This document shows positions 1 to 56,298 of a DNA stretch of 56,298 nt, one piece after another. Both the position numbers and the translations under genes were made by a program. The notes under the pieces were generated by a model. It was given only the letters and a program-made list of their open reading frames with translations, was not told where the DNA came from and searched no databases. Within the stretch, counting starts at the first letter, position 1. The number at the start of each line of letters is the position of its first letter. Location: the IMG/VR virus record IMGVR_UViG_3300037861_000279, positions 1 through 56,298 of that record; one strand, given 5' to 3'. The DNA is from a virus.

Positions 1-144
1 CAATTCGGATCCGCACTACAGAAAATCTCTAGACTTCTCTACCATTTGCAAGAAGAGACTGGAATTGGCAGCAACCCTCGAAGCTATTCAGTTGAAACTC
101 GGGCGTGGTCTTACTCCAAAAGAAATCTCCGACACCAGGCTACA
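1..144. repeat. Terminal overlap, left copy
   Basis: The first 144 bases reappear as the last 144 bases in the same orientation. The only difference is C at 27 here versus T at 56181. This is what a circular assembly, or a circularly permuted or terminally redundant phage genome, looks like when linearised. The reading frame of the giant gene runs through the repeat in the same frame at both ends, because 56,154 is divisible by three. Confidence 0.95.
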
Positions 145-3100
145 CATGAAGGGCCTGCAGCAAGCCGGAGCTGACATCGAGGTATCATGTGGTGCCTGCT
201 ATGTTGACTCTGCCAGGATCAAAATCGGTCTTGCCGTGGAGAGATTCATTCGATTGTTTCCTGATTTCGCCCAACACAAAGAGGATCTCCTTTTTCAGCG
301 GGGGCTCGATAAGCTAAAGAGAGATAATCCGGATGTATTCACCAAGTTCACCAGCTACATTGCCCCGCAGAATATCAAGGCATCCGAGTCGAGGACAGAT
401 TATGACTCTGACATCCTCTTCTTGCCGCAAAAATTGGTTGACCTCTTTAACATCAGGTCCGGTTTGAGGTGGCAGTCATGGTCCGATTTCGAGGTTCCTC
501 ATCTTATCGATGCCATGCAGGCAGTCGTTGATCATGCCGCCAGGGGATTAAAGGCCCACACCTACACGAAGGTACCCCTTATGGCCGAATTGTTCGGCAG
601 AACAGGGATTATGATGAACATGTCCCTTATCCCGAAAGGCACTGGAGTTAATAAGGATGGATCTCTGGACTTTGATCCAGTCGAGGGGATGCCTTTTGAT
701 GTAGCCAAAGAACTGCGTAACAGGAAAGAGCACAGCAATACAGTGGGTACCATCGCCATCGGTGTTACTGATGAGAATATCCTGGCCATGATGGCAGATC
801 CTGATATCGACTTTATCATCCCATACCACAAGTCTGGCCTGCCAAAGATCATTGCAGACCGAGAGGGAATGGAAGCTTGGCAAGATTACACCGACTCACA
901 AAACAATAAAATCGGTGATAAAAAGCTGTTCGCCAAGTCTCGGTTCAAGGACATCGACGACTTCAGTGATTGGGACTCGACTCTTGCCTGGTGGGATGTC
1001 ACAAAGACGGGTGATGAGAATGCCAGTGTGTATCTAAAAACTGCCAGGGACGCTGGAGTAAAACCGAAATTTGCCAAGTTCAGCAATAAGCCTGGCTATT
1101 GGAAAACACTCATCGACCGGAAGATGTTCAACAACGATGGGGCCCAGATTATCCAGCAGGCACTTAAACCTGTCTACGACATGGAACTGGTGAACAAAAC
1201 CATCAGCGAGTACCAGGCCCCAAGGTCAGAGGCGGATCCACAGATTGTCGATGATATCGCCAATACAATGCCAAAGACTCTTTCCAATGAAGAGATAAAG
1301 ACAGGATCTCATAAGACCCAGTCACAGCACGACCTTCTTCTCTCGAAAAAGAAATCAGATCGCAGCAAGTCTGAAGAGAAAAGGATTGCCGGCATAAAAG
1401 ATAAGATCAAGAACGGTGTCAAGGCTGAGACTCTCAGATCTGATGGTGCCGCCAAAAAGGAATTGACCAAACCAGAGCAGGTTGGATTGGCTTACCTCTT
1501 CGACCTTCATAAGGCCCAGCAGATGTACCCTGGCGATTATGATCGGTTGATGAAGCTGTATACCAAGGCCGGAGGTCAGTTCTCTTTCTCCAGCCCTGCA
1601 GCCGGAAAAGCCGAGGAGGCCGAGCCAGCACAGGCAGATGGTGAGATCCAATATTCCATCCGGACAAAGCCAGCTCCGAAAGAGACCAAAAAGGCATACA
1701 AATTATTCAGGAAAGTAGGCGATGCAGCACACGCTCTATTCATAGGTCGTTCTATGCCCATGAAAGAAGGAACGTGGTATGACGCACAGTCTCCGCTCAT
1801 AAAAGACTTGGAAGGCCTTCCCGTTAACAAAACATATCTGATCGATAAAAAGGGCAATGCTGTTACCAAGAGATTTGCCAACAAGCAACAAGCTCCAAAC
1901 AAAAAGCTTATAAACGAGGCAGGCTTAGACGGAACAAGATACGTGCTGATCAAGGAGCACAAAAAGACAGGCGAGAGGCTATACCACAACTGGGGCATCA
2001 ATGGCAGTGGTGGAGTCTCCACCTTCGCCATGCGACCAGGCTGGCACTCTACCAACGTTCCGTCAGCTCGACATATAGGTGAGCAGGTAGACGGCAAAGT
2101 TGCCTACCGCAGAGAAGATGAACAATGGGCAGAGATAGAGGTCTCCGCCGATAAAGACTACAACGAGGAAGCAAACAGTCGAGCCTCAAAAGATATACCC
2201 GAGAATATCCCAGAAGACGGTTGGTACTCCTTCCAGACGAATACGAATGCCAACAAGGCACAGGATTGGTTTATCGGGGGAAGCATCAAGATCAACCGAT
2301 TTCTGTCCGACTTAGAAGCACAGGAGATTTCACTGGCTGACGGGTACGAAGCAGACCTGCCTAGAAAGAATGCTACAGAGGTCTCCGAGGCACCAGAAAC
2401 TTCGCTCAAACAACTCAAAGAAAAGCACAGTGGTTCAATCGGCACCATCCTGATCAGTGAGTCTGGCAACGACATTAAATTGGCTTCTATAATTGTACAG
2501 AAAGACAATCGTAAACAAGGCGTGGGTACTGCCTTCATGAACGATCTTGTCGCTCTAGCCGATTCTCAAGGTAAACGAATTTTGCTATCCCCAGGTCAGA
2601 AAGATGACAAGCACGGTACGTCCTCAAGATCGAGATTAGTCAAGTTTTATAAACGGTTCGGTTTTGTTGAGAATAAAGGAAGGAATAAAGACTTCCAAAT
2701 ATCCGAAGGAATGTTTCGTGATCCTGCCGACGATGTCTCCGAGTCTCCAGATACCTCCAAAGAAACAGGTCCGGTACAAGAGACCACACTCGGCGAGATC
2801 CTAAATAAAGCCCAGACCGAATCTGTTAACGAGGGAGTCCGGAAGTTGTCCAAGCTTCTCGGGCAATTCATCCCAGCAGAAAAACTAAAGATCAAAGTTG
2901 TAATCGATCCATCGGCGAGGTCTTCGAGCTTCAAGTCGAACAAAAACACAGGGTTTAAACAGATCACAATAAAGTCATCACTGAAGCATGGAGTTAACTT
3001 GCATGAGATCGTCCATGCAGTCACTGTGCTTGAAATGAATAGCAACCCCGTTCTCAGGCAGAAGGTCAAACACTTGATGCATCAAGTCAAAACGGACCTG

Positions 3101-6100
3101 ATTAAGAACGGTGTCATCTCCAAAGAATTACTCGATGCGGCTGCAGAGTCCAAAACAAGCAGAGAGTTTAAGAGCAACTTCAATGGCAAGATCGACAAGA
3201 CGGTGGGTGATATCGTCTATGCCTTCTTAAATGAGAAAGAGTTCCTGGCCCAGGCATTCTCTTCCAATAAATTCCAGAATCTTCTCAATGGTATTCAGGT
3301 CCGTGATAAGGGTGCTATGAAAAGTGCCTGGGACGCCTTCGTTGAGCTGGTAATGAAAGGTCTCGGAATAAACCCCAAACATGACAATGCCTTTTCTGAG
3401 GCGATCAAACTGGTTGCTGAACTGGCAGGGAAGGAGGCCACAACCGCAGACACAATCTCCTTGGAAAATATGTTCTCTCCAGATTGGTATTCAAGATTAC
3501 AGGGAACCCTGCAGGAAAAAGGAAGTACACAAACTGCAGACCAGTGGCTGAAGTCTATTTCCAGCTGGAAGAAAAAAGGCACCTTGCCTGCTCCGGTTCA
3601 AGAAGAACTTGAATGGTCAGGCCTCGAAGACTACCTGGCAGGACTTGGTAAGGAAAAGGTCTCCCGTGAGCAGCTGGCAAAATTTGTTGCTGACAATGGG
3701 GTTAAACTTGAGGAGGTTGTAAAGCAGGGAGGTAATCCAGACGGAGGTAATCCAGACGGAGACTGGGAGGATGCAACATCAGAGGAAATCCTCGAAGCGT
3801 ATATGGCCATGACCGGTCAGACCGAAGACGAGGTGCAGTGGGTTACCGAGGGAGACATGATAGTAGAACTAAACATGGAACTCGACCCATCAAATGATGC
3901 AGCAAAGTTTGTGGAATACCAACTCCCTGGCGGAAAGAATTATAAAGAGCTGTTGATCACCTTGCCCAAAAAAGAGAACACTCCCGAGAGAAAGAAGTTC
4001 GAATCCTTTATTGGCAAGATGGAGACGAAATATGGCGATGACTGGATAGACGAGATAACAAAAGCGGAAGAGGACGAGAGAAACATTCTCGCAAGGGACT
4101 CCGCAAATTCACAGGATCTCCAGTTCGATTCATCCCATTACGAAGAAGCCAATATCTTGGCTCATATCCGCTTCAACGAACGTTTGGACCCCGATGGTAA
4201 GAAGGTTCTTTTCCTTGAAGAGATCCAGAGTGACTGGCATCAGTCTGGAAAAAAGAAAGGCTATAAGGGAGACAGTGCTAAGTTCACCGAAAAATGGAAA
4301 GATCATGTTGAGAAGATAGAGCCTTACGTTAGTGCAAACAATGAGAACATAGCAGGTGAGGATATAGCGAATGTTGTCGGAGACCCCCTTGTCCTTGAAT
4401 CTATAGGAGTGCCTGAGGCAATAATAAACGAAGGCCTGGCGTTGGTTAAAGAGATGAATAGCGACTTGTCATCAGTGCCAAACGCACCATTCAAGAGCAC
4501 ACCGGCATGGACGATGTTGGCGATGAAACGGATGATACGCTATGCCACGGAGAACGGGTTTGACAAGGTTGCCTGGACTACTGGCGAGCAGCAGGCAGAA
4601 CGGTATGATCTGAGCAAGAAGATAAGCAGAGTTGTCTATGATCCAAACGATAAAACTCTTTTTGCCTATGACCTCGACAGCAAGCAGGTCATGAAAGAGC
4701 GCAATGTAGGAGAAGGTCAGATAGAGGATCACATTGGCAAGGAAGCTGCCAGGAGACTCACCTCAAAGGAAAACACCAATCTCAAGCATGAAAGCAAGGG
4801 AGGAGGAGTAAACTTCTATGAGATAGAAGGCGAAAATCTCAAGGTTGGCGGCGAAGGAATGAAGGCCTTCTATGACAAGATGCTCCCCTCCAACACGCAG
4901 AAATTCATTAAGCAGTTTGGTGGAAAGGTTGAGAATTTTCAGGTCGACGTCGGGTCTCAAGACTGGGTAAGTGGAAGCATGGTCATGGACTCAATGGGTA
5001 TTCCGGAAAAAGACCAGTCAGCCTATTGGGGAAACCTCGAGGCTGAAGAGCGTGATCAACTCCAAGACGACTACCGGAAAGAAATATCACATAGCAACCA
5101 GCAGGGGTTCTCAATAACTCCGGCCATGCAAGAGTCTGCAGGCATGCCTTTGTTCGCACCGAAAAGTTTAGAAGACGATGTGTCCGAAGCACCCCCAGGC
5201 GAAGACTCGATAGAGGGCATCATGTCCAACCTTCGTAAGACTGCCACAACCAAGGCAGATCTAGAGAAGGCTGGCATAGCAAAAGAACAAGAAATAATCG
5301 AACAATATCGGAAACTTGAGACACTTGCGAGAGATCCGCATTCTTCTATCGCAAGCAAGCAGGCGATGATCGCATCCTTCCTGAAAGTTCTTCCCGTGAA
5401 CGTCCGTGCAAAGGTCATCACTCCTTTGACTTTCATCAGCAGGTTTCTGGGAATTGGAACTCATACGAAGCGAATGGATGAGGCCCTTGCCCGTGCGGAA
5501 AAAGAACTTGTCAGTTACTTGAGTCGTGAGATAATTGCCGGTATTCAAAAGGGGATCACTCCCAAGAAACTGGCCAAAAACAGAATCAAGAAAGATACCA
5601 TCGGGCCTGCTGCAGCAAGAGATCTTCAGTTCATCAGGGACACTCTGAAAGAAGAAGATATCGAGGCGATTGCGGTACAGGTCGATGCTCAGATTCTAAG
5701 GAAAGAAGATGAACTCGAGGCGGCAACCGACAAGGAGGCCCTGGTAATCGAAGATGAATTGTCCGATCTCCGGTCTCACAGGAATATCATTGAGACATTT
5801 GGAGATCTCAAAACTCAGAACCTTGAGGATCTGTTGTTTGCCAAGGAGGCCCTGAACTCGATTGTCTCTGAGGGAAGAGCCCTGTGGAGAGCACAGCAGG
5901 AATCTTTCAAGGCAGCATTGGGACCAGTCGTTGCCAAAGTCCAACAGGACATTTCCGGCCAGGAAGATCCGACTGTTGAGTCAGCTGCAGAGGCCACCAA
6001 AAGAAGGGAGAAAGAGGACACAGTTAAGGGACGGGCGAAGAAGACTTGGAATGCAGTTGAGAACAGCATCCTGTCCTGGGAATTTTTGATGAACAAACTC

Positions 6101-8284
6101 TCTACTCTTGCCGGCGATAAAGTCCTGCAGTCATATACAACGAAGAAGATGTTATCAGTGGCCAAAAAAGCAACCGATGACGAGATCCTCTATAAGGATG
6201 AATCTGATACGACTATTCATTCAAAAGCTATGGAGATTTTCAACACCAAGAAGGATGCTGACCTGAATGAGCTTTTCATGGATCAGGAGATAAAGCAATC
6301 CGGAGAAGTCTTCGCATATGGCGAGATGGGGAAACAGCTTGGTGACTTCACCATGTCTCCCATGGAAGCTGCCTACATGTATGCCGTCCGGAAAAACCCC
6401 GACAGTATTCCGACATTCGAAGGCATGCACATGACCGACAAGACCTTCGATGAAATTGAGAAGTTTATCGGGCCGGAGCTGAAAGCGTGGGTCGACTATA
6501 ATGTCGATGAGTATCTGCAGGATTTCCACTACGATGTGAATCAGGTTTACCGGAAAGTTTTCGGAACCAATCTCTCTAAAACACCAGGGTATATCTCATG
6601 GTATCGAGATGTTCCCGGGAAGGTACAGGAAAAGGGTATAGCGGCGAGCCCTTCAGAGTCCGGAACTAAGGGAATGGCGAGGGGTGCATTCAAGGAAAGA
6701 GTCAAGAACACCAACCCCTACCGGATGATGAGCTTCAACGATGTGCTGATGAAGCATGTCGATGAGATGAACAACTTCCGTGCCTGGGCCATGCCTACCA
6801 AAGTTATAAACGGAGTGTTCAATAATCGACAGACACAACGATTGATAACTCAGCACCATGGGGCAAACCTGGCCAAGAATATTAAGCAATTCCAGACGGA
6901 CTTCACCAAGTCTCCGACAGAACTCCGTGGAGATCTGCCGTGGCTCGACCAGTTACGAGGCAACATCACAACGGCAATGACTGCCCTCAATCCTACAATC
7001 TTCCTGAAACAGTTGACCTCAATCCCAGCACTGGCAGAATCAATTCCAGCCAGTGCCTGGGCGAAGAACTCTGCCTTATTTTGGACAAATCCTCTGAAAG
7101 CCTGGAACATATTAAAAGATTCCAAAACCTGGGAAGGACGGAGACAAATGGGCATGGAGCGGGACATACGAACTGCCCAGGTCGTTTCCGGATCACAGGC
7201 TATTGCTAATGTCCGGAACCTGAAGAACAGAGCAATGTTTCTCGTAAAGTGGGGTGATGGTGCGGCTATTCTGGTGGGCGGATATCCTGTTTACAAATAT
7301 CATTTCGACAAAAATTTGAGTGAGATGGGCAAGGCTGCAGCTCACAAGTTTGCCCTTGGTAAGTTCGAAGAGGCCATGGACAGAACCCAGCAGTCTAGCG
7401 GCATAAAGGACCAGGGTAATATCCAGCGTTCCGGCAGCTATGCCAAGCTGTTCACCATGTTTATCACATCTCCAAAGCAATACACCTCCCAGATAACTGC
7501 AGCCATAAGGGGAATACACGCTAATCCAAAGGATGGGGATGCATACAAGAGACTGTTTATTTTTGGCGTACTCATGCCGTCCTTATTCAAAGCGACAGCT
7601 ACTGGCCTCCTTGGTATAATCGGTGGTGATGATGACGATAAAGAAGAGTTTGTCAGTGGCCAGATAAAAGCGATCTTGACCTCTCCTCTCAACGGGATCC
7701 CCATAGTTCGTGATCTCCAAAATGCTGTGTGGGAATCAGCTGTGGGAGAATGGTACGGTACCGATGTCGATTATTCTCCGGCCACTCAGGCCGGAAGTTC
7801 TTTGATGGGCGCCATTTATCATGGGGCAAAGTTGTTGTCCAGTGAAGAGATGACTCCCGAGAAGAAAGAGAAACATCAGAACTTAGCATTGAAAAATTTG
7901 TTTGAAACCGTTGGCTATCGTTTCGGTTTACCTGCCAATACCGTGCGGAAAATGGTTTTGGAAAACTGGGCTGATGTTGCCTCTGGAGAAACCGATTACC
8001 CAATCAGGAGGAGTCTCGGGTTTAGTCGTTATGCCATGGGCGAAAAAGCAAGTCGGTACACCAGAAACAAAACCAAGGTGGAAGATGCCACAAAGCGGAG
8101 AGAGGACAAAGAGCCGAGGGAAGGAGACGGTAATCTCTTAAAGCTCAATGGTTTTCTAAAGGACACAGAAACGAGAGTCAGAAGATTAAAAAAGCTCAAG
8201 GGCCTGGCAAAAACCAAAGAGAGCAAAGATGGCTATTCAGAGAAAATAGAAAAGGTTAGGTCACAATTTAATAATCGGTTCTAG
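2..8284 (+). CDS. Giant polyvalent virion-type protein, C-terminal part (continues from 52475-56298)
   Basis: This is the continuation of the gene that starts at 52475. The whole product is about 3,987 residues, and this part is residues about 1228-3987. A TTG at 65 is not a real start because the frame is open upstream through the joint. Visible modules in order: a conserved block with a CxxC pair (C1290, C1293), SWSDFE, HLIDAMQ, YTKVP and ADPDIDFIIPYHKSG stretches; a GNAT-like segment (about 2050-2125, with RKQGVG and FYKRFGF); an HEIVH zincin motif (H2228-H2232); a module with EIQSDWHQ (about 2634) and AWTTGEQQAERYDL (about 2750) that recurs in phage polyvalent proteins; a long charged helical region; and a C-terminal conserved block (about 3320-3700) followed by a hydrophobic stretch (about 3746-3770). 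Iyer and colleagues described such large polyvalent proteins as injected with phage or plasmid DNA to counter host functions. That role here is inferred from domain content and from the preceding ejection-like genes. No T7-type RNA polymerase motif was recognised. Confidence 0.88.
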   Translation, partial: NSDPHYRKSLDFSTICKKRLELAATLEAIQLKLGRGLTPKEISDTRLHMKGLQQAGADIEVSCGACYVDSARIKIGLAVERFIRLFPDFAQHKEDLLFQRGLDKLKRDNPDVFTKFTSYIAPQNIKASESRTDYDSDILFLPQKLVDLFNIRSGLRWQSWSDFEVPHLIDAMQAVVDHAARGLKAHTYTKVPLMAELFGRTGIMMNMSLIPKGTGVNKDGSLDFDPVEGMPFDVAKELRNRKEHSNTVGTIAIGVTDENILAMMADPDIDFIIPYHKSGLPKIIADREGMEAWQDYTDSQNNKIGDKKLFAKSRFKDIDDFSDWDSTLAWWDVTKTGDENASVYLKTARDAGVKPKFAKFSNKPGYWKTLIDRKMFNNDGAQIIQQALKPVYDMELVNKTISEYQAPRSEADPQIVDDIANTMPKTLSNEEIKTGSHKTQSQHDLLLSKKKSDRSKSEEKRIAGIKDKIKNGVKAETLRSDGAAKKELTKPEQVGLAYLFDLHKAQQMYPGDYDRLMKLYTKAGGQFSFSSPAAGKAEEAEPAQADGEIQYSIRTKPAPKETKKAYKLFRKVGDAAHALFIGRSMPMKEGTWYDAQSPLIKDLEGLPVNKTYLIDKKGNAVTKRFANKQQAPNKKLINEAGLDGTRYVLIKEHKKTGERLYHNWGINGSGGVSTFAMRPGWHSTNVPSARHIGEQVDGKVAYRREDEQWAEIEVSADKDYNEEANSRASKDIPENIPEDGWYSFQTNTNANKAQDWFIGGSIKINRFLSDLEAQEISLADGYEADLPRKNATEVSEAPETSLKQLKEKHSGSIGTILISESGNDIKLASIIVQKDNRKQGVGTAFMNDLVALADSQGKRILLSPGQKDDKHGTSSRSRLVKFYKRFGFVENKGRNKDFQISEGMFRDPADDVSESPDTSKETGPVQETTLGEILNKAQTESVNEGVRKLSKLLGQFIPAEKLKIKVVIDPSARSSSFKSNKNTGFKQITIKSSLKHGVNLHEIVHAVTVLEMNSNPVLRQKVKHLMHQVKTDLIKNGVISKELLDAAAESKTSREFKSNFNGKIDKTVGDIVYAFLNEKEFLAQAFSSNKFQNLLNGIQVRDKGAMKSAWDAFVELVMKGLGINPKHDNAFSEAIKLVAELAGKEATTADTISLENMFSPDWYSRLQGTLQEKGSTQTADQWLKSISSWKKKGTLPAPVQEELEWSGLEDYLAGLGKEKVSREQLAKFVADNGVKLEEVVKQGGNPDGGNPDGDWEDATSEEILEAYMAMTGQTEDEVQWVTEGDMIVELNMELDPSNDAAKFVEYQLPGGKNYKELLITLPKKENTPERKKFESFIGKMETKYGDDWIDEITKAEEDERNILARDSANSQDLQFDSSHYEEANILAHIRFNERLDPDGKKVLFLEEIQSDWHQSGKKKGYKGDSAKFTEKWKDHVEKIEPYVSANNENIAGEDIANVVGDPLVLESIGVPEAIINEGLALVKEMNSDLSSVPNAPFKSTPAWTMLAMKRMIRYATENGFDKVAWTTGEQQAERYDLSKKISRVVYDPNDKTLFAYDLDSKQVMKERNVGEGQIEDHIGKEAARRLTSKENTNLKHESKGGGVNFYEIEGENLKVGGEGMKAFYDKMLPSNTQKFIKQFGGKVENFQVDVGSQDWVSGSMVMDSMGIPEKDQSAYWGNLEAEERDQLQDDYRKEISHSNQQGFSITPAMQESAGMPLFAPKSLEDDVSEAPPGEDSIEGIMSNLRKTATTKADLEKAGIAKEQEIIEQYRKLETLARDPHSSIASKQAMIASFLKVLPVNVRAKVITPLTFISRFLGIGTHTKRMDEALARAEKELVSYLSREIIAGIQKGITPKKLAKNRIKKDTIGPAAARDLQFIRDTLKEEDIEAIAVQVDAQILRKEDELEAATDKEALVIEDELSDLRSHRNIIETFGDLKTQNLEDLLFAKEALNSIVSEGRALWRAQQESFKAALGPVVAKVQQDISGQEDPTVESAAEATKRREKEDTVKGRAKKTWNAVENSILSWEFLMNKLSTLAGDKVLQSYTTKKMLSVAKKATDDEILYKDESDTTIHSKAMEIFNTKKDADLNELFMDQEIKQSGEVFAYGEMGKQLGDFTMSPMEAAYMYAVRKNPDSIPTFEGMHMTDKTFDEIEKFIGPELKAWVDYNVDEYLQDFHYDVNQVYRKVFGTNLSKTPGYISWYRDVPGKVQEKGIAASPSESGTKGMARGAFKERVKNTNPYRMMSFNDVLMKHVDEMNNFRAWAMPTKVINGVFNNRQTQRLITQHHGANLAKNIKQFQTDFTKSPTELRGDLPWLDQLRGNITTAMTALNPTIFLKQLTSIPALAESIPASAWAKNSALFWTNPLKAWNILKDSKTWEGRRQMGMERDIRTAQVVSGSQAIANVRNLKNRAMFLVKWGDGAAILVGGYPVYKYHFDKNLSEMGKAAAHKFALGKFEEAMDRTQQSSGIKDQGNIQRSGSYAKLFTMFITSPKQYTSQITAAIRGIHANPKDGDAYKRLFIFGVLMPSLFKATATGLLGIIGGDDDDKEEFVSGQIKAILTSPLNGIPIVRDLQNAVWESAVGEWYGTDVDYSPATQAGSSLMGAIYHGAKLLSSEEMTPEKKEKHQNLALKNLFETVGYRFGLPANTVRKMVLENWADVASGETDYPIRRSLGFSRYAMGEKASRYTRNKTKVEDATKRREDKEPREGDGNLLKLNGFLKDTETRVRRLKKLKGLAKTKESKDGYSEKIEKVRSQFNNRF

Positions 8285-8333
8285 GCTTTAAAAATGGTAT
8301 CGTATAAATAAAAATTCAAATGAGACCTCTATT

Positions 8334-8705
8334 ATGATAACTGCAATAGCAAACGAAGATGGAACCGTTGCTCTGGTTGGAAAGCAAGGGACCACTTGGG
8401 ACATATCACTAACTTTATTCCAAGATGAGGCCGGAACTGTTCCTTTTGATCTTACCCTGTACCTGGCTCGTGGTGAATATCGGAAAGACTACAAGACAAC
8501 ATCTCTTCCCCTTCTCGCTTTTACCTGTACCCCAGACCTAGGTGGGGATGCCAATGTGTTGAAAATAACTGCAACAGCCGCCTTAACAGCGGGGTTAGCA
8601 ATATTGTCTGGAGTGTATGATATAGAAGTTTACAACCAAGATGAGTCCTCTGTTGAGCGAGTACTAGAGGGTAAACTCACAGTGTCCCAAGAGGTCACAA
8701 AGTAA
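8334..8705 (+). CDS. Putative phage fibre-associated structural protein
   Basis: 123 residues, beginning MITAIANEDGTVALVGKQG. The alternating hydrophobic pattern suggests a beta-sandwich, like the small domains upstream of baseplate or fibre genes in many phages. Its stop overlaps the start of the 713-residue fibre gene (TAATG), so the two are probably translationally coupled. It starts 49 bases after the giant gene. I recognise no named family; a fibre-attachment or upper-fibre role is inferred from position only. Confidence 0.6.
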   Translation: MITAIANEDGTVALVGKQGTTWDISLTLFQDEAGTVPFDLTLYLARGEYRKDYKTTSLPLLAFTCTPDLGGDANVLKITATAALTAGLAILSGVYDIEVYNQDESSVERVLEGKLTVSQEVTK

Positions 8706-10846
8706 TGGCGCCCTTTGATCCATCAATAATCGCCAATTCGAATGTGCTGTTGATGGGCTTGGATTCTTCCGGAGTCTCTGCAGATCAAACAGATTTCCCT
8801 TTAACCGTTGCCCTCGACACATCAAACCCACTACACAAACCCATCTTCGAGGATCTCGAACCATCAGCCCTTCTACCTGGCGGAGGTCTTCCAGCAAATA
8901 GATGGGAAACTATGTCTTTTGATGGTTCAACCCTGTTTCCAGATATTGGAACAGTAACAGGAGAGATGACTAACACTCATGTAGCCTACGAGGGTCTCGA
9001 CCTCGAGCCATACCTGTTGGGTGCTGACAGTAATCCTCCTGTGTATGTCACCTTCAGTGAGGTTGTACCTTTCAAATCCATAGTAATTAACGTTAGACCT
9101 CGTGTTAATTATAGAGGGTTGTGGATTTTCAACACTCCTACAAACAACAAACGTCTTTACACGGGAAATACCTACTCCGGACAATATAGGAGGCTGATTG
9201 CTGGTGTTACTCCCGTTGACTTTTGGATAGATGACACGAGGTGGTACAAGATAGTAGTAGTTGAAGGATCTGACAGTGACCATCACTGGGTATGGATGGA
9301 TGGCGTTAAATATCCAACGGAAGTGCTAACCAGTTTTTCCGGATTAATAGACAAACTTGGCTATACTGGAACTGACGGAAATACCGACGTTCCTAGCTGG
9401 AAAGATATCCAGATTTATGACTATGCCTTAACTGATGAAATGGTCAGTGATATCTTCACCCCAAGACCTCAATTACGTATAGCTATAACGGATAACCTTG
9501 GACAGCTTCCAGTTGAGGTCGAGTCATGGGTGCCTGCCGGATCTCCGACTGAAAATGCACTCCCCGTTGCTTTTGATCAAAGCTCTATGTTTAATTCCTC
9601 ATATCAAGCCGACAAAATGTTTGATGATGTTGATTTGAGTCATTGGCTTGCGACAAGTAAGGATCTAGAGTGGGCATCTTGGGACTATGGATCTACTATC
9701 GCCAGTCCAGTAGAAATTTACACCCTTAAAAGGCCACAAGATTCCTCATATAGCAGAGCCCCAAAGGACTGGTATTTCCAAGGGAGTCACAACAACATAG
9801 ATTGGGATACCCTTGACACGGTCACTGAGTCAACTGGCTGGGGATGGCTCGAGCAAAGAGCGTTCACCTGTGACGATACGACCACAGCTTATCGATATTA
9901 TAGAATTTATTGTTTGATCAACAATGGAGACAACTCTTACATGTCCATTGGTAAGCTCCAGGCCCTTTCTTCCCCCCCAGGAAAAGCAGTTCTTCACACA
10001 AAAATTCCAAGTTATCCGTCGTCCTCCGATGGAGAAATAAGACTGCTATGGGACAAGAACCAGCCTGGTAACACTGCATACGTCGGGGACACTGGAGATG
10101 CAGCTGCCCAAAATGTTTGGGACGATGGTTTTGTCGCTGTATATCATATGGCTCAAGACCCATCCGGTGGGGTTGGTTCCATACTGGATTCAACAATTAA
10201 TGTGAAGCACGGTACGCCTGGAGGCTCAATGTCCTCCAGTAATCTGGTTAATGGTCCAATAGGTAAAGCGATAGAGCTTGATGGCGTAAACGATTACATA
10301 GCAACAACGTCGCAACCAACTATCGACAACCTGAGTGCTGAGATAATGATGCAATCCACTGCCGGAGGGTTGTCAGCACAGGTAGCAATAGATACAGGCT
10401 GGTGGGCGGCAGACCCGTCGTTTTTTATATACCAGTCCCGCAACCTTGTTGGGGTGAGAACCAATGCCCTGCTTCAAGAAGAGTCAGCCGTATTTATAGA
10501 TGGTATTTGGCAATTGTGTAGCCTTACCTATGATTCCACTAATCTCGTAGTTTACATGGATGGAGTGCAAACTGGATCTACAACTAAGGCAGGAATGGCT
10601 GGTACGACAGAAGAATTTCTGACTATAGGAAAACAAGCTGAGTCCCTTCGCAATTTCTTTAAAGGGATGGTGGCCGAGGTGAGGATATCAAATGTTGCCA
10701 GGTCTGCTGATTGGATTGCATTGACTAACCTGTCTCTGACCGACCAGCTTATTACATGGGCTGAGATCTCCTTTGGAGCATACCTTGGTGCCGCTAAAGT
10801 AACTGCTGCCTATTTAGGCTCAATTCCACTCTCGAGAATATCATGA
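8705..10846 (+). CDS. Tail fibre/adhesin with DUF2341-like, discoidin-like and LamG-like domains
   Basis: 713 residues. Residues about 255-280 and 430-460 (QLPVEVESW; WDKNQPG; VWDDGFVAVYHM) resemble DUF2341, which usually precedes a concanavalin A/LamG fold. Residues about 280-420 look like an F5/8-type (discoidin) carbohydrate-binding domain (PKDWYFQGS; YRYYRIY). Residues about 475-680 look like a LamG/laminin-type jelly roll (GKAIELDGVNDYI; FFKGMVAEVRISNVAR). These folds bind sugars, so a receptor-binding fibre outside the virion is likely. Its end overlaps the next fibre gene by 4 bases (ATGA). Confidence 0.8.
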   Translation: MAPFDPSIIANSNVLLMGLDSSGVSADQTDFPLTVALDTSNPLHKPIFEDLEPSALLPGGGLPANRWETMSFDGSTLFPDIGTVTGEMTNTHVAYEGLDLEPYLLGADSNPPVYVTFSEVVPFKSIVINVRPRVNYRGLWIFNTPTNNKRLYTGNTYSGQYRRLIAGVTPVDFWIDDTRWYKIVVVEGSDSDHHWVWMDGVKYPTEVLTSFSGLIDKLGYTGTDGNTDVPSWKDIQIYDYALTDEMVSDIFTPRPQLRIAITDNLGQLPVEVESWVPAGSPTENALPVAFDQSSMFNSSYQADKMFDDVDLSHWLATSKDLEWASWDYGSTIASPVEIYTLKRPQDSSYSRAPKDWYFQGSHNNIDWDTLDTVTESTGWGWLEQRAFTCDDTTTAYRYYRIYCLINNGDNSYMSIGKLQALSSPPGKAVLHTKIPSYPSSSDGEIRLLWDKNQPGNTAYVGDTGDAAAQNVWDDGFVAVYHMAQDPSGGVGSILDSTINVKHGTPGGSMSSSNLVNGPIGKAIELDGVNDYIATTSQPTIDNLSAEIMMQSTAGGLSAQVAIDTGWWAADPSFFIYQSRNLVGVRTNALLQEESAVFIDGIWQLCSLTYDSTNLVVYMDGVQTGSTTKAGMAGTTEEFLTIGKQAESLRNFFKGMVAEVRISNVARSADWIALTNLSLTDQLITWAEISFGAYLGAAKVTAAYLGSIPLSRIS

Positions 10847-11634
10847 CGACTTCAGTAGTTCACGATAACAAGATTACGATTAAAGGATTCACAGGTGGCC
10901 CAATAGGTCGTACAGTCTTAGGTATCGGCACCAAGGGTGATAAAGGTGATCTCGGGCCAGATTCAATAGTGCCTGGTCCTAAAGGAGAGGACTCTGTAGT
11001 TCCTGGGCCTAAAGGCGATATCGGACTTACGGGTCTAACCGGAGCATCGGCTGTTGCAGGGAAACTTCCAAACTCTTATTCGGAAGTGGAGACTCCTGTC
11101 GGGACGGTCAGTGCCGTTTTCGAGGACATCCCTGGATCATCTACTACCATCACCCTTGAGGAATCCGTAGAGATCGCCATCATGGCGTCTTTTCAAATGA
11201 GCACTCAATCGGGCGCCTCAGCATCAACAATTGCCATAGCAGTGAACATAGACGGCACAGATCATGAAGAAATCGAAAGATATCTGTCGGGTGTCAACGA
11301 CACTGGTATTGGAGCTATCGTCCATCGATCCGCAGAACTTGCCCCAGGAACCTATACTCTCAAACTCAGATTCAAAAGAGTCTCCGGAGTATCGACCCCA
11401 GGGGTTGACCGTGCAGACATGTTGGTCATGGCCATGCAGGGAGCTAAAGGTGTTGGTACTCCCGCGGGTGGAACTGCAGACCAAGTGCTCACCAAAGCAG
11501 ACTCTGCAGATTACAACTTCCTGTGGAAAACCCCAGGTGACTTTTTCACATATTCTCTCTGGTCCGGAACGCAGGCAGAATATAATGCTCTCGGAACTTA
11601 TGATCCGTCAACCCTTTACCTGATAACAGCATAA
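10843..11634 (+). CDS. Collagen-like tail fibre protein
   Basis: 263 residues. Residues about 25-65 contain Gly-X-Y triplets (GTKGDKGDLG, GPKGED, GPKGDIG), as in phage collagen-like fibres. The middle is a beta-rich head. The C-terminus carries a common fibre-tip pattern (GGTADQVLTKADSADYNF, then SGTQAEYNAL and TLYLI). It starts inside the stop of the preceding adhesin, so the two fibre proteins are probably co-produced, and it could form a trimeric tip or a second receptor-binding fibre. Family assignment rests on the Gly-X-Y repeat and tip motifs. Confidence 0.8.
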   Translation: MTTSVVHDNKITIKGFTGGPIGRTVLGIGTKGDKGDLGPDSIVPGPKGEDSVVPGPKGDIGLTGLTGASAVAGKLPNSYSEVETPVGTVSAVFEDIPGSSTTITLEESVEIAIMASFQMSTQSGASASTIAIAVNIDGTDHEEIERYLSGVNDTGIGAIVHRSAELAPGTYTLKLRFKRVSGVSTPGVDRADMLVMAMQGAKGVGTPAGGTADQVLTKADSADYNFLWKTPGDFFTYSLWSGTQAEYNALGTYDPSTLYLITA

Positions 11635-11636
11635 AT

Positions 11637-11852
11637 ATGAACGGAACAATAGGATTCACAGACAAGAACGGCAGGCAAATAAATATTGGGGATTTAGTTA
11701 AATCACCAGGAGGATTTGCTGGGAAGGTAGTCTTTGCCAATGGGGCTTATAGGTATGATGTTACATGTAAATCAGGGGCGTTTTTGAAACACAATTCTTC
11801 TTTATTGTTTTGTGACTCCTGGCAACCCAAAAATTTTGAAGTTGTGATATGA
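11637..11852 (+). CDS. Small hypothetical protein (71 aa)
   Basis: 71 residues beginning MNGTIGFTDKNGRQINIGDL, followed by a short beta-rich sequence with two cysteines. It starts two bases after the collagen-like fibre stop and ends overlapping the next ATG (ATGA), so it belongs to the late operon. The IGDLVKSPGGFAGKVVF stretch resembles small SH3-like barrel folds. No function assigned. Confidence 0.6.
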   Translation: MNGTIGFTDKNGRQINIGDLVKSPGGFAGKVVFANGAYRYDVTCKSGAFLKHNSSLLFCDSWQPKNFEVVI

Positions 11853-12163
11853 TGAAATTTAGATTGGTTAGTATTCTGGGATTGGTGCTAATCGCTTCAT
11901 TCCTGATTGCTGGAGTGATCCTGACAAATAAATATGATTACGCAACAGGGAAACCTGCAGAGACAGAAGCAAATTTACTTTTAATTGATGAAGAAAGGAC
12001 AGGTGGTGATGGAAATAATAGATATTTTAAAACTAGGCAAGAGTGTTCAAAATCCTGCAACTGTGAAAAAGTGGACGCAGGTAACAAACTACATTATCGG
12101 CATTTTAACGAGTATTATTGTTGGGTACAATCTGATGTTCCCAGCTCACGCAATACCTCCTGA
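11849..12163 (+). CDS. Small membrane-anchored protein of the lysis region
   Basis: 104 residues. Residues 5-27 form one clear hydrophobic segment (LVSILGLVLIASFLIAGVIL), then a charged tail with five cysteines. It is coupled to the preceding gene by an ATGA overlap. Its last 155 bases overlap the holin-like gene starting at 12009 in another frame. Nested membrane genes are common in phage lysis cassettes (Rz/Rz1 spanins). The translated tail could be an accident of the overlap, so the 3' half is uncertain. Confidence 0.5.
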   Translation: MMKFRLVSILGLVLIASFLIAGVILTNKYDYATGKPAETEANLLLIDEERTGGDGNNRYFKTRQECSKSCNCEKVDAGNKLHYRHFNEYYCWVQSDVPSSRNTS

Positions 12164-12293
12164 GACTATTGATCCGGCTGCAAAAGTCCTTGGTGGCCTG
12201 GTGATAGCTTTCAACTTGATTATGAATGCGGCAACAAGTGAAAAGATGGGGATCTCTGGAGCTATAAAGCTCAACAAACTAAAGGCAGGGTAA
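12009..12293 (+). CDS. Putative holin (two membrane segments)
   Basis: 94 residues from ATG 12009. An AGGA-type site lies about ten bases upstream. A longer version from 11985 is possible but lacks a site at the right spacing. Two hydrophobic segments are visible (about TNYIIGILTSIIVGYNLMF and AAKVLGGLVIAFNLIMNAA), with a short hydrophilic N-terminus and a basic C-terminus (LNKLKAG). Size and topology fit a class II-type holin that would permeabilise the inner membrane at lysis. It is followed with a one-base TAATG overlap by the coiled-coil membrane protein. Called from topology and position, not from a named family. Confidence 0.6.
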   Translation: MEIIDILKLGKSVQNPATVKKWTQVTNYIIGILTSIIVGYNLMFPAHAIPPETIDPAAKVLGGLVIAFNLIMNAATSEKMGISGAIKLNKLKAG

Positions 12294-12799
12294 TGGCCGA
12301 AGAAGAAGGTAAGAGACCTCCACCTATGTGCAGGTCTACTCCAGACGGGGTTTGTGGTATGCATGAAGTAACAGAGGAAAGAAGGAACTCGGACAGGACC
12401 AGACTGACAGACCTCAAAACTGAATTCACTAATCACAAAAAATCTATTTATCTCAACATATCAGATCTATGCACTTTTAAAAACAGGACTCTTGGTGTTG
12501 GCGTTTTGGCACTCGTCGTCGTTCTGGGTAGTTACACTTTCACGTATCTGCATATACAAAGATCAGATGCAGCAAGTGCAGTGCTAAAAGTAAAAATTGA
12601 GCAGCTAGCTCGAGATACCTTTGGTAACACTACCCAAATGGCTGTACTGGTAGAAAAGGTGGAAACCACCAACAACAGGCTAAAGGAGACTAACGTTACG
12701 ATAAAAGAGCTTCTGGACTTGATGCGATTAGAAAGGCAGGACTCATTTCAACAGCGACAATTCAATGGACAAGAACCTATTTTGAGACAGGGGGGGTAG
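12293..12799 (+). CDS. Membrane-anchored coiled-coil protein (spanin or holin-accessory candidate)
   Basis: 168 residues. A charged N-terminus with two cysteines (CRSTPDGVCGMHE) precedes one membrane helix (about residues 65-85, LGVGVLALVVVLGSYTFTY). A coiled-coil tail follows (KVKIEQLARDTFGNTTQ to KELLDLMRLER). This resembles XhlA-type haemolysin/holin accessory proteins and, more loosely, i-spanins. It shares one base with the upstream putative holin and is followed by a tiny hydrophobic ORF. No endolysin was recognised beside it. Confidence 0.6.
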   Translation: MAEEEGKRPPPMCRSTPDGVCGMHEVTEERRNSDRTRLTDLKTEFTNHKKSIYLNISDLCTFKNRTLGVGVLALVVVLGSYTFTYLHIQRSDAASAVLKVKIEQLARDTFGNTTQMAVLVEKVETTNNRLKETNVTIKELLDLMRLERQDSFQQRQFNGQEPILRQGG

Positions 12800-12800
12800 A

Positions 12801-12893
12801 GTGAAAAGGCTCATGATATCAATGGTTTTGCTTCTGTTTTCTCTCGTATTGATTAGAAGGTGCAATAAAAGAACTGTTACAATTCACAAATAA
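12801..12893 (+). CDS. Small single-membrane-segment peptide (30 aa)
   Basis: 30 residues from GTG 12801, one base after the previous stop. A hydrophobic stretch (MISMVLLLFSLVLI) is followed by RRCNKR, which looks like a signal anchor with a nearby cysteine. It sits where an o-spanin/Rz1 lipoprotein would be expected, but it lacks a canonical lipobox and the proline-rich tail. Real translation is plausible because of the tight packing and the G-rich region upstream. Confidence 0.4.
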   Translation: MKRLMISMVLLLFSLVLIRRCNKRTVTIHK

Positions 12894-12902
12894 AGGGAAA
12901 CG

Positions 12903-12980
12903 ATGATATGTCCGAGATGTGGTAAATACTGTGCGCTGGGTTCGAGCGAGTGTCCTCTCTGTGATTACTGTTTTGATTGA
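12903..12980 (+). CDS. 25-residue zinc-knuckle miniprotein
   Basis: ATG 12903 opens a 25-residue frame containing CPRCGKYC and CPLCDYC, six cysteines in two CxxC-type pairs spaced like a minimal zinc ribbon. An AAAGGGAAA stretch precedes the start. It is the last coding frame before the hairpin region and terminator at 13109-13146. Too short for family recognition. The density and regular spacing of cysteines argue that it is real. Confidence 0.45.
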   Translation: MICPRCGKYCALGSSECPLCDYCFD

Positions 12981-12986
12981 GAGTCA

Positions 12987-13106
12987 AATGTCCTCCAGTC
13001 TGGAGGTTTAACCGATAAGGTCTTGATTTTTTTTAACGCATTAGTAAGGTGATTCCTGAGGACCAGATCGCCTTATCCAACGATCACCAGCTCATTCTCC
13101 TACCTC
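12987..13106 (+). ncRNA. Structured untranslated region, candidate small RNA or leader
   Basis: No gene is seen between 12981 and 13294. This part contains a tight hairpin (CCTCCA-GTC-TGGAGG), then two partly competing long-range pairings: GATAAGG with CCTTATC, and GGTGAT with ATCACC. It runs directly into the strong terminator at 13109. It could be an independent small RNA or only the 3' untranslated end of the late transcript. No known RNA family was recognised. Confidence 0.3.
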
Positions 13107-13108
13107 TT

Positions 13109-13146
13109 CCCCGTCAAGGCTGACCACCTTGACGGGGTATTTTTTT
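13109..13146 (+). terminator. Strong intrinsic terminator of the late operon
   Basis: A perfect 11-bp stem, CCCCGTCAAGG (13109-13119) with CCTTGACGGGG (13127-13137), has a 7-base loop and is followed by TATTTTTTT. It closes the rightward block that begins with the packaging genes and ends with the lysis cassette, and it insulates the early block beginning near 13.2 kb. Confidence 0.92.
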
Positions 13147-13294
13147 GTCCAAAATCCACAGCTACATCCCTCTTCTAGACGATAAATAAATAACAGTAAA
13201 AGATAAAAAGTTATTGTTTTATTTTGCAAGGCGGGATAGGGTGGAATCTCCATACGATAAAACTTTAACACACACCAAGGAGGTGGTAAACAAA
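13147..13294 (+). promoter_or_regulatory. A/T-rich upstream region of the rightward early block
   Basis: About 150 bases between the terminator and the first early gene, very A/T-rich at 13180-13230. A short inverted repeat (AATAAC with GTTATT, near 13189-13215) could be an operator. No sigma-70 pair with good spacing convinced me. A promoter must lie here or the early block would not be transcribed, but its position is undecided. A frame open from about 13214 exists, but the better start is at 13295. Confidence 0.4.
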
Positions 13295-13504
13295 GTGGCC
13301 AATTACGTTTTCAACAATAACAAAATCGTTCGATTAAGAAAGACTACAGGGCTATCTCGGTACAAGTTCGCACGTTTGGTTAACAGTTCTTCACATGTAA
13401 TTAAAGGATGGGAGGAGGGGACTTCCTTACCATCGATACCGACACTAATTGTCATTTGTAAAAAATTTGATCTCGACATAACTAAACTCTTTTTAAGGAG
13501 ATAA
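13295..13504 (+). CDS. Small XRE/Cro-type helix-turn-helix regulator
   Basis: 69 residues from GTG 13295, chosen because AAGGAGGTGG lies just upstream. An upstream extension to 13214 lacks this. The core (KIVRLRKTTGLSRYKFARLVNSS, then IKGWEEGTSLPSIPTLIVICKKF) matches the XRE helix-turn-helix layout: R-x-x-x-G-L-S, a recognition helix, W-E-x-G, and P-x-x-P/T-x-x-x-L. It would bind an operator near the early promoter. As the first gene of the rightward block it resembles a Cro-like or early regulator. No divergent CI-type repressor is beside it. Confidence 0.75.
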   Translation: MANYVFNNNKIVRLRKTTGLSRYKFARLVNSSSHVIKGWEEGTSLPSIPTLIVICKKFDLDITKLFLRR

Positions 13505-13505
13505 C

Positions 13506-13610
13506 GTGAAAAAAATCATTGGTGACTTCGTGCAGGGAATTCCGACTTTGATTGTTATGTCTATTCTCATTACTGCCTTCATAGTTCAATGGGGAATCGT
13601 CCAGTGGTAA
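13506..13610 (+). CDS. 34-residue single-pass membrane peptide
   Basis: GTG 13506 is preceded by a very good ribosome site (TTTAAGGAGATAAC). The product is 34 residues with one hydrophobic helix (IPTLIVMSILITAFIVQWGIV). It follows the XRE gene by one base and overlaps the next gene's start. Function unknown; small membrane peptides of this type occur in phage early regions. Confidence 0.6.
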   Translation: MKKIIGDFVQGIPTLIVMSILITAFIVQWGIVQW

Positions 13611-13966
13611 AAAGAGCGTTAAGCGAGGCAGAGGAATCTTTTGCCATATCAATTAGAGCATTTAAGCACCCTGAACCTGTACGAGAATTTGTCTTCCTTC
13701 CGGATCGGAAATTCCGTTTTGACTTCGCCTGGCCTGATCAAATGGTTGCCCTTGAGGTTGAGGGTGGGATATACGGAGGTAAAAAAACTTCCGGAAAAAG
13801 TAGACACACAACGATAGGAGGATTTGAAGGGGATTGTATTAAGTATGCCTTGGCAGCTGCAGCAGGCTGGAGGGTGTATCGGTTTTCATCTGGGCAGGTA
13901 ATGAAAGGCATTGCCCTGTTACATATGGAGAATGAATTTGAGAAATGGAGAACAAATGGAACCTGA
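13589..13966 (+). CDS. PD-(D/E)XK-like nuclease or resolvase candidate
   Basis: 125 residues. FRFDFAWPDQMVALEVEGG has the layout of PD-(D/E)XK catalytic cores (Asp in a beta-strand, then E-x-E), followed by a conserved GFEGDCIKYALAAAAGWRVYRF block. This pattern is shared with small VSR/DUF559-type nucleases in phage recombination regions. The ATG at 13589 lies inside the previous gene; GTG 13604 over its stop is an alternative start. It probably acts on recombination or replication intermediates with the downstream RecE-like and annealing proteins. Exact family uncertain. Confidence 0.65.
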   Translation: MGNRPVVKRALSEAEESFAISIRAFKHPEPVREFVFLPDRKFRFDFAWPDQMVALEVEGGIYGGKKTSGKSRHTTIGGFEGDCIKYALAAAAGWRVYRFSSGQVMKGIALLHMENEFEKWRTNGT

Positions 13967-14345
13967 TATTAATTACATTGCCAGAGACTTTTCCTCTGTC
14001 TTGCCGGAACTACGGGCAGGAATGTGTGAGCAGGAACTCACTGAAAAGTTGAACGAAGTAACCAAGGCGTGTCTCTCAACTGGCAAGGCCGGATCTGTGA
14101 CCTTAACCTTAAAAATAATCCCTCAGGGAACTGGCCAGGCTATCGTTGGAGACACCATCAAGGCCGTTGTCCCTGAGTTCAGCAAACAGCCTACTATTAT
14201 GTTCATCGACGCTGATTCCAATCTTGTCCGGAAGAATCCAAAGCAGCTGACCTTTGGCGATATCGTGCAGGTAGGAAAAGGTGAAGATGCGGTATCTGTC
14301 AATGAACAGAGCGGTGAAGTTGTCGATATAGGCGAAAATAAATAA
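13956..14345 (+). CDS. Conserved phage protein upstream of DUF2303
   Basis: 129 residues from ATG 13956, preceded by GGAG and overlapping the upstream stop by 11 bases. It has a helical N-terminus and a beta-rich centre (GSVTLTLKIIPQGTG), then FIDADSNLVRKNPKQLTFGDI. Similar proteins commonly sit just ahead of DUF2303 genes in phages, and that neighbour follows here. Molecular role unknown. Confidence 0.65.
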   Translation: MEPDINYIARDFSSVLPELRAGMCEQELTEKLNEVTKACLSTGKAGSVTLTLKIIPQGTGQAIVGDTIKAVVPEFSKQPTIMFIDADSNLVRKNPKQLTFGDIVQVGKGEDAVSVNEQSGEVVDIGENK

Positions 14346-14392
14346 TAGATTCAGTTGGATTTCTGAAAAAAATCTTAACAGGAGAAGTAAGC

Positions 14393-15268
14393 ATGAAAGA
14401 AATAGGAAGTTTGATCGGTGAAGGCGAAGTTATTGATGTCAAAGGCCTGCTTAAAGCTGGAGCTGCACTGGCTGAAATAAATGAGACGAAAGAAATGCTG
14501 TATGCGATTGTCCCTTCTGATTACAGCTTGGCCGTTCATGATATGGCTAGAAGGAATAGGGATCTTGATGATGAGAAGAAGGTCATTGAAACAGGCAGGC
14601 CACTTCGCCACACAGGTATACAGGCTGTTGCCGATGTAGATTCTTTCCTCTTGATGGTCAAAAGAGAATCTATTCCCGAAACCACCATTATTCATGCGAG
14701 TCTCGATAGCCAAAACTTCATGGCTATAATCAACCACGCATCAGATGGTCAAACTGCAGGACATTCCGACAGGAAGATCAGTCTAACTCTGAAAAAGACT
14801 TCTGAGTTTGTAAGGTGGCAGGCAAATAATCGCAGACGTTTTAACCAGAGAGACCTCGCAGATTTCTTGGAAGAGAACATCGACTCAATCACCGAGCCGG
14901 ATGCTAATGAAATTATAAATATGATCTCCAATCTGAAGGTTAAAAGAACTAGAGATTACCACTCTGTTGTCGACGTTGAATCCGGTAATCAATCAGTAAC
15001 ATTTTCTGATACCGTTAAAGGTGAAGTGGTTAACGGTACCCAAGAGTTCCTTGGTAAGTTCAAGATTGCAGTACCTCCATTCCAAGGGGCAAAAAGATAC
15101 AACGTTGATTGTCGACTTCGTTTTGGGGTAGCAGAAGGCGAACAGATGGTGGTCTACTTTTCTATGCTGAACTTGGATGCTGTTCTTGAGCATGCCTTTG
15201 AGGTTGAGAATGACCTTGTCAGGGAAGCAGTGGCCGAGATGGAGCTTGAGGTAGTCAACGTACCTTAG
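14393..15268 (+). CDS. DUF2303 (YfdQ-like) phage protein
   Basis: 291 residues with an AGGAG site before the ATG. The sequence has the character of the DUF2303 family of phages and prophages: a long family-length protein with FLEENIDSI near residue 160, PPFQGAKRYNVDCRLRF near the end, and a central HADFxxH-like region. Function is not established; the family usually lies beside recombination genes, as here. Its end touches the next small Cys-rich gene. Confidence 0.82.
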   Translation: MKEIGSLIGEGEVIDVKGLLKAGAALAEINETKEMLYAIVPSDYSLAVHDMARRNRDLDDEKKVIETGRPLRHTGIQAVADVDSFLLMVKRESIPETTIIHASLDSQNFMAIINHASDGQTAGHSDRKISLTLKKTSEFVRWQANNRRRFNQRDLADFLEENIDSITEPDANEIINMISNLKVKRTRDYHSVVDVESGNQSVTFSDTVKGEVVNGTQEFLGKFKIAVPPFQGAKRYNVDCRLRFGVAEGEQMVVYFSMLNLDAVLEHAFEVENDLVREAVAEMELEVVNVP

Positions 15269-15459
15269 TGGATGATAACTGTCCAACTTCCGGCATCCCA
15301 GTAGAGGACTGTCTTTCCTGCCTTGGAGAAGCCTGTCGTCTTTGTGGTGCTGGTTGTTGGAATCTTTCGGTCACAGACTGTACCCACGATGTTGCAGAAA
15401 GACACCTTGAAAAGGAATATGAGAATGAAAGCAGAGTCAGAAGAATTCGTAATATCTGA
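15268..15459 (+). CDS. Cys-rich small phage protein (63 aa)
   Basis: 63 residues from GTG 15268, overlapping the DUF2303 stop. It has eight cysteines in zinc-binding spacing (CLSCLGEACRLCGAGC, then C and HDVAERH). This cysteine and HDV-E-RH pattern recurs in small phage proteins in the same neighbourhood. Its 3' end overlaps the next gene in another frame. Probably a zinc-stabilised protein of unknown function. Confidence 0.65.
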   Translation: MDDNCPTSGIPVEDCLSCLGEACRLCGAGCWNLSVTDCTHDVAERHLEKEYENESRVRRIRNI

Positions 15460-15916
15460 CAGGTCAGAATTGTCAGAGACCTTTAAAGCAATAGAGGATC
15501 GATACGACAAAAATGGCAGGCAGTTTGTCACCGTCAAGAACGACAACACCGATATGCACGGAAGGTTACGTCGACTTTACTTTCATTTTGTTGGTCAGAT
15601 CATTGAAACGACAGGAAACATTAAAGAAGACGAACACTTTAATTACAAATTCAGGTTTCTTATTTCCATATTTACAAGGGACGGGGATGCTCACCCGATG
15701 CACATCGATGTCATCAAAAACATGAAGATAATAAAGCTGCAGCAACCTGAGATGTTCGCATCAATGCGGGACTTAGTTGTCGAAGGTACCCACTTAAAAG
15801 ACGCATCTGAAGAGGAGTTCAGGGAGTACATAAGATCTGTGGAGGACGATGGCATCAAGCTGGGTGTTAGATTTAAACTTTCCAGATACGAACAGGAATT
15901 GTGGGGAGTTAAGTAA
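15425..15916 (+). CDS. Hypothetical early protein (163 aa)
   Basis: 163 residues when started at ATG 15425, chosen because AAAGGA lies eight bases upstream. Longer frames back to 15323 would overlap the Cys-rich gene heavily. Features: a charged N-terminus, RRLYFHFVGQIIE, FRFLISIFTRDGDAHPMHIDVIK, and an acidic C-terminus. No family recognised. It lies between the Cys-rich protein and the HNH gene in the recombination block. Confidence 0.6.
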   Translation: MKAESEEFVISDRSELSETFKAIEDRYDKNGRQFVTVKNDNTDMHGRLRRLYFHFVGQIIETTGNIKEDEHFNYKFRFLISIFTRDGDAHPMHIDVIKNMKIIKLQQPEMFASMRDLVVEGTHLKDASEEEFREYIRSVEDDGIKLGVRFKLSRYEQELWGVK

Positions 15917-15920
15917 AATT

Positions 15921-16199
15921 ATGTTCCAGAAAGATAAGCCAATAAAACTTGCCGGAAGAAAATTACAAGAACTTCGTGAGTACATAGCAGAGAGGGATCC
16001 CATTTGCAGAAACTGCGAAGAAAGGCCTTCTGTTGATAGTCATCATGTGATAAAACGAAGTACCTTGAGGCTGGATACCCCAAGAAATATGGTCGGATTA
16101 TGTAGAAAGTGTCACGATTTAATCGAGGCATATAAGATTAAACTTTCTATCAAGGCAGTAGAATTTTTGGAAGAAGAGCCTGAGTTTTTGGGCAAATAA
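15921..16199 (+). CDS. HNH endonuclease-like protein
   Basis: 92 residues from ATG 15921. The motif is clear: zinc cysteines C29-x-x-C32, catalytic-type HH at 41-42 (SHHVIKRS), Asn 56 in RNMVGL, and CRKCH (C61, C64, H65). This is the betaBetaAlpha-metal HNH layout. HNH proteins beside terminase often assist packaging; this one sits in the recombination block, so a nicking or processing role with RecE and annealing proteins is more likely. It may also be a small stand-alone homing-type nuclease. Confidence 0.8.
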   Translation: MFQKDKPIKLAGRKLQELREYIAERDPICRNCEERPSVDSHHVIKRSTLRLDTPRNMVGLCRKCHDLIEAYKIKLSIKAVEFLEEEPEFLGK

Positions 16200-16222
16200 T
16201 AACATTCTGTAGGAGAATGAAA

Positions 16223-17104
16223 ATGGTCGAAGAACGGATTATCACACCTGGGGTCTATGAAGATATCCCATTCAAAGAATATCTAGGAATTGATGTAATT
16301 TCAAAGTCTACATTGTTCAATGTAGCAACAAGCGAATTCTATTATAAATACATGAAGGACGAGAAGGCCAAGGAGGATGTAGCAGCTCCTGAGGCAACTC
16401 ACTTTGTTCTCGGAAGGGCTACTCATACAGCCTGTCTAGAGCCTGAAAAATTTGATGCTCAGTATTGTATCGCTCCTGTCATAAACAAAAGGACTAATCA
16501 AGGAAAGGCCGATTGGGCAAAGTTCGTTGCTAATTGTATCGAGACCGGAGTAAACCCTCTCTCTTCAGAGCAGTACGACCAAGTCAGGGGAATGGGTGAG
16601 GCTGTTGTTAATCACCCTGCAGCCCAAGATATTCTCTGCGAAGGCGTGGCAGAAACCACAATGATTGATTTCGACGAAGATTTCGACTTGCCCAGGAAGT
16701 GTCGAACAGACTGGATTGTTGAAGATCACATCATCGATTTGAAGTCAACAGGAAGAGGTGCCGGCGAACACCAAATGCTTATGCAGATTCTTGAGCTTGG
16801 CTATTACATGCAGGCTGGCATGTACAAAGACATCTCTCTCAGCTTACTACCTCAAAAACCGAGAAGTTTCTCTTTCATATTTGTTGAATCGAAGAAACCT
16901 CATCAGGTCGGTATTTATTACTGTGACGAGAAGATGATGGATCTCGGGTTGAGAATGTATAAAGCCTTGATGACTAAACTTTTGAGGGCTCAAAGTAGTG
17001 ATGTCTGGCCTCATTACAACGACAACCGGATAGTCAAGGCATCTTTCTATCCATGGCAGGTAGCCAAGATAGAAAAAGAGATAGCTGCCATTCTGGAGAA
17101 ATGA
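16223..17104 (+). CDS. RecE-like PD-(D/E)XK exonuclease
   Basis: 293 residues from ATG 16223, which has AGGAGA at proper spacing; ATG 16217 is too close. The N-terminus contains YLGIDVISKSTLFNV and FVLGRATHTACLEPEKF, both typical of the RecE/exonuclease VIII-like family (DUF3799-type). The nuclease core CRTDWIVEDHIIDLKST shows the D...D-x-K arrangement around residues 155-172, followed by YYMQAGMYKD. It would resect 5' ends to make 3' tails for the annealing protein two genes downstream. Confidence 0.85.
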   Translation: MVEERIITPGVYEDIPFKEYLGIDVISKSTLFNVATSEFYYKYMKDEKAKEDVAAPEATHFVLGRATHTACLEPEKFDAQYCIAPVINKRTNQGKADWAKFVANCIETGVNPLSSEQYDQVRGMGEAVVNHPAAQDILCEGVAETTMIDFDEDFDLPRKCRTDWIVEDHIIDLKSTGRGAGEHQMLMQILELGYYMQAGMYKDISLSLLPQKPRSFSFIFVESKKPHQVGIYYCDEKMMDLGLRMYKALMTKLLRAQSSDVWPHYNDNRIVKASFYPWQVAKIEKEIAAILEK

Positions 17105-17106
17105 TT

Positions 17107-17463
17107 ATGAACGAAATGGCAGAGACAGTTCTCGTTATCAGCATATCCAATGAGAATGATCCAAATCCTGTTCCTAGTTTCGTAGGAAGAGTGATTCTCG
17201 ATGTGCCAATATTTAGAGAAGGAATCATTAAGAACGCTACTTTCATTTTTGATATAGGCACAATGCCAACACAGGACGAGATCGTCCAGATAGTAGGTGT
17301 CTTTAGGGAAAAGATGGCTGGCGATGAAATTCCAGATTTAAAAGGTGAAGGATATCAAATTGTAGATCTGGAGTCATTCAGGAAAAATGTTGCACAGGTC
17401 AAGAAAGTTAATGTTGAACTTTCTGGTAAACAAATTTTTGAGGTATCGGGAGAACCACAATGA
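17107..17463 (+). CDS. Hypothetical protein between exonuclease and annealing protein
   Basis: 118 residues from ATG 17107, with GGAG eight bases upstream; ATG 17101 overlapping the exonuclease stop is also possible. Features: ISNENDPNPVPSFVGRVILDVPI and a late KKVNVELSGKQIFEV. It is tightly packed with neighbours on both sides, so it is probably part of the recombination operon. No family recognised. Confidence 0.55.
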   Translation: MNEMAETVLVISISNENDPNPVPSFVGRVILDVPIFREGIIKNATFIFDIGTMPTQDEIVQIVGVFREKMAGDEIPDLKGEGYQIVDLESFRKNVAQVKKVNVELSGKQIFEVSGEPQ

Positions 17464-18557
17464 AAGAAGACAATGGATTAGCAATTGTAAAACCACAAGT
17501 GACTTCAGCTTTGGCTGCAGTTGAGCAGTCTAAAGCTTTGGCAGAGGTCCAGGCCTCCATGCTTTTCGCCATGGGAAACCCCAGGGATGAGGTCCAGGCG
17601 GAAAGAAAACTGATGAATAGCTGCAAGAGCCTGGGGATGGCAGACAGTGCAGCCTATGCCTTCCCTCGGGGTGGCAAGATGGTTACTGGCGCATCTATTC
17701 GGCTCGCTGAAGAAGCCGCCAGGTGTTGGGGTAATATCAAGTGCGGTTTTGATGAAATAGACAGGGGTAAAGATTTCTCCGAAGTGGTTGCATATGCAAT
17801 CGATCTCGAGGCGAATGTTACATTTTCCAGAAAAATAAGAATCCCACATACCCGTGATAAAAATTCTGGAAATGTGGAGCTTACTGGTGAACGTGACAAG
17901 TACGAACTGGTTGCCAACATGGCACAGAGAAGAGTTCGATCTTGTATCTTGCAGATCATTCCTGCTCATATTATCGACACTGCTCTCGAAACATGTGACC
18001 TCACCCTTAAAGGTGGTATTGGTGACATGAAAGAGGCAGTCACCAAACTCCTCACCGCATTCGATGCCGTTGGGGTAACCAAGATAGAGATCGAAGGGTT
18101 TCTCCAGCGCAAGCTTGCATCGATTGTCCCTGCAGATATAATCTCTCTCAGGAAGATCTACTCCTCTATTAAAAATGGCGTTGCCGCAAAGGAAGAATTT
18201 TTCCGTGAAGACGATGTCGAAAAGATGAATGCGAGGTTCTCTGGTAATGGAAATAGAAAGAAGAAAACTGACAGTACCAAGACCAAGGCAGCTGGAGAGA
18301 AGAAGGTCATTGATAAGCCCGAAGACGCCACTCCCCCAGCTGAAGAAAACGGATCTGCAGACGATGCCGGCACTGTCGAGACTCCTACAGAATCACCCGA
18401 CACTGCTGCCTTCGAAGAGTCTAAAGAAACTAAAACAGTAGAGGGTCCGGACGCTAATGGAATGGTTGCCTGCCCTGAAGCTGGTGGCATGCTGGTTCCT
18501 TCTGGAGAGTGTCCGAGCCTGCCTTGTTACAAAGGTTGCCCTGAACACAATGAATAA
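17460..18557 (+). CDS. Single-strand annealing/recombinase-type phage protein (RecT-like candidate)
   Basis: 365 residues. The conserved core (NPRDEVQAERKLMNSC, AYAFPRGGKMVTGASIRLAE, WGNIKCGF, RRVRSCILQIIP) defines a widespread phage family that lies beside RecE-type nucleases and is taken as a RecT/Red-beta-like annealing protein. Residues about 250-330 are a charged, low-complexity linker. The C-terminus ends in a five-cysteine/histidine cluster (CPEAGGMLVPSGECPSLPC, then CPEH) that could bind zinc. It would pair with the exonuclease upstream. Assignment rests on context and motif memory. Confidence 0.7.
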   Translation: MKEDNGLAIVKPQVTSALAAVEQSKALAEVQASMLFAMGNPRDEVQAERKLMNSCKSLGMADSAAYAFPRGGKMVTGASIRLAEEAARCWGNIKCGFDEIDRGKDFSEVVAYAIDLEANVTFSRKIRIPHTRDKNSGNVELTGERDKYELVANMAQRRVRSCILQIIPAHIIDTALETCDLTLKGGIGDMKEAVTKLLTAFDAVGVTKIEIEGFLQRKLASIVPADIISLRKIYSSIKNGVAAKEEFFREDDVEKMNARFSGNGNRKKKTDSTKTKAAGEKKVIDKPEDATPPAEENGSADDAGTVETPTESPDTAAFEESKETKTVEGPDANGMVACPEAGGMLVPSGECPSLPCYKGCPEHNE

Positions 18558-18660
18558 TAAGCAGCTACCAATCCCTGTCCTTTTGGTCGATGATGATAAG
18601 GACAGGGGTGTTGATGAATATTTTTCAAAAAAACTCGAGAATTTCAAGGAGAATGAATGA
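18550..18660 (+). CDS. 36-residue linker ORF coupled to both neighbours
   Basis: ATG 18550 overlaps the end of the annealing-protein gene, and its TGA overlaps the ATG of the ATPase gene (ATGA). The product is 36 residues, MNNKQLPIPVLLVDDDKD, then an acidic-basic helix. The perfect junctions and the AAGGAGAATG near its end suggest that translating it passes ribosomes to the ATPase. No function known. Confidence 0.5.
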   Translation: MNNKQLPIPVLLVDDDKDRGVDEYFSKKLENFKENE

Positions 18661-19976
18661 AGATTATAAAGCTTGAAGCTGAAAACGTTAAACGGATTCG
18701 TGCGGTAGAAATCACTCCAGATGGGTCAATGGTCATGATCGGTGGAGATAATGCCCAGGGCAAGTCCTCGGTCCTTGATTCTATAATGGTGGCTCTTGGT
18801 GGAAAAAAGTATGAGTCACTCCAGATGGTCCACGATGGGAAAAAGAAGGGTTTTATCGATCTTGATTTCGGAAAAATCAAAGTTAGAAGAACTTTTACCG
18901 TTTCCGGAGGTGGAATCCTCACTGTAACTGATGCTGATGGTCACAAAATGGCATCGCCACAGACAGTTCTTGATTCTCTAATAGGAGCAGTCTCTTTTGA
19001 CCCATTGTCTTTTGCTGGATCAACTGACGGGCAGCAGGGCGAAATAATCAAAGATCTTGCTGGCATCGATTTGTCTGAACTCGATGCAAACAGAAAAGAG
19101 TATTACGATGAGAGGACTTTGGTTAATCGTGAGACCAAAAAATATGAAACAGCTTTGGCTGAGATGGCCGAGCCAGCCGAGCATGAATTAGACGAGAAGT
19201 ATCTCAAACCTCTTACGACCACTGATGTGCTAAAAGAAATCGCTGATAATGATGAGGTTAAAAAAGGACACGTTGCCGAATACGAGTGGAGTGAAAAACT
19301 TATCAAGGATATCGCTGATGCTGACGCTTTGGTTGTTTTTAATAAAGCCAGGATTTCGGAACTTGAGAAAGAAATAGATATTCTCAAGCAAAGGAATAAA
19401 GATGCTGCCTTGGCCACCGATGCTAATAATAAAAACTTGCAAGAGAGTGAAAAGAAGCAGGCTGAGTTTTCCGAAAAAATCATTCATCCTGAAGTCCTCA
19501 AAAACAAGCTGCAGTCGATTGAAGATCACAATAGAGTTGTCAGAAAAAATGAGAGCTATGCTGCTGCCGAGAAAAAAGTAGCTGACTCTGTCATTGAAGC
19601 TGATAATCTCACCAAAAAAATTACAGATGCTGATACTGAACGTGACAAGACAATCAAAGCAGCATCAATGCCCATATCCGGTTTGTCGTTTAATGAAGAT
19701 GGCATTCTCCTCTACCAAAACATCCCCTTCTCCCAGGCCAGTGACGCCGAGAAAATCAGAGTGTCAGTAGCCATCGGGATAGCAATGAATCCCAAACTCA
19801 AAGTCCTGATGATCCGCAATGGATCTCTCCTTGATGAAAAAAATCTTAGCATGATTGCCAAAATGGCCCAGCTGAAAAATTCTCAGCTTTGGGTTGAGAC
19901 TGTTGGTAAACGTGAAGGTTGTTCTGTCATCATGGAAGACGGCTTCTCAAAAACTCCTGATTCAGAGGATGTCTAA
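18657..19976 (+). CDS. SbcC/RecF-like ABC ATPase
   Basis: 439 residues. The N-terminus MKIIKLEAENVKRIRAVEI with Walker A GGDNAQGKSS (residues 29-38) is typical of SMC/SbcC/RecF ATPases. Residues about 150-335 are heptad-rich coiled coil. The C-terminal lobe has a signature-like SQASDAEKIRVSVAIG and a Walker-B-like KVLMIRNGSLLDEKN. The length is short compared with SbcC (about 1000) and resembles small phage versions. It probably clamps or processes DNA ends with the RecE-like nuclease and annealing protein. A separate SbcD nuclease is absent. Confidence 0.82.
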   Translation: MKIIKLEAENVKRIRAVEITPDGSMVMIGGDNAQGKSSVLDSIMVALGGKKYESLQMVHDGKKKGFIDLDFGKIKVRRTFTVSGGGILTVTDADGHKMASPQTVLDSLIGAVSFDPLSFAGSTDGQQGEIIKDLAGIDLSELDANRKEYYDERTLVNRETKKYETALAEMAEPAEHELDEKYLKPLTTTDVLKEIADNDEVKKGHVAEYEWSEKLIKDIADADALVVFNKARISELEKEIDILKQRNKDAALATDANNKNLQESEKKQAEFSEKIIHPEVLKNKLQSIEDHNRVVRKNESYAAAEKKVADSVIEADNLTKKITDADTERDKTIKAASMPISGLSFNEDGILLYQNIPFSQASDAEKIRVSVAIGIAMNPKLKVLMIRNGSLLDEKNLSMIAKMAQLKNSQLWVETVGKREGCSVIMEDGFSKTPDSEDV

Positions 19977-20151
19977 AGGCAATTGCCCTGGGTACCCTGG
20001 TGAGCTTCCACCAAAAGAATGGTGTGAGCTTGCTATGGGGTACTGGTGTCGTAAGGCAGTTTGCGGTAGGCACGACGGTAGGCTGATCACCAAGCATCAG
20101 CAGGATAGGGAGAAGCTCGATGGAAAGGGGATATCTAAAACTATGGCGTAA
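19969..20151 (+). CDS. Small Cys-containing hypothetical protein (60 aa)
   Basis: 60 residues from ATG 19969, with AGAGG immediately upstream and an eight-base overlap with the ATPase gene. Four cysteines (C6, C19, C27, C32) and a His at 34 (CGRHDGRL) could form one zinc site. The gene overlaps the start of the initiator gene by 32 bases. No family recognised. Confidence 0.5.
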   Translation: MSKGNCPGYPGELPPKEWCELAMGYWCRKAVCGRHDGRLITKHQQDREKLDGKGISKTMA

Positions 20152-21016
20152 GAGTATTGATTCCATGGTTTTTAAAGACAAAAGCCTCTGGCAGCTTTGG
20201 AGTTATTGCCTAATGAGGACAACGTACAAGACAAGACATGTTTCACTAAAGACTGGTAAAGGTTCAGTGATTGTCACCATAGAGCCTGGTCAATTTATCT
20301 TCGGCAGATACTCGGTTTCCAAGGATCTTGGAGAGAGTCCGTCGACAGTTTGGGACAGAATGAAAAAGTTGGCTAAAATAGGTAACATTACGATAGAGTC
20401 CAACGATCAATACTCTATTGTAAGTATATGTAATTGGGAGTCTTACCAGTCTGACGACGAAGAAATCCAACTACCAACCGACCATCAACCGACCATCAAC
20501 CGACCATCAACCGACACAAACAAGAAGAAGAAGAAAGAGGAGAAGGTAAAGATAACTACTAAGACGGAAAAATCTGATCTAACAAAAGTTGATATTGCTC
20601 ATGTTGATTTCACAAACATCAGTCCACTGATAACAGCAGAGACAATTAAGCAGTTTATCCTTCATAGAAAAGTTAAAAAATCTCCCCTCACACAAAACGC
20701 ACTTGAGCTAACATGCAAAACTGCAATGAAATGCAAAGAGGCCTTTGATCTTGATCCGAATGAGGCGATTCAATACGGAATCGAGAGAGGTTGGCAGAGC
20801 ATAAATGTGAAGTGGATGGAAAAAGATTTCAAGGAGAATAAGGTCAATGGCAGAAGGCAGCAACAACAGCCAAGAATGACGCCCAGGCAACAATACATGA
20901 ACGACTTAACGGAGACACTGGATGAAATCAAAAACGGGAGCACTGGCCAAAATATGTCCACTAACGATGGATCAGGTAGAGATCTCGTTGTTGTCCCTAC
21001 TGATGCACTATCCTGA
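20120..21016 (+). CDS. Replication initiator (lambda O / DnaD-like winged-helix)
   Basis: 298 residues. The N-terminus (YLKLWRKSIDSMVFKDKSLWQLWSYCL) and the following winged-helix-like part (GQFIFGRYSVSKDLGESPSTVWDRMKKLA) match phage replication initiators of the O/DnaD type. Residues about 120-140 form a low-complexity linker encoded by four 11-bp direct repeats and a lysine-rich stretch. The C-terminal half (about 175-235) is helical and could bind a helicase loader. By analogy with lambda O it would bind the repeats in its own gene and recruit the host helicase. No phage polymerase or helicase was found, so replication probably relies on host machinery. Confidence 0.75.
   Translation: MERGYLKLWRKSIDSMVFKDKSLWQLWSYCLMRTTYKTRHVSLKTGKGSVIVTIEPGQFIFGRYSVSKDLGESPSTVWDRMKKLAKIGNITIESNDQYSIVSICNWESYQSDDEEIQLPTDHQPTINRPSTDTNKKKKKEEKVKITTKTEKSDLTKVDIAHVDFTNISPLITAETIKQFILHRKVKKSPLTQNALELTCKTAMKCKEAFDLDPNEAIQYGIERGWQSINVKWMEKDFKENKVNGRRQQQQPRMTPRQQYMNDLTETLDEIKNGSTGQNMSTNDGSGRDLVVVPTDALS
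20474..20517 (+). repeat. Four 11-bp iterons inside the initiator gene (origin candidate)
   Basis: Four consecutive units of TCAACCGACCA: 20474-20484 (first base C), 20485-20495, 20496-20506, and 20507-20517 (last bases CAC). Eleven is not a multiple of three, so the repeat is conserved as DNA rather than as protein, and about one helical turn separates units. An A/G-rich, GC-poor stretch (20518-20570) follows, like the region beside lambda-type iterons. This is the best candidate for the phage origin. Confidence 0.7.
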
Positions 21017-21398
21017 ATCTGGTATAAATGGCAAAGCAATTGGAATGCTTGCAATTGATTACCACCTCGACCTCACAGAGGCTGGAGTAACATCGGCACA
21101 ATTCGACTATGCAATGATAAAGGTCAGGCAAAAGTGTGGTTTCTTCCCAAAAGTTAAGGATTTCATGGAAGCAGTCAGGGGATACAGGGAACAGCCGCCA
21201 AGGCCTGCTGCCAGTAATCTTCTTCCTGAAGAAACATCTGGGAAAGAATGGCTGGAAGAGGAAATGGAACTCAATCGGCAAAAGTTCGTTGTTCTCATTG
21301 ATCAGTCATTAGGGAAAATAACCCAGAAAGTTGCAGAAAAGAAAATTGAGGCCCTGGAAAAGAAGCTGTTGGTCTTCGCAGGGAAGATGGTCAAATAA
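20967..21398 (+). CDS. Possible helicase-loader-like replication protein
   Basis: 143 residues if started at ATG 20967, which lies inside the initiator gene in another frame; no clear ribosome site is seen, so coupling is likely. The first half (LDLTEAGVTSAQFDYAMIKVRQ, then FPKVKDFMEAVRGYREQ) resembles the N-terminal domain of lambda P-like or other phage helicase-loader proteins. The rest is a helical, charged C-terminus. Its place immediately after the initiator supports a replication role, but the function is not proven by a catalytic motif. Confidence 0.5.
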   Translation: MDQVEISLLSLLMHYPESGINGKAIGMLAIDYHLDLTEAGVTSAQFDYAMIKVRQKCGFFPKVKDFMEAVRGYREQPPRPAASNLLPEETSGKEWLEEEMELNRQKFVVLIDQSLGKITQKVAEKKIEALEKKLLVFAGKMVK

Positions 21399-21416
21399 CA
21401 ACTCAGGATAAGGTGC

Positions 21417-21695
21417 ATGCTAAATTTACAAGAACGGTTGACACAAACTACACATGAAGAAGAAAATCCAGTGGTGAGCCAGTTAAAGGCTTTTTTTAGT
21501 GGTGAGCCACGGATATCCGCAACAAAGGTCAAACTGCCAGACGGAACCCATGTCACGAGGGTGACAAGAGATGGGGTCGTCCTGAGTGAAACACCAACGC
21601 CAGCATCTGAAATACGAGAACCGAGAACCTCTTGCTTATATCAACATAGAACCATTGCTGACATGACTTTCAAGAGGATAACTAGGAAGCAATAA
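21417..21695 (+). CDS. Hypothetical protein (92 aa)
   Basis: 92 residues, with an AAGGTGC-type site just before the ATG. The middle (ATKVKLPDGTHVTRVTRDGVVLSE) looks like a small beta-sheet unit and the C-terminus is basic (FKRITRKQ). It is the last gene before the leader of the antirepressor gene. No family recognised. Confidence 0.5.
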   Translation: MLNLQERLTQTTHEEENPVVSQLKAFFSGEPRISATKVKLPDGTHVTRVTRDGVVLSETPTPASEIREPRTSCLYQHRTIADMTFKRITRKQ

Positions 21696-21845
21696 GAAGT
21701 GTTAGGCTCTAGTAGATATGAGGAGTAGAGTGCAGCCGAAATGATTCGACAGGTTGTGGGCGAAGTCGTGCAGTGGTGAGGTTACCGGATATGTGTAGGT
21801 AGCTTTACTTTTGGTCAGGTTAATTTAACATTTGGGAGAAAGGTT
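21696..21845 (+). promoter_or_regulatory. Untranslated leader upstream of the antirepressor
   Basis: About 150 bases without a convincing gene. It contains GATTCGACAGG (21743-21753), resembling the 5' signature of tmRNA, and a near-palindrome GTTAA-T-TTAAC close to 21822-21832 that could be a regulatory site. The antirepressor ATG follows TTTGGGAGAAAGGTT, a good ribosome site. It may be a structured leader or an independent promoter region; no clear -35/-10 pair was found. Confidence 0.35.
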
Positions 21846-22682
21846 ATGGACAACAACAAAAAAGAATTGTTGCCGATTGAGTTGCGTTCTATTGGCGAGG
21901 GTCAGATGAACACGGTCAATGCCAGGTTACTGTATGAATTCCTCGGGGTAAGGAAAGACTTCTCGAACTGGATCAAAGCTCAGATCAAACGTGCAAGACT
22001 GCAGGAAGATCGGGACTATATTTTGCTCACCCCAGAAGGCGAGCAAACCCGTGGAGGTAACAACAGGATAGATTACTTTTTTACCCTGGAATCCGGAAAA
22101 CATATTGCTATGATGAGTGAGTGCGATAAAGGGTTTGAGGTAAGGGACTATTTTATCGAGTGTGAAGGAATCGCACAGCAAAAATCTCAGTACAATATTC
22201 CACAGACATACCCAGAGGCACTGAGGGTTGCAGCTGACTTTGCCCAGGAAAATCAGGAGCAACGCAAAGTGATTCTCAACCAAAACAAAGAGCTTGAAGA
22301 GGCAAAACCAGCCATAGAATTCACCAATATAGTCGGTCTTACAAATAAACTATTATACCTGTCGGATTTCGCCCAACTTATGTCCAATAACGAGGGGGGC
22401 ATTATCGGCAGAACGAATATATTTAGATGGCTCAGACATGACAAGATATTGCGTAAAAACAATATCCCATATCAATCGTACGTTGACCGTGGGTGGTTTG
22501 ATGTAAGGGAAAGGGATTATGAAAACAAAGGAACAAATGGCCCAAGGGTTGGTTTGGTCACGATGATCACGGGTAAGGGCCAAGTTGCGTTATATAAGAG
22601 ATTTAAACGGTCTAAATCGAGATTCATGTTTATGAACAAAAAAGCAAAAGGGAAAAAGGGAATGAATGCTCAAGTCGGTTGA
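21846..22682 (+). CDS. AntA/KilAC-type phage antirepressor
   Basis: 278 residues. Residues about 12-115 match the AntA/AntB antirepressor domain (TVNARLLYEFLGVRKDFSNWIKAQI, FFTLESGKHIAMMSE). A coiled-coil linker (about 125-155) precedes a C-terminal KilAC-like domain (FAQLMSNNEGGIIGRTNIFRWLR, GWFDVRERDY, VTGKGQ-like VTMITGKGQVALYKRF). Antirepressors inactivate or displace phage repressors to favour lytic growth. No CI repressor or integrase was found, so it may act on a prophage or host regulator or be a remnant of a temperate ancestor. Confidence 0.85.
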   Translation: MDNNKKELLPIELRSIGEGQMNTVNARLLYEFLGVRKDFSNWIKAQIKRARLQEDRDYILLTPEGEQTRGGNNRIDYFFTLESGKHIAMMSECDKGFEVRDYFIECEGIAQQKSQYNIPQTYPEALRVAADFAQENQEQRKVILNQNKELEEAKPAIEFTNIVGLTNKLLYLSDFAQLMSNNEGGIIGRTNIFRWLRHDKILRKNNIPYQSYVDRGWFDVRERDYENKGTNGPRVGLVTMITGKGQVALYKRFKRSKSRFMFMNKKAKGKKGMNAQVG

Positions 22683-22716
22683 GAGGTACAGGGATAAAAT
22701 TATATTAGGGAAAGTC

Positions 22717-22878
22717 ATGGATGAGCAAATATACGAAGAAGGTGATCTTTGTCCTCAATGTGGTGATGGTCACCTAGAGCTCCCAGAAGTGGAAAACTGT
22801 ACCTGCTTTCAAGTTGCTCCCTGCAGCCGATGTGAAGGTACTGTTCCCTGCTGCTCGGAGTGTGGATGGGAGGATTGA
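22717..22878 (+). CDS. Small zinc-ribbon protein (53 aa)
   Basis: 53 residues from ATG 22717, with GGGAAAG upstream; a frame from 22666 overlapping the antirepressor is also open. It has eight cysteines in CxxC-type pairs (CPQCGDG, CTCF, CSRC, CCSECGWED), so two zinc sites are likely. Such mini zinc ribbons are frequent in this genome. Function unknown. Confidence 0.6.
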   Translation: MDEQIYEEGDLCPQCGDGHLELPEVENCTCFQVAPCSRCEGTVPCCSECGWED

Positions 22879-22893
22879 GGGGAGATAGAGTGC

Positions 22894-22959
22894 ATGTCCG
22901 ATGCAACAAACTCGAAAAAATCAGTAAAATTTAAAGTGGTCAATGCGGTTAAGCATTAA
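22894..22959 (+). CDS. Possible 21-residue basic peptide
   Basis: ATG 22894 follows a GAGGGGAGATAGAG stretch that would serve as a ribosome site. The 21-residue product is basic (NSKKSVKFKVVNAVKH). Length gives almost no coding evidence. It may simply be spacer before ssb, whose own AGGAG site lies downstream. Confidence 0.25.
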   Translation: MSDATNSKKSVKFKVVNAVKH

Positions 22960-22977
22960 ATAAAAACAGGAGATGTA

Positions 22978-23391
22978 ATGATCAACAAAGTAATGCTCAT
23001 TGGAAATTTAGGATCAGATCCAGAAATGCGCTACACACCGAGCGGTACAGCTGTAGCGACTCTCTCGGTGGCAACTTCCAGATCATGGAAAGATAAGGAT
23101 GGGCAGAGGCAGGAAGAGACAGAATGGCACAGAGTCATTGTCTGGGCTCAGTCTGCAGAGTTTTGCGGGAATTACTTGAAGAAGGGTTCGAAAGTATATA
23201 TCGAAGGCCGGCTGCAGACCCGTAAATGGCAGGACCATAGCGGCAATGACAAATACACCACTGAGATTATTTCTAATGCCGTACAGAATCTATCACCAAG
23301 AGAGTCAGATGGTGGATCAGGTGGTGGTGGATTCCAACAGCCTCCTCCGATGCCTGGCGGTGGCGGAACCGGTGAAGATGGCCCATTTTAA
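22978..23391 (+). CDS. ssb: Single-stranded DNA-binding protein
   Basis: 137 residues. The OB-fold is unmistakable: [20 protein letters not shown] at the start, then [50 protein letters not shown] Gly/Pro-rich linker follows, and the acidic C-terminal tip is GEDGPF, a variant of the DDDIPF tip that binds partner enzymes. Usual SSB length is 140-180. It coats single-stranded DNA in replication and recombination. An AGGAG site precedes the ATG, and the stop lies inside the terminator hairpin. Confidence 0.96.
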
Positions 23392-23416
23392 TTACCCCGA
23401 GAGAGGGTAATTAAAA
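23386..23416. terminator. Bidirectional intrinsic terminator after ssb
   Basis: A perfect 12-bp stem, TTTTAATTACCC (23386-23397) with GGGTAATTAAAA (23405-23416), has a 7-base loop. A/T tracts on both sides mean it can act in either direction. It overlaps the ssb stop codon and lies between the convergent rightward and leftward blocks. Confidence 0.75.
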
Positions 23417-23423
23417 ATTAATG

Positions 23424-23468
23424 AAAAAAAATCCGGCACCAGACATATAGTCCGGTACCGGATTTTTT
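23424..23468. terminator. Second convergent terminator
   Basis: A long imperfect hairpin pairs AAAAAATCCGG-ACC with GGT-CCGGATTTTTT (mismatches inside), leaving a T-run on the plus strand and an A-run before it (a T-run on the minus strand). Together with the first hairpin it separates ssb from the convergent HD-like gene, which ends at 23470. Confidence 0.75.
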
Positions 23469-23469
23469 A

Positions 23470-24069
23470 TTAGTTAGACAGATGATCAATATTGATTTTA
23501 TATTCGCCATTCACTTTATCCCGGCAAACAGACTGTAATTTTGACCACCACTCTGTATCTGTTACTTTTTCTTCAGCAACCATCCTTGCGTGTTTTAGTT
23601 CTCGGTAGTGCCTAAACTCACCACTCGGAATAGCCAACACCTTGTAAAACCACAAAGGAATCATGCAGTGCCAATATTTATCAGGGGCAAACAGTTTACT
23701 CTCCGTAATGTTATTGCGGATTGTATAGAACGATGAATGTCCTAGGATGAAGTCTTGCCACTTCGTAGATCTAACTGGCCACCTAGTTGTGGTTTGCTCA
23801 CCATTTGTAGCAAATCCACACATCGTCTCCCACTCTACCCTGTCAAATAACCAGTGAGCTATTTTAGCACCAAGCTCTGGGTGTTTGTCACCGTCTGCAT
23901 CTTTAAGGTTTGTCCTACCCCAGTAACCCCAGTCATGGATAAAGATACAAATCAGTTCCCGCCATGAAGGGAAACTCTTATATATTTTCACCCAGGCTAT
24001 TAAAACCAAAAAAGGGTGAAGGAAAAACTGATGTACTCCAAAAAGTATCGTTTTTGTTCCAAGTGTCAT
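23470..24069 (-). CDS. HD-hydrolase-like phage protein
   Basis: 199 residues from the ATG at 24069, chosen because GAGG lies six bases upstream; a start at 24105 is open but less supported. VHQFFLHPFLVLIAWVKIY, then IHDWGYWG and GDKHPELGAKIAHWLF give the H...HD...H layout. A late APDKYWHCMIP has Asp 5-6 residues before further H/C. This resembles the HD superfamily of metal phosphohydrolases and a conserved phage family of unknown substrate. It is the last gene of the leftward operon. Confidence 0.65.
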   Translation of the reverse strand: MTLGTKTILFGVHQFFLHPFLVLIAWVKIYKSFPSWRELICIFIHDWGYWGRTNLKDADGDKHPELGAKIAHWLFDRVEWETMCGFATNGEQTTTRWPVRSTKWQDFILGHSSFYTIRNNITESKLFAPDKYWHCMIPLWFYKVLAIPSGEFRHYRELKHARMVAEEKVTDTEWWSKLQSVCRDKVNGEYKINIDHLSN

Positions 24070-24186
24070 TTTTAACCTCATACCTTGGATTGGAAAACCT
24101 GACATGCCTTTTGCCTTGGTCCTCTTTTCATAGGCAACCTCACCAGTTTAATGGTCGTAAAAAGGATGAGACATACCTCCCTTTTC

Positions 24187-24429
24187 TTAAAGCAGACTAC
24201 CACACCGACCGCACTGGTCACGTAGCTTCAATGGAGCTTCATCATGTAGACCGAAGACTCCCTTCTCCTGTCCTTCATTTGTTTGAAAACCGAAACAATG
24301 TCCAGGGGCAGATTGCCTGGTCTCTGGCTTGTGATATCCAAGTAAACACATGACTCTTTGCCACCATGGCATCTCCTTTGGAAACCAAGGCATTGAGGTG
24401 TTGCTGCCTTTAATGTCATCTCCATCCAT
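24187..24429 (-). CDS. Small zinc-ribbon phage protein (80 aa)
   Basis: 80 residues from the ATG at 24429, with AGGAG eight bases upstream; the longer frame overlaps a neighbouring small gene. MCLLGYHKP near residue 27 and the C-terminal CGRCG fit short phage proteins of the DUF1660-like type (Cys/His near the N-terminus, CxxCG at the end). Function unknown. Confidence 0.55.
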   Translation of the reverse strand: MDGDDIKGSNTSMPWFPKEMPWWQRVMCLLGYHKPETRQSAPGHCFGFQTNEGQEKGVFGLHDEAPLKLRDQCGRCGSLL

Positions 24430-24455
24430 TTGGAAAGCTCCTTTATTGAGGGTTG

Positions 24456-24590
24456 TTAAAGTGTTTCGTCCATAGGAGACCACGGGCAGCTGTCGCATCC
24501 CCAGACTCCGTGGTGATCCTGACTTATAGTTCCACCGCACTCGCATGGATACTCTTCCCTTTCATCTTTTGGATCGTCTTCAAATCCCAC
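24456..24590 (-). CDS. 44-residue zinc-ribbon miniprotein
   Basis: Starts at GTG 24590 with AAGGAG four to five bases upstream and ends at 24456. It contains CECGG and CDSCPW (two CxxC pairs, 14 residues apart), with a DHHG between. It is too short for most gene finders. The Shine-Dalgarno site and zinc-ribbon spacing support a real gene. Confidence 0.6.
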   Translation of the reverse strand: MGFEDDPKDEREEYPCECGGTISQDHHGVWGCDSCPWSPMDETL

Positions 24591-24626
24591 GCTACTCCTT
24601 GTAGGATATTCAGTTAAACTCTTGCA

Positions 24627-25478
24627 CTACGCCTGACAACAATATGCGTCTTTAACTACATTCCTCGTCATTGCCGGCCTAGCCCATGCTCGTTGAAAAC
24701 GCCTCCACTCTTTGTCGGTATCCCCTTCTTTGTTTTTCCAGAGCATGGCCATAGGCATAAATCCAGCCTCCCATGCTTCAAGTAGCCTTTTCTTTGCTGC
24801 TGTGATGGTGTCTTGTGGCCATCCTATCAAGACATAGCACCGAAGATGGCGGCGAGTGAAGTCTGCATACCTCAGCTTTTCCCCGGCCCTTCTTAAATGC
24901 TCAAGATCGTCAGGAGTATCGTAGGCAAAAAACATCTGGTCTGGTCGCAAATTCCACAACATTGTAACATGCGTATGAGTGAGAACTTTGGCCTCCAAAC
25001 CGCCCGTTAACTGTGCTCTCTTTGGTTGTTTTTTCATCATCTTGAAAACTTCAAGAATGTGCTCAGTTGAACAGGCTAGAATGTTACTATCTAAAAGGTT
25101 CCAGCCCTCATGTATAGGCAATTCACGAATCCCCCCTTCACGCTTATGGACATCACAAAACCAGCAATTATTTGGGCAACCTCGCGATGTCATTAGATAC
25201 CCATGTTTTAAATACATTCCTGGGGTAAAATCTCCACCGTGATCCCCGCAAGCAGGCCCACCAATTTGCACCGGAGCTATACTTTTCCAATCAGTTGCAA
25301 GTCGTTCGGCTTTTGCCATGTCATAGGTAAAAGTGACGCTCACATGAACCTCATCAATGTCGGCGGTAAAGTCGGCCGGTGGAGGTCCAAAGAACGCAAG
25401 TTCGTCGTCGGGTGACGCTGTTGTTTTCCTGGGAAATACTCTTGCAATCCTCGTTATATCTTGCTCCCTTTTATGCAT
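24627..25478 (-). CDS. Radical SAM domain protein
   Basis: 283 residues. The cluster motif is C101-x3-C105-x2-C108 (RGCPNNCWFCDV), the standard CxxxCxxC that binds the [4Fe-4S] cluster with S-adenosylmethionine. The N-terminal 70 residues (DEVHVSVTFTYDMAKAERL, then APVQIGGPA) look like a truncated cobalamin-binding-type fold. Downstream pieces TGGLEA, FFAYDTPDD and LIGWPQDT fit the TIM-barrel. It resembles a conserved phage/prophage radical SAM family with unknown substrate. RNA, tRNA or small-molecule modification is possible; no neighbour settles this. Confidence 0.85.
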   Translation of the reverse strand: MHKREQDITRIARVFPRKTTASPDDELAFFGPPPADFTADIDEVHVSVTFTYDMAKAERLATDWKSIAPVQIGGPACGDHGGDFTPGMYLKHGYLMTSRGCPNNCWFCDVHKREGGIRELPIHEGWNLLDSNILACSTEHILEVFKMMKKQPKRAQLTGGLEAKVLTHTHVTMLWNLRPDQMFFAYDTPDDLEHLRRAGEKLRYADFTRRHLRCYVLIGWPQDTITAAKKRLLEAWEAGFMPMAMLWKNKEGDTDKEWRRFQRAWARPAMTRNVVKDAYCCQA

Positions 25479-25514
25479 CAGCCGAAACTGATATTACTTT
25501 CTCACCAACCGTTT

Positions 25515-25541
25515 AACTGAGACTCAACCAGGAACTCAGTT
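25515..25541. promoter_or_regulatory. Short intercistronic inverted repeat
   Basis: AACTGAG (25515-25521) pairs with CTCAGTT (25535-25541) across a 13-base loop, between the radical SAM gene and its upstream neighbour. There is no T-run, so it is more likely a processing or stability hairpin than a terminator. Minor; could be chance. Confidence 0.3.
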
Positions 25542-25542
25542 A

Positions 25543-25833
25543 TTATCTTGCACTCTGCCTAACGTGATTTATAGCGTACAAAACACACCCAAATGGCCGA
25601 CCAATCAAGGCACTGACGGCTTTACAGGTAGAGCATGGACGCGAACTCCAAGAGTGAGGATCTGCTTGTATAAGGTCGAATGCTGGGCCGGTAATCCTCT
25701 TCATAGAAGCTGATAATAAATTCTCCAAATCTGCCTCGGTGAATCCTTTTTCACCACGTTTTCTCGGTGGTGCCGGTGATGGTTTTGGCCTCACCGCCTC
25801 TACTGGTGGTCCTGGATTACTTTGCTTTTTCAT
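25543..25833 (-). CDS. Hypothetical phage protein with CxxC near the end (96 aa)
   Basis: 96 residues. A Pro/Lys-rich N-terminus (about 1-30) is followed by a helical region and DPHSWSSRPCSTCKAVSALIGRPFGC. The RPC-x-x-C and GRxFGC parts recur in small phage proteins, and two to three cysteines could bind zinc. It overlaps the next upstream gene by four bases (ATGA). Confidence 0.55.
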   Translation of the reverse strand: MKKQSNPGPPVEAVRPKPSPAPPRKRGEKGFTEADLENLLSASMKRITGPAFDLIQADPHSWSSRPCSTCKAVSALIGRPFGCVLYAINHVRQSAR

Positions 25834-26057
25834 AACTTATACACAGAAAGGCAATCTTCTATTTTAGCAAACGTGGCCTTTTGTTTTTCTGTATACCCAA
25901 GTTTATTGTCGTTCAGCGGCCCCCCTATGCAGCTAATGTGTTGCAGGGCGTGTTTCATAGACCCCTCCAGGAGAAGTACTCTATCTTTCAACTTCTCAAT
26001 TTTCCTAGCCTGCCGAACAATCAATTTGTCTTTTTTCACTTGTTGCTCCCTTTTCAA
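25830..26057 (-). CDS. Small coiled-coil hypothetical protein (75 aa)
   Basis: 75 residues, the first half a basic heptad-type helix (VRQARKIEKLKDRVLLLE). Later sequence HALQHISCIGG and TEKQKATFAKIEDCL. It is coupled to the downstream gene by ATGA, and its reading frame is tightly placed. The initial methionine follows AAAGGGAGCAAC. No family. Confidence 0.5.
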   Translation of the reverse strand: MKREQQVKKDKLIVRQARKIEKLKDRVLLLEGSMKHALQHISCIGGPLNDNKLGYTEKQKATFAKIEDCLSVYKL

Positions 26058-26148
26058 TAAAGTCCGTGCAAGATATTACTTTCCAATCAACCTTCCAGTG
26101 ATCGTTCAATTAGATTGATTATAGAGATTCTCCTCAAAAGAAAGTTCT

Positions 26149-26652
26149 TTAATCGTTATGCCTGGATAGGGCCAATCCTCCGCCACACACAGCACAGTAT
26201 TCTTTGCTTTCGTTAAGCTTCTTCACAGCTCCTAAGTGGTCCTTTCCCTCAAATACCTCCTGGCCAAGTGCCTCAACTGCCTTGGCGTATATTTCTTTAA
26301 TGAGTGTCAACTCCAGCGTCTCAGTGTGGATGTAATCGATTCCTCCTCCGCAAACCTCGCAGTCAGGATCTGGTTCATCGAAATAACAAGCACTGCACTT
26401 CATTTCGATCCTTATCTTATACTCACCCGAGAACGTGTATTTTGACCCATTCTTGGCAGTCAAAGATCTGGGCATCAATAGAAGATCTTGTGTAATTGTC
26501 GGAAGAGTAGGCCCAGAGTCTACAAAATGTATCTCGAACTCATCCTCTCCACCTGAGAAATCGCAATGCTTGTCACCCTGGCAGTAAATTGTTCCGCCAG
26601 GTTCTCGTTGTCTTGCCTCACCCAGGCAATGAGGACATACGTATCGTGGCAT
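26149..26652 (-). CDS. Multi-zinc-ribbon protein (167 aa)
   Basis: 167 residues with at least three zinc-type elements: YVCPHCLGEA with CQGDKHCDF near the start, CSACYFDEPDPDCEVCGGG in the middle, and CAVCGGG at the end. The middle unit resembles DnaJ-type CxxCxGxG ribbons. A helical KEIYAKAVEALGQEV part lies before the last ribbon. Likely a zinc-stabilised nucleic-acid or protein-binding factor; no named family. Confidence 0.6.
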   Translation of the reverse strand: MPRYVCPHCLGEARQREPGGTIYCQGDKHCDFSGGEDEFEIHFVDSGPTLPTITQDLLLMPRSLTAKNGSKYTFSGEYKIRIEMKCSACYFDEPDPDCEVCGGGIDYIHTETLELTLIKEIYAKAVEALGQEVFEGKDHLGAVKKLNESKEYCAVCGGGLALSRHND

Positions 26653-26655
26653 ATT

Positions 26656-27003
26656 TCATGCTCCTTGTGATCTTTCGATCATATCGATGAGAGACATCTT
26701 ACCTTCGAAGGAAAGTGTCTCTATTTTTTCGAGGATTTCCACTCTTACCCCATTAGTCCGCAAATTATCACGAAGGAAGAAGACCTCCAGGGCTGGTTTG
26801 TTTCCAGTGAAAACGTGTCCCTTCATTGATTTGAAGATTTCCACGAATTCTTCTTCCTGAAACGCAGGCATGTTCCTTCTGACCATCTCTTGGTAACGAT
26901 CAGCAAAGCTGTTGATAGCACCAGAAACGTTAACAGTTCCTCGAACATCGAGCATCGCATTGAGACCGCTCTGCAGGTAGATGTGCGGTTTTCTTTGATT
27001 CAT
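26656..27003 (-). CDS. Hypothetical protein (115 aa)
   Basis: 115 residues. The start overlaps the DUF5131 gene stop (ATGA). The middle has FVEIFKSMKGHVFTG and ALEVFFLRDNLRTNG, an amphipathic helical pattern, and VEILEKIETLSFEGKMSLIDMIER at the end. The N-terminal IYLQSGLNAMLDVRGTVNVSGAINSFADRY could be a ribbon-helix-helix-like region, but this is only an impression. No function assigned. Confidence 0.55.
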   Translation of the reverse strand: MNQRKPHIYLQSGLNAMLDVRGTVNVSGAINSFADRYQEMVRRNMPAFQEEEFVEIFKSMKGHVFTGNKPALEVFFLRDNLRTNGVRVEILEKIETLSFEGKMSLIDMIERSQGA

Positions 27004-27710
27004 GTCCTCGCCTTTGGGAACTGCCTTACCTGAAGGTTCTCAGGAATAGCCTCCCTGTCTGATTTTTTGCTGCCCGACATCTGCTTCATGAAAAAAGGTA
27101 TGGCAGCATCATAACACTGTTCCATTAAGTCTTCTGCCCAGTATGGTTTCATCTCCCTGGCATTTGGACCTGATTCTCCGCCGCAAATTACCCAGTCTAT
27201 TCTTGACAATTGGCAGGCCAATCTCAAGGAAATAATCCCCAGCATTGGTTCAACGCTTGCAAACCTGACAGGGACATTAAACATTGTGAGAATTTCTAAA
27301 CGTTCAAGGGCCTGCTCGTGGTTTTCACAGGTCACTCCGAGCCAGACGTTTTTCAAGGAACCGAGATCCATTGGCACCCTGGCAAGCATGTTTTCTGGCC
27401 GTTTGGTTAAAATTTGGAAAGTGAGATGGGGATTGTTCCTGATTACAGCCCAGGCCTCATCTCTCCAGGCATCGGCCTCCTCAATAAAAAAGTCGGACCA
27501 GCTGCAGACAAAAACCATCGCAGGTTCTATCCAGTGATTTGGTTTATTGAAGGTTGCAATGCTGGAACGAACAACCGTCTCGGGATCCTTGCCATATCTC
27601 TTTTTGTCTCTTTCCATGTAGCAGTTGTCACAACCTGGGGAGACCTTATGGCAACCCTGCCATGGGTTCCACGTATGATCTGTCCATGCAATTTCACTAT
27701 TCTTTGCCAT
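27000..27710 (-). CDS. Phage Gp37/Gp68 family protein (DUF5131)
   Basis: 236 residues. The start SEIAWTDHTWNPWQGCHKVS with C20, C27, C30 (GCHKVSPGCDNCYM), and later FQILTKRPENM, LGVTCENHEQA, RFASVEPMLG and DWVICGGESGP, match the Gp37/Gp68 family of phage proteins. The family is related to radical-SAM-type TIM barrels, but the cysteine spacing is not the canonical one. Biochemical role unknown. GGAG precedes the ATG. Confidence 0.88.
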   Translation of the reverse strand: MAKNSEIAWTDHTWNPWQGCHKVSPGCDNCYMERDKKRYGKDPETVVRSSIATFNKPNHWIEPAMVFVCSWSDFFIEEADAWRDEAWAVIRNNPHLTFQILTKRPENMLARVPMDLGSLKNVWLGVTCENHEQALERLEILTMFNVPVRFASVEPMLGIISLRLACQLSRIDWVICGGESGPNAREMKPYWAEDLMEQCYDAAIPFFMKQMSGSKKSDREAIPENLQVRQFPKART

Positions 27711-27857
27711 TTACTTTCTCCTCTTCTGTCTAGTGGCTTTTATGTGGAGCTGCTCTGTCTTGATTATTTGTTCTGTCTTTACTGGCGGAACAGGATCTTC
27801 AATTTTGGAAAAATCAATAGCCACGTTCGCTACATGCCCCAAAAAATACCAAATCAT
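27711..27857 (-). CDS. Small basic hypothetical protein (48 aa)
   Basis: 48 residues, MIWYFLGHVANVAIDF then a basic tail ending RQKRRK. Its ATG overlaps the stop of the upstream 58-residue gene (ATGA), and its stop is next to the DUF5131 start. The perfect joints support coding. No family. Confidence 0.5.
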   Translation of the reverse strand: MIWYFLGHVANVAIDFSKIEDPVPPVKTEQIIKTEQLHIKATRQKRRK

Positions 27858-28030
27858 TCTGCCTCCTCCCATACCTTGACTACCTTCCGCCTGGCTTTTA
27901 TCAATTTAAAGATCTGGTTGGCATACCAGCCACCAGGGACGAGGGATTTGTGCACTGCTTCTGCCTCTCGTAACTTCTTTCGAGAATCTGCCAGGATCTC
28001 TTTAATCCAAAACGCATAAAGATCTTTCAT
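27854..28030 (-). CDS. Small hypothetical protein (58 aa)
   Basis: 58 residues, MKDLYAFWIKEILADSRKK, then PGGWYANQIFKLIKARRKV and WEEAE. It overlaps the DUF551 gene at its start and the 48-residue gene at its end, both by ATGA-type junctions. Mostly helical and basic. No family. Confidence 0.5.
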   Translation of the reverse strand: MKDLYAFWIKEILADSRKKLREAEAVHKSLVPGGWYANQIFKLIKARRKVVKVWEEAE

Positions 28031-28257
28031 CCCTTCTCCATCTTATATATTTTGGGGATCTTGGGGATCTTCATCCAGGCCACAACCGATCCGTATGAAT
28101 GTACGCTTCTCATCCAATCGACCCAGCCATATGTAGGCTTTTTACAGTCACTCAGTTTGGCCGTTGCCACCTTTCCGTAGAAAGTAAGAATGAGGACTGC
28201 CTTTCCCATTTTTGGAAGTTTTTTATGTACGCTGATCCATCTTTTCTTGGCCATCAA
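28027..28257 (-). CDS. DUF551-like phage protein
   Basis: 76 residues. KRWISVHKKLPKMGKAVLILTFYGKVATAKL matches the WISV-x-x-xLP-x-x-G-x-x-V pattern of DUF551, a family of short phage/prophage proteins of unknown role, and the length fits. GAGGAG precedes two adjacent ATG codons (28257, 28254); the second is at the better spacing. Confidence 0.75.
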   Translation of the reverse strand: MMAKKRWISVHKKLPKMGKAVLILTFYGKVATAKLSDCKKPTYGWVDWMRSVHSYGSVVAWMKIPKIPKIYKMEKG

Positions 28258-28673
28258 TCTATCTCCTCGGGAGCATCATCCCAGCTTAGTTCTAAAGTTA
28301 GGTGACTACCATCCACCCGATAGCCAGAGACCTCATACGGACAACGAATGGTCGATTCATGTTTATTTCCGCAAATATCGACATCAACGGACGATTTAAA
28401 AGGATTTTCTTCGCACGAAAGCCTCTTCCCGACCCAATTAATTAACCGTCCGGATAATCCTGTGAGATCCAAACTAACATCTTCAAGGCAATCCTCGGCA
28501 ATGGGGTAATTGGTTCCAGCGTCGAAACACGGTGTACCCCAGAATTCATAAGCACCTATGCCGTCATTCTCCCAGTTTACTGTTGGCTCGTTTGCATCCA
28601 CAAACCTTTCAATCTCCCAGGTTACAAGGACGATAAGTGATTCAAGACTCTGTGACGTTACCCTCACTATCAT
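28254..28673 (-). CDS. Hypothetical protein (139 aa)
   Basis: 139 residues with a good site (AAGGAGACAGTAG) before the ATG. It contains WEIERFVDANEPTVNWENDGIGAYEFWG and three cysteine-bearing segments. Its 3' end overlaps the DUF551 start. The first 32 bases overlap the upstream 97-residue gene. No family recognised. Confidence 0.6.
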   Translation of the reverse strand: MIVRVTSQSLESLIVLVTWEIERFVDANEPTVNWENDGIGAYEFWGTPCFDAGTNYPIAEDCLEDVSLDLTGLSGRLINWVGKRLSCEENPFKSSVDVDICGNKHESTIRCPYEVSGYRVDGSHLTLELSWDDAPEEID

Positions 28674-28935
28674 CTACTGTCTCCTTCTTGAGTTCAGGAA
28701 CAAATTTTTTAAGGTTCGGAAATCTATCCTGGCAATGTTTCATGCCGCAGCCTGTTAATGAGAGGAGTCCTGCATCATTTATCACGGCAAGATCTCTCTC
28801 AATAACCCTCTGCACCCAGATCTGTTTGGAGTCTCTGAGGATGGTGTCACCCTTGGTATAGAGGACTTCAAGTATCACCGCCTCATTGGCAAAACCACGA
28901 CCTTTACTTCTGGCAAATTTCCTTCTGTTCATCAT
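28642..28935 (-). CDS. Hypothetical protein (97 aa)
   Basis: 97 residues, MNRRKFARSKGRGFANEAV then LRDSKQIWVQRVIERDLAVINDAGLLSLTGCGMKHC. Basic N-terminus and two close Cys/His positions. It sits in the close-packed leftward operon with ATGA overlap to the upstream gene. No family. Confidence 0.5.
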   Translation of the reverse strand: MMNRRKFARSKGRGFANEAVILEVLYTKGDTILRDSKQIWVQRVIERDLAVINDAGLLSLTGCGMKHCQDRFPNLKKFVPELKKETVDDSEGNVTES

Positions 28936-29063
28936 GTCTTGACTCCTTTTATGTTAACGTCTACCTGCTTGATTATTCCTTCCAGCTTCAAACTTGCCAT
29001 TTTCAGAGCAGTAATGGCCTCTATCATCAACTGCTTTTCTCTATCCGTCATATCCACAACCAT
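28932..29063 (-). CDS. 43-residue helical protein
   Basis: Starts at ATG 29063 (GGGAGA just upstream), because a start at 29123 would run far into the upstream ATPase gene. The product MVVDMTDREKQLMIEAITALKMASLKLE is one long amphipathic helix plus a basic tail. The end overlaps the next start (ATGA). No function. Confidence 0.5.
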   Translation of the reverse strand: MVVDMTDREKQLMIEAITALKMASLKLEGIIKQVDVNIKGVKT

Positions 29064-29082
29064 TCTCCCTTTGACCACTCCT

Positions 29083-30270
29083 TTACAACATAGCTTCGTC
29101 ATAAATTTTTTCCCAATTTGCATTGAGCCCTATCCTATCACCAAAAGCATGGAAGCAAGCCTCCACATCCCCCTTGCTCGGGAGGTATCGACCATCTGTT
29201 GTTATCTGACCACCTTCATTCAACCTGATGCTCAATTCCTCTCTATCCACTGGCATACACTCAAAAGGGAAAACCGTAACGTCACCAGCTGCCGTCTTGT
29301 ATTTTATCCTCGGTACTCCGTAATAGGATGCGCCAGGACTATTGATAACGAGGGAGGCTTCTCCAATTTCACCAGCTATTAGTTTTATCTCTGTGCCTGG
29401 TGACTTAGTGATCATGAAGTGTGCAGTATCACAATCTTTGAATGCCTCCAGTAGCCTGGCTATTTTCTCTGTTGAGCAATGAGTCAGAAACTCGTCTGGC
29501 ATCGTTTGGTAGTGCATGTCAAAAATCTTTTCGACTATATGATCCCATGTTGCCACGTTTTGAAAACCCCTCGTCATAGGGTTAAAACTTGGCATTGAGT
29601 CAATATCTTCAGCTGTTATAGATTCGTTATAGAATGTCCTGCTGGTGATATTCTGCTCAACCTCGATAGATCCAGATAGGATGCCAGATATTTTGTTGTA
29701 TATTTCAACATTTTCCTGCCACACGATGTCCGGATCAAAGGAACTGGTAAATTTAACTTTTCCTAATATCGGTACCGGATATTCGACGGTCTCTCCCTGA
29801 CTCATATTCTCTACTATCCCCAGGATCGGAATGTCCTTTGCCTGAAAGAAAAGCGAGGTTCTATTAACATCAGTCACACTCAACTTGTTTGGCTGAGTGA
29901 CCAGCAGCACACCGGAGATATCTATAGCTGAAATAAGATTAGTGTGGATGTCCGTAATAGATGGTGGTGTGTCTATAAGCAGGTAGTCTGGTTTGAATTT
30001 CCAGACCATCCTCTTTGATTCTGACAGGTACTTCTTTACCATGCTGTTTTGGATATAGATCAAGCCAGCAGACTCATATCCAATAGATCTAACGACTAAG
30101 TTTTCCGGCAAATCATCCTGTTCGAATATTACATGCATCGAAGGTGTATTTACATCAGCATCAAGTATGAACACCTTGTGGCCGGATGCGAGCAACGACC
30201 TTGCTATATTTGCTGTCGTGGTAGTTTTACCGACTCCGCCTTTACCCGAATATACGATTATGCTCTTCAT
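29083..30270 (-). CDS. Mrp/MinD-type P-loop ATPase
   Basis: 395 residues. Deviant Walker A GKGGVGKTTTT (residues 9-19), DADVNTPSMH (37-46), LLIDTPPSITD (97-107) and the GIVENMS signature (151-157) all fit the Mrp/NBP35 branch of the SIMIBI class. In Mrp the GxVENMS is followed by a CxxC that holds the Fe-S cluster. Here that site has no cysteine, and no CxxC is seen anywhere. About 140 C-terminal residues have no family I recognise. It is less like ParA, and no ParB is next to it, so partition is unlikely. A strong AAAGGAGAAAGAGA site precedes the ATG. Confidence 0.82.
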   Translation of the reverse strand: MKSIIVYSGKGGVGKTTTTANIARSLLASGHKVFILDADVNTPSMHVIFEQDDLPENLVVRSIGYESAGLIYIQNSMVKKYLSESKRMVWKFKPDYLLIDTPPSITDIHTNLISAIDISGVLLVTQPNKLSVTDVNRTSLFFQAKDIPILGIVENMSQGETVEYPVPILGKVKFTSSFDPDIVWQENVEIYNKISGILSGSIEVEQNITSRTFYNESITAEDIDSMPSFNPMTRGFQNVATWDHIVEKIFDMHYQTMPDEFLTHCSTEKIARLLEAFKDCDTAHFMITKSPGTEIKLIAGEIGEASLVINSPGASYYGVPRIKYKTAAGDVTVFPFECMPVDREELSIRLNEGGQITTDGRYLPSKGDVEACFHAFGDRIGLNANWEKIYDEAML

Positions 30271-30326
30271 TCTCTTTCTCCTTTAATTAGCTATCATAGT
30301 CATACCCCAGGAACCACCCTGAGATG

Positions 30327-30346
30327 ACATGGGCCTCACCCCATGT
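30327..30346. promoter_or_regulatory. Intercistronic hairpin upstream of the Mrp-like gene
   Basis: ACATGGG (30327-30333) pairs with CCCATGT (30340-30346), loop six bases, between the Lar-like gene and the ATPase. No T-run. A possible attenuator, processing site or operator. Confidence 0.4.
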
Positions 30347-30354
30347 TTCGATAT

Positions 30355-30618
30355 TTAGTTAATATCCCTGGAATTCCAAATTTCCATAGATCGTGCAGTT
30401 GCTCCGCAGTCTTCGCACTCTGGCCCACGATTCCCTTGACCGTCGAGCCATCCTTTAGGATCAACATTCCCGCCACAAAGGGGGCATAGATGATTACCAT
30501 TTTGTCGCTTCTCTTCTTTGTCTCTATGGATAGCAACCTTGATGTCGTTAATTTCGGTTTCAAGAAGGGTTACCCCGTGCTCTTGGTCCATCAGGTCGAA
30601 CAAGTGTTGGTCTGACAT
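30355..30618 (-). CDS. Lar-like restriction-alleviation zinc-ribbon protein
   Basis: 87 residues from ATG 30618 (MSDQHLFDLMDQEHG). The second half has CPLCGGN, then CEDCGATARSMEIWNSRDIN. The spacing C-x2-C...C-x2-C followed by W-N-x-R matches the Lar family, whose members in enterobacterial prophages moderate type I restriction. The helical N-terminal half is not part of the usual Lar domain. Anti-restriction here is inferred from the family pattern only. Confidence 0.6.
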   Translation of the reverse strand: MSDQHLFDLMDQEHGVTLLETEINDIKVAIHRDKEEKRQNGNHLCPLCGGNVDPKGWLDGQGNRGPECEDCGATARSMEIWNSRDIN

Positions 30619-30634
30619 GGTTTCCACTCCAGTT

Positions 30635-30666
30635 TTCAGGTGCCGTAATATTTTACGGCACCTGAA
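30635..30666. promoter_or_regulatory. Perfect 14-bp inverted repeat
   Basis: TTCAGGTGCCGTAA (30635-30648) and TTACGGCACCTGAA (30653-30666) are exact reverse complements with a 4-base loop. It lies between two genes of the leftward operon. On the plus strand it is followed by weak A/T; in the direction of transcription there is no T-run. An RNA hairpin for processing or partial termination is likely. A protein-binding palindrome is the alternative. Confidence 0.6.
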
Positions 30667-30682
30667 TATTTAACTACCGACT

Positions 30683-30907
30683 TTATTCACTTTCTCTGCT
30701 CTCTGTTTTTTTCCTTAGAATCAAGAAGGCTTCTTCTGTCTCCTTGTCTATGTAAATAGTCCTGACCTTCTTCATCTCATAATTTATAGATGCCAAGACT
30801 GCAGCCTCCCTGATTTCCGAGGGAGTTAATTCGTTTTGGTGTATCAAACTTTCCAGCGTGTCTACAAGCCTCCTATACACTGGATCGTTTTGATATTTAT
30901 CGTTCAT
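30683..30907 (-). CDS. Conserved small phage protein (74 aa)
   Basis: 74 residues from ATG 30907. The DPVYRRLVDTLESLIHQ then LTPSEIREAAVLASINYEM pattern recurs in small early phage proteins. The C-terminus is charged. No biochemical function known. Confidence 0.55.
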   Translation of the reverse strand: MNDKYQNDPVYRRLVDTLESLIHQNELTPSEIREAAVLASINYEMKKVRTIYIDKETEEAFLILRKKTESRESE

Positions 30908-30921
30908 AGTCCACATGGCAA

Positions 30922-31149
30922 TTACTCCGCTGCAGCTAGATTCTGACCTTTGGCAAATGCCTCAAGGATGCCCGTCTTGCTGATCTCGTATTGAAGAGTG
31001 GGGAGGATAACAATATCGATTACATCTACCCTCTTCATCTCCTCATACCGAAAATGCTTGGCATGCCCCACATTGCTGAAAGGAATGACTTCGGTGGTGT
31101 CTGGACCATCGTCCTGATGCTTGATTACTTTTACTGGGTATAGCTTCAT
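30922..31149 (-). CDS. Hypothetical protein (75 aa)
   Basis: 75 residues, MKLYPVKVIKHQDDGPDTTEVIPFSN, beta-like N-terminus, then a helical end. A GGAGATGAGCC-type region precedes its ATG. Tightly packed with neighbours. No family. Confidence 0.5.
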   Translation of the reverse strand: MKLYPVKVIKHQDDGPDTTEVIPFSNVGHAKHFRYEEMKRVDVIDIVILPTLQYEISKTGILEAFAKGQNLAAAE

Positions 31150-31176
31150 GGCTCATCTCCTTCTTCTATTAATCGT

Positions 31177-31377
31177 TTAAGTTCTTAGCCTGCCTTCGAA
31201 CATCCGAGGACCAAGGGCCATTGCACATCCTTTGACCTTATTTCCGGTGGAAGTGCTGACCTCGATCCACAGCTGACAGTCGTCCTGCTGGCACATGATC
31301 ATGGAGGTAAGAACAACACCTCCGTCTGCCGTCCGGCTGGCTGATCCTGCCGACATCACTGGGCAAAACAGTTTCAT
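31177..31377 (-). CDS. Hypothetical Cys-containing protein (66 aa)
   Basis: 66 residues, MKLFCPVMSAGSASRTADGG, MIMCQQDDCQLWIEV, KVKGCAMALG. Four cysteines could bind one metal. C-QQDD-C-QLWI resembles small zinc-binding phage proteins (Cys close to a WI). No named family. AAGGAGTCAAC precedes the ATG. Confidence 0.5.
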   Translation of the reverse strand: MKLFCPVMSAGSASRTADGGVVLTSMIMCQQDDCQLWIEVSTSTGNKVKGCAMALGPRMFEGRLRT

Positions 31378-31398
31378 GTTGACTCCTTGGTTATAATT

Positions 31399-31659
31399 TT
31401 AAAAAACTCCCTTATAAGATTTCCAGATCAAGTCTCTCACCTCGTATCTGGTTAAGAATGTGTACTTTTTGTCTTCAGTGAAACGGTACCAGTGACCATT
31501 GACCTTAACTCTGTACCTAGAAGAAGTCCGGATTACGTATGTATTGGTCCGGTTACCCTTTCCATTCCACAAAGAAGAGTTGAAAAGCTCAACTTTAATG
31601 CTTTTTTTGCCCTGAATTGAGAGCAAAAACTTAAAATGGTACTTGTTCTTATCTCCCAT
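31399..31659 (-). CDS. Basic hypothetical protein (86 aa)
   Basis: 86 residues, rich in Lys/Arg and aromatic residues (KYHFKFLLSIQGKKSIKVEL, then NGHWYRFTEDKKYTFLTRYEVRDLIWK). Alternating pattern suggests beta strands. Possible nucleic-acid binding from charge only. No family. Confidence 0.5.
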   Translation of the reverse strand: MGDKNKYHFKFLLSIQGKKSIKVELFNSSLWNGKGNRTNTYVIRTSSRYRVKVNGHWYRFTEDKKYTFLTRYEVRDLIWKSYKGVF

Positions 31660-31663
31660 GATA

Positions 31664-31750
31664 TCAACACCTTATCGAAATGCACCCAGGGCGGTTCCGC
31701 CAGCTAATGACGATCGCACCAGCTAGTAGAGCCCAACCTATAATTTCCAC
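31664..31750 (-). CDS. Possible 28-residue membrane peptide
   Basis: GTG 31750 overlaps the stop of the upstream zinc-ribbon gene. The frame has one hydrophobic helix (IIGWALLAGAIVISW) and a Cys-containing tail. Size and topology fit a small phage membrane peptide, but the start is a GTG without an obvious ribosome site. Confidence 0.3.
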   Translation of the reverse strand: MEIIGWALLAGAIVISWRNRPGCISIRC

Positions 31751-32091
31751 TGATGACCGCAGTCACTGCAGACGGCAAACGAGAAGTCCATTACCCTTTT
31801 CACTTCAAATGTCCCATGTTTGCACTCTTCTTGAGGATCTTCAGGCTTTGTGAAGAGACCAAGAGATCCGGCTACGATAGCTTTAGACAGTACCGAATGT
31901 TTTTCACCACTCAAAACCATGCTGTTCAGCTGGCCTATGCATGATACGAGCTGTTTGATTTTATCATTCAGCTCATCGACACTATCGCCCATTGCCCCGT
32001 TGCCACACATGGCACAACAAGTATCTTCATCGACGTTGACGTTGGGTCCACATTCCGGACAAAAAGTTATAATATACTCCATCATCCCCAA
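31738..32091 (-). CDS. Zinc-ribbon hypothetical protein (117 aa)
   Basis: 117 residues. FCPECGPNVNVDEDTCCAMCGNG at the N-terminus is a typical double-CxxC ribbon, followed by a helical middle and a second set at the end (ECKHGTFEVKR, then VCSDCGHQWKL). Overlaps its upstream neighbour by ten bases. Function unknown. Confidence 0.6.
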   Translation of the reverse strand: MGMMEYIITFCPECGPNVNVDEDTCCAMCGNGAMGDSVDELNDKIKQLVSCIGQLNSMVLSGEKHSVLSKAIVAGSLGLFTKPEDPQEECKHGTFEVKRVMDFSFAVCSDCGHQWKL

Positions 32092-32297
32092 CCAATAGCC
32101 TTACTGGCTCGAACATGGGCCTCATTGCCAATTTCATTTTTCAATGCAAACATCCGTGCGCTGAAATAACTCCCGACCTCTTTGGCGAAAAAGGGACTTC
32201 CCATATCGCCAAATCTCCACTTCCGTAGCAGCTCCCCATACGAGGCATTGTCGATCCACTCTTTCATCTGTTCTTCTGTCATCAGCTCTTCTGCCAT
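32082..32297 (-). CDS. Conserved small phage protein (71 aa)
   Basis: 71 residues. GSPFFAKEVGSYFSARMFALK, then HVRASKAIGWG. The GSP-x-F...G-x-Y...ASK-x-IGW pattern is common in small early phage proteins. Likely helical. Site AGGAGGTAGGGT precedes the ATG and overlaps the end of the tiny lipoprotein gene. Confidence 0.6.
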   Translation of the reverse strand: MAEELMTEEQMKEWIDNASYGELLRKWRFGDMGSPFFAKEVGSYFSARMFALKNEIGNEAHVRASKAIGWG

Positions 32298-32300
32298 ACC

Positions 32301-32447
32301 CTACCTCCTGGGCTTTCCCCATTTATCTAAATGTAAATGACACTTTGAACAGTTCCCGTACTTAACCGGCATATCGTGTGGGGCTCGAGGAGGCACATAG
32401 CACCCACTCAGGCCCCACGTTAGAAATACCAGTACGATTACCCTCAT
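32301..32447 (-). CDS. 48-residue lipoprotein with a CxxCH motif
   Basis: Starts at ATG 32447, overlapping the upstream stop (ATGA). The first 16 residues are a signal peptide with lipobox LSGC (MRVIVLVFLTWGLSGC). The remainder is short and proline-containing, then NCSKCHLHLDKW with C-x2-C-H, the covalent haem-attachment pattern of c-type cytochromes. With only about 33 mature residues a haem role is uncertain; zinc binding or an o-spanin-like protein are alternatives. It is oddly placed in the early leftward operon. Confidence 0.55.
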   Translation of the reverse strand: MRVIVLVFLTWGLSGCYVPPRAPHDMPVKYGNCSKCHLHLDKWGKPRR

Positions 32448-32689
32448 GACGCCAAAACCTTGTCAGCACACGTACCACACAGCACTTTGTTGCCAATGTT
32501 CTCAGCATGAGCGATAGCCATCATCTCACCATCGACAAATTTGTGATTGCACCAATAACATTTATCCAGTTTTTGTTTATATCCGGACCTGATGTATCGG
32601 TACCTTTCTGTCATCTCGAGATGATCTTTCCTGCACCAAGTAAATGTGACAGTCACGGTTCTAGCAGGAACAACCTTCATCAACCTCAT
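32444..32689 (-). CDS. Hypothetical zinc-binding protein (81 aa)
   Basis: 81 residues from ATG 32689, chosen because the GTG/ATG upstream reads into the preceding gene. A basic N-terminus (RTVTVTFTWCRKDHLEM) is followed by CYWCNHKF and CGTCADK, a C-x2-C pair repeated, so a zinc ribbon is likely. Couples to the small lipoprotein. Confidence 0.55.
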   Translation of the reverse strand: MRLMKVVPARTVTVTFTWCRKDHLEMTERYRYIRSGYKQKLDKCYWCNHKFVDGEMMAIAHAENIGNKVLCGTCADKVLAS

Positions 32690-32700
32690 CGAGTCTCCTT

Positions 32701-32973
32701 TCACCATTCCGCAATTTTATCCGTCCACATGCGTAGCATTAAGATCTTGGCACGGACCAAAAGAATAGCACTTGTTTTTGCCTCTTCTACGGTGTTGCAA
32801 CCTTCCAGCACAATTTTGGTCATGTTAAGGGTATGGCAGTGCATGATCCACTTACCCTTAAAATCAATATGACCGCAGGTAACAACAATTCGAATCTCTT
32901 CGTACCTGGCCTCAAAGGTGGTAGGTATTCTCTTTTTATCTGACTGCGAAAAAGAGGTGGTATTTTTCCACAT
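32701..32973 (-). CDS. Hypothetical protein (90 aa)
   Basis: 90 residues with IRIVVTCGHIDFKGKWIMHCHTLNMTKIVLEG and a helical end. Cys/His-rich middle. The ATG follows AAAGGAAGGAAATT, an adequate ribosome site. No family. Confidence 0.5.
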   Translation of the reverse strand: MWKNTTSFSQSDKKRIPTTFEARYEEIRIVVTCGHIDFKGKWIMHCHTLNMTKIVLEGCNTVEEAKTSAILLVRAKILMLRMWTDKIAEW

Positions 32974-32985
32974 AATTTCCTTCCT

Positions 32986-33342
32986 TTAGACTCTTGGTCT
33001 AAGTAGTGGTTGTCTGCCAATCTCATGCCAAACATGAGTCCTCTTCTGCTCGTACATGATAGTCTCAGCTTCTGGCCTTGCCCTTTCAAACCGATCTTCC
33101 AGGGCAGCAAAGCCGGCTACGTTTATTTTCCAGCCTCCCATTCCTCTTGGTTCCCAGTTTAGAGTGAGGATAGGCACATTGGCCTTCATGTTGCTACTGT
33201 AAACGAATTCACCAACTCTCCACTTTGGCATTGTCACGGGCAGGTTCTTCTTAACCCGTTTTTTATAGGCCTTGGTGTGTGGCTTGATTCCTTTTCTCAA
33301 AAGCTTGACCTCCTCCTTTGAGAGTTTCTCAAATGGCATCAT
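32986..33342 (-). CDS. Basic hypothetical protein (118 aa)
   Basis: 118 residues. Highly basic N-terminus (LLRKGIKPHTKAYKKRVKKNLP), WRVGEFVYSS, then an acidic/basic helix. Clear AAGGAGACACATG-type site. No family. Confidence 0.5.
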   Translation of the reverse strand: MMPFEKLSKEEVKLLRKGIKPHTKAYKKRVKKNLPVTMPKWRVGEFVYSSNMKANVPILTLNWEPRGMGGWKINVAGFAALEDRFERARPEAETIMYEQKRTHVWHEIGRQPLLRPRV

Positions 33343-33367
33343 GCATGTGTCTCCTTGTAGAATTTTG

Positions 33368-33402
33368 GTGCATTCTCAAATAAATTGAAAATGCACTTTT
33401 TT
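33368..33402 (+). terminator. Hairpin with plus-strand T-run between leftward genes
   Basis: GTGCATT at 33368-33374 pairs with AATGCAC at 33390-33396 with further pairing inside, followed by TTTTTT (33397-33402) on the plus strand. It is oriented to stop plus-strand (antisense) transcription. In the direction of the leftward operon it lacks a T-run and would act as a hairpin only. Confidence 0.5.
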
Positions 33403-33403
33403 A

Positions 33404-33802
33404 TTACAGCCTATAAGCGATATAAGTGCCTGGATCGTAGCACTCGGCGAAGAACCCGATGCGACCCAAAGCTTTCCTGAGATCGTTATGTACTCCCAGG
33501 GTATAAATCTTTTCCTGTGGATCATCTGCGTCATAATTGCAGGCCATAACACCATCGATCAATCCACCCTCTGCACAGTCTCCCAGGTGGATGGCACCAC
33601 CTTCATGGTTTTCGGCAATCATGTACGCCTTCTCTGTACTATACTTGGAAGGCCGAGAGACATAGATCCAGTCCATGTCTTTATCGAAAGGATCTATCTG
33701 GAATTCACCTTCATACTCAGATAATGCGTTGTTAATCCTGTTCGCTGCAGCTTTGACTTCTTGTGGCAGGTAGCCTTTTCCAAGTTTGATTGCTTTTTTC
33801 AT
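33404..33802 (-). CDS. Hypothetical protein (132 aa)
   Basis: 132 residues from ATG 33802, with AAGGAGATATG directly upstream; a start at 33838 is open but less supported. A helical N-terminus (EVKAAANRINNALSEYEGEF), then a mixed alpha/beta region. No family recognised. Confidence 0.55.
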   Translation of the reverse strand: MKKAIKLGKGYLPQEVKAAANRINNALSEYEGEFQIDPFDKDMDWIYVSRPSKYSTEKAYMIAENHEGGAIHLGDCAEGGLIDGVMACNYDADDPQEKIYTLGVHNDLRKALGRIGFFAECYDPGTYIAYRL

Positions 33803-33843
33803 ATCATATCTCCTTGTAGGATTTGGTATTTTAAACATTCATG

Positions 33844-33866
33844 CCTGCTGACACATGATCAGCAGG
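33844..33866. promoter_or_regulatory. Intercistronic perfect hairpin
   Basis: CCTGCTGA (33844-33851) and TCAGCAGG (33859-33866) pair perfectly with a 7-base loop. It lies between the first and second genes of the leftward operon. No T-run; RNA processing or attenuation is the likely use. Confidence 0.5.
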
Positions 33867-33875
33867 TATCAAGGT

Positions 33876-34268
33876 TTAAAACGGGCAATCTTTATGCTTA
33901 TCTGCACATACATTACAGAGATCTTTTTCAGTGTCCCAGTACCATGGGCTCACTTCCTTGCCACAACCAAGACAGTGTACGTAGTCTGCTAACTCAGTAC
34001 CTTCAGAGTCAACAGTAACAGGCCCAGTCACGTATATTTCACTGCAGAACTGCTCTCCCATTTCCGCTCTAGCCTCTGCTTCAGTCTCATGTACAGAGAT
34101 GATGCTCATTTCGGTAGCGATAACAGCATCAGTGAATTTACAGTGAATGTCACCCTCACATACATGGACCCACTTTCCTGCAGCAACCAGAGACTCAACT
34201 TCTTTGCGTTGACAACTTGACTTATACTCTGATCGGCTAAGTGCGAATGCGTTTTGAAGATCGTTCAT
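33876..34268 (-). CDS. First gene of the leftward operon, zinc-binding hypothetical protein (130 aa)
   Basis: 130 residues from ATG 34268, preceded by AAAGGAGAACAAC. An N-terminal helix (MNDLQNAFALSRSEYKSSC) is followed by a beta region (GKWVHVCEGDIHC) and a C-terminal ribbon with CLGCGKEV and CNVCADKH. Being first after the long leader, it is probably the most strongly expressed of the leftward genes. No family recognised. Confidence 0.6.
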   Translation of the reverse strand: MNDLQNAFALSRSEYKSSCQRKEVESLVAAGKWVHVCEGDIHCKFTDAVIATEMSIISVHETEAEARAEMGEQFCSEIYVTGPVTVDSEGTELADYVHCLGCGKEVSPWYWDTEKDLCNVCADKHKDCPF

Positions 34269-34490
34269 GTTGTTCTCCTTTATATAGGTGAGGTTTAAAT
34301 CGTTGCAGCTGCCATCCAGTTTGAATAGCAAGTGCAACAACTCAATACTCTGAATTGTTTGGAGCGGAATGTTAATCCCTCCTTTCGGGCGGTGCGTCCT
34401 GGCTTTCGCTCGGCACCATAACCTGTTTTCCATCCAGTCTCTCTCTGGGACACACTGTGAAAACTAACTAAATACTCAACTACAGTCACA
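34269..34490 (-). ncRNA. Structured 5' leader of the leftward operon
   Basis: About 220 bases lie between the predicted promoter and the first leftward gene, with no gene. On the minus strand, GGTGC and GCACC close a stem around GCGAAAGC (roughly 34398-34424), and CCCGAAAGGAGGG follows. GAAA tetraloops and the GGACGCA string suggest folded RNA. It may be an attenuator or ligand-binding leader. No known riboswitch class matched convincingly. Confidence 0.4.
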
Positions 34491-34519
34491 TTTGTAGCAC
34501 CTATGTCCCACCTGTGCAA
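34491..34519 (-). promoter_or_regulatory. Sigma-70-like promoter for the leftward operon
   Basis: On the minus strand TTGCAC (34519-34514), a 17-base spacer, then TACAAA (34496-34491). This matches the -35/-10 consensus with ideal spacing, about 220 bases upstream of the first leftward gene. Confidence 0.6.
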
Positions 34520-34632
34520 GAACTTTATTGTTTAATAACGACAAAGCGTTGTAATCATTAGTTAAAATAAATGTAAAAAATAGTGAGCAGAAACATGTCA
34601 GTTACTCCATATCCCTATACACCAGGGTTCCT

Positions 34633-34661
34633 TTGCTTTTGATAAAATTTTATTGTATTCT
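34633..34661 (+). promoter_or_regulatory. Sigma-70-like promoter for the packaging block
   Basis: TTGCTT (34633-34638), 17-base spacer, TATTCT (34656-34661), followed by the terminase gene with a strong TTAGGAGGAAATAGAGAAG ribosome site. The surrounding 34520-34660 is A/T-rich with no genes. The back-to-back arrangement with the leftward promoter makes this the main control region between blocks. Confidence 0.6.
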
Positions 34662-34699
34662 GCGTAGATAAGACAACTTTTTAGGAGGAAATAGAGAAG

Positions 34700-35326
34700 A
34701 TGGCTCAACCAAAGGCTAAACGAAAACTTGTAGACTGGGACAGTATCGAACCTCTCTTTAAACTAGAGATGAACAACTGTGATATCTGTAGGCAGTACGA
34801 GGCTGATCACGTTCACTCTCAGGTATGGAAACTAACCGTTGCAGAGTCGGCTATACGCAAGAAGGCAAAGGAAAATGGGTGGAAGAAGAACCTGGCGCCT
34901 CAAGTCAAACAGCAGATAAAAGAGCATCTAGTGCGAGATGAGGTGCGAGATAACGACGATGATTCGCACCAACCGAAAGAGGGGCTATCTGATAATGAGA
35001 TCGTTGACCGTGCTGCCAAGTCTGGAAGTAGCGTAATCCTCAGGCATCGGAAAGAGATAGTCGCATTGTTGGAGCTGGAAGATGAGCTGTTGGATGAGTT
35101 GAAGGACAAGCCGATGAAGTCTTATGTCGGCAATTACCAGGGTGATATCATAACCAAGGAGTTTTCCCTGACTGTTACTGAGAAATCAACTGCATTGAAG
35201 AACCTGGCAGCTGTTCGAGCCCAGAGAATAACTCTCGAACGTCAAGCCCATAACCTCGATGATGAAGTCGACACAGATAAGAAGAGAATTTTGGTTTCAA
35301 GATCAAGTGCAGAGACTGGTCAATGA
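34700..35326 (+). CDS. Terminase small subunit
   Basis: 208 residues. A helix-turn-helix-like N-terminal half (WDSIEPLFKLEMNNCDICRQYE, then VAESAIRKKAKENGWKKNL) resembles small terminases that recognise phage DNA; the C-terminal half is helical (ALLELEDELLDELKD, ALKNLAAVRAQRITLERQA) and would make the oligomer and contact the large subunit. It overlaps the large terminase start by four bases. Confidence 0.8.
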   Translation: MAQPKAKRKLVDWDSIEPLFKLEMNNCDICRQYEADHVHSQVWKLTVAESAIRKKAKENGWKKNLAPQVKQQIKEHLVRDEVRDNDDDSHQPKEGLSDNEIVDRAAKSGSSVILRHRKEIVALLELEDELLDELKDKPMKSYVGNYQGDIITKEFSLTVTEKSTALKNLAAVRAQRITLERQAHNLDDEVDTDKKRILVSRSSAETGQ

Positions 35327-36588
35327 GTTCATCCCAGTATGACTATGAACTAGAGATCTGCGATGATATGTACAATCCTGCCTATCTGCCGTATCTCCAT
35401 CAATCGAGGTCGACAGAGATCTTCTATGGGGGTTCCTCCTCCGGTAAATCAAACTTCATTGCCCAGCGATGCATCGAGAACATCATGGAAGGTGGCCACA
35501 ACTATTTGTGCTGCCGTAAGATGGGGAACTCGATCACCAAGTCTGTTTTTAATGAACTCACCAAGGCCATTACCAAGCTGGGCGTCGATCATCTGTTCAA
35601 TGCAGTCCCTTCCCAGGGGCATATTACCTGCGTAAATGGCTATCAAATCATCTTCTCCGGCCTAGATGATGTCGAGAAAGTCAAATCAATTACTCCAAAG
35701 CTCGGGGTAATCACCGACGTCTGGGCAGAAGAGGCCACTGAGATCAGTTATTCTGACATCAAGCAGCTTCGTAAACGATTAAGGGGTATAGCGACATATT
35801 TGGGGAAAAGGGTTCAGAAGCGCATAATCATGACCTTTAACCCCATCTACAAAACTCACTGGTTGTATAAAGAATATTTTGTCCCGAATGAATGGCGGGA
35901 CGACCAGAAGGAATTCCTCAGTGAGCGTCTCAGTATTCTCAAGACAACTCACCTCGATAATGAATTTTTGGATGAAGAAGATCATCTGCTATTGGAGGAG
36001 GAGACTGATAAGTATTGGTATGAGGTCTACACTCTGGGCAATTTCGGTATTCTCGGCGATGCAATCTTCACCAATTGGAGGATAGCTGACCTTTCTAAGC
36101 TCAAATCTTCATTCGACAGGATTAGAAATGGGCTGGATTTCGGGTACTCGTCAGATCCTAATGCCTATGTAAGAATCCACTATGACAAGCTGAACAAAAA
36201 GATCTACATCTTCAATGCATGGCAGGCCAAGAAGCTCACTAATCCTATGATTGCTGAGAAATTAAAGCCGATTATAGGTAAAGAACCAATCTTCTGTGAC
36301 TCAGCAGAGCCAAAATCGATTGCAGAGCTGCAGGCGGATGGCATTGATGCTCGGCCAGTTAAGAAAGGCAAAGATTCTATCATGCACGGGATCAAATGGT
36401 TACAGAAGCATGAGATAATAGTAGATGTCACGCTGCAGGGTGTTATTAATGAATTCAACACCTACCAGTGGAAAAAGGACAAGGACGGCAACGCCCTGCC
36501 AATACCGACCGGTGACGATCACTTCATCGATGGACTCCGGTACGGCACAGAATCAGAGCACACGGGATTTTTCGAAGGATTAGTTTAA
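35323..36588 (+). CDS. terL: Terminase large subunit
   Basis: 421 residues. Walker A GGSSSGKS (residues 36-43), Walker-B-like VITDVWAEEATE (about 129-140), and a C-terminal RNase-H-like nuclease with GLDFGYSSDP (about 270), FCDSAEP (about 326) and DDHFIDGLRYG (about 400). This fits the PBSX-type large terminases. It powers DNA translocation into the prohead and cuts the genome into units. Overlaps the small subunit. Confidence 0.95.
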   Translation: MSSSQYDYELEICDDMYNPAYLPYLHQSRSTEIFYGGSSSGKSNFIAQRCIENIMEGGHNYLCCRKMGNSITKSVFNELTKAITKLGVDHLFNAVPSQGHITCVNGYQIIFSGLDDVEKVKSITPKLGVITDVWAEEATEISYSDIKQLRKRLRGIATYLGKRVQKRIIMTFNPIYKTHWLYKEYFVPNEWRDDQKEFLSERLSILKTTHLDNEFLDEEDHLLLEEETDKYWYEVYTLGNFGILGDAIFTNWRIADLSKLKSSFDRIRNGLDFGYSSDPNAYVRIHYDKLNKKIYIFNAWQAKKLTNPMIAEKLKPIIGKEPIFCDSAEPKSIAELQADGIDARPVKKGKDSIMHGIKWLQKHEIIVDVTLQGVINEFNTYQWKKDKDGNALPIPTGDDHFIDGLRYGTESEHTGFFEGLV

Positions 36589-36611
36589 GTTCTAATTTTA
36601 AAGGAGACGGA

Positions 36612-36881
36612 ATGCAAAATGTGATCGGTAGCTTTAGGACGTTAGAAAATAAGGATAATTGTGATGAGTGCCACTGGCTGGGATGGATCAACAAACTGCC
36701 TGGGTGCAAAAGAGTAGATCTGCCGATAACTGTCATGGCGGATAAGGGCCATCACACTTCAGCAAATGTTTGTGTATGCGACGACTTCGATAAGAGAGCT
36801 ACCGACAGTCTCTTCTTTCACGAGGGAGAAGAAAAGGAGTTTACTATACTCGAGCGAGCCCTGGCATGGTTAAGCCAATAA
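36612..36881 (+). CDS. Hypothetical protein (89 aa)
   Basis: 89 residues with AAAGGAGACGGA before the ATG. CDECHWLGWINKLPGC, then ANVCVCDDF, a cysteine spacing that can bind zinc. It sits between terminase and a hypothetical packaging-region gene. Its end overlaps the next start by 16 bases. No family recognised. Confidence 0.55.
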   Translation: MQNVIGSFRTLENKDNCDECHWLGWINKLPGCKRVDLPITVMADKGHHTSANVCVCDDFDKRATDSLFFHEGEEKEFTILERALAWLSQ

Positions 36882-37585
36882 TTACAGTAGAGAAGCCAGC
36901 CCATGTGGAAGGAACAGCTGGAGCACGAAGGGATTGGGCTGAGATAACCGGACAGGAGTTGACCCTGGCGATGCCAACATTCCTGCATGGGCCTTCTGGG
37001 GAATATTACTGCAATATCCTTGGTGGCATCGCTTATCCAGTATCTGCCGGCCAGGAGATAAAGCCTGGAGTTCTTGTCATTCTCGGCATCCAGAACGAAC
37101 CGGAGGTTAAGTTTCGAATCCTCGAATCATATGAGACAGAGAATGTTTTCAAGTTGATAGAGAAGATGGTCACGATTCGTAGAGAATACGGTTTCGGGAA
37201 AGATAGCCGGATCATCCCTAATTGGTACGGTGATCAGGACAAGTACGGGACATTGATTCTGAAAGCCTCTGAGGCACTGGAGAAGGCACACGGGGTCAAT
37301 GCAGGTCTTTATATTCGTGACACTGTTGATCGCAGGGAGAAGCACAGCTTCCCTCTTTATGTTCGGCAAATATTCAATGCTCTTGAGACATCTCTCTTGG
37401 ATATCAACCAAGATCGAATGATATCCGGACACCTACAGTCATTCCAGAGGGAGGATGCTGAAAATGGGAAAACCGAAGACTTTCCCGTTGTCGGGTTGTT
37501 AGGGGGCATGGTACATTCGTTACGCATCGAGAAGCCCTGGCTAGAAGATGCAGATGGACAAGGAACTGTTTTCAACGTAGAATAA
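36866..37585 (+). CDS. Conserved hypothetical protein of the packaging region (239 aa)
   Basis: 239 residues. Mixed alpha/beta: VLVILGIQNEPEVKFRILE, NVFKLIEKMVTIRREYGFG, NWYGDQDKYG, GLYIRDTVDRREKHSFPLYVRQIFNALE. Position between terminase and portal suggests a packaging or head-morphogenesis role, but no motif decides it. Confidence 0.55.
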   Translation: MVKPIITVEKPAHVEGTAGARRDWAEITGQELTLAMPTFLHGPSGEYYCNILGGIAYPVSAGQEIKPGVLVILGIQNEPEVKFRILESYETENVFKLIEKMVTIRREYGFGKDSRIIPNWYGDQDKYGTLILKASEALEKAHGVNAGLYIRDTVDRREKHSFPLYVRQIFNALETSLLDINQDRMISGHLQSFQREDAENGKTEDFPVVGLLGGMVHSLRIEKPWLEDADGQGTVFNVE

Positions 37586-37603
37586 GAAGTTTAAGGAGAG
37601 AGA

Positions 37604-37876
37604 ATGACACAAGCATGGTTAATGATAGCAGTATTCTTGGCAGGGTGGTTAAGCACACTATCTGGTGTGGCCCTGGGCGGATGGTTGGTTTACAGAACTA
37701 AACGTGACCCGTATGACCCGCTCTTTCCGAGTGGCAGCAACACTGGTTCTTCTTTCAATATCGATGACGATTTGTCCCAGGTTGAAGAAGAGTCTATCCC
37801 AGGAATGCCAAAGGTAACGGCCAAGGCCAATACTGCTTTCGTGCAACAATTTGCAGAGGAGTTAGCGACTAAATGA
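37604..37876 (+). CDS. Small membrane protein (90 aa)
   Basis: 90 residues. One N-terminal membrane helix (MIAVFLAGWLSTLSGVALGGWLVY), then RTKRDPYDPLFP and an acidic tail. Similar single-pass proteins with a K-R-x-P-Y-D-P stretch lie near portal genes in other phages. AAGGAGAGAGA precedes the ATG. Function unknown. Confidence 0.6.
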   Translation: MTQAWLMIAVFLAGWLSTLSGVALGGWLVYRTKRDPYDPLFPSGSNTGSSFNIDDDLSQVEEESIPGMPKVTAKANTAFVQQFAEELATK

Positions 37877-38325
37877 TTCTATCAGCGAGAGGTGAACCTT
37901 TTAAACAGAGGTGGCGAGCGGAAGATGCGATCAAGGGTATGCCTGGTTATCAGGTTGTTGAGCACGAAGGTGGATTTGCTGGTATTGGGAAAGAAGATGA
38001 GACCTCGAGCCATCCTATCGCCATTGCCGCTTATCAGAATGGAGTAATCGCTCTGAAGAAAAAGGACAGGAAGGCCAAGGTTGTCGTGGCAGCTGATGTT
38101 ATCTGTCCTGGGTGCGGTCAGTCTTATCATGAGACCACGCCTGCTTACGATCCGGATCAACCTGCCAACCCTGCCATGTTGGATTTAAAGGAACCATGGA
38201 AAGGTTGGGGATGGGATGATCTGGGCAAAGAGCCTTCAATGGGTTATGGTTGCCTGGTATGTCCCGACTGTGGTAGTGCTTTGGCTCCAAGTGGGAATCT
38301 GAAACTCTCTCAGAGGGAATCGTGA
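37873..38325 (+). CDS. Zinc-binding hypothetical protein (150 aa)
   Basis: 150 residues. VICPGCGQSYHE and CLVCPDCGSAL are two zinc knuckles about 50 residues apart, joined by a linker with KGWGWDDLG. ATGA overlap with the preceding membrane-protein gene; its end overlaps the next start. Role unknown. Confidence 0.6.
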   Translation: MILSARGEPFKQRWRAEDAIKGMPGYQVVEHEGGFAGIGKEDETSSHPIAIAAYQNGVIALKKKDRKAKVVVAADVICPGCGQSYHETTPAYDPDQPANPAMLDLKEPWKGWGWDDLGKEPSMGYGCLVCPDCGSALAPSGNLKLSQRES

Positions 38326-38546
38326 AGGATGCGCTGGCAGATGACCTGACCTACATGAACATCATGCTGCTTTATGATCTCATGAACCCTATAGATTATT
38401 CCAACATGACTGCAGTATCAGTAACAGGCAGAGAAGAGGCTGCACTGTCAAGGTTCAGGAGTGACACAATATTCAAAACGAGGGTCCAGTGTACCGTTGC
38501 TCATCTTATGGTTGTGATCGATAAGCACTGTGACATTAAAGAGTGA
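38322..38546 (+). CDS. Hypothetical protein (74 aa)
   Basis: 74 residues from GTG 38322 overlapping the preceding stop. LTYMNIMLLYDLMNPIDYS is followed by RFRSDTIFKTRVQC. Mostly helical. No family. Confidence 0.45.
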   Translation: MKDALADDLTYMNIMLLYDLMNPIDYSNMTAVSVTGREEAALSRFRSDTIFKTRVQCTVAHLMVVIDKHCDIKE

Positions 38547-38579
38547 ATTGAATTTACTAATCTCTATTGGAGGATGGAT

Positions 38580-39038
38580 ATGTATATTGGAACAAAGGTT
38601 TTGAGTGGAGAAGCAATGACACTTGGCGAATACAACCTTTTTCGTGGTTGGACTATCCGAGCTGCTGATGATCCAAGCAAGAAAGGTTTCCTTGTTGTTT
38701 ATGAAGACGGGTATATGTCGTGGTCACCAGCAGAGGCATTTAAGGCTTATAGGCGGATCGATGCCATGACCCTTGGGATTGCCATTGAATGTTCGAAGGC
38801 CGGAAAGAAAGTTGCCCGTAAAGGATGGAATGCAAACGGTTTGTTTATCGTTTATCAAAAAGGATATCCTGAAGGGATCACATGCAACAAGCAAACGGCA
38901 GAGGCCTGGGGGATGAACGAAGGTGACCTGTTCAAGTGTGAACCTTACCTGCAGATCAATACGGTCCATGGATCTCATGCGATGTGGGTTCCCTCCATCG
39001 GCGATGCTCTGGCCGAAGACTGGTACATTGTGGAATGA
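38580..39038 (+). CDS. Tad2-like (DUF2829) anti-Thoeris candidate
   Basis: 152 residues from ATG 38580, with GGAGG seven bases upstream; ATG 38574 is too close. The C-terminal ~90 residues (FG-like TLGIAIECSKAGKKVARKGWN, then HAMWVPSIGDALAEDWYIVE) are the DUF2829 domain, the family that includes Tad2. Tad2 was shown to sequester cyclic ADP-ribose isomers made by the Thoeris defence. The N-terminal ~60 residues (MTLGEYNLFRGWTIR, then GYMSWSP) form a second conserved module often fused in front. Anti-Thoeris activity here is inferred. It lies in the packaging block near early-type genes. Confidence 0.82.
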   Translation: MYIGTKVLSGEAMTLGEYNLFRGWTIRAADDPSKKGFLVVYEDGYMSWSPAEAFKAYRRIDAMTLGIAIECSKAGKKVARKGWNANGLFIVYQKGYPEGITCNKQTAEAWGMNEGDLFKCEPYLQINTVHGSHAMWVPSIGDALAEDWYIVE

Positions 39039-39160
39039 ATTGGATAGCAAAGATCATAACAGACTTGATATCCAAGCGTTTTTGGGGGAAGATTGTAATA
39101 ACGTTTGAAAACGGGAAGATCACAAGGGCTATAAAAGAAGAGTCTTTAAGACCCGAGTAA
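39035..39160 (+). CDS. 41-residue DUF2292-like protein
   Basis: 41 residues from ATG 39035 overlapping the Tad2-like stop (ATGA). KIVITFENGKITRAIKEESLRPE resembles the short DUF2292/YezD type (G-x-x-x-I-x-x-x-G-K-I). It is directly before the terminator at 39187. Function unknown. Confidence 0.5.
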   Translation: MNWIAKIITDLISKRFWGKIVITFENGKITRAIKEESLRPE

Positions 39161-39186
39161 AAAAAATATAGGTATCGGAACAACCG

Positions 39187-39228
39187 AGCCCACCAAGTGC
39201 ACAGTGCACTGGTGGGCTTTTTTATTTT
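39187..39228 (+). terminator. Intrinsic terminator ahead of the portal gene
   Basis: AGCCCACCA-A-GTGCAC pairs with GTGCAC-TGGTGGGCT (one A bulged), then TTTTTTATTTT. It splits the packaging/early-type genes from the portal. The portal ATG is 12 bases after it, so partial read-through is probably needed for head genes, or a promoter lies within the hairpin region. Confidence 0.85.
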
Positions 39229-39239
39229 AAAGGGTAGCC

Positions 39240-41132
39240 ATGACACACAAAGACATTTCCGAGTACACATTGACGAGCCCTCCTCCCGCAGATCATCCAG
39301 AACTGGCACCTTGGGTATGGGGGTTGTTCGAGGATTCATACGCAGAGAAGGAGCGCCTTGGCCTGATGGAGAGGTGGAAAGCGAACTATCGTCTCTTCCG
39401 TGGAAACCATTGGGGTGAGAAGGCCAGGGGGAACCCAGACAAAATCACCATCAATCTGAATTTTGCTAATATCCAGCGTACCGTTGCAAACATCACAGCA
39501 AAAAATCCTGTAGCAAAGGTGATCGATCTCGACGGTAATGAGGACAATGCTGATCAGGTTCTAACCATGAAGATGAAGAAATGGTGGAACGAGACAGAAC
39601 AACAGGGGAAGCTTGCCAGATCCTCTCTAAACAATGAGATATACGGAATCACTACAGAGAAAGCAGTGTGGATCTCCGCAAAAAAAGAATTCATCCCCAT
39701 CATCATGGATGCATATTCCTACTTCCCAGCTCCAGGGTACTATGAGGAACAGGGTGATATGCCTTATGAGATCCATGCCTTCTCCTTGCCAGTATATGAT
39801 ATAGAAAACACTTTTGGCGTTGAGGGTGTGACTGAAGAGAACGTCGACCAGATACTTGGCCGAGAAGACCGAGAAGAGGTCAGGCCAAATACTGTTCTCT
39901 CCGACTCAGGTGTTGGTGTTGTCCTTGAACAGTCAAAGAAAGATCTCGACACGAAAGGTGCAAAAGGTGGCCAGGCCCTAGTGGTCGAATTATGGATCAA
40001 AGATTCAACAAAACACGATGCTGACCTTGTTACCACTGACGATGAGACCGGAGCAGAGACTATCGTGCACACAAAAGGTCAGCTTCTCTATCCTGACGGT
40101 GTTCGAGTTATTACCATCACCAACAAGAATATTTTCCTTAACGATATGCCCAACCCAAATGTGAACTTTGAGCTGGATCAGGAAAAGATAAGAACATCGT
40201 TCGCCTGGGGCAGACGGCCTTTCTATAAAGCTAATTCATACGAGGACACCACTTCGATATGGGGATTTTCTGCCGGAGAGCAGACAGGAGACCTGAATAA
40301 AAAGATCAACGAGATTGTCTCCCGCATTGCTGCCTATTGTAACCGTGTCCTGTTCCCAACACTGATAGTTGAGAAGGGGTGTGGAATCACAAAGAGCATG
40401 ATCAATAACAAGCCTGGGCTGGTCCTGATGCCTACCAGGCCGAATGCCAGGATCGAATACATCCCAGTTCCCAACCTACCGAGCAACTTCTTCCAAATCC
40501 TTGACCTGCTCGTTAATTTCCATGACCGTGTTTACCAAATCGAGGACGCTGATCGTGGAGTGCAGCCGACAGGAGTAACTGCAGCCAGTGCCATCGTTGC
40601 ACTTCAAGAGCGGAATGCTGTTCTTATCAGGCATAAGATTCGAGCAACAGAGTTTCTGTGCCGGATGCGTGGTCGATGGAACATCTCTTTTATCCAGAAC
40701 TTTTCTGTTAAGCCGGAAAAGATCACCATGGCCGATGAAACCGTTTATGAGTTCTCCGGTATAGAACTGGCTGGGCGTGAGTTCAATTATATTATCGAAA
40801 GTGACTCCACTGTGGCAAGGACCAGTGCCGGAGATCAGGAACAGGCAGTCGGGCTCTATAAAATCAATGCCATTGATCGTACTGCTCTTCTCGATGCACT
40901 CAATTACAAGGATAAGAAGCAGATCATCGAGAGGATGGGCGAAACACAATTGGATGAGGCCTTCAATGTTCTGGTTCAGGCCGGAATGGAGGAGGATGCA
41001 GCCCTGCAGCTCAGACAATTCTTAATGCAACCACAGAACGGACCTGAGTCTGAAACTGCTGGTGATGGTGGAGCGGAAACAGCAGCACCTCCGCAAGCAG
41101 GTACCCCAGTAGCACAACAAGGAGTAGCGTAA
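39240..41132 (+). CDS. Portal protein
   Basis: 630 residues. WGLFEDSYAEKERLGLMERWKANYRLFRGNHWG at the start, then NLNFANIQRTVANITAKNP, EDTTSIWGFSAGEQTGDLNKKINEIVSRIAAYCNR, and a helical C-terminal part (RGVQPTGVTAASAIVALQER) have the layout of dodecameric portals of podo- and siphophages. The last ~60 residues are Ala/Gly/Gln-rich. It forms the entry vertex. It overlaps the FmdB-like gene's start by one base. Confidence 0.85.
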   Translation: MTHKDISEYTLTSPPPADHPELAPWVWGLFEDSYAEKERLGLMERWKANYRLFRGNHWGEKARGNPDKITINLNFANIQRTVANITAKNPVAKVIDLDGNEDNADQVLTMKMKKWWNETEQQGKLARSSLNNEIYGITTEKAVWISAKKEFIPIIMDAYSYFPAPGYYEEQGDMPYEIHAFSLPVYDIENTFGVEGVTEENVDQILGREDREEVRPNTVLSDSGVGVVLEQSKKDLDTKGAKGGQALVVELWIKDSTKHDADLVTTDDETGAETIVHTKGQLLYPDGVRVITITNKNIFLNDMPNPNVNFELDQEKIRTSFAWGRRPFYKANSYEDTTSIWGFSAGEQTGDLNKKINEIVSRIAAYCNRVLFPTLIVEKGCGITKSMINNKPGLVLMPTRPNARIEYIPVPNLPSNFFQILDLLVNFHDRVYQIEDADRGVQPTGVTAASAIVALQERNAVLIRHKIRATEFLCRMRGRWNISFIQNFSVKPEKITMADETVYEFSGIELAGREFNYIIESDSTVARTSAGDQEQAVGLYKINAIDRTALLDALNYKDKKQIIERMGETQLDEAFNVLVQAGMEEDAALQLRQFLMQPQNGPESETAGDGGAETAAPPQAGTPVAQQGVA

Positions 41133-41413
41133 TGCCCACGTATAGTTACGAATGCCAGGCCACTGGTTGTACGAAAGTGTTTGACAAACATCTCAGGCTA
41201 TCAGAATATAAGACACCGCAAGCTTGTCCAGACTGCGGTGTAGAAGCAAAGAAGCTTATGACCCTTGGTGGTATACAAGATGATCACCCTGTTTGGTTAG
41301 ACCAGTCGGTCAGAAACCAGCTGCAGGACACTGATTCTCACCATATCCCCATAGAAACACGGAAGCAGTACGACAAACATTTGAAGGACAACGGCATAAT
41401 CCCATCAAGATAG
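41132..41413 (+). CDS. FmdB-type zinc-ribbon protein
   Basis: 93 residues. MPTYSYECQATGCTKVFDKHLRL, then CPDCGVEAKKLM is the FmdB/CxxC_CxxC_SSSS ribbon layout. Frequent in phages between portal and scaffold genes. Role in the virion is not established. Starts on the portal stop (TAATG). Confidence 0.8.
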   Translation: MPTYSYECQATGCTKVFDKHLRLSEYKTPQACPDCGVEAKKLMTLGGIQDDHPVWLDQSVRNQLQDTDSHHIPIETRKQYDKHLKDNGIIPSR

Positions 41414-41465
41414 CCGCCCTTCGCAATCAGGGATACCCAGCAATGGCCCCAAAAGGAGTAGAACA

Positions 41466-42335
41466 ATGTCATTACCAGATGAAAGTGTCATAGTTGGCGA
41501 TCAAGCAGCAGCAGACCGAGAAGACGTTACGCCAGATCCTGAAACAGAAGCGGCAGCAGCAGCAGCAAAAGTCGTAGATGATGATGCGGCAGCAGCAGCT
41601 TTAGCAGCAGGGAAGGAAGAACCAACGCTCTTAGCCGGAAAGTTTAAAACCGTACAAGAACTGGAAAAATCTTATTCCGAGCTTTCAAAGAAAATTGGCA
41701 CCCAGGGTAGCAAACTGGGTAAAGCAGAAGAAGAACGTTCTCTTTTGTTGAGCCAGCTCGATAAGATGTCAATCAAAAGTCAGGATGCCCCCAAAGATCA
41801 GGGTAAGGCCGATGACCTCGAAGGACAGCTATCAGTGATAGCCCAGGAAGTTGAAGACGGTAATTTATCAATCGGCGATGGTATGAAGAAAACTGCCTTG
41901 ATCTCTGCCCAGATAGCCCAAAATGCAACTGTTGAGGGCATAAAGAAAGAGCAGACTCAGGCAACGGTCGACCAATCGAAGAAGACATTTGCGGAGACCA
42001 ACCCAGATTTTTTCGATATGCAGCAGTCAGGAGAATTGGAGGGGATTAAGAACACACTCCCAGGATTCCATGATGACATCTCTGCATATTTCGCTCTAAA
42101 GGCAGAGACCTTGCAGTCAACCACTCAGGCTGCAGTAGATGCTGCCAGGTTGGAAGGCATAGGGCTTGGGAAGGCGGAAATGGCAAAGATTGCAGGGGGT
42201 GACGCAAACACCCAGAAAGTCCTCCAGAGTGGGGGCAAATCGGCAGAAGCTATTGGAAGGAAAACCACTCCAATGAAACAGAGTGAAATTAGACAATCCG
42301 GCCTTGATGCATTGAACAAAGCACGAGGCGGATGA
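41466..42335 (+). CDS. Capsid scaffold/assembly protein
   Basis: 289 residues. Acidic, Ala-rich N-terminus (about 1-50), LLAGKFKTVQELEKSYSELSKKIG typical of phage scaffold proteins, then coiled-coil and a helical end with KQSEIRQSGLDALNKARGG that probably binds the coat. It lies just upstream of the major capsid gene, with AAAAGGAGTAGAACA before the ATG. It would be removed after assembly. Confidence 0.82.
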   Translation: MSLPDESVIVGDQAAADREDVTPDPETEAAAAAAKVVDDDAAAAALAAGKEEPTLLAGKFKTVQELEKSYSELSKKIGTQGSKLGKAEEERSLLLSQLDKMSIKSQDAPKDQGKADDLEGQLSVIAQEVEDGNLSIGDGMKKTALISAQIAQNATVEGIKKEQTQATVDQSKKTFAETNPDFFDMQQSGELEGIKNTLPGFHDDISAYFALKAETLQSTTQAAVDAARLEGIGLGKAEMAKIAGGDANTQKVLQSGGKSAEAIGRKTTPMKQSEIRQSGLDALNKARGG

Positions 42336-42357
42336 TCTAAATTAAAAGGAAAAAGCC

Positions 42358-43326
42358 ATGTCCCTCGAATTAACAGAAATTCAGGCAATAACTAATGATT
42401 ATTGCGACAAAAAGACCACTGATATCTTTGCAGTGGATAACGTTCTTCTTTACATGCTCATGATGGGCGGAAAGTTCGCCGAGTCTCTCGTTACAGCCGG
42501 AGAGCTTGTAGATGGTGGTGAAAAAATTCGTGTCATCATCGAATATGGCCGAGCGAACACTGGATCTTATGGTAACACCACCAAGATTCCACAGAGCAAA
42601 CAAGAGATCTTGAATGCTGCCCGATTTCGTTGGGGTGGCGCGTATGCTGCTAACGCAATTGATCTCGATGACCAAGTCCAGAATACTGGCGATGCAGCTC
42701 TCGTTGACATGGTTCAGGGAAAAATCAACAACATCAACAAAACCATCCGTGACACCATGGGACAGCAGGTTTACGATGCTGCTGCTACTGAAAAAGATAT
42801 CTTGGGCCTTGGTGATCTGTTCAATGCGACTACCTCTTTGGCTTATGGTTCTATCACTGAAGATGATATCGCAAAATGGAAGCATAACAACACTGCAATT
42901 GGTGCAGCAATATCCTACAAGGTTATGCAGGCTATCCGGAGAACGGCCAAAGTTGGTCAGTCCAAGGATAAGAAGCCCAATCTCTACATTACTACCGATG
43001 TACTGAAGGATGGGTTTGAAAGAACTCTCCAGGCAAACGTCCGGTTTCGTAATGAGAAGATGGTTGATGCTGGTTTTGATAACGTCCTATTTGGTGGTGC
43101 TCCTGTTGTTGCTGATGACCGTCAGGCAGCTGGTAGAATGGATGCTCTCAACCTGAACTATCTCATGTTGAAGACTCATTCCAAGTATCAATTTACCCGT
43201 CCTACCTGGGAATACAGCAAAGATCAGCCAGATACTCTGGTTGCTAATACTCGCTGGATCGGCCAGCTGTGTACCTCACACCGAGCAGCTCACGCACGAT
43301 CTACTGGTCTGACCGAGCCTGCATAA
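42358..43326 (+). CDS. Major capsid protein
   Basis: 322 residues. Follows scaffold, as usual for the coat gene. GGEKIRVIIEYGRANTGSYG, KQEILNAARFRWGGAYAANAIDLDDQ, VDMVQGKINNINKTIRDTMGQQVYDAA, and TDVLKDGFERTLQ fit the HK97-fold major capsid proteins of podo-/siphophages that include an N-terminal strand, E-loop and A-domain. Good AAAAGGAAAAAGCC site. Confidence 0.88.
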   Translation: MSLELTEIQAITNDYCDKKTTDIFAVDNVLLYMLMMGGKFAESLVTAGELVDGGEKIRVIIEYGRANTGSYGNTTKIPQSKQEILNAARFRWGGAYAANAIDLDDQVQNTGDAALVDMVQGKINNINKTIRDTMGQQVYDAAATEKDILGLGDLFNATTSLAYGSITEDDIAKWKHNNTAIGAAISYKVMQAIRRTAKVGQSKDKKPNLYITTDVLKDGFERTLQANVRFRNEKMVDAGFDNVLFGGAPVVADDRQAAGRMDALNLNYLMLKTHSKYQFTRPTWEYSKDQPDTLVANTRWIGQLCTSHRAAHARSTGLTEPA

Positions 43327-43401
43327 GATTGAAGGTTAACGGGGGAGCAATCCCCCTGCTGATTAAATGACAACCCCATAAACTCCCAAGGAGTGAATAT
43401 C

Positions 43402-43761
43402 ATGGATCAAGACATACATTTTCAAAAGCCTGCAGCCTTTGCAGCTGGCGCATTAACTACTTTTTTTCAGGTTCCTTATCGCTGTACCCTCAGAGAAATC
43501 AAGGGAATAGTTCAGGCAGACCCTGGTGACGACGAGACCATTACCGTCACTGGTGGTGCCACTGCAGCTACTGCAACCATTGCCCTGGGTGTTTTGACCT
43601 TCGGCAATACCATTGCAGCTGGCGCAGTCGGGGCATGGGTTCCAGATGCAACCACTGGTGGTACCGTTTTGGAAGAGGGCTCTTTCCTTAAGTTTGTTAC
43701 CTCTGCTGCAGCTGTTGCTGCTGTTGATACTGACATCGAGCTTGACCCCTACGCCAGATAA
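43402..43761 (+). CDS. Head decoration-type protein
   Basis: 119 residues from ATG 43402, with AAGGAG eight bases upstream; GTG 43393 is less favourable. Ala/Thr/Gly-rich, beta-strand pattern (LREIKGIVQADPGDDETITVTGG, GGTVLEEGSFLKFVTS). Position between coat and adaptor suggests a decoration or head-stabilising protein. Followed by a terminator. Confidence 0.65.
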   Translation: MDQDIHFQKPAAFAAGALTTFFQVPYRCTLREIKGIVQADPGDDETITVTGGATAATATIALGVLTFGNTIAAGAVGAWVPDATTGGTVLEEGSFLKFVTSAAAVAAVDTDIELDPYAR

Positions 43762-43781
43762 GAAATTTCTGTAGTTGAGAC

Positions 43782-43817
43782 AAAAGGCCTGGGGTAATTA
43801 TACCCTGGGCCTTTTCT
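43782..43817 (+). terminator. Terminator after capsid genes
   Basis: AAAAGGCCTGGGGTA (43782-43796) pairs with TACCCTGGGCCTTTT (43801-43815), loop ATTA, two G-U pairs, with a short T-run ending in CT. It would lower transcription of tail genes relative to capsid genes. Confidence 0.8.
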
Positions 43818-43828
43818 AGAAGGATGCC

Positions 43829-44497
43829 ATGCAATTATCAGAAATCGTTAAGGCAGTACAAGACGTTGTGCATAATTCAGACTACACCTCGGATATCATC
43901 AAGTCCTATATCAACGAGGCTATCCTGGCCGTTGCCACTGGAGTCGAGATCCCAGGGAGGCGGCAACTTTCTCCACCTTTACCTGATCTGTATATCGCAG
44001 ATGATGTCGAGACCGTTGTTGGTGCTGGGCTCTGCGAGTTGCCTGAGGACTACAACCGCAATGTGGTAATGGTTGTTAATTCAACCGGTGAAACAATCAG
44101 GCATATACCATCGTTTATAAAATTCATGCAGACTTCAGCTGATAAGGCCGGAGGAAGTGTTTCAAAATATGCAGTGAATGGGAAGCAACTCCACTATCGA
44201 GACATCCCTGCAGCCGCCACAACTTTAACAGTCCACTATTACAAAAACCCCGAGCCACTCTCCGCAGATGGGGATATCCCAGAAGGCATACCACCAACGC
44301 TTCATAGAAGCCTGATCGTAGGGTATGCAGCGAGAGAGATCTTTAATCGGATTGAGCTTGGCCTGGCAGGCCCCAAGGTTGATACAGCAAATTATGACAG
44401 TATCTTTCAAGGCGGAATCTTAAAGCTGGTTGATCTAATACCGGAAGACGGTGAACCAGATTACTACGACAACACCACAGACTACGTAGGTAAGTGA
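43829..44497 (+). CDS. Head-tail adaptor protein
   Basis: 222 residues. MQLSEIVKAVQDVVHN, SYINEAILAVATGVEIPGRRQLSPPLPDLY, YNRNVVMVVNSTGE, HYRDIPAAATTLTVHYYKNPEPL and a late LHRSLIVGYAAREIFNRIE match phage adaptor/connector proteins that bridge portal and short tail. It overlaps nothing and is followed one base later by the tail gene. Confidence 0.8.
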   Translation: MQLSEIVKAVQDVVHNSDYTSDIIKSYINEAILAVATGVEIPGRRQLSPPLPDLYIADDVETVVGAGLCELPEDYNRNVVMVVNSTGETIRHIPSFIKFMQTSADKAGGSVSKYAVNGKQLHYRDIPAAATTLTVHYYKNPEPLSADGDIPEGIPPTLHRSLIVGYAAREIFNRIELGLAGPKVDTANYDSIFQGGILKLVDLIPEDGEPDYYDNTTDYVGK

Positions 44498-44498
44498 T

Positions 44499-45128
44499 AT
44501 GGCGAGATTCTCAGTTAAAGTAAAGAACCTGATGAAGGGATTAAGGCCGAGCAAGCGCAATCCACGGAACAACGGATTCCTCACCACCTGTGCGGGTATG
44601 GTTGGCAGAGATGGTGTCCTGCAGGCCATAGACCCATTCTCGACCATCTTGGCTTATCCGATGCAGGTAATCGGGACAGATCGCCTGAACTATACCTGTA
44701 TTGCTGACCATGTGGCGGCATCGACCAACATTCCGGTAACTGGAGTCGACTGGGCAACATATTGGTCACAGAGTGGTACCGATGGCGAGGTCTGGGTCGA
44801 CGGGAAATCCTACATGACAAACGTGAGTGACGGGTTCCCTTATCCTCAAATTTTTGAATTCAGGCAGATGACAATCGTCTGTGGAAAAACAGACATATAT
44901 GAGTGGGTTGATTCCGCTCTTGTCTTGAGACTGTCTGTAGCTGCAGGGCAGACCTGGCGAGCTCTTGACTTCAACGATTTTATCTACATGACCAATGGTG
45001 TGGTTTCTGTTACCAGGGATCCTCTCACAAAACTCTACTCCGTCTCTGATCAGCCTCCAGCCTATGCACTTTGCAATTACAATGGCCAGGTAGTTATTGG
45101 TTCTCCTCCTACTAATTACTGGGAATGA
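44499..45128 (+). CDS. Tail protein, N-terminal half of a split gene
   Basis: 209 residues. Pieces RNNGFLTTCAGMVGRDGVLQAIDP, FRQMTIVCGKTDIYEW, FNDFIYMTNGVVSVTRDPLT and NYNGQVVIGSPPTNYWE resemble the beta-propeller-like tail/tail-completion proteins of short-tailed phages. In those proteins the G-x-x-x-x-G strand leads directly into an IGSxDFT segment. That segment is missing here and occurs at 47789-48862. The inference is that one ancestral gene is split by the intervening four genes. Confidence 0.65.
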   Translation: MARFSVKVKNLMKGLRPSKRNPRNNGFLTTCAGMVGRDGVLQAIDPFSTILAYPMQVIGTDRLNYTCIADHVAASTNIPVTGVDWATYWSQSGTDGEVWVDGKSYMTNVSDGFPYPQIFEFRQMTIVCGKTDIYEWVDSALVLRLSVAAGQTWRALDFNDFIYMTNGVVSVTRDPLTKLYSVSDQPPAYALCNYNGQVVIGSPPTNYWE

Positions 45129-45129
45129 T

Positions 45130-45768
45130 ATGGGGTGGAAAGACGATAAGAACCTTGACCCATGGAACTTGCCAAAAGTCGATTTCAATTCTTTGGACCC
45201 AGGTCCGTGGAAGTTCAGGAAGACGGCGGCAGACATCAGATATAATGAAGGGACATTTATCTCCGATTCATCAAACCCTATCTTTGTTCCCCCAGAAGCT
45301 CCCCACGATCCAGTGCCAGAAATCCACAGTCCTTGTGGTTACTGGATAAACGAATACACCCAGGGCATTATACTGACGACGCCTCCTTATCCGATAGAAG
45401 CAACTGAAAAAATTGGAGCAGATGACTTTGGTGTGGTGAGTGGTTTTTTTGAGCTGGATTTTGTGATAAAAGATTTTGATAATCAAGAAAGTGTATACGC
45501 ATCCTCTCATGATCTGGTTGGTGGAGTTTTAAGGCTTGCATTGCATTCAGCAACACCTGTCGAAAGTCTCGTAAGTACTGGTAGTTCCGTTGTTAGTGGG
45601 CACTTCAACATAACACTTCACAATATATCGTACACGGAAAGCTTGCAGGACGAAATCACCCTGGCATCAGGAATACTGAGAAAAGCTCTCATTACATATG
45701 ACCATGGACTTCCTGAATCTTTAACAGCAACATCAGCCTTAGTAATCGGAGGATCTCATGGGGTTTAA
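45130..45768 (+). CDS. Tandem-repeat tail-region protein
   Basis: 212 residues from ATG 45130, two bases after the upstream stop; a TTG start at 45097 is less likely. The C-terminal half has four ESx-centred units spaced 25, 25 and 26 residues apart (NQESVYASS, PVESLVST, YTESLQDE, LPESLTAT), each followed by a G-x-x-x-x-x-L strand. These beta-repeats look like an adhesin or stem. The N-terminus has two prolines-rich patches. Its end overlaps the next gene by 11 bases. Confidence 0.6.
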   Translation: MGWKDDKNLDPWNLPKVDFNSLDPGPWKFRKTAADIRYNEGTFISDSSNPIFVPPEAPHDPVPEIHSPCGYWINEYTQGIILTTPPYPIEATEKIGADDFGVVSGFFELDFVIKDFDNQESVYASSHDLVGGVLRLALHSATPVESLVSTGSSVVSGHFNITLHNISYTESLQDEITLASGILRKALITYDHGLPESLTATSALVIGGSHGV

Positions 45769-46702
45769 AACAAAAGTATCTGGATTTTATAAGATCGAAG
45801 TTAAGAAGATAGTCGATGGTAAGGAAGTTATTACTAGAACTGTGGATTGGTTCCCTAACCTAATAACAAACACTGGCCTGGACCTTCTTGCAACTTCAAA
45901 TTTTTACTTGGGCTATTGCTGTGTCGGAAGTGACAACACCACTCCAGAGGTTACAGATAGTGCGCTTGGTGGGTTAATAACTGCAGATGCAACTGTAATT
46001 TCTAGAGAATGGGGTACAGAATCAGCTTCACCATATTACTGCTGGACTAGATGGACGTACAGGTTCGGTGAGGGTGTGGCAGCAGGGAACTTGTCAGAAG
46101 TTGGTGTATCTGACCTAGAGACAAGTACTGCTCTTCTTTCAAGGGCATTAGTCTTAGATACAGGTGGAAATCCGACGACCATTACTATGCTCTCTGATGA
46201 ATTCTTGGACGTTACCTATGAGATCAGATTTTACCCAAAGCTTACTGACAGTGCAGGTAGTGTGGTGTTTACGGGCAGTATCGGTGGATCATATAGCTGG
46301 GACATGAGAAGTTCTCAGGTTGGGGTGTTTGGTTCCAATGATTCTTCAGATGGCTGGGGTTGGAACCAAGGTGTCAACACTATACTTAGAACAATGCGTG
46401 GTTCAGGTGACGGCTGGAAGGCATACAGTAGCGTGATGGGTCCGATAACTGGAAAACCAGCAACCCTTGTTACTGGAAACCCAGTAGCGGGGGTGACCTC
46501 ACCTGCATATGTGCCTGGTAGTTATGAGGCTTACGGGGTTATTAGGTTTGAGTTAGACGAGGGCAATGACCTTCTTGGTATAAGATCCTTACAGGGCGTT
46601 TTCGGCCTTGGGACTCTTCAAATAGAATTCGATACTCCAGTAATGAAAACAGCCAATGATATCTTTGAGCTAACAATCAAACACTCCTGGGCCAGGTTAT
46701 GA
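45758..46702 (+). CDS. Tail-region structural protein (314 aa)
   Basis: 314 residues. GFYKIEVKKIVDGKEVITRTVDWFPNLITNTGLDLL resembles N-termini of phage tail-fibre/baseplate proteins; later YCCVGSDNTTPEVTDSALGG, EGVAAGNLSEVGVS and a beta-rich remainder. Encoded in the four-gene insert that separates the two tail-gene halves. Exact role unknown. Confidence 0.6.
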   Translation: MGFKTKVSGFYKIEVKKIVDGKEVITRTVDWFPNLITNTGLDLLATSNFYLGYCCVGSDNTTPEVTDSALGGLITADATVISREWGTESASPYYCWTRWTYRFGEGVAAGNLSEVGVSDLETSTALLSRALVLDTGGNPTTITMLSDEFLDVTYEIRFYPKLTDSAGSVVFTGSIGGSYSWDMRSSQVGVFGSNDSSDGWGWNQGVNTILRTMRGSGDGWKAYSSVMGPITGKPATLVTGNPVAGVTSPAYVPGSYEAYGVIRFELDEGNDLLGIRSLQGVFGLGTLQIEFDTPVMKTANDIFELTIKHSWARL

Positions 46703-47271
46703 TCCCAGAAGACATACTCTCAACTACACCTGTCCCTGCTCCTATCGTCGGAGCAAGGGATTATCCGATAACACCAACACTCGACTTTGAAGATGGTGGG
46801 ATTGGAATTAGTGACCCTTCAGAGGGGTTGAATTACCAAGTGTGGAAAGCTGTTATACAAGATACAAGGAATGTTTATCTCGAGGCAGCAAACACTCCCA
46901 GGTTTATCCTTTATGCCGGTGAGGGAATAACGGAAATAAGTTTTACGTTTGACCAAAACATGCGACCTGTTCTGGTTTTTGTTGAAGAGGGACGTCCTAA
47001 GATGAGGTGGTACGATTCATCGGCTGGGGAACAGGTTGTCACTCTTCTTGATAAGAACATGGTTAACCCCAGGGTATTCCTTGATGACAAGAGAATTTTG
47101 GAGACGGGGAAAAGTGATATCATCCTTGGGTACATCAGGGCTAATAATTTGTATTTCAGGATGCAGAGGGATAGGTTTGGTGTGGAATATTTACTAAAAA
47201 AGAAAATAAATAGCCTGCACAAGATCGGCATGAACAGCCAGTTGCGGCTGCAGTTTATGATTAATCCTTAG
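46699..47271 (+). CDS. Hypothetical tail-region protein (190 aa)
   Basis: 190 residues, GARDYPITPTLDFEDGGIGISDPSEGLNY, later LSFTFDQNMRPVLVFVEEG-like beta-propeller-ish strands (SFTFDQNMRPVLVFV, MRWYDSS) and YIRANNLYFRMQRDRFGVEYLL. Propeller-like pieces resemble tail fibre-hub proteins. It overlaps the preceding gene by four bases. No named family. Confidence 0.55.
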   Translation: MIPEDILSTTPVPAPIVGARDYPITPTLDFEDGGIGISDPSEGLNYQVWKAVIQDTRNVYLEAANTPRFILYAGEGITEISFTFDQNMRPVLVFVEEGRPKMRWYDSSAGEQVVTLLDKNMVNPRVFLDDKRILETGKSDIILGYIRANNLYFRMQRDRFGVEYLLKKKINSLHKIGMNSQLRLQFMINP

Positions 47272-47327
47272 GACGTTTTATTTAATAGTGTTAATTTTTA
47301 CACGGGTATACAATAAAGGAGCAGCAA

Positions 47328-47789
47328 ATGGCAAACCAAGTTCCCAATAGTGCAAAAGTGATGTACCGGAAGGGTCAAATTAAGGATTCTGATATGGCGG
47401 GAACTGGTTCCGCCGACACATTTAAAATGATCCTACTGGCCCCAGGTTTCGTCTTTGACAAAGACAATCACAATTCGTATGCCGATGTCATCGCATTTGA
47501 GGTTCCCAATGGCAATGGATATACAACAGGTGGAATAACCCTGACTGGCGTAACATGCGTTGTTGACGACACAGCAGACCAGGCTAAGACCTCTTGGTCA
47601 AACGTTCAGTGGAATGCTTCAGCTGGTAGTATCTCTGCCTCTGGAGCGATTATCTTTGACGATACCACCGATGGCGTAACATCTGACTATGCGGATGCAA
47701 TCATCAGCTATAAAGATGCCTTGGGAACTATCACTGCAACCGATGGAACTCCGATAATTTTTAGCTCAATAAAAGAGACTTTTAGCTAA
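47328..47789 (+). CDS. Putative tail structural protein (153 aa)
   Basis: 153 residues with AAAGGAGCAGCAA before the ATG. KVMYRKGQIKDSDMAGTGSADTFKMILL is followed by a beta-rich domain (GYTTGGITLTGVTCVVDD, SGAIIFDDTTDGVTSDYADA), like many small phage structural proteins. Its stop overlaps the next ATG (TAATG). Confidence 0.6.
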   Translation: MANQVPNSAKVMYRKGQIKDSDMAGTGSADTFKMILLAPGFVFDKDNHNSYADVIAFEVPNGNGYTTGGITLTGVTCVVDDTADQAKTSWSNVQWNASAGSISASGAIIFDDTTDGVTSDYADAIISYKDALGTITATDGTPIIFSSIKETFS

Positions 47790-48862
47790 TGGCCGAATTA
47801 ACGCTCAACACTTCTAATGTGATAGTGAGATCCCAGGGGATAGTAAGTATATTCCCTGGTGCTCCTTTAGACTATGACAAGCTGATCACCATCAAATGGT
47901 ATGGTGACGGTGATGATGTGGTCTCGGGCTCAGAAGGCTCATTCAATCCCAATAAATCAGACAACACAACTCACATGGTTGCAGCCTCAGAGGGCTTCTA
48001 TGTAGAGTATATATTGCACGATCTCGCTCCAACCAACATGACAGCAGATAGTTATGGTGAGATGTGGATCGATGCCAACAAGTCAAATTGGATTGCCTGG
48101 TCTGATATTGGAAGTCTTGATTTCACGATTAAAAGGTCCAATGTCGCAGGCAACATGCCTCTCGATTGGAAGGGCTTTGTCCACAATATTCAAAAGCTGG
48201 AGAGTAAGGTTATTGCCTACGGGACCAAGGGCGTTTCTATCCTTACCCCTGCAGGGAAAGCCTACGGGTTGAACACAATACACAAGGTAGGGTTAAAGGG
48301 CAGAGACTCTTTTGCCGGCAACGACTCTGTACATTATTTCATTGATAGTCTCGGGTGCATGTACAGCCTGTCGGATAAACTCAAGAAGCTTGATTACAGG
48401 GAATACTTTTCCCTTATGACTAATCCGGTCATGACCTTCGACGAGGAACAAAACCTCTTGTATATTTGTGATGGCGCCATTGGTTACATCTATTCGCCTG
48501 AATCAAAAAGCCTGGGAGCAGGCCCAGTGAATGTAACAGGGACATCCTCATCCTCTGGGATGATTACGGTACCAACGTTTGAGATATGTACAGACATTTA
48601 TGACTTCGGAACCAGGCGGATGAAGACTATCTACCAGTTTGAACTTGGAACAGATGTCACTGGCATCCTGTCTGCAGCTCTGGATTACAGGGAAGAAAAA
48701 TCTTCTCCATTCACCACCACACCGTGGGAGAAGGTAAAAGGTCGGGCAACTGCCAAAATAATCCGGAAAGGGGTTGAATTCAGGTTCAGGGCAAGGCTCG
48801 GTTCGTATGAAGATATGGAGCTGGATAATCTTACAATTGACGGTGACATTCACGTTCACTAG
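47789..48862 (+). CDS. Tail protein, C-terminal half of a split gene
   Basis: 357 residues. NKSNWIAWSDIGSLDFTIKRSNVAGNMPLDWKG and ESKVIAYGTKGVSILTP, then RDSFAGNDSVHYFIDSLG and YNDFGTRRMKTIYQFEL-like segments, correspond to the second half of the propeller-like tail protein whose first half is at 44499-45128. Together the halves would be about 566 residues. Each has its own start, so the two chains could still assemble together. Confidence 0.65.
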   Translation: MAELTLNTSNVIVRSQGIVSIFPGAPLDYDKLITIKWYGDGDDVVSGSEGSFNPNKSDNTTHMVAASEGFYVEYILHDLAPTNMTADSYGEMWIDANKSNWIAWSDIGSLDFTIKRSNVAGNMPLDWKGFVHNIQKLESKVIAYGTKGVSILTPAGKAYGLNTIHKVGLKGRDSFAGNDSVHYFIDSLGCMYSLSDKLKKLDYREYFSLMTNPVMTFDEEQNLLYICDGAIGYIYSPESKSLGAGPVNVTGTSSSSGMITVPTFEICTDIYDFGTRRMKTIYQFELGTDVTGILSAALDYREEKSSPFTTTPWEKVKGRATAKIIRKGVEFRFRARLGSYEDMELDNLTIDGDIHVH

Positions 48863-48871
48863 GGAGAAGGC

Positions 48872-49204
48872 ATGGATCAAGAAGTTAAAGACTACATCGA
48901 CACAAAAATTGAAGGGCTCTACTTGTCACTGACAGAAATAGTCGGGAATGCAATGGCTCACCAGGCCTTTTGCAACAAGGTCAATTCCAAATTTTATAAA
49001 GACTACCCCGAGTTCAAAGACAAAAAAGAAATTGTGGCCTCTGTCGTTGAGATGATGGACGGAAAAGACCCAGGATCTGAGTACGATAAAATTCTGGAAT
49101 TAGCAGTTCCAAAGATCAGAGAGCGCATTGCGATGACCCAGGGAATGAACATGACCTCTGTCGATCCTCCAAAGAACAGGGACTTCGGGAATGGTGCGCT
49201 ATAA
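48872..49204 (+). CDS. Hypothetical tail-region protein (110 aa)
   Basis: 110 residues, DYIDTKIEGLYLSLTEIVG, then helical KDKKEIVASVVEMMDGKDPGSEYDKILELAV. GGGAGAAGGC precedes the ATG, and the stop overlaps the next ATG (TAATG). No family recognised. Confidence 0.55.
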   Translation: MDQEVKDYIDTKIEGLYLSLTEIVGNAMAHQAFCNKVNSKFYKDYPEFKDKKEIVASVVEMMDGKDPGSEYDKILELAVPKIRERIAMTQGMNMTSVDPPKNRDFGNGAL

Positions 49205-49641
49205 TGTTTATCGAACTGATACAAAAGCAGATCCCTGTTTTCTGGGACACCATTAAGTATGCCTGCGTAAATGCGAACGTTTTGCACAAGGACAATTATC
49301 TTCCTTACTTCAATGAGCTCCTTCATGCCCTGCTATCAAGCAAGGCCCAGTGCTTTGTCCGTCTTGATGAGAACAGGGTTATTATTGGGGTTTTAGTTAC
49401 TCGTATAAAAGGCAACAAAGTTACCGGAGAAAAAGAACTCCTCCTTGAGAGCGCATACTCGTTTAAGCCAGAACCACAGGAAACCTGGCAGAGAGACTTT
49501 GATGTTGTTCTGAAGCTGGCGTTAAAGCGAGGCTGCACCAAACTCACCTTTGTAACAAACAATCCAAAGCTCGCCAGTCTCGGCCTGAGTGTTGGGTGTA
49601 AAGAAGTTTCTAGATCGTATGAATATCCGATAGGAGGTTGA
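49204..49641 (+). CDS. GNAT-like acyltransferase-fold protein
   Basis: 145 residues. IPVFWDTIKYACVNANVL, RLDENRVIIGVLVTRIKGNKVTGEKELLLESAYSF, and KLALKRGCTKLTFVTNNPKLASLGLSVGCKEV fit the GNAT-like proteins found in tail regions of podoviruses; the fold lacks the Q/R-x-x-G-x-G/A acetyl-CoA loop, so it may be inactive or use another donor. Position just before ejection-like genes suggests a virion or assembly role. Confidence 0.6.
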   Translation: MFIELIQKQIPVFWDTIKYACVNANVLHKDNYLPYFNELLHALLSSKAQCFVRLDENRVIIGVLVTRIKGNKVTGEKELLLESAYSFKPEPQETWQRDFDVVLKLALKRGCTKLTFVTNNPKLASLGLSVGCKEVSRSYEYPIGG

Positions 49642-49642
49642 C

Positions 49643-50563
49643 ATGGGTGGAGGTGGTGGCGGTGGTGGTGACAGTGAAACAACGATACGATACGCAAGTT
49701 ATATCGAAACTAATCATAAAGCTTTCCTGAATGAGACCCAGGCCCAAAGAATAAAAGCTGTGGCGGCTGATCCTTTTGCAGGGTATTCCGACATCGAAGT
49801 AGACAGTGCGTTTTTTGGTGCAGGTTATGCCATCACCAGCTTTCCGTCCCTGTACGATATGTATGGGAAGTTCATGGCTGGGTTGGACATTGATGCCCTC
49901 TACACCCAGGTTCTAGATCACGTTGTCAACAACCCTGTCGTCGGGGATCTAGTCGGAGCAGAGGCAGCACTGATGCAGGATGACATCGAGGCGAACTCAT
50001 ACCCGAGGCTGGAGCTGGGGGCAAGAGACCTGAACTCCTCCAATGGCAGCACTATGCTCGTTGCGAAGGCTCTTGTCGAGGACGCAAAGGTAAAGTCTCT
50101 TTCTAAATTCAGCGCACAACTTAAATACAACCTAATCCCAGTTGCCCAAGGGGTTTGGCAGACACACCTCGAGTGGAATAAAGGCGTGGTCGGGATGTAC
50201 TCTGAGATCATGAAGTTCTACTTCTCCTCAAAAGCAGATATCGACGAAATCAATTACGCAATGGCGGCTAAAAGTGCATTATGGCCATTCACAGTGTTGG
50301 ATTTCGAGCGAGCAGCTCTCGGGGCCTTGCAAGGTGCAACCGTCCAAAAGACTGATGTTGCTGGTGCTTCTACCGCATCAAGGGTTTTAAGTGGGGCCTT
50401 GAGTGGAGCAGCAATGGGGGCAATGGTAGGGAACCAGATAGCTCCAGCTGTTACAGCAGGTTCTGCAGCCGCCCAGGGTGGTGCAGCCGTGTCAGCTGGT
50501 GGTGCAGGTTGGGGTGCGGCAGGCGGAGCAGTCCTTGGAATTGGAGCCGCCTTAACCTATTGA
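49643..50563 (+). CDS. Ejection-type internal virion protein, paralogue 1
   Basis: 306 residues. A polyglycine start (MGGGGGGGGDSETTIRYASYIE), conserved DLNSSNGSTMLVAKALVEDAK and WPFTVLDFERAALGAL, and a Gly/Ala-rich zipper tail of about 75 residues (SGAAMGAMVGNQIAP, AAGGAVLGIGAAL). Closely related to the next gene. The Gly-zipper tail is typical of membrane-inserting ejection proteins of short-tailed phages. Starts one base after the GNAT-like gene. Confidence 0.65.
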   Translation: MGGGGGGGGDSETTIRYASYIETNHKAFLNETQAQRIKAVAADPFAGYSDIEVDSAFFGAGYAITSFPSLYDMYGKFMAGLDIDALYTQVLDHVVNNPVVGDLVGAEAALMQDDIEANSYPRLELGARDLNSSNGSTMLVAKALVEDAKVKSLSKFSAQLKYNLIPVAQGVWQTHLEWNKGVVGMYSEIMKFYFSSKADIDEINYAMAAKSALWPFTVLDFERAALGALQGATVQKTDVAGASTASRVLSGALSGAAMGAMVGNQIAPAVTAGSAAAQGGAAVSAGGAGWGAAGGAVLGIGAALTY

Positions 50564-50578
50564 TATACCTGGAGAAAC

Positions 50579-51433
50579 ATGGGTGGAAGCAGCAGTAGCT
50601 CAGATTCTGAAGACACGGTAAGGTTTGCCTCGTATATCGAGAGCAAACACAAATCTGCTATCCAAGAGGCCGTTACCACAAGAGAAAAGATTATAGAGCA
50701 TTCTCCCTATGCCGGATATTCATCGTTGTCTGCTGACGATGCGTTTTTCGGCATAGGTTTTATGGTGAGCAGCTTCCCCTCCCTTTATGACACTTTCGGG
50801 AAAAATCTTGCTGGACTAGATATCGACTCATTGTTCACAAGTGCCGTCTCCGCAAAGATGTCTGACTCCGAAGATGTCCTTAGGTCAGAACTTGCTCTCA
50901 TTGACGATTCTATTGAGCAGATGCAGGAACATAAGCTTTCTGCTAGAGATCTTAACGCAACAAACGGAAGCACTTTTTTAATGGGCAGTGCAACCATTGA
51001 ACAGAACAGGATAACCAAGACAACCGACTTCCGGATTGCCATTAGGTATGGCCTGATTGCTGGGGTTGTTTCTTCATGGACCGGTACGTTGAGCTGGAAT
51101 GAAGATTTGGTTAAAAGATATGCTCAGAGTTTAAGAGATTATTACCTCTGTCGAGTTAATGCAGATGATTTTGGCTACAAGACTGAATCTAACGATACTC
51201 TTTGGCCCATAACTGTCCTCGACTTTGAGAGGAATATGCTCGCAGCAATGACAGGTTCTAGGGCATCAAAGGCAATGACCGAGAAAGAACGGTCTAATAT
51301 TTCCAAGGCCTTCCTGGTAGCAAGCCATACGGCAACTGGAGCACAGGTTGGCTCTATGTTTGGCCCATATGGTACAATCGTTGGTGGAGCTGTAGGTTTC
51401 GTGGTAGGTATGGCAGTAATGTTACTAGAATAG
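50579..51433 (+). CDS. Ejection-type internal virion protein, paralogue 2
   Basis: 284 residues. It aligns end to end with the preceding 306-residue protein (MGGSSSSSDSEDTVRFASYIE; DLNATNGSTFLMGSATIEQ; WPITVLDFERNMLAAMTG) and ends in a Gly-rich hydrophobic stretch (GAQVGSMFGPYGTIVGGAVG). Tandem duplication of one ancestral gene is clear. TGGAGAAAC just precedes the ATG. Confidence 0.65.
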   Translation: MGGSSSSSDSEDTVRFASYIESKHKSAIQEAVTTREKIIEHSPYAGYSSLSADDAFFGIGFMVSSFPSLYDTFGKNLAGLDIDSLFTSAVSAKMSDSEDVLRSELALIDDSIEQMQEHKLSARDLNATNGSTFLMGSATIEQNRITKTTDFRIAIRYGLIAGVVSSWTGTLSWNEDLVKRYAQSLRDYYLCRVNADDFGYKTESNDTLWPITVLDFERNMLAAMTGSRASKAMTEKERSNISKAFLVASHTATGAQVGSMFGPYGTIVGGAVGFVVGMAVMLLE

Positions 51434-51445
51434 GAGACAAAAACG

Positions 51446-52474
51446 ATGGCATCGGTAGAAAGAAGTTCAGCATTAAGAAGACTGTCTGGAACAAAGAAAG
51501 GTGTCGATCTTTCCCTCCCGACAGCAGGCGATAACCAACAGCAATTATTGGAGCGTAAATCTGGCCTTCCTCCGGCAACTGAGGAAAAGAAGCCCATGTC
51601 CCTAGACGGCAGTTTGTCTGGACCTGCAGCCGAAGGACCGACTGCCCCTGGAGGCCCGACCGTACCTGATAGGGGTGCAACCGTCCTGGGGATTCCTGTG
51701 AATAAGTTCTCTCAACTGGCTGGAGGTGCTGGCTTTGCATTGAACCCACGTACCCCAATGGGACGACTGGGAGGCTTTGTTTCAAGAGTGGCGAGCCGAG
51801 AACTTGCCAAGGAAGACCGGAACGTAATCAGGACCGAAGACCGAGCCAACAAACTCGAGGACAGAACGGCCAAGTGGGCTCACGAAGAAGAGGTCAGTGA
51901 TGAAAGGGTTGCAGCTGAAGAAGTACGATATAAGCGAAGGCAGGATGAGAGTGAGACACAGTACCAACGGAGACTCGAAAACACTGAGCTTGGCATGTAC
52001 AAAAATGATCCAGAGGGATACGAAAAGTTCAAACAAGCTGGCAGAGCAGACAAGACAACCTCTCTTCTGACTAATTTTCAAGCTGCCAAGGCGGATGGAT
52101 ATCAGGGATCACTGTCAGACTGGAAGGCCGTTGGCAAGGAAGGTTCCAAAGACGCAGACCCTATGAAAGCCGCAACGACCACGCTCAGTAGGTACAAAGG
52201 TGCTATTAATGATGAGGGTGGTAATGTCAGGCCTATGGACAACTTGAAGAAGTTAGCCACCTCTGGAGATAGGGTGGCGATGACTGAGTATATCGACGTA
52301 GCACAGGCTTTTAATATCCTGCCAGAAGGCACATTGAGACCTGTTCAAAACAACGTCACCAAGGAAAAGCTCTTCTTCAATGAAGAGTCAAACTCCTATT
52401 ATGACATTAATGGGAAGCAGGTCAAAGTGGCCAAGGCTAAAACAAAACAACCAGCTGACATGAAGGCACATTAA
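51446..52474 (+). CDS. Coiled-coil internal virion-type protein
   Basis: 342 residues. Pro/Gly-rich N-terminus (about 35-85), KNEDRANKLEDRTAKWAHEEE-like charged helix (about 120-180, with a long E/R/K coiled-coil), and a compact C-terminal half (GSLSDWKAVGKEGSKDADPMK, LATSGDRVAMTEYIDV). It directly precedes the giant gene and shares its operon, so it probably packages with, or anchors, the giant protein. No named family. Its TAA is immediately followed by the giant gene's ATG (TAAATG, no overlap). Confidence 0.6.
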   Translation: MASVERSSALRRLSGTKKGVDLSLPTAGDNQQQLLERKSGLPPATEEKKPMSLDGSLSGPAAEGPTAPGGPTVPDRGATVLGIPVNKFSQLAGGAGFALNPRTPMGRLGGFVSRVASRELAKEDRNVIRTEDRANKLEDRTAKWAHEEEVSDERVAAEEVRYKRRQDESETQYQRRLENTELGMYKNDPEGYEKFKQAGRADKTTSLLTNFQAAKADGYQGSLSDWKAVGKEGSKDADPMKAATTTLSRYKGAINDEGGNVRPMDNLKKLATSGDRVAMTEYIDVAQAFNILPEGTLRPVQNNVTKEKLFFNEESNSYYDINGKQVKVAKAKTKQPADMKAH

Positions 52475-55400
52475 ATGGCACTTAAACAAGGATTCACCGA
52501 TGGTTGGGCTACCGATGAAGATGTCGAGACTGCTGAGTTAAGCAAACAGACTGCTGATGTCAGCAAACAGACCGATGATACTCTTTCTTCCGACTTCTCT
52601 GACGGGTGGTCTACAGCTGAACCTGTTGCAGAACCTGAACTGGAGACCGGAACAAAGCCCGAGGATTATAGTAGATCTCTGGCCGTTGGTTTAAACAGAT
52701 TTGGTCAAACCATTGGCCGAGCTATCGATGTCGTCGGTAATGTTGATCCGACAGGTGTCTTGGACAAGGTCGGGCAGGATGTGGAATCCTTCTATAAGAA
52801 AGAGGCAGAAGAGGACCAGGCAGCACTGTCTCCCGCAATGCAAGCGGCACAGGAGTTGAAGTACACCACCGATGTCGAGGAGTCATGGAAAGAGGCGCCA
52901 CTCAAAAACTTCATGAGTATTTTCCAAGGCGATGCCTGGAAGAGTCCCGAGAAGGTGGCTGGCAGTTTGCTGCAGTCAGCACCTAGTACCATCGTCGGTA
53001 TGGGAACCGGTATGGGTATCACTCAGGGCTTGATTAAAGAGAGCGCCAAGTTGGTGGCAGACAAGCTGATCAAGAAGGGCATCTCTAGTGGCCTGGCTGG
53101 TGTAATCGGTGGTTTCATTGGAGAGGGTGGAACTGCATCTATCGAGACTGGAAAAGATGTGTACGACTTGGTCATCACCGCACCATTGGAGGTTATCTCC
53201 AAAACTCCTGAATATCAAAAAGCATACGAAGCACTCTCCGGTGAGAAATTAACTGAGAAAGAAAAAGAAAAGCAAGCCAGAGAACTTGTAGCTGACCATG
53301 CCGCCATGAAATCGATGGCAAAGGTGTTTGCTGCGACAGGAATGCTCGGGAGTGTCTCCGGCCATTACATGGGTAAACTCATTGGTGGTGAGGCAACCGG
53401 AGGTGTAGCCAAGAAGGTATTGATCGGTGCCGGAACTGAGGGACTGCAGGAAACACCACAGAGCGGGTTCGAAATAGTCGAGCAGAACTTACAAAAGAAA
53501 AAATTCGTCAACCCAGAGCAAGACATCTGGGAGGGAGTCAAGGAGGGATCTGTCGAGGGTGGTGTTCAAGGAATGGCCATGGGCGGAGGTATGGCAAGTA
53601 TCCCTGCCGTTCTAAGCAGAGGTGGAGTTCAGGAAGAAAAGCGCATCGACAACTCTGCCCTCACAACCCTCAAGGAGGGTGGCCACATCATCTCAGATGA
53701 CTCTGCAGCCGGCGTGGACATCCTCGGGGGTTTCGGATTCGTTAATCAGCCTCTTGATACGGTTATAGAATCCCTGGCCGATGCCCCGATAGAGGTCTTG
53801 ATGGAAAGACTCACTGACGATGTTCTTTCCTCAGAGCATTTCCAGAACATTATTGGCGAGCTGGAAGAATCTGGCGTGAATGTAGAAGACGATGCCGAAG
53901 TCAAGCAGGCCATAATCGAAAGGGTTATTCCGACAATGCAGATGAGCTTGCAGGTTGGTCTCGCAACCTCCAACATGACAACAGTCCAAAAGAGACAGGT
54001 GATCTCAGACCTGAATAACGCAGAGGATCCCAGTGCCAGGGTTAAGGCCGTTGAACAAATAGAGAAAGCGATTGAGAATAAAAAAGTTGCTCAGTCTTGG
54101 GCGAATACTGCTCTTGATAAGATTGATAAAGGGGCAGAGATTGTCCTCGATCAAAGCTTCATCGACTTCGCAGCACAAGACGAGGGAACCCTATCAAGCT
54201 TACGAGAGGAAAGTGTCGGGAATGCCAATGCCGAATATGCCGGAGAGCTGCAGCGTAAACTGAACAACTTGGAGGCACACAAGAATCCTTCCGATAGTGT
54301 CAAGTCAAACATCATACAGATCAAACACCAGATCGGTCAGCTGGAGGAAGGTCTCAAGCAGAACAGGTTCAATATTCTCAAAGCAAAAGCAGAGGGAACC
54401 CCAGCTGAATCTATTACTGTTGATGGTGTTCAGCAAAAGGTTGATGGTATCGAACCGGAGCTTTTAACCTCTGAAGAGCAAATAGAATATGTCGCTTTAA
54501 AGAAAGAGTTCGGCCAGGAAGCTGCAAAGGCACCAGAGAATCAAATCCCAGCCGGAGAAAGTAAAACTGCCGAGCAGGAATCGACTGACAAAGCAGTTAA
54601 GAAAAAAGAGGACTCCTCATCACCAGGGAGTGCCGAGAGTGATCTTCTCTTGGATATGGCAGAAGAGGCCGAGGCTGTTCAGGAAGGTGAGAACACAAAA
54701 AAACGAAAGGCAGACTTCGAAAAGCTATCTGGAGTTGCCTCCGACAAGGCGAAGGTACCTCTTGCTCCAGCTAAAGGTGCAGTTGTCGATGCTGAACTTA
54801 CAAAAGGGGATCCTGTTTCCACCTCCGAGACAACTCCTCGACAACGCAAGGCCCAGAAGAGATTGGATGAGCTTGCTGAAAAAGCAAAGTCATATACTTT
54901 GACTCCGATGGATATGGTTGAGCGTGACGATCTCAATGATGAACTGAAGTCCGGTGTGAAGTATTCCATCAAGGTTCAGGAAGACAGGACCATAAGCAAG
55001 GAAACCACCTTTAACGAGAACCTCTTTGTGTATCTGGATCCCATTAACTCTTCGCAAATGGAAGAGAGGATGGGTAGAGAAAAACTACTGAAACGACATT
55101 CACACGACAATATAGAACACACTTCATCACAATTTGGTGGCTGGAGGGTTTTGTATAAAAACGACAACGGTGACATCGTAGGCTCAATACAAGGTGTGAA
55201 AAATCCGAACAGTGGAGAGGTTATTGTCTCCAATGCCTATGTTCGTCCAGACTTTAGAAGGAAGGGTATCGGAAAAACCCTGATGGAAGAGGCTGAAAAA
55301 AGGTTCAAGAACATAACTCTCAGCGGGGATAATTCAATAACGGGTGCGGCACTGGTGGATAGTGTTGTCAATAAAGAGCAGTATTCCGTGGAGGACTCCA

Positions 55401-56298
55401 CCGGATCGCCAGTAACAATCGAGTCAGTGCGGCAGGCCTTCCCTGGACAGACGGTAAACGAAGGTGCCGATGGTAGCTTCATAGTGCACACCACAGGGGG
55501 GATGGTTGTTACGGTCCATCCGAATGCTGACATCGAAGTTGATGCGACTACTGCATCTGCCGCATACCAGAAGACGATCAAGCCTGGCACCAAAGCAGCA
55601 GGCTCTTTCCAGATGATAGGGGGGAAAGCTGTTATCCAGTTGTCCAAAGAAGCTGGCACCAATCCTCTCAAGCACGAAATATATCATGCCGCCGAGGAAA
55701 TGGTACTCACCCAGGCAGAGATTGAGGCTATTCGTAAGAAACACGGGAACTCTGAGCAACGAGCAGAAGCATACAACAACTGGGATGGCGAGACATCTGC
55801 CCCTCTTTTCCAGAAGATCAAAGAATTTTTCCAACAAGTTGCCAAGGCTCTGGGCCTGAAGGTCGACACCAGTGCTGCAGATTCTCGGAAGGCATTTGGT
55901 AAGATCGAGTCTGGCGAAGTTTGGGCAAGAGACCCCAACGACCCCGATGGTTCTATCTCTGTAGACTATTCTATCCGGTCCTTGCCTGGTACCGAGAAAA
56001 GACTGATCGCCTGGAATGCCGAGCACAAGATGGTCCCTGCTGCCAAAATGAAACAGTACATCAAAGATCTGCAGTCAGTTTCTGCGATGATTCTCGGTGG
56101 ACCAGCATCACTGGATTACATTCCGACCAAAGACATCTACAAGGCACTCAAGGACAATTCGGATCCGCACTACAGAAAATTTCTAGACTTCTCTACCATT
56201 TGCAAGAAGAGACTGGAATTGGCAGCAACCCTCGAAGCTATTCAGTTGAAACTCGGGCGTGGTCTTACTCCAAAAGAAATCTCCGACACCAGGCTACA
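52475..56298 (+). CDS. Giant polyvalent virion-type protein, N-terminal part (continues at 2-8284)
   Basis: ATG 52475 directly follows the previous TAA with no spacer. The frame stays open to the window end and, through the circular joint, to 8284: 11,964 bases, about 3,987 residues. This part holds residues about 1-1275. Residues about 150-390 are Gly/Ala-rich with hydrophobic stretches (VGMGTGMGITQGLI; AGVIGGFIGEGG; GMLGSVSGHYMGKLIGG; GMAMGGGMASIPAVL) like membrane-active ejection proteins. Residues about 430-650 are coiled-coil. A GNAT-like segment spans about 870-945 (YVRPDFRRKGIGKTLMEEAEKRF). A zincin HEIYH is at H1067-H1071. The following block contains the C-terminal part's CxxC module. 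The zincin and GNAT motifs are repeated in the second part, suggesting internal duplication. Delivery into the host is inferred. Confidence 0.88.
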   Translation, partial: MALKQGFTDGWATDEDVETAELSKQTADVSKQTDDTLSSDFSDGWSTAEPVAEPELETGTKPEDYSRSLAVGLNRFGQTIGRAIDVVGNVDPTGVLDKVGQDVESFYKKEAEEDQAALSPAMQAAQELKYTTDVEESWKEAPLKNFMSIFQGDAWKSPEKVAGSLLQSAPSTIVGMGTGMGITQGLIKESAKLVADKLIKKGISSGLAGVIGGFIGEGGTASIETGKDVYDLVITAPLEVISKTPEYQKAYEALSGEKLTEKEKEKQARELVADHAAMKSMAKVFAATGMLGSVSGHYMGKLIGGEATGGVAKKVLIGAGTEGLQETPQSGFEIVEQNLQKKKFVNPEQDIWEGVKEGSVEGGVQGMAMGGGMASIPAVLSRGGVQEEKRIDNSALTTLKEGGHIISDDSAAGVDILGGFGFVNQPLDTVIESLADAPIEVLMERLTDDVLSSEHFQNIIGELEESGVNVEDDAEVKQAIIERVIPTMQMSLQVGLATSNMTTVQKRQVISDLNNAEDPSARVKAVEQIEKAIENKKVAQSWANTALDKIDKGAEIVLDQSFIDFAAQDEGTLSSLREESVGNANAEYAGELQRKLNNLEAHKNPSDSVKSNIIQIKHQIGQLEEGLKQNRFNILKAKAEGTPAESITVDGVQQKVDGIEPELLTSEEQIEYVALKKEFGQEAAKAPENQIPAGESKTAEQESTDKAVKKKEDSSSPGSAESDLLLDMAEEAEAVQEGENTKKRKADFEKLSGVASDKAKVPLAPAKGAVVDAELTKGDPVSTSETTPRQRKAQKRLDELAEKAKSYTLTPMDMVERDDLNDELKSGVKYSIKVQEDRTISKETTFNENLFVYLDPINSSQMEERMGREKLLKRHSHDNIEHTSSQFGGWRVLYKNDNGDIVGSIQGVKNPNSGEVIVSNAYVRPDFRRKGIGKTLMEEAEKRFKNITLSGDNSITGAALVDSVVNKEQYSVEDSTGSPVTIESVRQAFPGQTVNEGADGSFIVHTTGGMVVTVHPNADIEVDATTASAAYQKTIKPGTKAAGSFQMIGGKAVIQLSKEAGTNPLKHEIYHAAEEMVLTQAEIEAIRKKHGNSEQRAEAYNNWDGETSAPLFQKIKEFFQQVAKALGLKVDTSAADSRKAFGKIESGEVWARDPNDPDGSISVDYSIRSLPGTEKRLIAWNAEHKMVPAAKMKQYIKDLQSVSAMILGGPASLDYIPTKDIYKALKDNSDPHYRKFLDFSTICKKRLELAATLEAIQLKLGRGLTPKEISDTRL
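56155..56298. repeat. Terminal overlap, right copy
   Basis: Same 144 bases as 1-144 with one difference (T at 56181 versus C at 27). In the giant protein this changes codon 1236 from Ser to Phe. See the left copy. Confidence 0.95.

Follow-up and report, generated by a model that had tools for sequence, protein, structure and literature searches.

The viral contig analyzed here (the window, that is the whole 56,298-nucleotide stretch of IMG/VR record IMGVR_UViG_3300037861_000279) carries a single gene that likely codes for a giant polyvalent protein of a short-tailed phage, carried in the virion and ejected into the host, in which conserved carrier ends would enclose an exchangeable enzymatic cargo. 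The size of such proteins, their share of the genome, their position and the general idea were already known. What is new is that relatives exchange the middle but keep the ends, and that the protein contains two enzyme-like domains without a Pfam match or a significant PDB match. The analysis thus adds a verified joint, a clean comparison of carrier and cargo and two unannotated domains.

One giant gene crosses the ends of the contig

The first 144 positions of the window and positions 56155-56298 differ at a single site (143 of 144 identical), forming an end-to-end overlap. The sole mismatch (C at 27, T at 56181) replaces Ser by Phe; neither base creates a stop and the frame is untouched. 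The corresponding codon encodes Ser in nine relatives and Asn in one more (L026). The ORF at 52475-56296, which starts with an ATG and is open at its 3' end, continues across the overlap without a change of register into the frame at 2-8284, open at its 5' end, so that 52475-56298 together with 2-8284 gives a single open frame of 1,227 + 2,760 = 3,987 codons (Table 1). The two pieces of the gene were counted and searched separately and not as one joined sequence. An open frame of 2,760 codons is no chance ORF. The ATG of the giant gene lies immediately 3' of the stop of the upstream gene, an arrangement also found in the related viral contig L024.

To examine the joint by homology, we used the first 440 residues after it as a query and matched nine other viral contigs among metagenomic viral ORFs. 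In all nine the frame reads through the codon equivalent to the joint with no stop, and a conserved motif lies on both sides (in the window, DIYKALKD before the joint and NSDPHY..SLDFSTICKKR after it). In four of them (L033, L034, L037 and L038) the pieces before and after the overlap align back to back in a single frame. An assembly artefact joining two separate genes might be suspected, given the mismatch within the 144-bp overlap and the metagenomic origin of the contig, but nine independent viral ORFs cross the equivalent codon, four of them with both flanks contiguous, and a single ORF of L024 holds both end modules. We therefore regard such an artefact as extremely improbable and, as far as homology allows, refuted; by the same homology, the joint is confirmed as real.

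A sequence-only reading of the window had proposed one gene of about 3,987 codons hidden by the linearization point, and the overlap, the shared register and the relatives that read through bear this out. It placed the gene at 52475-56298, which is right for that part and incomplete for the whole, as 2-8284 also belongs to the gene. Its prediction that the linear contig would yield a false TTG start at 65 and a 2,739-residue product was reproduced in the ORF calls, and its estimate of more than a fifth of the genome agrees with the measured 11,964 of 56,154 bp (21.3% of the circularized genome). Linear contigs of circularly mapping phages can thus hide their largest gene.

Table 1 Features of the giant gene and its surroundings, in the order of the circularized genome (positions in the window).
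Feature	Positions	Strand	Remarks
Gene of 306 aa, Gly-rich C-terminus	49643..50563	+	Paralogue of the 284-aa gene (38%); 81% to L024
Gene of 284 aa, hydrophobic Gly-zipper C-terminus	50579..51433	+	Probable ejection protein; 58% to L024
Gene of 342 aa, directly upstream of the giant gene	51446..52474	+	Probable internal virion protein; 35% to L024 counterpart
Giant gene, 5' part	52475..56298	+	Starts with ATG; residues 1-1274 (1228-1274 within the terminal overlap)
N-terminal module	52475..54349	+	Residues 1-625; conserved with L024, partly with L002
Charged linker	54350..55006	+	Residues 626-844; probably disordered, from composition; no domain above cut-off
GNAT domain 1	55139..55312	+	Acetyltransf_1, E 2.8e-9
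Zincin-like segment 1	55475..55864	+	HEIYH at 55673-55687; L033 and L037 have similar segments
Terminal overlap, right copy	56155..56298		Repeats 1-144 except for a mismatch at 56181
Terminal overlap, left copy	1..144		Mismatch at 27; Ser of this copy common to nine relatives
Giant gene, 3' part	2..8284	+	2,760 residues and stop; joined residues 1228-3987
CGACY domain	2..1291	+	Starts at the joint; predicted barrel-like alpha/beta fold
phrog_30118 domain	2018..2389	+	Family of unknown function, E 1.3e-23; L026 has a segment with 50% identity
GNAT domain 2	2432..2671	+	Acetyltransf_7, E 4.6e-6; ZX1, 45A6 and Vibrio 1.232.O have related segments in their giant proteins
Zincin-like motif 2, HEIVH	3002..3016	+	HExxH motif
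EIQSDWHQ domain	3470..5161	+	Shared with about 20 other viral ORFs; without a Pfam model; alpha/beta fold predicted
C-terminal helical module	5186..8281	+	About 1,030 residues; identity 71% in L024 and 65% in L004; phrog_9880 matches the last 600 residues

The giant gene lies among virion genes

On the same strand, terminase, P22-like portal, capsid and tail genes are followed by three medium-sized genes, then by the giant gene and by fibre-type genes. By their position, their paralogy and their hydrophobic ends, the three medium-sized genes probably encode ejection or internal virion proteins. The giant gene had been described as directly following two ejection-type genes; its place after such genes stands, but their number is three (starting at 49643, 50579 and 51446). 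No BLAST similarity was detected between the products of these genes and the tested proteins of JC1, ZX1, Vibrio 1.232.O and N4.

Conserved ends enclose an exchanged middle

In L024, a closer relative, counterparts of the three upstream genes, in unchanged order, precede one uninterrupted ORF of 2,791 codons. The start of this ORF corresponds to the N-terminal 625 residues of the window protein (62% identity) and its end to the C-terminal 1,032 residues (71%); in the region that separates these modules, no similarity to the window protein was detected. Where the window has GNAT domains, the middle of L024 encodes ART-PolyVal domains and an HExxxH-type motif. Comparison with L024 gives a pN of 0.21 for the N-terminal and 0.18 for the C-terminal module, with synonymous sites saturated, and by this sequence comparison both end modules are under purifying selection. 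Between the window and L024 the carrier ends were kept and the whole enzymatic middle was replaced, and the pair offers a testable model for the exchange of injected effectors.

The two ends also occur apart. L002 shares the N-terminal module and the EIQSDWHQ domain with the window and has an LPD38 domain near its end, and L004 has another N-terminus in front of the shared C-terminal module and contains ART-PolyVal. This indicates that the ends are no obligate pair and that the giant protein is a mosaic of recombining modules. No relative of the C-terminal module was found in bacterial genome contigs.

A protein whose conserved parts are helical ends, and whose middle is fully replaced between close relatives, could also be mainly an infection machine, forming an inner-membrane channel or translocating DNA like T7 gp16 or the N-terminal domain of N4 vRNAP, with a middle that is accessory or directed chiefly against competing phages rather than the current host. 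We consider this improbable: the middle has kept its frame open for about 2,300 codons, and residues of catalytic type are invariant across relatives, which argues that it is selected for something enzymatic.

The N-terminal module is related to virion-borne and ejected proteins

When searched alone, residues 51-395 matched phrog_10089 (giant proteins annotated as 'DarB-like antirestriction'; E 2.9e-19), phrog_2206 ('virion RNA polymerase', N4-type; E 8.4e-10) and also phrog_938, an endolysin family of 2,185 positions. The match to phrog_2206 is confined to positions 208-432 of the 3,406 of the profile, that is to its N-terminal part, and we rejected an identity as RNA polymerase on this ground. 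The N-terminal profile recognized gp69 of Burkholderia phage JC1 with 40.9 bits (E ~1e-9 when scaled to 200,000 sequences), the best decoy reaching 12.3. The direct profile match to the N4 protein was weak (i-Evalue 0.005 in a four-protein search) and consequently the link to N4 rests on the PHROG profile.

According to the JC1 report (PMC9144972), gp69 has 4,515 aa, takes up 22.1% of the genome, follows virion-associated proteins and was detected by mass spectrometry in CsCl-purified virions with 51 unique peptides. The N4 vRNAP is ejected, a 'beads on a string' passage through the tail has been proposed for it, and its N-terminal domain, with predicted membrane helices at 224-278, inserts in membranes (PMC12633501). 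The N4 protein (gp50 of the Escherichia phage) resembles the window protein in its N-terminal region at the level of the PHROG profile, in its size and in the smaller ejection genes that adjoin it; its RNA polymerase domain is absent from the window protein. By this homology the giant protein would be packaged, ejected and inserted in a membrane. The idea of an injected arsenal is plausible, given that the N-terminal module is homologous to virion (JC1 gp69) or ejected (N4 vRNAP) proteins. It is very unlikely that the protein is expressed and active in the infected cell without being packaged, since its N-terminal module is homologous to that of gp69, a virion protein by mass spectrometry (PMC9144972), and its gene lies within the block of virion genes.

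Gp69 of JC1 and gp75 of Bcep22, both 'DarB-like antirestriction' proteins, share the N-terminal module. The records of related phages annotate transglycosylase, helicase and methylase domains, and as no such Pfam match was obtained for the window protein we did not file it as DarB-like. Searches against named phages gave no match at 1e-5 for the 5' half of the gene and matches to segments only for the 3' half. The giant PLxRFG protein of Klebsiella phage vB_KpnP_ZX1 (3,867 aa) is similar to the window protein in size, in a GNAT2-like segment, in the N-terminal module and in HExxH; that of Ruegeria phage 45A6 (3,912 aa) in size, in a GNAT2-like segment and in HExxH; and that of Vibrio phage 1.232.O (3,292 aa) in size and in a GNAT2-like segment, with a similar gene order around the giant gene. 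Unlike the window protein, none of the three was found to contain the CGACY domain, the EIQSDWHQ domain or the C-terminal module. The novelty in size and genome share implied by the sequence-only reading does not hold, since single genes of 3,292-4,515 codons are known in named phages and take up 19-22% of the genome in ZX1, 45A6 and JC1. The giant protein of the metagenomic relative L026 has 4,574 aa.

The middle carries acetyltransferase and zincin-like segments

The window protein is a large polyvalent protein of the class described by Iyer et al. 2017 (PMC5512222), with which it shares a single chain of dissimilar enzymatic domains, the presence of GNATs and HExxH segments, and a late-gene context. 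Several unrelated activities are combined in its chain (two GNATs, two HExxH segments and two further conserved enzyme-like domains) and its gene sits among virion genes, as those of large polyvalent proteins do. The earlier designation as polyvalent is supported by these features and by relatives with ART-PolyVal, LPD38 and 2H/Acb1 domains, although the curated LPD and ART-PolyVal domains of Pfam, common in the class but not obligatory, are absent from the window protein. Relatives that share an end module do carry them, namely ART-PolyVal in L024 and L004 and LPD38 in L002.

Two GNAT-like segments and two HExxH motifs had been read from the sequence, and both pairs were recovered. Each GNAT exceeds its Pfam cut-off, the second barely (27.4 against 27). 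No mutual similarity was found between them and they are thus not recent duplicates. Both HExxH motifs exceed chance, shuffling predicting 0.02 for the one at 55673 and 0.05 for that at 3002. In large polyvalent proteins the zincin-like metallopeptidase domain has an HEXXH helix and a Glu further downstream. As none of the Pfam zincin models matched, these segments are called zincin-like from HExxH and its context. Matches to Sigma70_r1_1, ThaI, DarP and CLCA_X in Pfam and NCBIfam were below cut-off and were disregarded.

The reading of the ends as carrier and of the middle as exchangeable cargo draws on the presence of JC1 gp69 in virions, on the ejection and membrane insertion of N4 vRNAP and on the domain-releasing role proposed for zincins in large polyvalent proteins (PMC5512222). 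The giant protein would be a late product that enters the head together with the three preceding internal proteins. Its N-terminal module would join the ejection apparatus and insert in the host inner membrane, and the chain, for the most part unfolded, would travel down the tail either before the DNA or together with it. Once in the host, the zincin-like domains may cleave either the chain itself or proteins of the host. The domains of the middle, namely the two acetyltransferases, the barrel-like enzyme with its cysteines and the EIQSDWHQ domain, may modify host targets and in this way weaken defence or gain control of metabolism. The targets of the cargo and the order of action are speculative.

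Alternatively, the zincin domains of the protein could cut it before packaging, as has been suggested for DdrB of P1, so that the virion would hold fragments and no chain of 3,987 residues would be injected. The CGACY, phrog_30118 and GNAT 2 segments lie between the two HExxH motifs, and DdrB of P1 is packaged as a processed fragment, but the zincin-bearing N4 vRNAP is packaged unprocessed (PMC5512222), and we give processing before packaging a small chance.

Two conserved enzyme-like domains

Within Pfam, no family extends across the members of the CGACY or the EIQSDWHQ domain, the matches obtained being isolated or in the flanks. Searches of the PDB by sequence gave nothing significant for either half of the gene or for the profiles of the two domains. 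Both domains are conserved and are open to expression and assay.

An alignment of 20 EIQSDWHQ sequences shows invariant E251, Q253, S254, D255, Q258 and G260, among others. The predicted structure (pLDDT 74) gave weak fold matches that were mostly GNATs, and for the most part spermidine acetyltransferases, for which reason we considered a divergent GNAT. These matches were not significant, their TM-scores not exceeding about 0.26, and no match emerged when profiles were compared with the two GNATs of the window, so that this assignment was set aside as a lead only.

In the CGACY domain, C16, C63, C66 and the SDF, YTK and PYHxSGL motifs are invariant among 11 aligned sequences. The cysteines are spaced CX46CX2C and the third is followed by Tyr or Phe. 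An HExxH motif lies ahead of the domain in seven of nine relatives, at a distance of about 125-265 residues (161 in the window). No relative was found in bacterial genome contigs or in plasmids. The AlphaFold2 model (pLDDT 82, pTM 0.81) surrounds the cysteines with helices, after which beta and alpha elements alternate, and has no structure match in the PDB at E <= 0.001. Its single strong match in BFVD is an uncharacterized Caudovirales protein of 1,313 residues; among the weak ones are several radical SAM, Fe-S oxidoreductase and gene-product-88 proteins. In radical SAM motifs, the third cysteine likewise precedes Tyr or Phe. The canonical CX3CX2C [4Fe-4S] motif, which in radical SAM enzymes comes after the first strand of a (beta-alpha)6 partial barrel, is absent from the domain, CX46CX2C being similar in kind only, and no significant match was obtained between the domain and the radical-SAM-type protein encoded by the window itself. 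We regard a radical-SAM-like nature as a lead. Tentatively, and with a low probability, the CGACY domain may represent an unrecognized radical-SAM-like family, or another Fe-S or metal barrel, with a split CX46CX2C motif, located within giant proteins of phages behind a zincin-like segment and delivered ready-made at infection. If this were true, its chemistry would begin in the host ahead of any phage gene expression.

On a different viral contig (L026), a giant ORF encodes the CGACY domain, a phrog_30118-like domain, two HExxH motifs and, at the C-terminal end, a peptidase-type segment. Another contig (L002) has a giant ORF that shares the N-terminal module of the window's giant protein and includes LPD38 and a 2H/Acb1-type domain (anti-CBASS family). 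The EIQSDWHQ domain occurs twice in a hypothetical protein of Dolichospermum phage Dfl-JY45 (L030).

The window also encodes, apart from the giant protein, a radical SAM-type protein with a GCPNNCWFC motif, to which the CGACY domain showed no significant similarity. Because a ParA-type ATPase and an AntA/KilAC antirepressor are both present, the phage is possibly a temperate phage or phage-plasmid. Upstream of the giant gene, the tandem internal-protein paralogues (38% identity) have Gly-rich or hydrophobic C-termini.

Features of the window and of the compared contigs
Contig	Position	Strand	Feature	Match
L026	1273-14997		ORF, 4,574 codons	
L002	9752-18382		Giant ORF	
L030	5871-13034		Hypothetical protein	
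Window	16217-17104		Exonuclease VIII-like recombination gene	phrog_412
Window	18657-19976		SMC/AAA-type recombination gene	phrog_1499
Window	21846-22682		Antirepressor	
Window	24627-25478	-	Radical SAM-type protein	Radical SAM PHROG phrog_9298, E 1.6e-23
Window	29083-30270	-	ParA-type ATPase	Pfam ParA, E 2.7e-33; phrog_164
Window	49643-50563		Internal-protein paralogue	
Window	50579-51433		Internal-protein paralogue
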